Of a stretch of DNA of 30,842 nucleotides, positions 1 to 30,842 are shown piece by piece. Source of the DNA: a virus. Numbering within the stretch: position 1 is the first letter of the stretch; every line of letters begins with the position of its first letter. Location of the stretch: positions 1 through 30,842 of IMG/VR virus record IMGVR_UViG_3300035702_000111; one strand, given 5' to 3'. The position numbers and the translations under genes are program-made. The notes under the pieces were generated by a model, which saw nothing but the letters and a program-made list of their open reading frames with translations, did no database searches and was not told the DNA's origin.

Positions 1-130
1 GACGGAATGACGGTGAATACACACCCAGAGTGAACAGCGTTACGGCACTGTCCAGAAGACCGCACAAGGCGGCAAGCACCAGCCCTGTACGTTCGTGCCA
101 GTCACAGTTGTTCTTACGTATGTACCTCAT
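1..130 (-). CDS. Small hypothetical membrane protein, 3' end outside the window
   Basis: This reading frame starts with ATG at 128-130 on the minus strand and runs off the left edge, giving 43 residues with no stop. It begins MRYIRKNNCDWHERTGLVLA, and a hydrophobic stretch of about 22 residues follows from about residue 17, so a single membrane segment is likely. A GGGAGG ribosome binding site lies five bases before the ATG, inside the end of the upstream gene. Only one base separates that gene's TAA from this ATG, so the two are probably translationally coupled. I do not recognise the family. The function is unknown and the C-terminal part is not visible. Confidence 0.6.
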   Translation of the reverse strand, partial: MRYIRKNNCDWHERTGLVLAALCGLLDSAVTLFTLGVYSPSFR

Positions 131-131
131 G

Positions 132-299
132 TTACGCCTCCCACAGTTCTTCAGGAAATGGTTGGTGGAACTCGGCTTTGTAAGCATTCCACAGAGTTTC
201 AATACCGTACTCAATTACATGAGCATCGTGCAGCTCAACAGGCTTGGCCATTGGGTAATGGTCAACAAAATCACTTTTAATAGGCTTACGAAAAGGCAT
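132..299 (-). CDS. Small hypothetical protein (55 aa)
   Basis: A 55-residue protein starting MPFRKPIKSDFVDHYPMAKP and ending PEELWEA. It is too short for most ORF callers but well supported. It has the leader GAGTATTCCT directly before ATG, nearly identical to the leader of the next gene upstream (start at 584). It lies downstream of a hairpin terminator at 330-345 and one base ahead of the next gene. It is rich in aromatic and acidic residues and shows no membrane segment. I do not recognise it. It belongs to a leftward string of tiny genes typical of phage early regions. Confidence 0.65.
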   Translation of the reverse strand: MPFRKPIKSDFVDHYPMAKPVELHDAHVIEYGIETLWNAYKAEFHQPFPEELWEA

Positions 300-329
300 A
301 GGAATACTCAAGAGTTTTAAAGGATTAAA

Positions 330-345
330 GGCACCCGTAGGTGCC
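330..345 (-). terminator. Intercistronic hairpin after the 77-aa gene
   Basis: On the minus strand GGCACC-TACG-GGTGCC forms a 6-bp stem with a four-base loop, followed by TTTAATCCTTTAAAAC. It starts just after the stop codon at 351-353. The T-rich tail is short and broken, so it may be a weak terminator, a processing site or a stability element instead of a full stop. Similar hairpins follow two other genes of this block. Confidence 0.6.
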
Positions 346-350
346 TGGTT

Positions 351-584
351 TCAATTCATCATTATTTGGGTAAGCTCTGAAAGCTCAAGATCGTTGAGGT
401 TTAACCACAAGTCTAGTTGGATCACGCCTTTAGCGTGAGCCTTGTTACTGAAAGCGTAAACTTGTTCAATGTTATCAAACACATGTGGGTGTTTGAGTAG
501 GTAGTTGTCAAAGGTTAGGCACACAACTTGAAGACCGTAAACACTACGGTAAGGACGCAATTCGTTGATAGCAGCAGTGCTCAT
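351..584 (-). CDS. Small hypothetical protein (77 aa)
   Basis: A 77-residue protein starting MSTAAINELRPYRSVYGLQV and ending LTQIMMN. The ATG at 582-584 is preceded by GGAG seven bases upstream (GGAGTATTCCT-ATG), which fixes the start. It has no membrane segment or recognisable motif and is mixed hydrophobic and polar, compatible with a small folded cytoplasmic protein. It lies in a leftward chain with hairpins at 611-630 upstream and 330-345 downstream. Function unknown; possibly an early host-takeover or accessory protein, by position only. Confidence 0.7.
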   Translation of the reverse strand: MSTAAINELRPYRSVYGLQVVCLTFDNYLLKHPHVFDNIEQVYAFSNKAHAKGVIQLDLWLNLNDLELSELTQIMMN

Positions 585-610
585 AGGAATACTCCAAAGG
601 ATTAAGTGAA

Positions 611-630
611 CTGAACCCCGAAGGGTTCAG
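611..630 (-). terminator. UUCG-loop hairpin after the 92-aa gene
   Basis: On the minus strand CTGAACCC-TTCG-GGGTTCAG makes an 8-bp perfect stem capped by the very stable UUCG tetraloop, followed by TTCACTTAATCCTTT. The stem overlaps the TGA stop (627-629) of the upstream gene. The weak U-tract leaves open whether it terminates transcription or acts as a stability or processing element. Confidence 0.65.
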
Positions 631-905
631 AAAGGGAAGTTGTCGAGGCTTACAGGCGCATGACAAGGTTGAGTAATCTCGTATTGCTGGAAGGCACAAC
701 GGTACTCATCCAGTTCGTACTGGAAGACATACTCATTAAGCTCGTCAGACCAGAACACTGGCCCATCACCTGTAGCAGGATCACAGTCGTCACCAAAGGT
801 GGATGACAACTCTGATGCTTGATCAACAAGTTGGGGATTAACCAACTCCTGACCAGACTGGACTAGGTACACAGCTTCGAGGTATGCCTGATCAAATAAC
901 TTCAT
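627..905 (-). CDS. Small acidic hypothetical protein (92 aa)
   Basis: The chosen start is the ATG at 903-905, giving a 92-residue protein (MKLFDQAYLEAVYLVQSGQE...). GGAG lies eight bases before it. A longer frame from 989 adds 28 residues but has no ribosome binding site there and would read through a strong hairpin at 933-954. The protein is rich in Asp, Glu and aromatic residues and ends PVSLDNFPF. No known domain is recognised. It lies downstream of a candidate hairpin promoter at 985-997. Its low pI suggests a soluble protein, perhaps one that binds a host factor, but this is speculation. Confidence 0.65.
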   Translation of the reverse strand: MKLFDQAYLEAVYLVQSGQELVNPQLVDQASELSSTFGDDCDPATGDGPVFWSDELNEYVFQYELDEYRCAFQQYEITQPCHAPVSLDNFPF

Positions 906-932
906 AAGACGTACTCCAATAGGAACAGGGAA

Positions 933-954
933 CCAATGTGCGAATGCACATTGG
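933..954 (-). promoter_or_regulatory. Leader hairpin upstream of the 92-aa gene
   Basis: A 9-bp perfect inverted repeat (CCAATGTGC on the minus strand) around a four-base ATTC loop, followed by TTCCCTGTTCC. It sits between a candidate promoter hairpin (985-997) and the ribosome binding site of the gene starting at 905, so it would be in the 5' leader of that mRNA. It could be an attenuator or a 5' stabiliser. Confidence 0.45.
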
Positions 955-984
955 GTAGTGAATGAGTGGGACAAGCCCATTACA

Positions 985-997
985 ACCACGTAGTGGG
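985..997 (-). promoter_or_regulatory. Candidate hairpin promoter, copy 2
   Basis: The minus strand reads CCAC-TAC-GTGG, a 4-bp stem with a three-base loop. The same 11 bases occur in the more complete hairpin at 1580-1594. N4 virion RNA polymerase recognises small hairpins with a 5-7 bp stem and a three-base loop carrying a central purine, about 11 bases before the start. This copy fits in loop size and central A but has a C/T mismatch at the fifth pair. It lies about 80 bases before the gene starting at 905. The promoter role is inference. Confidence 0.35.
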
Positions 998-1197
998 TGT
1001 TAGTAGAGTGAGTCTATTGACATATCGGTTGTATATCGGAATGGGTGTGAAGGTAGATAAGGTATCGGAGATGATACTATTGGTACACTAAACACTTCCT
1101 TAAACAGTACATTGACACTCCTGAGCCTACTGTCCCTTATAGGGTATGTGTTGAGCTGAGGGTTAGGTCAGCTTGAGTGTGATGGCCACTCATGAGG

Positions 1198-1212
1198 CTC
1201 ACAGGCTGTGAG
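1198..1212. promoter_or_regulatory. 6-bp stem, three-base-loop hairpin
   Basis: CTCACA-GGC-TGTGAG is a perfect inverted repeat with a three-base loop. The geometry matches N4 virion RNA polymerase promoters (on the plus strand the loop centre is G), but no plus-strand gene follows within 600 bases, and on the minus strand the nearest gene start is about 290 bases away. Direction and role are unknown. Confidence 0.3.
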
Positions 1213-1299
1213 TGTAATAGAGTGGAGGTCAGACAGGACGTCTCAATAGTAATACAGGACATTCGCTCCCGCTCTGTCGCTAACGACACTGTCTCACCC

Positions 1300-1323
1300 T
1301 GTGTAATGTGTTGTGTAATGTGT
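1300..1323. repeat. Two tandem copies of a 12-base repeat
   Basis: TGTGTAATGTGT occurs twice with no gap (1300-1311 and 1312-1323). It lies just past the terminator of the leftward gene at 1361-1543. A 12-base period is close to one helical turn, so it could be a protein binding site; the alternative is a replication slippage product. Confidence 0.5.
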
Positions 1324-1328
1324 GCACC

Positions 1329-1354
1329 AAAAAAGGTGCCACCCGTAGGGTGGC
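1329..1354 (-). terminator. Rho-independent terminator of the 60-aa gene
   Basis: On the minus strand GCCACCC-TAC-GGGTGGC (7-bp stem, three-base loop) is followed by ACC and six Ts. It begins seven bases after the stop codon at 1361-1363. This is the best terminator of the leftward block. Confidence 0.8.
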
Positions 1355-1360
1355 GATTGC

Positions 1361-1543
1361 TTACTCCGGATTGTCCTGAGTAGTAGGCTTGGAATTAGAG
1401 TCTGATGAAGGCTTGGGCTCCATCTCCTCTTCGATCTTAGATACCAGCATGTCCATGCTGGATGCGTATGCGTCCATGGCACGCTCGGTGCCTTGGAAGA
1501 ACTTGTTGATGATGCGGAAGAATGACGCGATTGCTTCGAACAT
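1361..1543 (-). CDS. Small hypothetical protein (60 aa), amphipathic N-terminus
   Basis: The start is set at the ATG 1541-1543, preceded by GGAG seven bases upstream (GGAGTATCACC-ATG). The longer frame from 1642 lacks a ribosome binding site and would read through the promoter-like hairpin at 1580-1594. The 60-residue product begins MFEAIASFFRIINKFFQGTE, an amphipathic and aromatic helix, and ends in a polar Lys/Pro/Ser/Asp tail. The N-terminal half could lie on a membrane. Family not recognised. It is followed by a strong terminator, so it may be a single-gene transcript from the hairpin at 1580-1594. Confidence 0.65.
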   Translation of the reverse strand: MFEAIASFFRIINKFFQGTERAMDAYASSMDMLVSKIEEEMEPKPSSDSNSKPTTQDNPE

Positions 1544-1579
1544 GGTGATACTCCATTGATTGAGGAAAGATTCCATACT

Positions 1580-1594
1580 TACCACGTAGTGGTA
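1580..1594 (-). promoter_or_regulatory. Candidate virion-RNA-polymerase hairpin promoter, copy 1
   Basis: On the minus strand TACCAC-TAC-GTGGTA is a perfect 6-bp stem with a three-base loop whose centre is A. N4 early promoters fold into hairpins of this size with a central purine at about -11. Counting from the loop, transcription would start near 1576, leaving a leader of about 33 bases before the ATG at 1543. The core CCACTACGTGG recurs at 986-996. Geometry and recurrence are seen; promoter activity is inferred from the N4-type polymerase encoded in the same window. Confidence 0.5.
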
Positions 1595-1639
1595 GAGTTG
1601 GTGATGAGTGGGGTGGTAGTAGAGGTAGGAGCGGCGAAA

Positions 1640-1655
1640 CACCCCCGGGGGGGTG
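1640..1655. promoter_or_regulatory. C/G-run hairpin
   Basis: CACCCCC-GG-GGGGGTG is an inverted repeat of seven bases around two bases (realistically a 6-bp stem with a four-base loop). On the plus strand it is followed by GTTTGGTTTTA. No plus-strand gene lies before it. It may block read-through in the divergent region or be another structural signal. Confidence 0.35.
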
Positions 1656-1824
1656 GTTTGGTTTTATAGCTCCGTACCAGTAAGCCCTACACTCGTACCC
1701 ATTTTTTAAAATCCCCTGTTAGTTTCAAATAATAATAATTCTCATCTATATATACTGTTTACTTTTTGATCAACTGTAAATAATCCTGAATTATAAATGA
1801 GATGATTGTTTCATGTATGTCTTC

Positions 1825-1834
1825 AATTACTTAT
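1825..1834 (+). promoter_or_regulatory. AATTACTTAT motif, copy 1
   Basis: AATTACTTATTTACT lies directly upstream of the ribosome binding site of the gene starting at 1849. Nine or more bases of it (ATTACTTAT) recur upstream of the starts at 2432 and 9636. A shared late-promoter or leader element is possible; role inferred from position only. Confidence 0.3.
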
Positions 1835-1848
1835 TTACTGAGGACGAC

Positions 1849-2325
1849 ATGAATAACGATCTAGTAATTTCCCGTTTCGCCTGGTTATCTGGCAACGCCA
1901 TAGAGTGTCCGCAGGGCACCTACGGTTTACTGAAGTTCCCTACTGGTGAGGAGTTCTTTACTTGTGAAAATCCCTGGCTTAATAACAAACCCTATGTGTC
2001 GTGCATACCTTCTGGCGTTTATTACCTGGAGCAACGGCATTCTCCTGTTGTACAGAGAACCAGTGGTGGTGAGTTTAATGAAGGATGGGAAGTAACCGAT
2101 GTAAGTAACCGGGATTACATAATGATCCATCCGGGTAATTGGCCTGGGGATGTGGAAGGGTGTATTGCAGTAGGTAAGAAGCTGGGTATACATCAGAACA
2201 AGCAAGGTAAACAGGCGCTTACTGTACTGGATTCGCGTAATGCGTTCCGTGAGATTATGGAACTGATGAGTGAGCACAACTCGTGGACATTGGATATCCG
2301 TACGTACTTCCCTGACAGTTACTAA
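1849..2325 (+). CDS. DUF5675-family protein
   Basis: The start is set at the ATG 1849-1851 because GAGGACGAC precedes it, whereas the earlier ATG at 1813 has no ribosome binding site. The 158-residue product matches DUF5675 from memory: an early TYGLLKFPTGEEFFTCENPW segment (residues 27-46), then the PYVSCIPSGVYYLEQRHSP core, then IMIHPGNWPGDVEGCIAVGK around residues 105-125. The conserved His in IHPGN and Cys in GCI look like possible functional residues. The family is common in phages and its biochemical role is not settled; a cell-wall or lysis role is sometimes assumed. It has its own terminator at 2341-2370. No signal peptide is seen. Confidence 0.75.
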   Translation: MNNDLVISRFAWLSGNAIECPQGTYGLLKFPTGEEFFTCENPWLNNKPYVSCIPSGVYYLEQRHSPVVQRTSGGEFNEGWEVTDVSNRDYIMIHPGNWPGDVEGCIAVGKKLGIHQNKQGKQALTVLDSRNAFREIMELMSEHNSWTLDIRTYFPDSY

Positions 2326-2340
2326 TGGGTTGTCTTATCT

Positions 2341-2370
2341 AGCCTCACTTCATGTGGGGCTTCTTTTTCT
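2341..2370 (+). terminator. Rho-independent terminator of the DUF5675 gene
   Basis: AGCCTCAC-TTCAT-GTGGGGCT forms an 8-bp stem with one G-T pair, followed by TCTTTTTCT. It lies 15 bases after the stop codon at 2323-2325. Confidence 0.85.
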
Positions 2371-2387
2371 CTGCATTAATAAAACCG

Positions 2388-2407
2388 ATTACTTATAGTC
2401 AACCGAT
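2388..2407 (+). promoter_or_regulatory. ATTACTTAT motif with AACCGAT repeats
   Basis: ATTACTTAT at 2388-2396 matches copies at 1826-1834 and 9599-9607. Two AACCGAT copies flank it (2383-2389 and 2401-2407, 18 bases apart). ATTACTTAT followed by TCAACCG is also seen at 9599-9618, so the similarity extends beyond the core. This probably marks a promoter or operator for the packaging genes; inference only. Confidence 0.35.
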
Positions 2408-2431
2408 ACTGTATCTATATCGAGAGAGACT

Positions 2432-3124
2432 ATGAGCGATTTTACCGTCGATCAGTTTAAAGAAGCATTACCACCCAGTGTCCGTAAGTCTATGGATCAA
2501 CAAATGGCTGATAAGTTTAATCAGTTAATGAATGATCCAGATATGCAGGAGACGTACCGGGATAACTTGATGAGTTATACCCAGGTAATGAATGAAGGCA
2601 AGTTTAAGCTGTCGAGTTATTTGGACGCGGTTAAGTACGTCAGTCATCGACTGATGGGTAAGACCATGAAGGGTGCGTACCACTCGACTTTCCCCGACAA
2701 GATCCAGGATTGGACGATGCGGGGTGTGGAGCTGAAGGATCAGGCGTCCTACATCACGGCCTACAACAAGACCAAGTTGGTCAACCGGATCATGGAGCAA
2801 TCCTTGGTTCCCTTATGGGTGTTGAATCAGGACGCGACTCAGAAGGCGATCAATAAGCAAGTGGAACTTATGGCCGGCGCCAAGAGTGAAATGGTTCAGA
2901 TGCAGGCCGCGAACTCCCTCCTTACCCACCTGAAAGCCCCTGAGACCCAGAAGCTGGAACTTGAGGTGAGCCACAAGGAAACCAGTGCCATTGACGAGCT
3001 ACGTCGGGCGACACAGGAGCTGGCGTCTGCACAACGGTTGCAAGTGCAGTCCGGACAGATGAATGCCGAGCAGATTGCTCACAGCAAGATCACCTACGAC
3101 AACAACACAGAGGAAGATGTATGA
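2432..3124 (+). CDS. Putative small terminase subunit or packaging protein (N4 gp69-like position)
   Basis: A 230-residue, mostly helical, soluble protein beginning MSDFTVDQFKEALPPSVRKS. The middle (residues 75-120) is basic and aromatic. The C-terminal third (residues 135-230) is rich in Gln, Ala, Glu and Lys and likely coiled, as expected for an oligomer. It stands just upstream of the large terminase gene, separated by two tiny genes, where N4 has gene 69. That position and size support a small terminase subunit or packaging factor, but no DNA-binding motif is clear. The stop overlaps the next ATG by four bases (ATGA at 3121-3124), so translation is coupled. The ribosome binding site is weak (GAGAGAGACT). 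Confidence 0.5.
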   Translation: MSDFTVDQFKEALPPSVRKSMDQQMADKFNQLMNDPDMQETYRDNLMSYTQVMNEGKFKLSSYLDAVKYVSHRLMGKTMKGAYHSTFPDKIQDWTMRGVELKDQASYITAYNKTKLVNRIMEQSLVPLWVLNQDATQKAINKQVELMAGAKSEMVQMQAANSLLTHLKAPETQKLELEVSHKETSAIDELRRATQELASAQRLQVQSGQMNAEQIAHSKITYDNNTEEDV

Positions 3125-3450
3125 GTAAGTCATTATTTAACTGGGCGGTTACTAATCAATACGGCACGGATTATCCATACAGCAGCCGCAAGTCCGATAT
3201 AGCACGGTGGGTTCTACGGTGGGTCTATGCAGAGCGTTACCACTATTACGTTCAAGCCAATGCAACACAGAGGTATCGGGATCGTATATGGGGCCTGGAA
3301 AGTGACAACGATATGTTTAAGCGTCGGTTAGATTCGATGTATAAGATCTGCGCTGAAATGGACGGAACAGGGAAATCGTATACGTATGAACGGTTGATGA
3401 GACAAGTACACGGTACACCTAGCCCTACCGCGAAGGGAGCCTCACTGTGA
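3121..3450 (+). CDS. Hypothetical protein (109 aa) in the packaging operon
   Basis: A 109-residue basic, Tyr- and Arg-rich protein beginning MSKSLFNWAVTNQYGTDYPY. The GAGGAAG ribosome binding site lies inside the end of the preceding gene, and the start overlaps that gene by four bases. Its own TGA (3448-3450) shares one base with the next ATG. No motif is recognised. Its place between the presumed small terminase and the large terminase, with tight coupling on both sides, suggests a packaging or DNA-binding accessory role. This is inferred from context only. Confidence 0.7.
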   Translation: MSKSLFNWAVTNQYGTDYPYSSRKSDIARWVLRWVYAERYHYYVQANATQRYRDRIWGLESDNDMFKRRLDSMYKICAEMDGTGKSYTYERLMRQVHGTPSPTAKGASL

Positions 3451-3614
3451 TGTATCTCTGGCTGTTACATCCTGAGTCACCTGGTGAGCGTGTACTGGTT
3501 GTACGGGGATTCTTTGCCCGACTGGTTCGGCCCAAGCACTTTGCCACCCTGGATGAGGTCGAGGCATACCGCCTCTATTGCGTAGGCCTACGTGCAAGAA
3601 GGGGACACGGATGA
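3450..3614 (+). CDS. Small hypothetical protein (54 aa) coupled to the terminase
   Basis: A 54-residue reading frame beginning MYLWLLHPESPGERVLVVRG and ending RARRGHG. It starts on the last base of the previous stop (TGATG at 3448-3452) and its TGA overlaps the terminase ATG (ATGA at 3611-3614). The full use of the gap and both overlaps make it very likely real. It is strongly basic toward the C-terminus, with a hydrophobic N-terminal half. It may serve as a coupling cistron or a small accessory protein. No family is recognised. Confidence 0.65.
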   Translation: MYLWLLHPESPGERVLVVRGFFARLVRPKHFATLDEVEAYRLYCVGLRARRGHG

Positions 3615-6232
3615 TTGATCCCGTAGCAGAAGCCCTTGAAGACTTCATGGGTGTTGAGGCCTTCCTCAACGCCTGTGATTACACGGTAGACGAGAGCTAC
3701 GTCCCGAGTGACTTCGCCCTGGAGTTTGTCTCTTTCATCAAGCTGGTGAACGGCGGTACCGGGGAAGAGAACTTAACCCCGCTGGTTCACTACTACATGC
3801 TGGACACCATCGCAGATGGTGGCCGGCGCATCGCCAACCTGTGTCACCGGGGTATCGCAAAGACCACGGTCATGGGTGAGTACCTGTTCCTATACATTGC
3901 GGTTTACGTGAACCTGCCCGGGTTTGGCTCTGTGGATCTGGCGTTGTACGTGTCGGACTCCATTGAGAACGGCGTGAAGAACATGCGGAAGAACCTGGAG
4001 TTTCGTTGGGAGGATTCTGACTTCTTGCAGAAGTATCTGCCGGTGACCCGGTTCACCGATACCCGCTGGGAGTTTAGGAACGCGGACGGTGCCATCTTTA
4101 TTGTGAAAGGGTATGGCGCCAAGGCTTTGGCACTGGATAGTTTGTTGTACACTGGTTCTGGTACCACCACGATAGGTGAGTGCCGAGTAGGTGACGCAAT
4201 TTACGGACCAGACGGGAGGCTTACTACCATCACATGTAAAAGTGAAGTCTTTAACAAACCCATGTATCAAATCACGTTGCGTGATAGACGTTCCATCAAA
4301 GTGTCCGAAGATCACATCAATTCGGTGGTCATCAATACAAACCCTAATAACACAACACGATGGGAAGAGTCTGACCTGACAACCAAAGAGCTGTTGCAGC
4401 AGCCGCTGGTACACACCAAAAGAGGTAACCTTCGGCATAGGGGTACATCGAGTAAGAGCCTGGTATACGTTAAAAACACTCAAGCACTGGAATACCCTCT
4501 GAAAGAGTTGCCTGTTGATCCATACACACTGGGAGTTGTGTTGGGTGATGGCCGTATCCAGAAACCCAGTGGTTCAGTAGAATTAACCACACACATTGAC
4601 GACCTGGTTACCTATCACTCACACATTCCCTACACGTTTGGTAAGGGTCGGTTAGATAAGCGCAACACCAACACGTGGACGCAATCTATCCGTGGTCTTG
4701 GGCCACCTTTGAAAGCCATGGGCTTGTGTGTACACGGTAGCGAAAAGTTTATCCCTACGAAGTACTTCACAGGCTCTGTTGATCAGCGGTTGGCGCTTCT
4801 ACAGGGTTTGATGGATACAGACGGTACTGTGACAAAATCAGGACGTACATCGTTCTGTAGTATGTCCCCACAATTACTGGAAGATGTCATGCGCTTGGCT
4901 CGGTCGTTAGGCGCTACGGCCAGTACCTGCAAGAAACCCTTTAACATAGAAATATGGTTAAACATGCCACTGTTCCGGTTGGAACGTAAACTTCAGCGTC
5001 AACGCTACGACCGTAAGGATCAACTGGTTGCCATTGAATCGATTGTTCGTATTGCTAACGAGCCCAGCCAGTGTATTGCGGTAGATAACATAGACCATCA
5101 ATTCTTGACGGACAATTACTTCCGTACCCACAACACAGGTGTGCGGGGTGCCAAGGAGATGGGTAAGCGGCCCCGATTGGCGGTGCTGGATGACTTGATC
5201 TCAGATGAAGACGCTCGCTCCGCGACCGTCGTAGCCGCGGTTGAGGATACGGTCTATAAGGCGGTGGAATACGCCCTGCACCCGACCCGCAACATGATGA
5301 TCTGGTCAGGGACACCGTTTAACGCGAAGGATCCGTTGTACAAGGCGGTTGAGTCCGGTGCGTGGTCGGTGAACGTGTTCCCGGTGTGTGAACAGTTCCC
5401 CTGCGCCCGGGAGGACTTCAAGGGTTCCTGGCCTGACCGGTTCCCTTATGACTATGTGAAGCACCAGTACGACAAGGCCATTCTGCTGGGCAAGATCGAA
5501 ACCTTTAACCAGGAGTTGATGCTGCGGATCATGTCGGATGAAGACCGCTTGGTTCAGGACAGTGAGGTGCGGTGGTACAAGCTGGACAACGTGACCAAGA
5601 ACAAACCGCTGTTCAACTTCTACATCACAACCGACTTTGCCACGTCACAGAAGGAAGCGGCGGATTTCAGCGTGATCTCCGTGTGGGCCTTCAACAATAA
5701 CGGGGATTGGTTCTGGGTTGACGGGATCTGTAAGCGTCAGTTGATGGATCAGAACCTGAATGATCTGTTCCGGTTGGCTCAGATGTACAAGCCGCAAGGC
5801 GTGGGCATCGAGGTCAGTGGTCAGCAGGGCGGTTTCATTCCCTGGATACAGGATCAGATGATGGTACGGAACCAGTACTTCACTCTGGCTTCCGAGAACA
5901 ACAACGGCAAACCGGGCCTGCGGCCGACGACCAACAAACTGGAACGGTTCAACGTGGTCCTGCCGTTGTTCAAAGCCGGAAAGATTTACTTCCCGGTGGA
6001 TAAGAAAACAGACACCTCGGTGCAGGAGTTTATGAATGAGATTTCCCTGGCTGCGCGGTCAGGGTTCCGATCCAAGCATGATGACTTCCTCGATACCGTC
6101 AGCCAGCTCCCGTTGATGAATGCCTGGAAGCCTACCGAAACGGGTGAGCTGTCACAGGACGATGAGACGGGGCTGTGGGAAATGGACGATGAAGACGAAG
6201 ACGTTGGGCCAATGAGTTCATACATTGTTTAA
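3611..6232 (+). CDS. Terminase large subunit with an internal intein
   Basis: Packaging motor ATPase and nuclease, the counterpart of N4 gp68. The precursor is 873 aa; without the 335-aa intein it is about 538 aa, the normal size. The ATG at 3611 follows AGGGGACACGG. The N-terminal ATPase has a Walker A-like HRGIAKTT (Lys84) and, after the intein, Walker B LAVLDD (Asp527, Asp528). The C-terminal RNase H-like nuclease shows TTDFATS (Asp675), GIEVSG, and KHDDFLD (Asp824, Asp825, Asp828). The intein sits between Walker A and Walker B, right before TGVRGAKEMGKRP, a conserved part of the ATPase. The enzyme would be inactive until spliced. The gene overlaps the 54-aa gene by four bases and is followed closely by the adaptor gene. 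Confidence 0.93.
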   Translation: MIDPVAEALEDFMGVEAFLNACDYTVDESYVPSDFALEFVSFIKLVNGGTGEENLTPLVHYYMLDTIADGGRRIANLCHRGIAKTTVMGEYLFLYIAVYVNLPGFGSVDLALYVSDSIENGVKNMRKNLEFRWEDSDFLQKYLPVTRFTDTRWEFRNADGAIFIVKGYGAKALALDSLLYTGSGTTTIGECRVGDAIYGPDGRLTTITCKSEVFNKPMYQITLRDRRSIKVSEDHINSVVINTNPNNTTRWEESDLTTKELLQQPLVHTKRGNLRHRGTSSKSLVYVKNTQALEYPLKELPVDPYTLGVVLGDGRIQKPSGSVELTTHIDDLVTYHSHIPYTFGKGRLDKRNTNTWTQSIRGLGPPLKAMGLCVHGSEKFIPTKYFTGSVDQRLALLQGLMDTDGTVTKSGRTSFCSMSPQLLEDVMRLARSLGATASTCKKPFNIEIWLNMPLFRLERKLQRQRYDRKDQLVAIESIVRIANEPSQCIAVDNIDHQFLTDNYFRTHNTGVRGAKEMGKRPRLAVLDDLISDEDARSATVVAAVEDTVYKAVEYALHPTRNMMIWSGTPFNAKDPLYKAVESGAWSVNVFPVCEQFPCAREDFKGSWPDRFPYDYVKHQYDKAILLGKIETFNQELMLRIMSDEDRLVQDSEVRWYKLDNVTKNKPLFNFYITTDFATSQKEAADFSVISVWAFNNNGDWFWVDGICKRQLMDQNLNDLFRLAQMYKPQGVGIEVSGQQGGFIPWIQDQMMVRNQYFTLASENNNGKPGLRPTTNKLERFNVVLPLFKAGKIYFPVDKKTDTSVQEFMNEISLAARSGFRSKHDDFLDTVSQLPLMNAWKPTETGELSQDDETGLWEMDDEDEDVGPMSSYIV
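4130..5134 (+). mobile_element. Intein with LAGLIDADG homing endonuclease in the terminase
   Basis: An in-frame insertion of 335 codons. The N-terminal block reads ALDSLLYTGSGTTTIGE...VGDAIYGPDG (precursor residues 174-205), typical of block A but with Ala as the first residue. Block B is VSEDHINSVV. Two LAGLIDADG-type motifs, LGVVLGDG (Asp313) and LLQGLMDTDG (Asp404), mark a DOD homing endonuclease domain. The C-terminal block is DNIDHQFLTDNYFRTHN followed by Thr509, giving His507, Asn508 and +1 Thr. Residue 1 could also be Ala172 two codons earlier; both options give Ala. Ala-starting inteins are known (KlbA type) and splice by direct attack of the +1 residue. It is probably active because the motifs are intact and the frame is open. 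Confidence 0.9.
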
Positions 6233-6245
6233 TAGGGGGATACCT

Positions 6246-6884
6246 ATGAATTTACAAGATGTGATAGATCAGCTATCTGGTAGTGAGTTATCAAACCTGT
6301 TTGTGTTTGATGATGATACCGCCGAAATTACAGTGGCAAGCCGTGCCAAGTTAATTCCGCAACTTAACCTTGGGTTGCAGTTGCTGTATACCCGGTTTTT
6401 CCTTCGAGAAGGGACCGAAGTTATTAACATGTCTGAGGGTGTATACACCTATCCACTTACAAGTACGGATGTGCTTCGTATTGAGAAGGTGGAAGACATT
6501 GCAGGCAATGAGTACTTGTTGGATGTGGAAGGGGAACCTGAATCGTTAATACGATCCAACTTACGTACGCTGAAAGTGCCGGCCGACATGGAACCTATCA
6601 CTTTGATTGTGACGTATCGTGCAGGGCCACAGAAGCTAAGCAAGACTGATGCGTTTCAGTACGCTCCCAATGTAGAGATTGATCTACCAATCATGTACAT
6701 GGAGCCTTTGACGTTGTTTATTGCCAGTCGGTTTTTGAATCCAATGGGGGCGACCGAAGGGTTTCACGAGGGAAACAACTACGCGTCACGATACGAAGCA
6801 GCGTGCCGACAGTTGGAGATGCAGAACTACGACCTGGATCGACACGACGACAACAACCACTTTCACAACGCCGGCTGGGTGTAA
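6246..6884 (+). CDS. Head-tail adaptor / connector protein (N4 gp67-like)
   Basis: A 212-residue protein beginning MNLQDVIDQLSGSELSNLFV. The ATG at 6246 is chosen because AGGGGGA lies five bases upstream; the frame can be extended to a TTG at 6225 but that overlaps the terminase. The segment GVYTYPLTSTDVLRIEKVED (residues 70-90) and the later DLPIMYMEPLTLFIASRFLN resemble podovirus adaptor or tubular tail proteins that sit under the portal. N4 has its 30-kDa connector protein gp67 next to the large terminase gene gp68, the same neighbourhood. The product would close the portal channel after packaging. A bidirectional terminator follows at once. Confidence 0.7.
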   Translation: MNLQDVIDQLSGSELSNLFVFDDDTAEITVASRAKLIPQLNLGLQLLYTRFFLREGTEVINMSEGVYTYPLTSTDVLRIEKVEDIAGNEYLLDVEGEPESLIRSNLRTLKVPADMEPITLIVTYRAGPQKLSKTDAFQYAPNVEIDLPIMYMEPLTLFIASRFLNPMGATEGFHEGNNYASRYEAACRQLEMQNYDLDRHDDNNHFHNAGWV

Positions 6885-6885
6885 C

Positions 6886-6912
6886 AAGAAAGGCCCCCAA
6901 GGGGCCTTTCTT
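6886..6912. terminator. Bidirectional terminator between adaptor and dUTPase genes
   Basis: A 12-bp perfect stem (6886-6897 with 6901-6912) and a three-base loop; GGCCCC core flanked by AAGAAA and TTTCTT. It starts two bases after the adaptor stop (6882-6884) and ends three bases before the dUTPase stop (6916-6918). Runs of T on both strands let it serve both convergent genes. Late transcripts from upstream are likely to end here, so the portal gene needs its own promoter or read-through. Confidence 0.85.
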
Positions 6913-6915
6913 TAT

Positions 6916-7344
6916 TTACGCACCTGTTGAACCAAAGCCACCTTGGCCACGGTCTGTGTCGTTGAGTTCTGTCACGACCATCAAGTCCGGTGTAGCCACC
7001 GGGACAATAACAAATTGAAATAGACGGTCGTATGCTTTCCAGGATAAACCCGTCCCATTATGGATACGTGCGCTGACCATCCATTCCCCACGATAATCGG
7101 CGTCAATAATACCGACCGTGTTATTTAACGCTAAACCACGCTTAACCCCCATACCCGAACGCGGGTAAATCTTGGCTACATGGCCTTCAGGTACTTCGGC
7201 AGCAAAACCCAGTTTAATCTTTACACCTTCATCTGCTTGTGGTTCCACATAACCATCTTCCGGCATGTAGATATCGTACCCACCAGATTGACTGGTTCCC
7301 TGTACGGGACATTTAAAACCTTTATGTAGTGGTTTGATATTCAT
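6916..7344 (-). CDS. dut: Deoxyuridine 5'-triphosphate nucleotidohydrolase (dUTPase)
   Basis: A 142-residue trimeric-type dUTPase that hydrolyses dUTP to dUMP and pyrophosphate, keeping uracil out of DNA and supplying dUMP for dTMP synthesis. All five family motifs are visible: GGYDIYMP (motif 1), PRSGMGVKRGLALNNTVG (motif 2), GIIDADYRGEW (motif 3, with the catalytic Asp), RLFQFVI (motif 4) and RGQGGFGSTG (motif 5, the glycine-rich lid). Length is normal for the family. The ATG at 7342-7344 follows AGGAGT. The gene runs against its late-gene neighbours, converging with the adaptor gene and diverging from the portal gene, which suggests insertion as an independent unit. Confidence 0.95.
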   Translation of the reverse strand: MNIKPLHKGFKCPVQGTSQSGGYDIYMPEDGYVEPQADEGVKIKLGFAAEVPEGHVAKIYPRSGMGVKRGLALNNTVGIIDADYRGEWMVSARIHNGTGLSWKAYDRLFQFVIVPVATPDLMVVTELNDTDRGQGGFGSTGA

Positions 7345-7409
7345 TTCAGCACTCCTGTTTTTAATTAAATACCATGTGCAGTATTACACATGAATGGGGT
7401 TAAAGACCT
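7345..7409. promoter_or_regulatory. Divergent control region between dUTPase and portal
   Basis: A 65-base AT-rich gap with the dUTPase ribosome binding site at its left and an inverted repeat CATGTG (7373-7378) / CACATG (7387-7392) around eight bases. It must hold promoters for both directions, because a terminator lies upstream of the dUTPase. The inverted repeat may be an operator. No clear sigma70 boxes are seen. Confidence 0.4.
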
Positions 7410-9551
7410 ATGCAACAAACTGAGCAAAGTCTTGATATAGACGTAACCAATACGCCGTTAACACAGTGGAAGAAAGAACCCACTGTAAGAGACCTGAAGC
7501 GTGATATTACAGAAGCTCACGCGGATCATCAGGATCAGATAAATAAGGTTGATGAGTACCTCGACAACCTGTATGTAACTGGGTCTGCCAAGATCAATGC
7601 CCCAAAGGGCCGATCACGTATGGTACCCAAGCTTATCCGTAAACAAGCGGAATGGCGGTATGCCTCCCTGTCCGAACCTTACTTGTCCACGGACGACTTG
7701 TTTAAAGCCAAGCCGGTTACGTGGGCAGACAAAGAAGGTTCACGCCAAAGCCAACTGGTTCTGAACAGTCAGTTCAACTTCGACATTGATAAAGTTGCCT
7801 TTATTGATGAGTACGTGCGTACCGGTGTGGACGAAGGCACGATCATCTGTCGAGTAGGGTGGGAGTTTGAAGAGGAGCCCTACACGGCCCCTGTCTTTGA
7901 ATTTATACCGGACCCGGCCGCAGGTGAGCTGCACCAGGAAATTGCCGCGATTAAAGAACGCAACCCTGCCGAGTATTACGGAGAGGTGCCGGAAGAACTG
8001 CAGGCAGCGCATGACATCACCCTGGAAACGGATGTACCTCACTCCCCTCAAATGGTTCCGGGCGCCACAGAGGAAAAGACCCGCACGTTGGTTAACCGTC
8101 CTACCGTTGAAGTCTGTGACTACCGCAACGTCATTATCGACCCTACCTGTAAAGGTGATATCGACAAGGCAAGCTTTGTTATTTACAACTTTGAATCGTC
8201 TATGGCGGATCTACGTAAAGATCCTAAATACACCAATATTGACGAGATCAATGTCAACAATCATTCACCCCTAGCAGAGCCTGACCATGGAACCGAAGAT
8301 AGTTCAAATTTCACGTTTTCTGATGAAGCCCGTAAGAAAGTCGTCGTTTATGAATATTGGGGATATTGGGATACTGATGGTTCTGGTGTTGTACGCCCTA
8401 TTGTTGCAAGTTGGGTAGGCGACACCTTAATCCGGATGGAGGAGAACCCTTTTCCGGATAAGAAAATTCCTTTCGTAACTGTCCATTACCTGCCGAAGCG
8501 TCGATCAACCCGGGGCGAACCTGACGGTGCCTTGCTGGAAGATAACCAGAAGATTATGGGTGCCACCCTCCGGGGCATGATCGACATTATGGGCCGCTCT
8601 GCCAACGGTCAGATGGGGATGCGTAAAGACGCCCTCGATGCGGTGAACCGTCGCCGCTGGCAGAACGGGGAGAACTACCAGTTCAACGGTAACGTCGATC
8701 CCCGGCAAGCCATGTACATGCACACGTTCCCGGAAATCCCGCAGTCCGCCATGCTGATGATGCAGTCGCAGAACCAGGAAGCGGAAGCCCTTACCGGTGT
8801 GAAGTCCTACAGCCAAGGCGTCTCGGGTGCTGCCCTTGGGGATGTTGCGGCCGGTGTTCGCGGTGCGCTTGATGCCGCCTCCAAACGAGAACTGGGTATC
8901 CTCCGTCGTCTCTCCAATGGCCTGTGCAAGATTGGCATGAAGATCATGGCCATGAATGCCGAGTTCCTGGATGAGCGGGAAGTTGTCCGTATTACCGACG
9001 ACGAGTTTGAGGTTATCAATAAAGACAAGCTGGCCGGTCATTACGATCTGAAGCTGGATATCTCAACCGTTGAAGAAGATGAAAAGAAAGCCCAAGAGAT
9101 GGCGTTCATGTTGCAGACCATGGGTAATAACATGGATCCGGAACTAAGTAACATCATCCTCTCTGATATTGCCCGCCTACGTAAGATGCCCGCATTGGCT
9201 AAACGCATTGCCGATTGGGAACCCCAACCGGATCCACACCAGCAAGAAATGCAGCAACTTGAAAAGCAGAAGTTACTGGCTGAAATACGCGAGATTGATT
9301 CACGTACTGCAGAGAACTATGCCGAAGCACAAGTAGACGAAGCTAAAGCAGGTGAGACTCAAAGTAAGGCGGATAAGAATAACCTGGAGTTCGTTGAACA
9401 AGAGTCCGGTGTTACTCAGGAACGTGACCTGGAAAAGATTGCACGGCAATCACAGGAACAAGCCAAAACAAAAGTAATTGAACACAACCTGAAAGCGGAA
9501 GAGGACAACAAGAAACGGTTACGTGATTACTTATCTGGCTCGAAAGAGTAA
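7410..9551 (+). CDS. Portal protein (N4 gp59-like)
   Basis: A 713-residue protein, close to the N4 portal (gp59, about 760 aa). Twelve copies would form the ring through which DNA enters and leaves the head. The central part contains IDIMGRSANGQMGMRKDALD and TGVKSYSQGVSG followed by a Gly/Ala-rich segment (residues about 460-490), patterns seen in large podovirus portals. The last 110 residues (about 600-713) are a long charged helix rich in Glu, Lys, Gln and Ala, fitting the crown or barrel helix. The ribosome binding site is weak (GGGG 10 bases upstream), and no other Met is available near the start. It follows the divergent dUTPase and is followed by an 84-base AT-rich gap. Confidence 0.85.
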   Translation: MQQTEQSLDIDVTNTPLTQWKKEPTVRDLKRDITEAHADHQDQINKVDEYLDNLYVTGSAKINAPKGRSRMVPKLIRKQAEWRYASLSEPYLSTDDLFKAKPVTWADKEGSRQSQLVLNSQFNFDIDKVAFIDEYVRTGVDEGTIICRVGWEFEEEPYTAPVFEFIPDPAAGELHQEIAAIKERNPAEYYGEVPEELQAAHDITLETDVPHSPQMVPGATEEKTRTLVNRPTVEVCDYRNVIIDPTCKGDIDKASFVIYNFESSMADLRKDPKYTNIDEINVNNHSPLAEPDHGTEDSSNFTFSDEARKKVVVYEYWGYWDTDGSGVVRPIVASWVGDTLIRMEENPFPDKKIPFVTVHYLPKRRSTRGEPDGALLEDNQKIMGATLRGMIDIMGRSANGQMGMRKDALDAVNRRRWQNGENYQFNGNVDPRQAMYMHTFPEIPQSAMLMMQSQNQEAEALTGVKSYSQGVSGAALGDVAAGVRGALDAASKRELGILRRLSNGLCKIGMKIMAMNAEFLDEREVVRITDDEFEVINKDKLAGHYDLKLDISTVEEDEKKAQEMAFMLQTMGNNMDPELSNIILSDIARLRKMPALAKRIADWEPQPDPHQQEMQQLEKQKLLAEIREIDSRTAENYAEAQVDEAKAGETQSKADKNNLEFVEQESGVTQERDLEKIARQSQEQAKTKVIEHNLKAEEDNKKRLRDYLSGSKE

Positions 9552-9560
9552 AAAGTTGTG

Positions 9561-9575
9561 ATAAATATAATTTAT
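9561..9575 (+). promoter_or_regulatory. AT-rich inverted repeat with TATAAT box
   Basis: ATAAAT-ATA-ATTTAT is a perfect AT-only inverted repeat containing TATAAT at 9566-9571. No good -35 box is placed upstream. It may be a -10 element for the genes from 9636 onward or simply AT-rich spacer. Confidence 0.3.
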
Positions 9576-9597
9576 TTGTTTATCGTTCTTTTAAAGT

Positions 9598-9608
9598 AAT
9601 TACTTATT
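9598..9608 (+). promoter_or_regulatory. AATTACTTATT motif, copy 3
   Basis: AATTACTTATT followed by AACTCAACCG lies 28 bases before the start at 9636. It shares ten bases with the copy at 1825 and, together with TCAACCG, resembles the copy at 2388. Candidate late promoter or leader element, inferred from recurrence. Confidence 0.3.
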
Positions 9609-9635
9609 AACTCAACCGCACTAAATGGGATGTAT

Positions 9636-9974
9636 ATGAGCCAGCAAGAACTGCACGAACTGGAAAGTAATATCAAAGACCTTAACGAGATGGTTCAACT
9701 GGGTAATGCCATGGATCGTCTGCGTAAGAATCGTGACTTCAAAAAGGTAATCGAAGTTGAGTACCTGAAAGAAGAAGCGATTCGTCTGGTCCATTTGAAA
9801 GCTGATCCGAACATGCAGGATGAACGTGGACAGGCCCGGGTACTTCGGGATCTGGATGCCATTGGTTCATTTACACAGTACCTCGATCTGGTCATGGCAA
9901 AAGCCGAAGCCGCCAAGGAAGCACTCGATGAGTGTGAAGACCTTCGCGCTGAACTGGAAGGAGCGTCTGAATAA
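9636..9974 (+). CDS. Small helical virion or assembly protein (N4 gp58-like position)
   Basis: A 112-residue helical protein starting MSQQELHELESNIKDLNEMV. The ATG at 9636 is preferred over 9630 because GGGA stands five bases before it. The sequence is almost entirely charged heptad-like helix, likely a coiled coil. It lies between portal and scaffold-like genes, where N4 has gene 58. Its TAA shares a base with the next ATG (TAATG at 9972-9976), so it is translationally coupled to the scaffold-like gene. The function is inferred to be head assembly, but no motif proves it. Confidence 0.65.
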   Translation: MSQQELHELESNIKDLNEMVQLGNAMDRLRKNRDFKKVIEVEYLKEEAIRLVHLKADPNMQDERGQARVLRDLDAIGSFTQYLDLVMAKAEAAKEALDECEDLRAELEGASE

Positions 9975-11167
9975 TGAGCACATCCAACCCGACCACTGAA
10001 CAGAGCGTCCACGACGACGCTCTGGGCATGTCCGACGAAGCGTTTGCTGATCTGGATCCTTCGGTGTTTGAGCAGGACGTTGAAGAGACGGACCTGACTG
10101 AAGAAGACACCACAGACGTGGACGTCCCTGAAGCCGATAACGCTGATGAGGACGACACGGACCTGGAAGAAGACACGGACGAGGAGGACGCCGATCCGCA
10201 GGATGAGGCGTCCGATTCAGACCCGGAAGACGATGCTGATGCGGAATCAGACGGTGATGAAGACACCGATTCTGAGGACGACAGCGAGTCTGACGAAGAG
10301 GAAGCCTCCGACGAAGACGAAAAGAAAGATGAGTCTAAGGTGGACTTCAAATCGGAATACGAGAAGTTGATGGCTCCGTTCAAGGCCAATGGCCGTGAGA
10401 TGAAAGCCAACAACGCAGAGGAAGCCCGTCGCTTGATGCAGATGGGTGCGAACTACAACAAGAAGATGGCTGCGCTGAAGCCCTCATTGAAGACCGTGAA
10501 ACTCCTCGACAAGCACGGTCTGAATGACGAAGGACGACTCAACCATCTGATCGACCTGACCCGTGGGGATAAAGGGGCGATCCAGAAATTGTTGAAGGAT
10601 GCCAGTGTTGACCCACTGGATCTGAATACAGAAGAAGAAAGTGATTATCGACCAAACACTTACAATGTTGACGACCGTGAGATTGAGTTGGATTCGGTAC
10701 TGGAAAGCCTCCAGGACACACCGACCTACAACCGAACTCTCGATGTGGTCAGTAATAAGTGGGACAACGCAAGTAAGCAGATCATAGCGAATAACCCTCG
10801 TGTACTGGAGGTTCTGAACGACCAGATGGCCAATGGCGTTTATGAACGGGTCAGCACTGAGGTTGAGCGACTGCGAACGTTTGGTCAGTTGAGTGATGTG
10901 TCGGATATCGACGCTTACAAGACGGTCGGTGACCGCATGGCAGAAGAAGGCAAGTTTGCGGATATGGCGCCAAAGCCAACACAAACACCTGAGAAGCCCG
11001 CTGCACGCCGAGCCCCTGCAAAGCGAGAAGATTCGGCTATCAAACAGAAGAAACGGGCGGCCAGTTCCACCCGAACCAAACCCGCTTCCAAACAACCGTC
11101 TGATTTTAACCCACTGGGTATGTCGGATGAGGAGTTTGAGAAGCAGTTCGACTCAAACCTTATGTAA
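9974..11167 (+). CDS. Acidic capsid scaffolding-like protein (N4 gp57-like)
   Basis: A 397-residue protein with an extreme Asp/Glu-rich region (residues about 25-120), a helical middle (120-320), and a basic Ala/Lys/Arg/Pro linker (about 335-375). It stands just upstream of the major capsid gene, the usual place for scaffold. High charge, helix content and position support a scaffold; it is rather long for one. The motif LGMSDEAF (residues 17-24) recurs as LGMSDEEF (381-388) near the C-terminus, so both ends may bind the same partner, perhaps the capsid protein. The start overlaps the previous stop by one base. No protease motif is seen. Confidence 0.65.
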   Translation: MSTSNPTTEQSVHDDALGMSDEAFADLDPSVFEQDVEETDLTEEDTTDVDVPEADNADEDDTDLEEDTDEEDADPQDEASDSDPEDDADAESDGDEDTDSEDDSESDEEEASDEDEKKDESKVDFKSEYEKLMAPFKANGREMKANNAEEARRLMQMGANYNKKMAALKPSLKTVKLLDKHGLNDEGRLNHLIDLTRGDKGAIQKLLKDASVDPLDLNTEEESDYRPNTYNVDDREIELDSVLESLQDTPTYNRTLDVVSNKWDNASKQIIANNPRVLEVLNDQMANGVYERVSTEVERLRTFGQLSDVSDIDAYKTVGDRMAEEGKFADMAPKPTQTPEKPAARRAPAKREDSAIKQKKRAASSTRTKPASKQPSDFNPLGMSDEEFEKQFDSNLM

Positions 11168-11183
11168 TTAAAGCGAGAAGCTT

Positions 11184-12353
11184 ATGTCACAGTCCTATAA
11201 CGATCCAGTCGGCGGTACTCCGTCCAACATCGGTACCCAGATCCGTACCGATAGCTACATCAAGCGCGCACTCATTGAGATGCGTAAAGAGCAATACTTT
11301 GGTCAGTTGGCCAACGTAACCAACTTGCCCAAGCACATGGGTAAGAAGATCAAGAAGTACCACTACCTGCCGCTGCTTGATGACGCGAACATCAATGACC
11401 AGGGTATTGACGCCACCGGTGCCACGATCGCTGACGGTAACCTGTACGGTTCCAGCAAAGACGTAGGCTCCATTCCTGGCAAAATGCCGATCCTGTCTGA
11501 GACAGGTGGTCGTGTTAACCGGGTTGGTTTCAAGCGTAAGGAAATTGAAGGTTCCATCGCCAAGTTCGGTTTCTTCGACGAGTACACCCAGGAATCCCTG
11601 GACTTTGATACCGACGCAGAACTGATGATGCACATTAACCGTGAGATGCTGAACGGCGCCAACGAGATGACTGAAGACCTTCTTCAGGTCGACTTGCTGA
11701 ACGCTGCTGGCGTGGTCAAGTTCGCCGGCGATGCTACTACAGACGCTGAGCTGGATGAGGCTGACGAAGTGACTTACGGCGACCTGTTGCGTCTTCAGAT
11801 CGACCTGGACAACAACCGTACTCCGAAGCACACCAAGGTGCTGACCGGTACGCGTATGGTCGATACCCGCACGATCCCGGCTTGCCGTGTGATGTACGTG
11901 GGTTCTGAATTGCAGCCCCTGCTGGAAGGCATGGTGGATCTGCATGGCGATAAGGCCTTTATCCCGGTCGAGAAGTATGCGGCTGGTGGTAATGTCCTGA
12001 CCGGTGAAGTGGGTACCGTTGCACGGTTCCGCGTCATTGTGGTTCCGGAAATGATGAAGTGGGAAGGCGCCGGTGCGGATGCAACCGCGAACGCCACACA
12101 CTTCAAAACAGGCACCAAGTTTGACGTACTGCCGATGTTGGTCGTGGGTGATTCTTCCTTCTCTACTATTGGTTTCCAGACCGATGGTAAGACCGTGAAG
12201 TTCAATATCACACACAAGAAGCCTGGCACTGAAACTGCCGACCGTACGGATCCGTATGGTGAGACTGGCTTCATGTCCATCAAGTGGTACTACGGCTTTC
12301 TGTTGGAGCGTGGCGAGCGTATTGCTTTGGTGAAAACCACAGCACCGATGTAA
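11184..12353 (+). CDS. Major capsid protein (N4 gp56-like)
   Basis: A 389-residue protein, close to the 401-aa N4 coat protein gp56. The N-terminal third contains [40 protein letters not shown] and [13 protein letters not shown] (residues about 28-85), a pattern I associate with N4-type coat proteins. The later [12 protein letters not shown] and [18 protein letters not shown] segments fit the HK97-type fold. It would form the icosahedral shell on the scaffold. The gene follows the scaffold-like gene by 16 bases and is followed by two strong hairpins, so its transcript may be the most abundant of the operon. Confidence 0.88.
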
Positions 12354-12360
12354 AGAAATT

Positions 12361-12385
12361 CACCCTATGACCTGATCATAGGGTG
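12361..12385 (+). terminator. First hairpin after the capsid gene
   Basis: CACCCTATGA-CCTGA-TCATAGGGTG, a perfect 10-bp stem with a five-base loop, eight bases after the capsid stop. No T-run follows, so by itself it may act as a 3' stabiliser of the capsid mRNA. Confidence 0.6.
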
Positions 12386-12389
12386 ATTG

Positions 12390-12416
12390 GGGAAAGGGGC
12401 TGCAAGCCCCTTTCCC
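12390..12416 (+). terminator. Second hairpin after the capsid gene
   Basis: A 12-bp perfect stem, GGGAAAGGGGCT with AGCCCCTTTCCC, around a GCA loop, followed by ATTTCC. The T-run lies inside the stem. It may cause partial termination, lowering expression of the genes downstream of the capsid gene. Confidence 0.65.
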
Positions 12417-12447
12417 ATTTCCACTAAAATATTCCGGAGTACACATA

Positions 12448-12996
12448 ATGAGCGAAGATAACCAGAACCAAGAGATGGAAGCAGTCGAGCTTGAAAACCT
12501 GAAAGCCCGGGCAGGCCAACTCAATATCAAATACCGTAAAGACACCACCGCAGAAACCCTGCGTAAGAAAATCGCAGACGAGCTGGCTGATAAAGAATCC
12601 AGTAACGACGTAGCGCCGGCAAAGGAAACCGATACTGCCAAACGCGTGCGTAAGCAGAAAGAAGCCAGTGAGCTGGTTCGTATTCAAGTGACCTGCATGA
12701 ATCCCAACAAAGCGGAGTATGACGGTGAGGTCATTACCGCTGGCAACAAGGTTGTAGGAACGTTCCGTAAGTTTGTGAAGTTCGGTGTGGAATACCATGT
12801 CCCTCGCATTATCTACAACGTCCTACGTGATCGTAAATGCCAGGTGTTTGTGACCGAACGGGATGACCGTGGTCGTCAGCTCCGTCGCGGCAAGCTGATC
12901 AACGAATTCAACATTGCGGTGTTGGAGCCTCTGACGAAAGAGGAGCTGAAAGACCTGGCTCAGCGTCAAGCCATGGCGAAAGGCCAAGCGGCTTAA
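12448..12996 (+). CDS. HeH/SAP-like domain virion protein (N4 gp55-like position)
   Basis: A 182-residue protein. Residues 10-48 (VELENLKARAGQLNIKYRKD then TTAETLRKKIADEL) look like a helix-extension-helix (HeH/LEM/SAP) fold, a small domain that often binds nucleic acid or proteins in phage genomes. A Lys/Glu linker (50-75) precedes a beta-rich C-terminal domain (75-165) with VQVTCMN-like and VGTFRKFVKFGVEYHVPRII segments. It follows the capsid gene as N4 gene 55 does. A GGAG site lies nine bases before the ATG. It is probably a minor head protein; the exact role is not known. Confidence 0.6.
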   Translation: MSEDNQNQEMEAVELENLKARAGQLNIKYRKDTTAETLRKKIADELADKESSNDVAPAKETDTAKRVRKQKEASELVRIQVTCMNPNKAEYDGEVITAGNKVVGTFRKFVKFGVEYHVPRIIYNVLRDRKCQVFVTERDDRGRQLRRGKLINEFNIAVLEPLTKEELKDLAQRQAMAKGQAA

Positions 12997-13021
12997 TTCA
13001 CTAGATCATTGAGGTAGACCC

Positions 13022-13729
13022 ATGGCAGTAATTGCAGTTTCAGACCTGACCGTAGGCGAAGGTACCTTAACCGGGACCGGTGCCTTTGATGTGCTGATGA
13101 CCGCTGTAGAGAAGCACGTAGAGGCCGAGTACAAGAAAGGTCGTATCAAAGGTGGTGATTACGCCTCGGTCTACCTCGGTGCCATGCAGTCGGTCATGGA
13201 TCGTTCGTTGCAGATGCTTCTCCAGCAGCAGCGGGCAGATCAGGAAGCAGAGCTACTGCGTGAACAGATTCTGACGGAGCAGCTTAAACAGACCCAACTG
13301 ACCGCTCAAACCGTACAGATCGAGCAGCAGACTGCGAACGCCATTACGGAGAACACGGTTCTGGTGGCTCAGGAGTGCAAACTCCGGGGTGAGTACGACC
13401 TGATCATGGAGCAGAAGCTGAAGACCGTTGCAGAGACTGCGCTACTGGCTCAGAAGAAGGTCACCGAACAGGCACAAACCTCCGGAACCGGTGTTGGTCC
13501 AGACAGTGTGATTGGTAAACAGACCCAGTTGTACGATGCCCAAAGGCAAGGGTACTTGCGGGACGCTGAACAGAAAGCGGCGAAGCTTCTGGTAGACACC
13601 TGGAACGTCCGTAAGACCATGGATGATACGACCTTGGCTGACGGGAGGAATAACCTGAGCGATGTAAAGGTAGGGGACGCCGTTCGTACGATGCTGCAAG
13701 GCGTAGAGGCCTGGACAGAAACACCGTAA
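13022..13729 (+). CDS. Internal virion protein, N4 gp54-like
   Basis: A 235-residue protein beginning MAVIAVSDLTVGEGTLTGTG. After an N-terminal globular part (1-60), residues 60-190 form long Gln/Glu/Leu/Thr-rich helices. A repeated pattern of TLxQ- and QTVQIEQQTAN-like segments suggests a coiled coil. Related sequences are frequent in podovirus head or tail-tip genes near ejection proteins. Position and length fit N4 gp54. GAGG lies seven bases before the ATG. A strong terminator follows at 13758-13782. Proposed role: structural or ejected protein; not proven. Confidence 0.6.
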   Translation: MAVIAVSDLTVGEGTLTGTGAFDVLMTAVEKHVEAEYKKGRIKGGDYASVYLGAMQSVMDRSLQMLLQQQRADQEAELLREQILTEQLKQTQLTAQTVQIEQQTANAITENTVLVAQECKLRGEYDLIMEQKLKTVAETALLAQKKVTEQAQTSGTGVGPDSVIGKQTQLYDAQRQGYLRDAEQKAAKLLVDTWNVRKTMDDTTLADGRNNLSDVKVGDAVRTMLQGVEAWTETP

Positions 13730-13757
13730 CCAACCGGTTCAACAGGAAAGTAGGAAG

Positions 13758-13782
13758 GAGGGGGCGAATGCCCCCTCTTTTT
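13758..13782 (+). terminator. Rho-independent terminator after the gp54-like gene
   Basis: GAGGGGGC-GAAT-GCCCCCTC, an 8-bp stem with four-base loop, followed by five Ts. It separates the capsid cluster from the ejection-protein cluster. Confidence 0.85.
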
Positions 13783-13804
13783 GTGTACAGAAAGAGGAAT
13801 GTTT

Positions 13805-16060
13805 ATGGGTTGGTTCAGTAGCAAGAAGAAAACCCACGTTAGTACCCAGATATCCCGCGTTGTTGCGGATAATCAGATTCCGGATATGCGTCAGAAGAAC
13901 CTGATTGATTCGGTATTTAAGAACCAGCGTCTGACGCACACCATTGTGAATAATGGGTTGAGTAGCCATGCGTTAAAAGTGGAGCGTGGTTACCGGTACG
14001 CAGCCCGAGGAGATTACGTGTATGGGCCTTCCAACTACAGCATTCTGGATGCGGCCGATGGTAAACAGGCGGTTGAAAACATTATTGAAGCCGAACTGGG
14101 ACAGACCATTCAGTTTGACTACTTTTACTTCACGCCCTTGAACAACCTTCACGCGGGTTGGGAAAAGCTGACTGCCGAGTATGGTTACGACGAGTTCAGT
14201 AACGAAGTCACGGTACTCTCCGCACAACGCGGTAAGAAGACCTGGGTCAAGAATATGGTGGCACACGTCAACACGATCGCCATGCAGTCAGATGTTCCTG
14301 GGGAGCCTGAAATCCTGGCAGACGATGGGACATTGAATGTCTGGGACCGTCACCCACAGGACCGCTACATACCCAACCGGGGAACCGCACCTAAAACGTC
14401 TGTGTGGAAATTCGGTGAGTTGCTAACGGATGGGGTGGAAATTACGTTGGTAGATTCAGCCGGTGTTGAGGACATCTTGTTCTTCGACTTCAGTCAGTAC
14501 GACGACGATCTGGAATGCTTCCACGCCAAGTACCGGTACACAGAGAATGGGAAAAAGAAGACCGGGTATTTTACCTACCAGTACAAGAGCGGAGCGTACC
14601 CCGTACTGGATACGATCCATGATGGAAACCAAGTCACCAACGGGACGTTCCTGCCGGTGGTGCTGTTCCGTCACAACGACGTGAACCGTACCAACCCTTC
14701 CTTGCACGAGACCGAAGAGTACAAAAGCACTGACCAGTTAATGCACTTGATGGGACTGGATTACCAGAAGCTAGGTGACACCATCCATGAGAATCCGGAT
14801 GTAGACAAGCTGGATCAGGCTGCCCTGATGTTTGCTGTACCGGCGAGTACAGCGGATGACGCAGAGAAAGAGTACCTGTTCAAGTTCTTCAACTGGCTCT
14901 ATTTGCAGAGCCCCAACAACCAACAGTACCAAACAGTCGAAGGTGTCTCACACTACCGCCCCGGGCAGGCCATACGCATCAAAGACGCAGACTTCGATTG
15001 CACTTTGAGCTTCGCACAGCTACGGCGCCGCCGGCAGGCGGGGTCGGTCGGTAAGCCCGGGTCGTATCACCAAGAGATTATCCAGGAAACCCGCACACGG
15101 ACGGTCACCCGGAATGTGAGCAACACCCGTGACACTGATTATCAGGAAGTTGAGGAAACCTACACCGTGGATCTCATGCAGTACCGTTTTCAGGTAACGG
15201 CTACGTCATACGACGAGATAATCGTGGACGGGCTCCAACTCCGCTACAACATTTACGATGATAAAAGCGTCACAGTGAACGTCGGCTCCGACAAATTACT
15301 TATCCCCGTGGATTACACCATTGCCCGTACGATGCGGTTTGACCGTAAGGAACGGTTGTACTACCGGTCCATGCACTTTGTTATGAACGCCCGCGTCACT
15401 GAAACGGTGAAGTGGTACGAGAGAGGTATTTTCCAAATCATCCTGTTTGTGGTTGCGGTTGTCATCACCATCCTCTCTCAAGGTACACAGTCATGGACCC
15501 TTGCAGTAGCTGCAGGTACTGAAGCGGTGGTGTTATTAATATTACAGGCCGTCTTGGAGGTACTGATAAGTCAGCTTGTTATATCCAAAGCTTTTGAAAT
15601 AGTGATCAAAGAGCTTGGGTATGAAATAGGGGTAATACTAGCTGTGGTGGCGTTTGTAGTTGCCGGGTATGGCGATTATATAAATGCCGATTGGGCTGCG
15701 TATGCGATCCAGGCTGGTAACAACTTAATGGCTGCTTCCATGACAGATATTCAAAGGGAGGTTGCTGGATACAAAGCGGAATCACAGGAGTTTCAATTAC
15801 AAGCTGAGGAGAAAATGAAGGAGCTGGAAGAGATTGATAACCTATTAAACCAATACGAGTTATTGGATCCACGTTCATTTATTGGGAAGGTGCCTGTTAT
15901 CAATCCCGGGGAATCTCCGGATGCGTTATACGACCGTACTGTGCATGTAGGAAATCCCGGTATTCTGCAATATGACTATATAGAATCGTATGTAGCGATT
16001 AACACGCAACTACCAACTTTTAATGACCTTGTAGGGGATTCTTTTTATGGGCGCATATAA
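13805..16060 (+). CDS. Large virion protein with membrane segments (N4 gp53-like)
   Basis: A 751-residue protein. The start is set at ATG 13805, with AGAGGA six bases upstream; earlier Mets overlap the terminator or the ribosome binding site. The N-terminal 400 residues are soluble and rich in beta strands. Around residues 400-445 is a basic Arg/Thr segment (LRRRRQAGSVGKPG, then ETRTRTVTRNV). From about 538 to 626 come three hydrophobic stretches: IFQIILFVVAVVITILS, a long Ala/Val/Leu segment, and IGVILAVVAFVVAGYG. A coiled coil follows (about 650-690). Membrane segments in a late virion protein fit an ejected protein that builds a channel in the host envelope. It overlaps the next gene by 14 bases. 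Confidence 0.65.
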   Translation: MGWFSSKKKTHVSTQISRVVADNQIPDMRQKNLIDSVFKNQRLTHTIVNNGLSSHALKVERGYRYAARGDYVYGPSNYSILDAADGKQAVENIIEAELGQTIQFDYFYFTPLNNLHAGWEKLTAEYGYDEFSNEVTVLSAQRGKKTWVKNMVAHVNTIAMQSDVPGEPEILADDGTLNVWDRHPQDRYIPNRGTAPKTSVWKFGELLTDGVEITLVDSAGVEDILFFDFSQYDDDLECFHAKYRYTENGKKKTGYFTYQYKSGAYPVLDTIHDGNQVTNGTFLPVVLFRHNDVNRTNPSLHETEEYKSTDQLMHLMGLDYQKLGDTIHENPDVDKLDQAALMFAVPASTADDAEKEYLFKFFNWLYLQSPNNQQYQTVEGVSHYRPGQAIRIKDADFDCTLSFAQLRRRRQAGSVGKPGSYHQEIIQETRTRTVTRNVSNTRDTDYQEVEETYTVDLMQYRFQVTATSYDEIIVDGLQLRYNIYDDKSVTVNVGSDKLLIPVDYTIARTMRFDRKERLYYRSMHFVMNARVTETVKWYERGIFQIILFVVAVVITILSQGTQSWTLAVAAGTEAVVLLILQAVLEVLISQLVISKAFEIVIKELGYEIGVILAVVAFVVAGYGDYINADWAAYAIQAGNNLMAASMTDIQREVAGYKAESQEFQLQAEEKMKELEEIDNLLNQYELLDPRSFIGKVPVINPGESPDALYDRTVHVGNPGILQYDYIESYVAINTQLPTFNDLVGDSFYGRI

Positions 16061-16580
16061 CTTGAATTTTAATACCCCAGGGCCTGCAATGATGCCACGT
16101 CGTATTGCAGCTACCCCGGGTAACACGCCCCTGAACTTGGACTTTATGTCTCAGTTAAATGCAGGCGGTACTAACACACCCAGTTCTTTTTTGAACTTAG
16201 GTACAACATCATCTGTTACCGATCAGGTAATGCAAAACAGTCAATCCCTTATCCCAGGTACAACTTCTAATTTGCCTATGAATGCCGCTGGAGGTGGAGG
16301 TGAAACGGGCATGTTTGACGGCTTCCTGGGTGAAGATGGCTGGGGCAACCTGGCACTGGGTGCAGCTAACGCTGCGATCCAAGGGTACACAGGGTTCAAG
16401 CAACTGGATCTGGTAAAGGATCAACTGGATTTCCAGAAGAAGGCCTTTGAGAAGAACTACGCCGCCCAGAAACAGAGTACCAACACGCAATTAAGAGATC
16501 GACAGAAGCGACGGTACACCGAGAACCCGGGGCACTATGTCAGCCCGGATGAGTACATGTCTCAAAATGGGGTGAAGTAA
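16047..16580 (+). CDS. Small virion protein (N4 gp52-like, ejected)
   Basis: A 177-residue protein beginning MGAYNLNFNTPGPAMMPRRI. N-terminal 95 residues are Asn/Thr/Gly/Pro-rich and probably flexible. A Gly-rich turn then leads to WGNLALGAANAAIQGYTGFK (residues about 100-119) and a basic, Gln/Lys-rich C-terminus. Mass is about 19 kDa, near the 16.5-kDa N4 gp52 that is packaged with the polymerase. The same low-complexity-plus-Ala/Gly-helix design is seen in T7 gp14-type ejection proteins. It overlaps the upstream gene by 14 bases and is followed after one base by the next gene, so all three are co-translated. Confidence 0.6.
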   Translation: MGAYNLNFNTPGPAMMPRRIAATPGNTPLNLDFMSQLNAGGTNTPSSFLNLGTTSSVTDQVMQNSQSLIPGTTSNLPMNAAGGGGETGMFDGFLGEDGWGNLALGAANAAIQGYTGFKQLDLVKDQLDFQKKAFEKNYAAQKQSTNTQLRDRQKRRYTENPGHYVSPDEYMSQNGVK

Positions 16581-16581
16581 T

Positions 16582-18804
16582 ATGCCGATTACCTGGAGAA
16601 ACGTGAACGCCCCCTCCTTCAACGGGGTCTCGGAATCCCTGGCCCAGGCGGGCCAGTCTTTCACCGGTGCTGTGGATGCGCTACAGCAAACCAAGGACAC
16701 CTTTGAAGACGGCCGCACCGACCGAAACACTCAAGCCTTCATGGATCAGATTGCACAGTACCAGTCTCCGGAGGCCTTGGCAGAAGCGCAACAGTCAGGG
16801 GCGATCCAGAAGCTCAGGGATCAGTACGGCGGTAATGGGTTGATCGAGACATCGAAGACCAACGCAGACGCCATGCGTGGCCGGCTGACGGGTCTACGAC
16901 AGCAGGAGACTGCAGATTACGACTACAACCGAACCTTGAATACACGGGCAGACCAGCCGTTCCTTGAACAGATTGGTTCACAGATGTCAGAAATCCCTAT
17001 GGACATGCCACAGGACCAAGCGGCTGCACGTTTAGAAGCCATTCACGCACAGGCTGTTGAAGGGGGTGCAAGTGAACGCGTACTCACTGTATTCAATGAA
17101 AAGAGACGAGACCTCCTGGAAGGTATTGAGGATGAGAACCGGTCTGATGCAACTCATGCCTATAACCTCGAAAGGCGAGGTTGGGAGAAAGGTAATCAAG
17201 CGTATAAACAGAACCAACGCGCACGCACGATTGCACAGCAACAGCGTGAAGATGCTCAACGCGCCCAGATGGATACTTTGCTGGATCAGGAAGAACAGAT
17301 CGTCAATGACTTCACAACGGGCCTGGATACAACGTCACAAGGTGTGTTGAAGGCAGCCGCTGATATAGACATACCCATTGTGAATGGGCGTCCTGTTTTC
17401 TCCGAAGCCACGCCAGAGCAACTGGCTAAATTACAACAGAATACCCAAGGGATGGGTCGTCTATCGTACAAGGACGCTCAGGCTCAGTACGTGGAAGCTC
17501 TGGACGCTGCAGGCATTAAAGGGGAGGAACGTACCAAACGGATGGCAGGCTTCCAGGCGCGTATGGAGGTACCTACAAACCTGTCTCCAAAACGTGAAGC
17601 AGCTTTGCAATCAACATTGGACGCCGGGAAAAAGGAACACGATACGCAACTTGCGCGACTGAAAGAGGACCGTGCGCGTTTCAATCAAAGTAACGGTTAT
17701 GTGGATCTGGACGGTCGTGACCCGAACACCGTCGTAGCCGACTTGCTCCAAGAGATCAACGATGACACTTTTGCCGAAGAAGGTGAGGATGTCGGGATTG
17801 ACTTGTGGGGTCTGTTGAGTAATAGCAAAGGGAACGCACGCGAGAAGATCACGAAAAGTGCGTCACGGGCAGTGTCTGAAGGTATGCCTATAACACTGGA
17901 AGACGGAAGCACCTCCAGCGTTCGTGCAACAGAAGGGATGCTTAGGCAGGCCTTTGTGGCGGCTAAGAGAGCAGAGAATCCGGCAAAAGTATTTGACTCG
18001 GTTCTCCGTGACATACTCAGTCGTCCGGGTAACATTGCACAATGGGAAAGTAACCAGAATTCGATTGAGCGCTTCCGTCAGCAAGAAGACAAGCTGAATT
18101 CGGACTATTTAAGATCTGTTGCTTTTCACAAGAATCTGGCAAATTACGAAGACGGGATCCCTACGGTGGATCTGCCTGCGTTTAAGGCAAGGCTCGATCG
18201 TGCCCTGAAACCGGATATGACGGAAAAAGAAGTAAAGACCACGATGAAAGAGGCCGCTGAATCCATTACAGGCAAGGGGAACGCAAGCCCAAAAAATTCT
18301 GAGCCTGGTACACAGTCAGCAGATGATGCAACGACTGCTAGAATAAACGAACTGGAAGCCGCATTAACCAAAGCTCAAAAGATGGTAGCAGATGGAAATA
18401 AGTCTGGATCAGAATCAGCAGGCCGCAATATAGGAGAGTTACTTAAAGGTCTAGCTACGGCCACTGATCCCACTGACCCAAATAACATTATCCGGGAAGG
18501 TTACTCTAATATAGCAGATTGGACAGGGGCTGCATTACGAAGCACGGGAGATAAGATCCCGTTTTCATATAAAAGAGATGAGAACGGTAAAATAGTAGAT
18601 ACTAACTCAGTCAGCGAGGTTTTAGATGCTAAGTCAACTGAGCTTGTGTACGAAGACGTACCCAACATGATTCAAAGCCTAATGGACGCTGGTGTTTACG
18701 GCGCTAAAGGAACTATGCAACGTATCCAAAATTACTTAAAAAGGTCTGAGGCTAATAATAAAGACTTCGAACGTGGTTTAATGGAGGCTATGAAAGGCAA
18801 ATAA
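16582..18804 (+). CDS. Large internal virion protein (N4 gp51-like)
   Basis: A 740-residue, highly charged helical protein beginning MPITWRNVNAPSFNGVSESL. Opening residues resemble other podovirus internal proteins, with an Asn/Ser/Phe-rich head followed by helix. Most of residues 40-330 and 460-590 are Glu/Gln/Lys/Ala-rich helix and likely coiled coil. No lytic transglycosylase motif is visible. It lies directly upstream of the giant polymerase, as gp51 does in N4, and starts one base after the previous stop. Likely role: internal core or ejection protein that helps package or inject the polymerase. The last 170 codons are more AT-rich than the rest. Confidence 0.62.
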   Translation: MPITWRNVNAPSFNGVSESLAQAGQSFTGAVDALQQTKDTFEDGRTDRNTQAFMDQIAQYQSPEALAEAQQSGAIQKLRDQYGGNGLIETSKTNADAMRGRLTGLRQQETADYDYNRTLNTRADQPFLEQIGSQMSEIPMDMPQDQAAARLEAIHAQAVEGGASERVLTVFNEKRRDLLEGIEDENRSDATHAYNLERRGWEKGNQAYKQNQRARTIAQQQREDAQRAQMDTLLDQEEQIVNDFTTGLDTTSQGVLKAAADIDIPIVNGRPVFSEATPEQLAKLQQNTQGMGRLSYKDAQAQYVEALDAAGIKGEERTKRMAGFQARMEVPTNLSPKREAALQSTLDAGKKEHDTQLARLKEDRARFNQSNGYVDLDGRDPNTVVADLLQEINDDTFAEEGEDVGIDLWGLLSNSKGNAREKITKSASRAVSEGMPITLEDGSTSSVRATEGMLRQAFVAAKRAENPAKVFDSVLRDILSRPGNIAQWESNQNSIERFRQQEDKLNSDYLRSVAFHKNLANYEDGIPTVDLPAFKARLDRALKPDMTEKEVKTTMKEAAESITGKGNASPKNSEPGTQSADDATTARINELEAALTKAQKMVADGNKSGSESAGRNIGELLKGLATATDPTDPNNIIREGYSNIADWTGAALRSTGDKIPFSYKRDENGKIVDTNSVSEVLDAKSTELVYEDVPNMIQSLMDAGVYGAKGTMQRIQNYLKRSEANNKDFERGLMEAMKGK

Positions 18805-18828
18805 GTAAGGAAATTAAAAATACCCTTT

Positions 18829-18863
18829 CGGTTAATTGATATGCTCTGCGTATTGATTAACCG
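18829..18863 (+). promoter_or_regulatory. 16-bp hairpin upstream of the giant polymerase start
   Basis: Bases 18829-18844 pair with 18848-18863 over 16 positions (13 Watson-Crick, three G-T) around the three-base loop TCT. The hairpin ends 14 bases before the ATG at 18878. No T-run follows, so it is not a classical terminator. The only purine-rich site near the start is GGACTGGG, whose first base lies at the foot of the stem, so folding could affect ribosome access. It could also be an RNase site separating the polymerase mRNA. Confidence 0.6.
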
Positions 18864-18877
18864 GACTGGGTATATAT

Positions 18878-21800
18878 ATGAGCGAATTTAATCTTGATCC
18901 TTACTTTGCTGCACAAGATGAAGGCGTAGAACTGCAAGAAGATCCCATAAGTAAATGGGAAACCCTCAACTTTAATACCACTACCAAGCAAGCCGAACTC
19001 TCTCAGAAAGCTGAAGAGAAGCGCCGTGCTTTGCACGCACTCACCCGGCAAGTAGACCAGGAAAAAGCTGCGTTTGATAAAAGCTGGGTAGGTCAGGCCG
19101 ACCTGGATCCGGACAGCGTTGCCGGCGGCGCTGTTAACCTGGCTGCATCCTTTACGACCGGCACCGGCCGTATTGCAGGTGAACTCGTCACACTGCCTTC
19201 GGATACGTATTCCGCAGCACAAAACTTTCTGCTACCGACCGGCGTGCGTGAAGCCTATTCACGTATCCAGCAAGGCACGGCCACTCCGGAAGATCATGCA
19301 CTCATGGATCAATCCAATATCGGTGAGACTGCGTCTGCAGAACCAAAAGACCCTTCAGGTCCTACCTGGGGCTCACGTATCGAAAAGATGCAGGACGCTC
19401 GGCATTGGGCTGAAGAGGTCTCAGAGACATTCGACCTGTATGGTAATGTTGAAATGAGTAACCGTCAGGAGCTGTCCCGTAAATTGGCAGAGGGTTCTGC
19501 AAACGGTTTGTCTGCCTTGAGAGACGCGGCTAAAGCGTACGATGACAATGACCTGTCCGGTATGTTGTCAGACGGTGTGTATGGCATTGCGTCTTTGTTG
19601 GTGAACGCAGGGCCGGCCCTTTTAGAAAACCCTGGTGCGGTGGCGGAATACACCGTAGAGATGGCTCCGCAAATAGCGTCCGCCATGGTAAGCCGAGGTT
19701 TGGTTACGCCACAGATAGCCGGTTACGCCGCTAAAACGTACCGTGACGGTGTCCTGAAATACCAGGAAGAAAATGGTGGTGCGTTACCTTCCAAAGATAA
19801 AAACATGGAAATGGCGACACACGCGGTCAGTTTGTTTGTGGCTGAGAAGCTGGGTCTTGAGTCCATTGGCCGTACCGGCAAGCTGTTTAACAAAGGTTCT
19901 AAGAGTAAACCTACCCCTAAGAAGAATGCCGTAGATACCCCGCCAAAAGCCAAGAAAGAGGCTAAAGGTGTTGTGGGTATTGCTGGGTCGTCCGCCAGAG
20001 GCTTTGCCGGTGAGTCAGGTACAGAGACTTGGCAGACCTATGCAGAGGGTGTTGCTGGTTACGATCCTCGAAGCGCTGAGCAGATCTATGAAGGCGGCGT
20101 GATTGGTGGTGCTGTGGGTGGAACCATTTCAGGTGCCGGTAAGACGGTCAGTGAAATAGATCGTGCGGTCAAAGGTACCGACAAAGCCAAGGCTGATACA
20201 GAGGCAGAAATCGTTGACATGAAAGCGGCGACTGAGTCTGGTGATATCAGTGCCTATACCGATAAAAAGTCTCCTAAATACGATTTGAACAGGGCTGCGG
20301 CTGTGCTGAAGGCCCGTCAAGAAAATGGGGATACGAAGGCGGTAGATGAGATCAACAAGGTGTACCGCAGAGCTGAGAAAGATGTAGCGGTTATGGAAAA
20401 CACCGCACGCGTCTATACCCCTGAAGGTAAAGCGGAGAATGAGCGGAAGCTTGCAGAACAGACCCAGGCACTCAACGAGGCCACGGACCCTGCTGAGAAA
20501 TCCAAGCTACAGAAGGCTATCCAGACCACCAAGATGTTCATTGATGCAAATGGGGATAAGAAAGGCAAAAAGGATACCGACGCTACGTTAGCCAGGGCAA
20601 AAGAGACATTTAAGAACGTGTCCAAGGTCCAGGAAGAAGTTACCGCTGAAACAGTGGCGCCTAAAGACTCTGAAGAAGACCTGGCGACGTTGAAGACCAA
20701 AGCCAACCTGACAGAGGGCCTGGATACAGAAGTTTCCTCTGAGGAGCGTCAGGCTGCGGTACAGAAGCTGACTACCCAGACCATGTCCAGTCCGTCGATT
20801 CTGAGTTCAACCGAGGCGGATACACTGGTCAATGATACGACCAATGGTTTGAACGACTCCCAGCGTGAATACCTGCGGGAGTTCAGCCGTGCCCAGGAAT
20901 CCCTGCAAGGGGTATCCGGGACCAACAGTGATATTTTCAAAGGGCGTGATAGCTACCGGGGCATCCCTACGTACCGAAACCTCATCCAATCGGCCATGAA
21001 GGACAAGGACACGGAGGCTGTGCAGGGTTACATGGGTGACCTGCAGCGGTTTGCCCGGGATCACCAGAGCAAAGCCAATGCAGTAGAAGCCGCGTTCAAT
21101 CAATGGCAGACCACCAAGCAACCGCAATCGGTTGTACGGGGTAAGACCGCAGGTACTTGGGCAGTTTCAAAAGAGCCTATGAGTAAATCGGCGGTAACGG
21201 CTAATGGCGGTCTGACGATTGACGGTATGAGCAGCAATCTGGTTCAGGCCATTAAAGCTGAAAGCAAAGCCTTGAACGCAGCCGGTATTGAAATGACCGC
21301 TATGTCCAAGATGACCGCGCCTACCCGCAAGCCTGCCTCACAGAAAGGAACGTCCAATGAATCGACGCCCCCAAAGACTCCGGAAGCAAAAACGCCAGCA
21401 GATAATGTCGCTGAGACACCAACGCAAAAACCAGTTACTGACCCTGCACCCGACGAAGCCGGTACAGAAAGCGTAACTACCTATGACGGTTGGGCCAAGG
21501 CCAACGCTGGCAAGCGTATTGCGATCCAGTACCCCAAAAGCAAAACACCGTTTACGGTTACAGTCAGCGAAGAGACTGAGGTTGTTACAGAGGGGAATGA
21601 AGGTCAACGGGTTGCATTCACCGGTGTCACCAGTAAAGGCAAGAAAGTCACGTTTACTGAGGCTGATGTAACGAACTACATGGGGTCAACCGAGATCGAG
21701 CCAGGTAGCCTATCTAATATCCGGGGAGAGAGCGGCCAGCAGCCGCAGGCTGCTGAGTCGGCACCGCTTACACCCAATGAGCCCGTCAGTGAAGACGTTG

Positions 21801-24800
21801 TTTCTCCAGAAGTGTCGGAAGAGAGCGATGGGCTGGCTATTGAAGAAGTGGCTAAAGCCCCTGGTTTACTGTCTGCGATGCAATTTGAAGGTGATCGTCC
21901 TGTCGCGGATCAGAGTAACTTCAAGTCAGTCAATCTGGCTCAGGCGTATTACATACAAAGTGCCGGTAAAGAAGAGGGCGGCGGTACACGTCCGTTGGTG
22001 GATTATGACCGCTTCCTGACCGCTGTACGGGCAAAGATTGAAGTGGCAAACGACTATTTCAATACCCCTAAAGACCAGGATGAGGAAGTCACCTCTGCCC
22101 AAAAACGGGCGTTAGAGACGTTTGCGGAGAAGGCTGCCAAGTGGATGCCTACCCTTGACAAGATCATGCGTGACTACGACAAGCTCCCTGCAGACGCATC
22201 GTGGCACTGGGATGTGATCCAGTACTTCAGGGATCCTGAGACCGGTCAACTACCGGAGAATATGAAAGGGGCCATTGCGTATGCGGCCTGGACCTTTCTG
22301 GTGGAGTCGGAAGCTGCCAGCCCGATCATGTCCGACGATGACATTCGGACCATTATAGGGCTGGACGACCACGAGCAAGTACCGCCTGCTGCTAAACAGG
22401 CATTACAGTTTGCAGGTACACGCGCCAACATGATGGTCAACAATGTGGGGCCACGTGCCCGTAAGGTCTTGGGTATAAAAGCGGTAGCGTCGGCACCGTT
22501 GGATGCAGAGCCTAAGCTGGATGCAGCACTGGGCAGTTACGCTCAAGGCTTGTTGCTCGAACTGGGTCTCATTGAAAGACCAAAAATTGAATACGAGGGG
22601 TTTGATCAGGACACCTCGTTTGTCCGCATCAAGCGGGAAGATAATAAAGCCCGGGACGCTATCCCTGAGATTGCAGAGATCGGTCGTGTGAGCCGGGGTA
22701 CCCAGAACTACCTGGATAAGTTGATGGGCAGTGAGGCCGTGGTTCAGGAGCCTGTGTTCGAGACACCCTACTTCACACAGAAAACCACCAAGGGTACAGA
22801 CTCACGCATTCCTGAGAACATGGCTGATATGCAACAGATCAACACATCCCGGGGCTGGAAGGTTCGGCCTTGGATGAACGGTCTGTGGCAAGCACTGACG
22901 GATGAAACCCAAGAAGCGGCGGCAGGTGTTGTAGACACTGAAGGTGAGCACCGCCTGATCCAGAGTAGCCTGGAAGGCAGTAACGCCGGGTTGATCCGTG
23001 AGATCAAACAGTTCCGGGATTTCCTGGATACCGGTGTTCGCGGGAACTACGAGAAAAAGTTCTTCCTGCACCCGTCCGTATGGGTCATGCAACGCGCCGG
23101 CTACAAGAACACCATCAACCCGCAGAACAGCAAGGTTCAGCGTGAGTTGATCGGTATGGCCGATTGGTCTGTGCGTATCCCTACGGACTTCCGAGACCCT
23201 TTGAACAAGTTGTTCCGTCAGAATGTGGCCATGGGTCTGGGTATCAAAGCCGATAAGCTGAAGCAAACAGAAACCATCAAACAGCTTAATAGTAAGTTAA
23301 AGCACCCTAAGATCCGTACCGGTTTGGAAGCCATCAAAAAACAAGTCAGAGAGGAAGAACTGACGGAAGGTGACCAGGCGAATATCCGAGATGCAGTGGC
23401 CAAAGGCGGTGAGGGTATGCAATCCCTGAGTGCCTTGCTTTCTTATGCTCGGATGGAAATGGCGCGGGAACCTAAAAACAAGGCCGTTGATTTTGATACC
23501 GACATGGACATGATGGAAGTGGACGGTGTCACCAACGGGCCTATGTTGACGTTGCTGATGTTAGGTGCAGCCCAGTCCACCAACGGGTTGTTTACGTTCC
23601 TGAATAAAGGTGGGATGTACCAAGCAGGTTCTCCTTACAAGAACTTTGTGGATTATAAGAAGCAGGGCAATACCGACCTGTACGAAACGGCGATCGGTGA
23701 GACGGTTAGGGCCATTGAAACAGGCTTACAAAAGAAGCCACAACGCCGGCCTGCTTTTGAAGCGGTTGAGTATTTCAAGGGCGGTGTGGGGAGTATCTTT
23801 GATACTGCAACCAATGCGATTGGACGTGCTGCCCGTAACGTCATTAAGACACCGTTGACCGGGATGATGTTTGGTCAGTCTTTGAACGCTGGGGTGTCCT
23901 CCATGTTTGAAGAACTGACTGAGGACATGTACCGCAAAGTCTCACGGATCAACAAAGACAACTACACGACCGCTCAGAAAAAGGAAGAGTTGGCTGAGTG
24001 GGCGGCTGCCGTTAATACGTTGATATCCAATTACAAGCCTGAACGTTCTTTGGAGATTCCGGCAAACCCTACAATGAAGTGGGCCTTGAATTTTGAGTTC
24101 AGTAAAGAGCAAAAAGCGGCGATGCGTCGTTCATTTGCCGGTACGCGTAAGGACAACGCCGGCACCTTCGGTGCGGCTGTAACAGCCGCTATGGAAGACC
24201 AGTTCAGTGTGTTCCTGGAAAATCGTCAGGTGTTGAACCAAGCGGCCCAAGCATCGGCCTTGTTGTACATCGAGGTGCGCGATCACTTAATTGAGCTGCG
24301 GACAGAGGAGAAGATAGCCGCCGGTGATATAGCGACCACCACTAATCAAAAAGGTGAGCGGGTTGTCTTACAGGATCTGAATGCCTTGGATATGCAAGCC
24401 ATTGACGAACAGTTGGCTCCCATGGCGCCTGTGGCACACAGTGCGTTGTCTAGCGAAGTAAACGACCTAGGTGCTGGTATTTACCTGCCTAAGACTAAAC
24501 CGAAGCTGGATTTTGCAAACACCACGTACCGGCAGAATATTAAATACTCTAAGGACGTGGGTGGATCCAAGGGGATCAGTGCAACGGCCTTTAAAAAGGT
24601 CATTGATAGCCCAGGTGTCCGCTCGTTAATCATGATGATTCACTCATCGGATGCGGCTATTTCAGCCAAGGCGTATTCGCAGTTGGCTGCGTTGAACATT
24701 CACGATGCCAACGGTCTGAGTATTGTGAATCTGGTGGCCGGGGCACGTAACCTTAACGAAGCCACATATAACGTGATGTTGAACTACTCGATTCCACTGG

Positions 24801-27800
24801 AACTGAAAAACACACTGGATCGTACGCTTGTCGGTGTCCACGGTATGTTGGACATGGTGAAAGATTCTCCTGCGATACAGGCGAAGCTCAAGACCGTGAT
24901 CGAAGGTGAGTTTGAAACGGTGTACCCCAAGAACGGGAAACCGTATGAAAAGCAGCTCTCCGGTATCCGGCTGTCTAAAAAACAACGTAAAGCTGCAGAG
25001 TTCCTGGGGACGGATCCTCTGACGTACTTGCTGTCGGAAGTCTATAAGACTGCGTACACCAGTGAGTACCGCAAGCTGGATGGTATGGGTCAAATGGTCT
25101 ATCTGGATCAGTACGCTCAGGAGGGCGGGGAGTTTGACGTCACACAGGAACTACGTGACCAAGCCAAGCGCATGAAAGAAGATCTGGAGATTGAAGCCCG
25201 AGGAGGTAAGGATGCAGAGGGGAATCTCCAGTCGGACAAGCTGGTTGTCAAAACAAAACAACAAGCCGAGGAATTGTACGCGGCTGTGGCGGGCCGCCAG
25301 GCCAAGCCACAGACACGCGACACAGAGATAAGCTCAGCCGAATATGGTGCAGCCCTCAAAGCTATTCTGGGTGAGATGGATAAGAAGATCCAAGATCACT
25401 ATACGGAAACGGGCGAGAAAGATTCGGTAGCTCAAAAAGCCCGGAATACCACTGCGACCTTGGCCAAGTATCTGAACCGTGGTTATTCCCTGGATGCCGC
25501 TTTGAAGGGTCTGTTCCCTCAAGAAGATTCAGCGGGTAAAAAGCTGGCCTGGAAACGTCGGTTGGCTGCTCAGGTAGAAGATCGGTCACTTGCGGTGTCC
25601 GATCCACGAGGTGCTCCTCACAGCGTTATTATGAACGTGATGCAGTTCATGACAGACAACGAGATGGACCCGGGTGGTCAGGTTGTCTCTCTTCTGGAGA
25701 CCATGTATCAGGATGGGCTGTATCTGAAATCGGCTATGAAGCAAATATCTCAAGTCGATGCAGCGATTGCCTTTGAACGCATAAAGACCGTGTATAACAG
25801 TCACCGTGCAACGCCTTATGGTGAGCTTGGTTCGGCCGTTGTCGAGGCAGATCAAGACCTGGATACGTTCCTGCGTAGCAAGTCCAATATGACTGCAGGG
25901 GATGTAATGGGTTACCTGAAAAAGCGATATGCCAATCCAAAGACCAATCAGGCACGGTTCTACCGTCTGATCCTGGGTCAGGTAAGCAGGACTGTTCCAG
26001 TGGATCTGCCAGTACGTTATATCACGCGGGAGAACGTGGATTTCCCTGCTCCGGAACGCAACGTCACATCGGCACGGGGTTGGTATGAGCCGGCTGCGGA
26101 TAACGAGCACATCGGTATCAAGAGCCCGGACTTTATCCATTCGGCTGTACAGCCAGAAGTCCTGTTGCACGAGCTGGTTCACCGTGCCCTGGCAGGGATT
26201 ACCCACAAAGCACAGTCTCTGCCTAAGAAAGCCCCGGAAGCTAAGTTGGTGGCGGATCTGGAAAGTCTACGTGAAGCGTCGATCCAGTGGCTTGATAGCC
26301 AAGGTGACGCTGGTTTGAAAGCTCGACACAGCGAAGCCCTGGTCAACGTACACGAGTTTCTGGCGTGGGGCTTGACCAACGCACGCTTCCAGACCGAAGT
26401 ACTGTCACAGGTCACAGTAGAGGCCACACAGCGTCGTAATGGATTCATAACGGCCATGAAGCGGTTCATCAATGTGGCGACTGAACTGTTGCTGGGTAAG
26501 ACCGTACGTTGGCAAGAGCAAGGGAAAACCATGACCACTGCAATGGCTGAGTTGTTGAGCCGTTCGGGTGGGTTGTATGCCGCTGCCCGTAAAGGTGGTG
26601 AGACGTACTATAAAGGGGAAGCCTTGCGTAGCCAACAGAGTGATGGGTCAACACCGGTAGAGCAGTACAGCACAACTCAGATCTTCGATGGTTTGGCCAA
26701 CATGCAACGGGCACCGTTGGATGCCGACTACGAGGCTGAGTTGCGGGGTGTATTGACCTCATTGGTGTCGAAGCTCCACGGACCCTATGGCACCAATAAA
26801 GAACTGGTGCGTGAGCGAGCCAATTACAGTACGGCGGATGTGTTCACCGAAGCCTTGATGGGCAACATGCCCTTTATGTCTGAGGTACTGGGTAAGCCCC
26901 TGGCGATCTCCGAACAAGAAGCCTTTGTTATTGAGCAGGTCGAAGCCACTACCCGGGCGTCCTTGAACGCGTCTACGATGGCGTACCGAGAATTGAACAA
27001 GTTGTACCGTGAGACTCGGGAACGTCTGAGTGCCCGGGATTTTGTAGAAGGTGATTGGGCTACTGCGTCCGCTGCGGAGAAGCAAGCTGCACAAGAGAAC
27101 TTCGAGTTTATATTCCGTCCGGAAAAGACCGAAGGCGGTACGTCGAACCATCTGAGCAAGTTCGCGGCCATGGCCATTGCGTACAAACCCTTACGGGATC
27201 TGATGGATCAACAGACTGCACCGTACGCACGGACAGGCCGTGTAATGTCCCTAGCGGGTATTGCACGGGCGGTGTTCGACACCCTGATGAATGTGTTGAC
27301 GGGTAAGTTGACCAAGACCTTTGAAGGTCAGAAGGCTAATGAGAAGCTGGATCGCTTGGTGGATCAGTTGGTTAGCGTTGAGGCAAAGCGTCAGGCGTCA
27401 CTGGCACGTAGGCGGGTGAACGGACCTAATATGATGACGGCTGCCGTTCACAAAGCCAATGAGTCTATCCGTGCAGGGGCCAGTAAAGCCGCCCATTCAT
27501 CGGTGGTTAAAAACAGTCGAAGCGGGTTTGTACGGGCAGCCGGTGTCACCGTACGGGTGGTTGCCGGTGACCGGGTAGAAGAAGTGTTCAGCGGTATCCA
27601 GAAGCTGCGTAACAAGCTGCACAGCGATAAAGAAGGTGTGGTTGCCAGTTGGGTGACGGAGATCCGCGGTGCAAACGACACCAACAAAGAAGCCTACGAG
27701 TTTGCTCGGATGGTGAATAAAAACGAACAATACCGTCTGTTGACGAAAAACCGGACAATCCACGATGTACTGGGATCGTTCGACGAAGACGGGAAGTACC

Positions 27801-30154
27801 TGACCGAAGAGGACACCGTTGCACTGACACGGACGGTCCTGCGGCCCGACCTGTCTGCTTTGGCTAAAGAGCATGATATGGAGGAACTGGTTGGAATGGT
27901 CCGTGATGAAGGTCAACGGGAACGGATGATTGCGGATTATGAACGTCAGTTGTTGAAGCTGGATCGAGGCCGTGCCACCTACTGGATCACACAGGGTCGG
28001 GATCTGGGGTGGACAATGGTGACAGGTGCTGTGACCAGTGTTAACCACATGAACAACGCGCATAACATTATTCAAGAGTTTGGTACCCCGAACGCTAACA
28101 GTGTGGCGGCAACGGTGGCAGAGCAGGCGATACCCCTACTGGATCGACTGACGTCCTTGTATGCCCTACGGAATACCCCGAAAAAGGATCGGGATACTGC
28201 CGGAGAGGTAATGACCCGGGAGTCTCGTCGGGGTGATGCCAGCGGTGTCAGCATGATCGTTAAGTTGCACCAGAAGCTAAAAGACGATGCGTTGGATCAA
28301 CTGTTCCAGGGTAACCCCACACACTTCAACAAGGGGTACACCAAGGAAATTTACAACCCGTATAAAGAGGTGGTCATTGCCAGTGGTATTGAGGGAACCA
28401 ATCTGGAACGTATGGGAGCACGTCGGAGTGAGCCGCTGAGATCCGATCCACAGGATCCCACACGAGGCGAGGTTAAGCGTATCTATACGATTGACGACGG
28501 TGGGTTGAAGCAGTGGGTGACCGGGACGTTCTCTTTTACCGGGACACGGCCAAAAGGGACACGCATCCACAGCGGGATTACCCGTGCGGATAACGGTGGG
28601 TTTGTTCATCTGCAGAACAAACAAATGACGCAGGACGTACAGGCGGATAAGGCTATGGAAGTGGTTGGCTTGTATTCCCGAGGTTTGGGGTATGACCCAG
28701 CCAAGTCCAATAAAGAATACATGGCACCCTTGTTGAGTAGTCAGGGTGATGTGGCCGACTACCGGTACCTGATGCACACCAAAACGCGGGATACCTTGCT
28801 TGAGCGGGATAACCGTATGGAGGAGATCCTGGGAGCCATGGCCGCTAACGTGGTTGACCGGGTGAATACCCGCGAGACAAACGGCCTGTTGGTACAAGCC
28901 TTGTACGACCAGTACCAAGCTGAAAAAGCAGAACAGCCGCAAGGCTTTATCGAAGTCAGCGAGAACAGTACAGACCCTGAGATACGGGAGACTTACCGTC
29001 TGCTGCCGGACGATACGAAAAAAGCCATTGTAGCTACCTGGGGACGTCCGGTCATGATGGTCCGTAAGGATCTGTTCATGATGCACTTTGGGTATCGGAA
29101 GAAGAGTATTGCGGATCCTTTCAGTAAAGCACCGCGGTCTGAGCGCAAGGACAATCCAGATGCCCGTGGGATCGCAGAAGAGGTGTTTGTTGTTGTGGCT
29201 GAAGCTTTACTGGGTAAGAAGGCTGCCCTGCGTCTGCGTCGTGCAGAGGATGTCTGGCAGGAGCTGGTTCGGATGATCAAAGACTTCCTGGTCATCAAGA
29301 ACATGTTCACGTTGATTGGTAACATCCTATCCAACATCTCTGAGCTGGTATTGGCCGGTGTTCCGATGAAAGACATTTTGAAAAATCAGCGTATTGCAGT
29401 GGAAGGGTTGATGGCGTACGAGAAGGATTTCAGGAAGGTAGAGACGTTGAAAATGATGCGCGATATCAACCATCTGGATCGGCCACTGGCTGCGATTGAG
29501 GATGAGATAGCTTTACTGGAAGACGCCTTGGCACGCAACCCCGTTCGGGAGTTGGTAGACGCTGGCTTGTTGCAGACCATTGTGGAGGATGTTGAGGTAT
29601 TGGACGACCAGTTTTCCTATAAGTCCAAACTGACTCGTGCACTGGACAGCAAAACACAATGGCTACCCAAGGCGATTAAAGACGCGGGTAAGTTTGCGGT
29701 TATGAGTCACGACACCGATTTGTACAAACTGTTATACAAAACCACGCACATGAGTGACTTTGTGGCGCGGTACACGTTGTACGAACACGCGATAAATCGG
29801 GATGTGAATCCGCTGTCCAAAGAGGATGCGATACAGTTTGTGGAAGAGGCGTTCGTTAACTACGACACGCCTACACACAAGCTGGTGCAGTACCTGAATG
29901 ATATGGGAATCATCCCCTTCACCAAGTACTACATCCGTATCCAGAAGATACTGTTCCGGTTGTACCGGGAGAACCCGGCACGGGCCTTGATGATGGTGTT
30001 GTTCAGTAACACCCTGGAAATGGTACCGACCATTGTCGAGTCGGGTTTCTGGAACAAGCTGAACGGCAACATGATAAAAGGCGGTGCGTTTGAATTTGGG
30101 GACGCGTTAACAGAAGCGTTGCCTATTAACACAGCCTTGCAATTCACGAGGTAA
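18878..30154 (+). CDS. Giant virion RNA polymerase (N4 gp50-like) with zincin motif
   Basis: A 3758-aa (about 410 kDa) virion RNA polymerase; N4 gp50 is about 3500 aa. Residues 1-1000: helical, with Gly-rich hydrophobic stretches (GGVIGGAVGGTISGAG, about 406-421), a Pro/Thr/Lys linker (about 811-866) and a small beta-rich module (about 868-935). Residues about 1000-2090: T7-type single-subunit polymerase. Motif A is EVDGVTNGPM (Asp1549; N4 has EADGVTNGPI). Motif B is RNVIKTPLTGMMFG (Arg1653, Lys1657, Phe1665). Motif C is LNIHDANG (Asp1943). The A-C spacing of 394 matches 392 in N4. The T/DxxGR region reads QRAGY (1405-1409). Then HELVH (His2431-His2435), a metallopeptidase motif, with HEF at 2492-2494. 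The C-terminal 1200 residues are helical and should serve packaging. Weak ribosome binding site behind a hairpin. Confidence 0.95.
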   Translation: MSEFNLDPYFAAQDEGVELQEDPISKWETLNFNTTTKQAELSQKAEEKRRALHALTRQVDQEKAAFDKSWVGQADLDPDSVAGGAVNLAASFTTGTGRIAGELVTLPSDTYSAAQNFLLPTGVREAYSRIQQGTATPEDHALMDQSNIGETASAEPKDPSGPTWGSRIEKMQDARHWAEEVSETFDLYGNVEMSNRQELSRKLAEGSANGLSALRDAAKAYDDNDLSGMLSDGVYGIASLLVNAGPALLENPGAVAEYTVEMAPQIASAMVSRGLVTPQIAGYAAKTYRDGVLKYQEENGGALPSKDKNMEMATHAVSLFVAEKLGLESIGRTGKLFNKGSKSKPTPKKNAVDTPPKAKKEAKGVVGIAGSSARGFAGESGTETWQTYAEGVAGYDPRSAEQIYEGGVIGGAVGGTISGAGKTVSEIDRAVKGTDKAKADTEAEIVDMKAATESGDISAYTDKKSPKYDLNRAAAVLKARQENGDTKAVDEINKVYRRAEKDVAVMENTARVYTPEGKAENERKLAEQTQALNEATDPAEKSKLQKAIQTTKMFIDANGDKKGKKDTDATLARAKETFKNVSKVQEEVTAETVAPKDSEEDLATLKTKANLTEGLDTEVSSEERQAAVQKLTTQTMSSPSILSSTEADTLVNDTTNGLNDSQREYLREFSRAQESLQGVSGTNSDIFKGRDSYRGIPTYRNLIQSAMKDKDTEAVQGYMGDLQRFARDHQSKANAVEAAFNQWQTTKQPQSVVRGKTAGTWAVSKEPMSKSAVTANGGLTIDGMSSNLVQAIKAESKALNAAGIEMTAMSKMTAPTRKPASQKGTSNESTPPKTPEAKTPADNVAETPTQKPVTDPAPDEAGTESVTTYDGWAKANAGKRIAIQYPKSKTPFTVTVSEETEVVTEGNEGQRVAFTGVTSKGKKVTFTEADVTNYMGSTEIEPGSLSNIRGESGQQPQAAESAPLTPNEPVSEDVVSPEVSEESDGLAIEEVAKAPGLLSAMQFEGDRPVADQSNFKSVNLAQAYYIQSAGKEEGGGTRPLVDYDRFLTAVRAKIEVANDYFNTPKDQDEEVTSAQKRALETFAEKAAKWMPTLDKIMRDYDKLPADASWHWDVIQYFRDPETGQLPENMKGAIAYAAWTFLVESEAASPIMSDDDIRTIIGLDDHEQVPPAAKQALQFAGTRANMMVNNVGPRARKVLGIKAVASAPLDAEPKLDAALGSYAQGLLLELGLIERPKIEYEGFDQDTSFVRIKREDNKARDAIPEIAEIGRVSRGTQNYLDKLMGSEAVVQEPVFETPYFTQKTTKGTDSRIPENMADMQQINTSRGWKVRPWMNGLWQALTDETQEAAAGVVDTEGEHRLIQSSLEGSNAGLIREIKQFRDFLDTGVRGNYEKKFFLHPSVWVMQRAGYKNTINPQNSKVQRELIGMADWSVRIPTDFRDPLNKLFRQNVAMGLGIKADKLKQTETIKQLNSKLKHPKIRTGLEAIKKQVREEELTEGDQANIRDAVAKGGEGMQSLSALLSYARMEMAREPKNKAVDFDTDMDMMEVDGVTNGPMLTLLMLGAAQSTNGLFTFLNKGGMYQAGSPYKNFVDYKKQGNTDLYETAIGETVRAIETGLQKKPQRRPAFEAVEYFKGGVGSIFDTATNAIGRAARNVIKTPLTGMMFGQSLNAGVSSMFEELTEDMYRKVSRINKDNYTTAQKKEELAEWAAAVNTLISNYKPERSLEIPANPTMKWALNFEFSKEQKAAMRRSFAGTRKDNAGTFGAAVTAAMEDQFSVFLENRQVLNQAAQASALLYIEVRDHLIELRTEEKIAAGDIATTTNQKGERVVLQDLNALDMQAIDEQLAPMAPVAHSALSSEVNDLGAGIYLPKTKPKLDFANTTYRQNIKYSKDVGGSKGISATAFKKVIDSPGVRSLIMMIHSSDAAISAKAYSQLAALNIHDANGLSIVNLVAGARNLNEATYNVMLNYSIPLELKNTLDRTLVGVHGMLDMVKDSPAIQAKLKTVIEGEFETVYPKNGKPYEKQLSGIRLSKKQRKAAEFLGTDPLTYLLSEVYKTAYTSEYRKLDGMGQMVYLDQYAQEGGEFDVTQELRDQAKRMKEDLEIEARGGKDAEGNLQSDKLVVKTKQQAEELYAAVAGRQAKPQTRDTEISSAEYGAALKAILGEMDKKIQDHYTETGEKDSVAQKARNTTATLAKYLNRGYSLDAALKGLFPQEDSAGKKLAWKRRLAAQVEDRSLAVSDPRGAPHSVIMNVMQFMTDNEMDPGGQVVSLLETMYQDGLYLKSAMKQISQVDAAIAFERIKTVYNSHRATPYGELGSAVVEADQDLDTFLRSKSNMTAGDVMGYLKKRYANPKTNQARFYRLILGQVSRTVPVDLPVRYITRENVDFPAPERNVTSARGWYEPAADNEHIGIKSPDFIHSAVQPEVLLHELVHRALAGITHKAQSLPKKAPEAKLVADLESLREASIQWLDSQGDAGLKARHSEALVNVHEFLAWGLTNARFQTEVLSQVTVEATQRRNGFITAMKRFINVATELLLGKTVRWQEQGKTMTTAMAELLSRSGGLYAAARKGGETYYKGEALRSQQSDGSTPVEQYSTTQIFDGLANMQRAPLDADYEAELRGVLTSLVSKLHGPYGTNKELVRERANYSTADVFTEALMGNMPFMSEVLGKPLAISEQEAFVIEQVEATTRASLNASTMAYRELNKLYRETRERLSARDFVEGDWATASAAEKQAAQENFEFIFRPEKTEGGTSNHLSKFAAMAIAYKPLRDLMDQQTAPYARTGRVMSLAGIARAVFDTLMNVLTGKLTKTFEGQKANEKLDRLVDQLVSVEAKRQASLARRRVNGPNMMTAAVHKANESIRAGASKAAHSSVVKNSRSGFVRAAGVTVRVVAGDRVEEVFSGIQKLRNKLHSDKEGVVASWVTEIRGANDTNKEAYEFARMVNKNEQYRLLTKNRTIHDVLGSFDEDGKYLTEEDTVALTRTVLRPDLSALAKEHDMEELVGMVRDEGQRERMIADYERQLLKLDRGRATYWITQGRDLGWTMVTGAVTSVNHMNNAHNIIQEFGTPNANSVAATVAEQAIPLLDRLTSLYALRNTPKKDRDTAGEVMTRESRRGDASGVSMIVKLHQKLKDDALDQLFQGNPTHFNKGYTKEIYNPYKEVVIASGIEGTNLERMGARRSEPLRSDPQDPTRGEVKRIYTIDDGGLKQWVTGTFSFTGTRPKGTRIHSGITRADNGGFVHLQNKQMTQDVQADKAMEVVGLYSRGLGYDPAKSNKEYMAPLLSSQGDVADYRYLMHTKTRDTLLERDNRMEEILGAMAANVVDRVNTRETNGLLVQALYDQYQAEKAEQPQGFIEVSENSTDPEIRETYRLLPDDTKKAIVATWGRPVMMVRKDLFMMHFGYRKKSIADPFSKAPRSERKDNPDARGIAEEVFVVVAEALLGKKAALRLRRAEDVWQELVRMIKDFLVIKNMFTLIGNILSNISELVLAGVPMKDILKNQRIAVEGLMAYEKDFRKVETLKMMRDINHLDRPLAAIEDEIALLEDALARNPVRELVDAGLLQTIVEDVEVLDDQFSYKSKLTRALDSKTQWLPKAIKDAGKFAVMSHDTDLYKLLYKTTHMSDFVARYTLYEHAINRDVNPLSKEDAIQFVEEAFVNYDTPTHKLVQYLNDMGIIPFTKYYIRIQKILFRLYRENPARALMMVLFSNTLEMVPTIVESGFWNKLNGNMIKGGAFEFGDALTEALPINTALQFTR

Positions 30155-30158
30155 ACAC

Positions 30159-30188
30159 AATAAAGCCCCGGTAAGACGGGGCTTTATT
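30159..30188 (+). terminator. Terminator of the polymerase gene
   Basis: AATAAAGCCCCG pairs with CGGGGCTTTATT over 12 bp around a six-base loop, four bases after the stop at 30152-30154. The T-rich arm follows the GC core. It may also work on the minus strand. Confidence 0.85.
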
Positions 30189-30198
30189 CTATTCACTC

Positions 30199-30222
30199 AA
30201 AAACCCCTACTTAGGGGGTTTT
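30199..30222 (-). terminator. Terminator of the right-hand minus-strand genes
   Basis: On the minus strand AAAACCCC pairs with GGGGTTTT and is followed by a further T and GAG. It overlaps the TAG stop (30207-30209) of the 66-aa gene. Together with the hairpin at 30159-30188 it separates the converging genes. Confidence 0.75.
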
Positions 30223-30407
30223 GTGGTTTTGGTGTCTGTTTGCGTGGCACTGACCACTAATACAAAGACACCGGCAAACGCCAGTAACACCGTGAAGATG
30301 AAACCGGCGATTGTCGATACAACAGAGATTACCGACCCAATGAAGAACGCCACGAAGGTAATCACTGCAGACACCAAGGCCCACACAAGAATCTTGAGAG
30401 TTTGCAT
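30207..30407 (-). CDS. Small two-segment membrane protein (66 aa)
   Basis: A 66-residue protein starting MQTLKILVWALVSAVITFVA. Residues 5-30 and 32-53 are hydrophobic and give two membrane helices. The tail (SATQTDTKTTKPPK) is polar and basic. AGGGG lies six bases before the ATG, ten bases after the upstream gene's stop, so the two form one operon. Size and topology recall small phage holin-like or superinfection proteins, but no family is recognised and no lysin gene is next to it. Holin is a possible guess, not a call. Confidence 0.7.
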   Translation of the reverse strand: MQTLKILVWALVSAVITFVAFFIGSVISVVSTIAGFIFTVLLAFAGVFVLVVSATQTDTKTTKPPK

Positions 30408-30417
30408 GGGCTACCCC

Positions 30418-30837
30418 TTAGCCAAATAGGCTGCGGCTTTCTTTGGTGGGTTTGGTTTCCGTGCTGTCATTGACCGACTCGGTTTTTGCGTCGGGTTCAA
30501 AAGGAGGCTCAGTCGAGGCTGGCTCAGGTTCCTTTTTGGGTTCTTCAGCAGGAGCTTCCGTCACTTCCGGAGCAGAAGGTTCTTCTTCTGGTTCAGGGGA
30601 TGGCTTGGTTTTCTTCTTGGGATCGCTGTTGGTGGGCTTTGTCGCTTTACGTTTCACCGGCTCGGGTGGGACGACTGCTTCGTTACCCAGGATAACTTCC
30701 GCTGTGATTGAGGTACCACCTTTACGGGCGACGGTAAACTCGACGTCCTGTACCGGAGTGGCAATGCCATTTTTGGCAACGTAATCGCGGATCGCTTCAG
30801 TGATGCTGTCTTGATCCAGAATGACTTGTACTTTCAT
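30418..30837 (-). CDS. Hypothetical protein with Pro/Glu/Lys-rich tail (139 aa)
   Basis: A 139-residue protein. Residues 1-55 form a compact alpha/beta domain: MKVQVILDQDSITEAIRDYV, then a strand VEFTVARKGG and TSITAEVILG. Residues 58-139 are a low-complexity Pro/Glu/Lys/Thr tail ending in SRSLFG. The domain-plus-acidic-tail layout recalls small phage nucleic-acid-associated proteins, but I do not recognise the family. The ATG is at 30835-30837; only five bases upstream are in the window, so the ribosome binding site and promoter are outside. Confidence 0.7.
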   Translation of the reverse strand: MKVQVILDQDSITEAIRDYVAKNGIATPVQDVEFTVARKGGTSITAEVILGNEAVVPPEPVKRKATKPTNSDPKKKTKPSPEPEEEPSAPEVTEAPAEEPKKEPEPASTEPPFEPDAKTESVNDSTETKPTKESRSLFG

Positions 30838-30842
30838 GTTGG

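Follow-up and report, generated by a model that had tools for sequence, protein, structure and literature searches.

Virion RNA polymerases (vRNAPs) of the family examined here are known from phages LIT1, LUZ7 and PEV2 (Migulavirinae) and from Littlefixvirus, and phage N4 provides, as gp50 and its mini-vRNAP (residues 998–2103), an enzyme with the same fold and catalytic motifs. Passages of two papers describe these proteins as free of cysteine (PMC2784036 for N4; PMC3715699 for LUZ7 and LIT1/PEV2). The second of these, a paper on LUZ7, LIT1 and PEV2 (Ceyssens et al. 2010), writes the canonical motif B of single-subunit RNA polymerases as Rx3Kx7YG, and a supplement legend in it contains the term 'Y678F', which we take to refer to those three phages; a Phe at this position was therefore already in print for relatives of the phage described below.

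Sugar discrimination in T7 RNA polymerase is classically ascribed to Tyr639, and the Phe mutant of this residue is in wide use for making modified RNA. As set out in parts of PMC11617373 and PMC13286181, Tyr639 senses the 2' group of the nucleotide, His784 hydrogen-bonds the 2'-OH, and Gly542 gives room at a position where DNA polymerases carry a bulkier residue such as Glu (PMC11617373). The papers disagree on the contact made by His784: a passage of PMC4551944 places it in the minor groove of the hybrid, and in a homology model of human PolRMT (excerpted from PMC4750701) the His lies on the 1' side and the Tyr on the 2' side. T7 Y639F, in which His784 is retained, accepts nucleotides with 2'-F or 2'-NH2, and the further exchange H784A lets in bulkier groups (both in passages of PMC4551944 and PMC13286181).

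The DNA analysed here ('the window') is a 30,842-base stretch of IMG/VR record IMGVR_UViG_3300035702_000111 that carries the virion genes of an N4-type phage. Its 3758-aa ORF is an N4-type (Schitoviridae) vRNAP: like Schitoviridae vRNAPs, which are about 3400–3700 aa long, it matches the phrog_2206 'virion RNA polymerase' profile over the full length (E 0; aa 62–3753 on profile positions 14–3402 of 3406), it has no cysteine among its 3758 residues, and it contains the ExDGxxxG motif (employed in a passage of PMC10654107) together with T7-like motifs. The features of the gene are as follows.

18878..30154, + strand: virion RNA polymerase gene (3758-aa ORF; phrog_2206 profile match)
22325..25150, + strand: catalytic domain as modelled, aa 1150–2091, with a single-subunit RNA polymerase fold (AlphaFold2 and fold search)
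23117..23143, + strand: stretch in the place of T/DxxGR, NPQNSKVQR, with Lys1419 and Arg1422 (both invariant in aligned sequences with Phe at column 1665)
23516..23539, + strand: motif A, EVDGVTNG, with catalytic Asp1549 and with Gly1554 at the T7 Gly542 column (space for the 2'-OH; alignment)
23834..23875, + strand: motif B (O helix), RNVIKTPLTGMMFG, aa 1653–1666 (translation; helix at model residues 501–515)
23870..23872, + strand: Phe1665 codon TTT, at the T7 Tyr639/N4 Tyr678 column (translation, alignment)
24641..24643, + strand: His1922, at the T7 His784 column (IHSSDA against T7 VHSQDG; alignment)
24695..24715, + strand: motif C, NIHDANG, with catalytic Asp1943 (alignment)

Register and fold of motif B

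Translation of positions 23822–23875 (+ strand) gives GRAARNVIKTPLTGMMFG, in which the motif starts at aa 1653 and has Arg1653, Lys1657 and Phe1665 as named in a preliminary description of this DNA; where the canonical motif has Tyr eight residues past the Lys, the window has Phe1665. The N4 motif named there for comparison, RGIAKNPLTITIYG, is present in N4 gp50. The central claim of that description, that Phe1665 aligns with N4 Tyr678 and T7 Tyr639, is upheld by sequence, by the register of the catalytic motifs and by the fold. The aligned N4 Tyr is residue 1675 of gp50, which is Tyr678 in mini-vRNAP numbering, and Lys670, Asp559 and Asp951 of mini-vRNAP fall into register as well. When T7 gp1 was added automatically to the alignment, Tyr639, His784, Gly542, Asp537 and Asp812 were placed on Phe1665, His1922, Gly1554, Asp1549 and Asp1943, respectively. 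An artefact or misalignment is ruled out by the agreement of T7 and N4 at four motifs and by the presence of Phe in relatives; a sequencing slip is likewise unlikely, since Phe is also found in the near relatives L048, L049 and L026 and in 53 further sequences of the first set described below. Two alignment column screens for a Tyr elsewhere that could replace Phe1665 found none.

The segment aa 1150–2091 was modelled with AlphaFold2 from the window sequence together with 40 IMG/VR relatives (mean pLDDT 90.5, pTM 0.88). When the single domain was compared by sequence with solved structures, no match emerged at E 0.01. A fold search with the model returned seven N4 entries at ranks 1–7, the best of them mini-vRNAP 3c46_A (Z 38.0, rmsd 4.9, 816 aligned residues), followed by T7 RNA polymerase (1s77_D, Z 25.1) and mitochondrial RNA polymerases. 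In the model, Phe1665 (model residue 516) lies directly past the O helix (501–515), and we infer that it may contact the sugar.

The right-hand fold and O helix are shared with family A DNA polymerases. A gate of the family A type is ruled out by the retention of Gly1554, with no bulky residue such as Glu at that position; the Gly kept at the T7 Gly542 column points to an enzyme that would be built for acceptance of the 2'-OH.

Distribution of Phe and its coupling to His

We tabulated the residue at column 1665 in N4 gp50 and other Schitoviridae polymerases, as the preliminary description had proposed. Searches for near DNA relatives of positions 18878–24900 among phage records found none, and a first single-sequence IMG/VR scan gave no confirmed relatives. 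Among 22 named phages, hand-picked from ranked lists of 365 matching records, Phe is present in LIT1, LUZ7, 98PfluR60PP and Photobacterium phage TEMp-D1, and Tyr in the other 18; PEV2 has no row under that label in the alignment. The Phe-bearing motif B of LIT1, LUZ7 and 98PfluR60PP reads RN/KVIKxPLTAMMFG, and the LIT1/LUZ7-type enzymes, which are 29–33% identical to the window over the domain, resemble it further in having His at the T7 His784 column and HDA in motif C. N4 differs from the window at all three places, with Tyr678, with Gly at the His784 column (residue 1923; G926 in mini-vRNAP numbering) and with FDG rather than HDA.

A first set of 103 readable rows (window included), its IMG/VR members gathered by alignments that end before motif B, comprises 56 with Phe, including LIT1 and LUZ7, and 47, N4 among them, with Tyr. 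This count was taken from 105 distinct rows plus the frame-broken L051, read from separate frames; L122 has neither column, and L026, which was found only by a Phe-biased pattern scan containing PLT[AG]MMF, was omitted here and is counted only in the 55/55 and 57/57 tallies below. A later set, collected chiefly on the N4 side and in distant lineages, added 83 rows (77 of 160 loci were discarded because they duplicated earlier rows or other ones); 2 of the 83 have Phe and 81 have Tyr. The searches for relatives used stretches ahead of motif B, and three of them yielded the best 80 of 154, 90 and 145 relatives, so that the share of Phe describes sequences near the queries rather than the whole family. 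Within this sampling, Phe is frequent across one large section of the family and rare elsewhere. Phe as a feature of the window phage alone is therefore ruled out: the preliminary description was right about the residue, and its framing as the property of one phage gives way to a clade-wide state.

The T7 His784 column showed a second regularity. In the first set, His is present in 55/55 Phe rows with both columns readable (one of them L026), and the 46 readable Tyr rows have His (19), Gln (17), Gly (8), Ala (1) or Thr (1). Both Phe rows of the later set also have His, and its 80 readable Tyr rows divide into Gly (58), Gln (10), Ser (6), His (4), Ala (1) and Asn (1). Pooled, His accompanies Phe in 57/57 rows and Tyr in 23/126, the column being absent from L100 and L060 (Phe) and L121 (Tyr) in the first set and from L153 (Tyr) in the later one. 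The difference persists when near-duplicates are collapsed at 50% identity (24/24 Phe rows against 12/30 Tyr rows). As a control, we considered the 649 columns with enough letters: in 544 of these the majority residue of the Phe rows occurs in less than half of the Tyr rows, and only 1665 and 1922 among the 544 are invariant in Phe rows (Trp1430 narrowly fails the cut, occurring in exactly half of the Tyr rows). Gly at column 1554 is found in all Phe rows read and in 46/46 Tyr rows. The suggestion in the preliminary description that discrimination may depend on a different residue thereby gains a clear candidate in His1922. Among open-licence papers we found none on the extent of Phe or on its coupling to His, and the passages of PMC10654107 and PMC10925440 that bear on these polymerases discuss neither.

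To place these counts on a phylogeny, we built a first tree of 101 rows and 715 columns, with both motif regions blanked and L122, L100, L060 and L121 omitted, and a larger tree of 137 rows, in which only every fifth of the 58 Tyr/Gly rows was kept and L153 was omitted. A clade of 63 rows (SH-aLRT 91; 98 for its 64-row version in the larger tree) unites the window, LIT1, LUZ7 and Littlefixvirus and consists of 54 Phe and 9 Tyr rows, with the window on a separate deep branch together with L048, L049, L026 and L051. Tyr appears at about five places within this clade (L051, L124 with L131, L085, the L056 group and L073), and at two of them, L124 with L131 and L085, Gln replaces His. Two further Phe/His rows, L127 and L279, fall outside the main clade with unsure placement: in the larger tree L127 joins L279 outside (join support 25; L270 lies inside), and in an AU test a position of L127 inside the clade stands unrejected (p 0.062). 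In each tree, numerous long branches come together.

A Pagel-type fit preferred correlated over independent change (LRT 16.0, 4 df, p 0.003), with the same result from another optimiser, and in a run of 20,000 simulations of independent change only 1 of the 1165 with similar margins lacked any Phe/non-His tip. The fewest Phe/Tyr changes number 7 on either tree, and independent-pair sign tests, with about 2 to 3 informative pairs, were not significant (median p 0.5 and 0.25). Most Phe rows belong to one clade, so shared history accounts for part of the Phe–His pattern, and the coupling depends on few independent events.

These data bear on the view that Tyr and Phe are nearly interchangeable and that Phe is the frozen accident of one ancestor, with no functional meaning. 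The two residues' codons differ by one base, and the roughly five separate occurrences of Tyr within the clade agree with easy exchange. Against it, column 1665 holds exclusively Phe or Tyr in 103/103 rows of the first set (L026 also has Phe) and 83/83 of the later one; pairwise identity between Phe rows falls as low as 16%, from which we conclude that the Phe state is old and has been retained; the rate of change from Phe to Tyr is estimated at about 0.12 per unit of average column change; and L127 and L279 have the same Phe/His pair outside the main clade (with the reservation about L127 given above). In addition, the second, gp16-like T7-like polymerase of LIT1 keeps Tyr and His (RSDIKTATMTHFYG, HSIDA), as does N4 gp16, so that the Phe state in LIT1 belongs to its virion enzyme. 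We consider a frozen accident quite unlikely. In the window enzyme the N4-type ribose site takes a clade-wide, His-associated form, which the legend of one paper had already mentioned.

Sugar selectivity at the Phe/His/Gly site

The three sugar-site residues of the window enzyme, Phe1665, His1922 and Gly1554, are those of the laboratory mutant T7 Y639F at the corresponding columns (wild-type T7 being the sequence aligned); the window state differs from the mutant in being natural, in belonging to the virion-polymerase family and in being known from sequence. We believe the best explanation, to which we assign a probability of about 0.53, is that this ribose site is a natural counterpart of Y639F, with lowered sugar selectivity and a dependence on His1922. 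In such a site His1922 would touch the 2'-OH and Gly1554 would leave space for it. The enzyme would still produce RNA, with a preference for rNTPs over dNTPs or 2'-altered NTPs below that of its Tyr-bearing relatives. Once the Tyr hydroxyl is gone it would lean on His1922, and loss of the His would then not be tolerated; we propose that this is why Phe occurs exclusively with His, and Tyr with His, Gln, Gly, Ser, Ala, Thr or Asn. The frequent absence of His from Tyr rows fits two partly redundant contacts. By analogy, reduced sugar discrimination is likely, and we regard relaxed sugar choice as the better bet because the T7 mutant with the same Phe639 and His784 accepts altered 2' groups. The legend of Ceyssens et al. 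(2010; PMC3715699) points in the opposite direction, in that Y678F is said there possibly to help discrimination against dNTPs.

The main rival holds that discrimination between rNTPs and dNTPs is normal, with His1922, Gly1554 and changes in the pocket taking over fully, and that Phe was selected because of a different function at the tip of the O helix, for example translocation or, in vRNAPs, the plug/motif-B-loop switch. Other roles for this region are described in print: T7 Tyr639 also acts in translocation (in a passage of PMC11617373), and the N4 motif-B loop refolds upon promoter binding (in literature passages on N4). The presence of His1922 in every Phe row read would suit full compensation, and other columns, polar and hydrophobic, are enriched along with Phe. 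A strict screen (residue in at least 95% of Phe rows and in less than 40% of Tyr rows) returned Leu1557, Leu1601, Phe1753, Ala1790 and Arg2093 beyond 1665 itself, and a wider screen for polar residues (90% of Phe rows, less than 60% of Tyr rows) returned 14 columns, including His1922, Thr1661, Thr1963, Ser1971 and a Ser at column 1926.

The candidates for such compensation differ in how closely they follow Phe. Thr1661, in motif B four residues past the Lys (nt 23858–23860), occurs in 54/56 Phe rows against 23/46 Tyr rows, the latter being evenly split between Thr (23) and Met (23); Ser1971 occurs in 54/54 against 24/46, Thr1963 in 49/54 against 9/46, and Ser at column 1926 (nt 24653–24655) in 51/54 against 5/46. 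Many Tyr rows thus have Thr1661 or Ser1971 as well, and at 1926 the window carries Ala. T7 Y639F keeps His784 and yet takes altered 2' groups (PMC4551944 and PMC13286181, in the passages cited above). Compensation by His1922 or by the Thr/Ser columns is possible from the sequences, and compensation so complete as to restore normal discrimination we hold to be a serious but doubtful alternative.

If the site is relaxed, its looseness might itself be an adaptation, with the injected polymerase making mixed RNA/DNA chains or primers, as the preliminary description had imagined, or tolerating altered nucleotides of host defence. The match of all three sugar-site residues to the relaxed T7 mutant would suit this idea, as would the Tyr/His state of the gp16-like polymerase of LIT1, by which Phe is not general to the T7-like polymerases of that phage. 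The N4 vRNAP is also said to be responsible for both early transcription and DNA replication (in a passage of PMC2784036). A consideration on the other side is the supply of substrate. Pools of rNTPs are larger than those of dNTPs, which limits the use of dNMP even by a relaxed enzyme. We regard such an adaptation as very unlikely, and mixed RNA/DNA primers as speculation. A broader scenario, in which an old and large clade delivers a naturally relaxed vRNAP leaning on one His, in which early transcripts or primers carry measurable dNMP, and in which the loosened site is under selection, perhaps through sensitivity to host-made altered nucleotides or through the start of replication, seems to us unlikely.

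For the preferred reading, a natural Y639F-like site, the clade offers practical material. It combines a natural and long-kept Phe, so far always with His, with a Tyr that has re-emerged in several places, and thereby provides natural pairs for studying how the sugar is checked; such pairs could address the redundancy of the two contacts and what the phage gains or pays. Natural polymerases with a possible tolerance of 2'-altered nucleotides can also be drawn from this clade.

Neighbouring genes and individual relatives

Profile searches that gave names to window proteins named none as a gp16-like polymerase. The following genes surround the vRNAP gene.

3578..6232, + strand: large terminase ORF, 884 aa
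6919..7344, − strand: dUTPase gene (phrog_135, E 9e-53), between the packaging genes and the portal gene and on the opposite strand
7410..9551: portal gene (profile match)
11184..12353: major head protein gene (profile match)
16047..18804, + strand: pair of genes (177 and 740 aa) that precede the polymerase gene, the first matching phrog_2646 (unknown function) and the second weakly matched
30421..30837, − strand: match to RusA-like Holliday junction resolvases (E 3e-7), directly past the polymerase gene and on the opposite strand

By position, the genes for the 177- and 740-aa proteins appear to stand where N4 has its ejection-protein genes gp52 and gp51 (150 and 644 aa), whose operon is described in a passage of PMC12633501. 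The large terminase ORF contains matches to LAGLIDADG_3 (E 2e-9, aa 402–453) and Hom_end (E 8e-5) within aa 392–453 (nt 4751–4936), and an intein-splicing profile also matches the ORF weakly (E 0.17); the ORF probably carries an intein.

Several relatives have features of their own. N4 (L002) is atypical: N4 and its nearest Tyr/Gly lineage have no T7-like His784 and have FDG or YDG in motif C, and many other lineages keep the T7-like residues. L051, a Tyr/His row with motif B at about position 3798, is 72% identical to L048 (Phe/His) over the fragment compared, and in the contig its polymerase gene is broken across reading frames, whether through error or through decay. The group of Klebsiella phage Pylas (L015, L210, L213, L215 and L217) has YSG after the motif B position and a Glu in place of the otherwise nearly fixed Asp three residues past the His784 column. 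Finally, the polymerase domain of the record labelled Photobacterium phage TEMp-D1 (L004; PP852687.1, marked UNVERIFIED) is almost identical to that of the P. aeruginosa phage LIT1, a similarity that may reflect mislabelling of PP852687.1.

Follow-up and report, generated by a model that had tools for sequence, protein, structure and literature searches.

For about 50 years, work on the virion RNA polymerase (vRNAP) of phage N4, gp50, has treated it as a polymerase, and what its large C-terminal region does in early transcription has been described as unknown (PMC12633501). In this region, Iyer et al. reported in 2017 a zincin (MPTase domain) covering N4 residues 2130-2448, stated that one or more such zincin domains occur per vRNAP and proposed for them both the cleavage of host proteins and self-cleavage (PMC5512222). 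Furthermore, Bellis et al. solved the N4 vRNAP in 2025 (PDB 9PNR/9PNT), delimited C1 as residues 2124-2375, a domain which they describe only by its conserved HExxH motif, and gave to the C-terminal region a role in the autoinhibition of transcription (PMC12633501). In the available text of these two papers, neither a metal, nor a cleavage, nor a substrate of C1 is shown (Iyer et al., PMC5512222; Bellis et al., PMC12633501).

The stretch of DNA analysed here (the window, 30,842 bases) is the entire record IMGVR_UViG_3300035702_000111 and is probably a fragment of a phage genome; related phages have about 70-79 kb. Its upstream part carries major head and portal genes, followed by two smaller genes and a giant reading frame in the N4 gp52-gp51-gp50 order, with weak sequence support for both small genes (Table 1). 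The giant frame matches the PHROG profile phrog_2206, "virion RNA polymerase", over residues 62-3753 (E=0) and was also aligned to N4 gp50. In an alignment of 18 vRNAPs, R1406, D1549, K1657 and D1943 of the window protein are invariant and align with N4 R1421, D1556, K1667 and D1948, which we take to be the catalytic residues (N4 mini-vRNAP numbering). Judging from its sequence, this frame is an N4-type vRNAP and, by analogy with N4, a large multidomain chain would be delivered into the host. Of the relatives found, uncultured viruses are the nearest, with about 50% identity in C2 and in RNAP, and the nearest cultured ones are Pseudomonas Schitoviridae, with about 30-37% identity over the compared stretches. 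The C2 region of the window protein corresponds to N4 C2 as delimited by Bellis et al. (PMC12633501).

Table 1. Features of the window bearing on the virion RNA polymerase and its C1 domain
Feature	Residues	Nucleotides	Strand	Basis
177-aa gene, in the place of N4 gp52 (small ejection protein)		16047..16580	+	position only; phrog_2646, function unknown
740-aa gene, in the place of N4 gp51 (ejection protein)		16582..18804	+	position; weak match to phrog_6126, virion structural protein
Giant virion RNA polymerase, N4 gp50 type	3,758 aa	18878..30154	+	single unbroken frame
RNA polymerase (RNAP) region	~1000-2090 (approximate boundaries)	21875..25147	+	alignment with N4 gp50
C1, zincin-like metallopeptidase domain	2336-2578	25883..26611	+	AlphaFold2 model, VIA-align, profile matches
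GWYEPA	2401-2406	26078-26095	+	translation
HIGI	2411-2414	26108-26119	+	translation
HELVH; predicted zinc ligands H2431 and H2435, predicted general base E2432 (analogy with zincins)	2431-2435	26168..26182	+	conservation
HEFLAWGL, second active-site helix (Glu2493 codon 26354-26356)	2492-2499	26351..26374	+	conservation, model
C2, helical C-terminal region	2593-3758	26654..30151	+	BLAST alignment with relatives resumes from window residues 2585-2597

Downstream of the polymerase region, the same chain carries a domain which, as judged from sequence profiles and a predicted structure, is a zincin-like metallopeptidase, the C1 of an N4-type vRNAP. A sequence-only reading had proposed at this place a zincin of the kind found in phage polyvalent proteins, and profile matches, AlphaFold2 and VIA-align all agree with it; the domain belongs to a kind already described, and both mechanisms that were proposed with it, i.e. 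host-protein cleavage and self-cleavage, are already published. The motifs on which this reading relied, GWYEPA, HIGI, HELVH and HEFLAWGL, lie exactly at the residues that it had given, and the interval that it had delimited (25960-26420) falls inside the domain, the confident model being wider.

The AlphaFold2 model of C1 (77 sequences; pLDDT 90.8, pTM 0.89) is confident over the residues listed in Table 1 and has a core made of a helix (22-35, model numbering), three strands (43-47, 66-69 and 76-80) and two active-site helices, with HELVH in helix 91-112 and E2493 in helix 156-165. This predicted fold places the helices bearing HExxH and the Glu as in zincins and has the features of the zincins of phage polyvalent proteins, namely an HExxH helix, a later Glu helix and a helix/three-strand/two-helix core. 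VIA-align ranked anthrax lethal factor (4dv8) first (Z 8.3, 155 residues, 4.2 Å) and also aligned the N4 vRNAP (9pnt; Z 7.6, 175 residues, chain 2134-2348); Z values are moderate (7.5-8.3) and both proteins are neighbours expected from the literature, anthrax lethal factor being also an HHpred match of Iyer et al. (PMC5512222). Foldseek alone found no PDB match with E≤0.001 for this model. A profile search had been suggested along with the sequence-only reading. Against PDB sequences, the C1 profile matched an internal virion protein of 1,337 aa (9sfn, E=2.6e-33), the N4 vRNAP (2.5e-13), the PhiM1 ejection protein gp48 (8vb2, 2.5e-6) and a gp10 (23sg, 0.004). In Pfam scans, no zincin family scored above threshold with the window protein, and for this reason the classification of C1 relies on profile, structure and literature. 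SprT-like membership (PF10263) was considered and rejected: the window protein has no match, and 19 of 77 members match weakly below threshold (best E 0.0018). Peptidase family M34, that of anthrax lethal factor, is a structural neighbour only, with no Pfam assignment above cut-off. For the motif, Bellis et al. name radical SAM-associated HExxH enzymes as well as zincins (PMC12633501), and C1 might accordingly be a non-peptidase HExxH enzyme, for instance a relative of the radical SAM-fused alphaKG-HExxH domains; this is highly improbable, the Pfam scan of the whole chain having found no radical SAM domain and the best structural neighbour outside N4 being the peptidase domain of anthrax lethal factor.

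Scrutiny of the active site region was based on an alignment of 12 diverse homologues, comprising the window protein, ten Schitoviridae-type vRNAPs including that of N4, and gp37 of phage LUZ19. The only invariant columns are H2431, E2432, H2435 and E2493. The third zinc ligand had been expected in HEFLAWGL, and this location is retained, but the residue is probably Glu2493, giving a site of the HExxH...E (gluzincin) type, because it is invariant while His2492, kept in only 38% of a wider homologue set, is too poorly conserved and is ruled out. Similarly, HIGI is present in the motif context as had been stated, but its His is not conserved, the commonest residue in the H2411 column being Ala (22%), which rules out this strand His as an extra active-site residue such as occurs in another zincin clade of Iyer et al. 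By likeness to zincins, H2431, H2435 and E2493 would hold zinc, E2432 would activate water and the domain would be an active peptidase. Near-invariant columns amount to 5.9 per 100 residues in C1 versus 3.2 in RNAP and 2.4 in C2, in a set partly biased by its retrieval through a pattern that includes E2493-G2498. The C1 active site and the polymerase's own site appear to be conserved with about equal strictness.

These columns bear on the possibility that C1 has a structural role, perhaps in a zinc-bound form, in packaging, in refolding after ejection or in polymerase autoinhibition, without catalysis. Such a role would fit the reported need for the C1-containing region in N4 vRNAP encapsidation (PMC5512222), as well as the D2012-R2279 salt bridge by which N4 C1 touches RNAP and the repression of transcription by the C-terminal region (PMC12633501). 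A purely structural role is nevertheless disfavoured, and quite unlikely, because Glu2432, whose role in zincins is that of the general base rather than of a metal ligand, is conserved just as strictly as the ligands are.

Since the first set of loci had been fetched by a pattern containing the Glu, and cannot test that residue, the loci were fetched again by RNAP or C2 sequence. This survey yielded 101 unique vRNAPs, 85 of which extend far enough to be judged. An HExxH is found at the C1 position in 82 of these 85, and all 82 have a Glu 45-100 residues past it (81 by pattern, and L318 by eye). N4 gp50 and its relatives thus share the motif. As composition predicts only about 0.6 HExxH by chance for the 450-residue stretch concerned, summed over about 64 relatives, and as the selection was blind to C1, the HExxH of the window and its relatives is, on these counts, more than chance. 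The survey drew on a single public set of viral contigs and on conserved-residue patterns, by which divergent vRNAPs are under-sampled; a scan of viral contigs with one sequence alone came up empty, and alignment-based searches were needed. In bacterial genomes, relatives occur at only two loci, both in metagenome-assembled genomes. Two further loci deserve mention. In L098 (IMGVR_UViG_3300028209_000015, nt 10180-16800), the frame of the vRNAP is interrupted around the polymerase motif and the C1 motif lies downstream in another frame, which may be a sequencing error or a real break. In Vibrio phage phi 1 (L011), tandem HExxH domains follow the polymerase, at frame residues 678 and 913, with C1 profile matches of 2e-26 and 3e-10.

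The same module is also encountered outside polymerases. Indeed, LUZ19 gp37 (L012 3753-7766), the large ejection protein of phiKMV-type phages, in which no Pfam domain was found, has the same zincin with HExxH...E kept. Besides the N4 vRNAP, the three solved ejection or virion proteins matched by the C1 profile (9sfn, 8vb2 and 23sg) hold this module with HExxH and the downstream Glu. Furthermore, a 3,322-aa reading frame starting at nt 2 of L088 (IMGVR_UViG_2710723518_000002) encodes a polyvalent protein with InPase, methyltransferase, ART-PolyVal and LPD38 domains and a zincin of the same clade; outside the zincin, it has no similarity to virion RNA polymerase. A review of ejection proteins makes no mention of protease, peptidase or zinc (PMC8954989). 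The occurrence of the module in proteins that are not polymerases also speaks against the structural role considered above.

C1 is cleanly missing in 3 of the 85 vRNAPs: homology with relatives ends at 2231 and restarts at 2269 in L144 (L121 has about 300 residues in that gap), ends at 2461 and restarts at 2486 in L162, and ends at about 2123 and restarts at 2142-2149 in L332. All three carry an HExxH domain upstream of RNAP, past the N-terminal region (HELGH at 1014 in L144, HEVVH at 1131 in L162 and HELSH at 891 in L332). The upstream domains of L162 and L332 match the C1 profile (E=4e-14); that of L144 does not, its model is poor (pLDDT 52.9) and its HELGH is followed three residues on by an Asp (HELGHVKD), as in a different zincin clade that Iyer et al. 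describe (PMC5512222). The swap is therefore less certain in L144 than in the two clearly homologous cases. Among full-length chains, an upstream copy is found in 3/3 without C1 versus 3/66 with C1 (Fisher p=4e-4, a guide only, the test being post hoc and treating related sequences as independent), and chance would give about 0.5 upstream HExxH over 68 chains. On the C2 tree, the three C1-less cases require at least 3 changes on well supported branches, those of L332 and L156 being long, and by this tree the three losses lie on separate branches. HExxH domains on both sides of the polymerase occur in L151, L156, L170 and also L298, whose 5' end is open. In the same tree, L170 adjoins L166, which has C1 only, and is near L162, which has the upstream copy only; L170 is plausibly an intermediate state between these two architectures.

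The loss of C1 in three lineages with an HExxH domain elsewhere in the chain again argues against a purely structural role, and relocation argues for selection on activity rather than on architecture. It suggests, tentatively and at somewhat less than even odds, that an active metallopeptidase is nearly obligatory in N4-type vRNAPs yet free in position, C1-less lineages carrying a copy on the N-terminal side that in one case perhaps derives from another zincin clade. The presence of C1 in nearly all the vRNAPs judged, and of an upstream HExxH domain in the three that lack it, are results of the survey that are possibly new; no description of this swap was found in the available text of Iyer et al. 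2017 (PMC5512222) or Bellis et al. 2025 (PMC12633501).

Both zincin positions flank RNAP beside variable linkers, an arrangement that would suit self-processing, in which the zincin, inside the head or once entry has taken place, would cleave a linker of the chain that carries it and free the polymerase or other parts. Such processing was proposed for polyvalent-protein zincins from DdrB of phage P1, a protein cut before it is packaged (PMC5512222). However, the N4 vRNAP is reported to be packaged unprocessed in virions (PMC5512222), the recombinant full-length protein showed no degradation on purification (PMC12633501), and neither of the two linkers flanking C1 contains a near-invariant column to mark a conserved cutting site. 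Furthermore, the comparative data do not require self-cleavage, because the same module is borne by ejection proteins devoid of polymerase. The release of the polymerase by self-cleavage, one of the two mechanisms put forward by the sequence-only reading, thus finds no support in the N4 literature and is unlikely.

We favour instead, with a probability of roughly 60%, an active peptidase that is packaged and ejected with the vRNAP and acts in trans. Action in trans is preferred because ejection proteins and a polyvalent protein, all polymerase-free, bear the module, because vRNAPs retain a peptidase-like domain whichever side of the polymerase it occupies, and because the N4 chain is packaged and purified whole, with no near-invariant column in the linkers flanking C1. 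As in N4, the chain would be packaged, ejected through the tail and refolded in the host, where the peptidase, during or soon after entry, would cleave a target belonging either to the host's proteins or to the ejection channel. It is probably the activity of the peptidase as such that counts in infection. If an obligatory peptidase free in position does exist in these proteins, selection would bear on the injected activity, the target would be common to polymerase-free ejection proteins, and an unrecognised step in podophage genome entry would be at play.

The zincins of the phiKMV-type ejection protein (LUZ19 gp37; PDB 9sfn) and of PhiM1 gp48 (PDB 8vb2) are homologous to the C1 domain of the window protein by profile and keep HExxH and the Glu, but, unlike the window protein, these chains are without RNA polymerase. 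T7 gp16, the protein analogous to the phiKMV-type large ejection protein, was rejected as a carrier, having a stray HERLH and no profile match. The peptidase domain of anthrax lethal factor (4dv8), the best structural neighbour of the window C1, has 11% identity with it, and likeness in substrate or function is not implied. The closest counterpart is the N4 C1, which belongs to the same family and shares its place downstream of RNAP, HELVH, the conserved Glu and the fold region, with H2228, E2229, H2232 and E2310 as the counterparts of the window HELVH and Glu. While the two proteins have this site in common, identity over the aligned domain is about 23%, the stretch from HELVH to the Glu spans 58 residues in the window and 78 in N4, and the chains have 3,758 and 3,500 residues, respectively.
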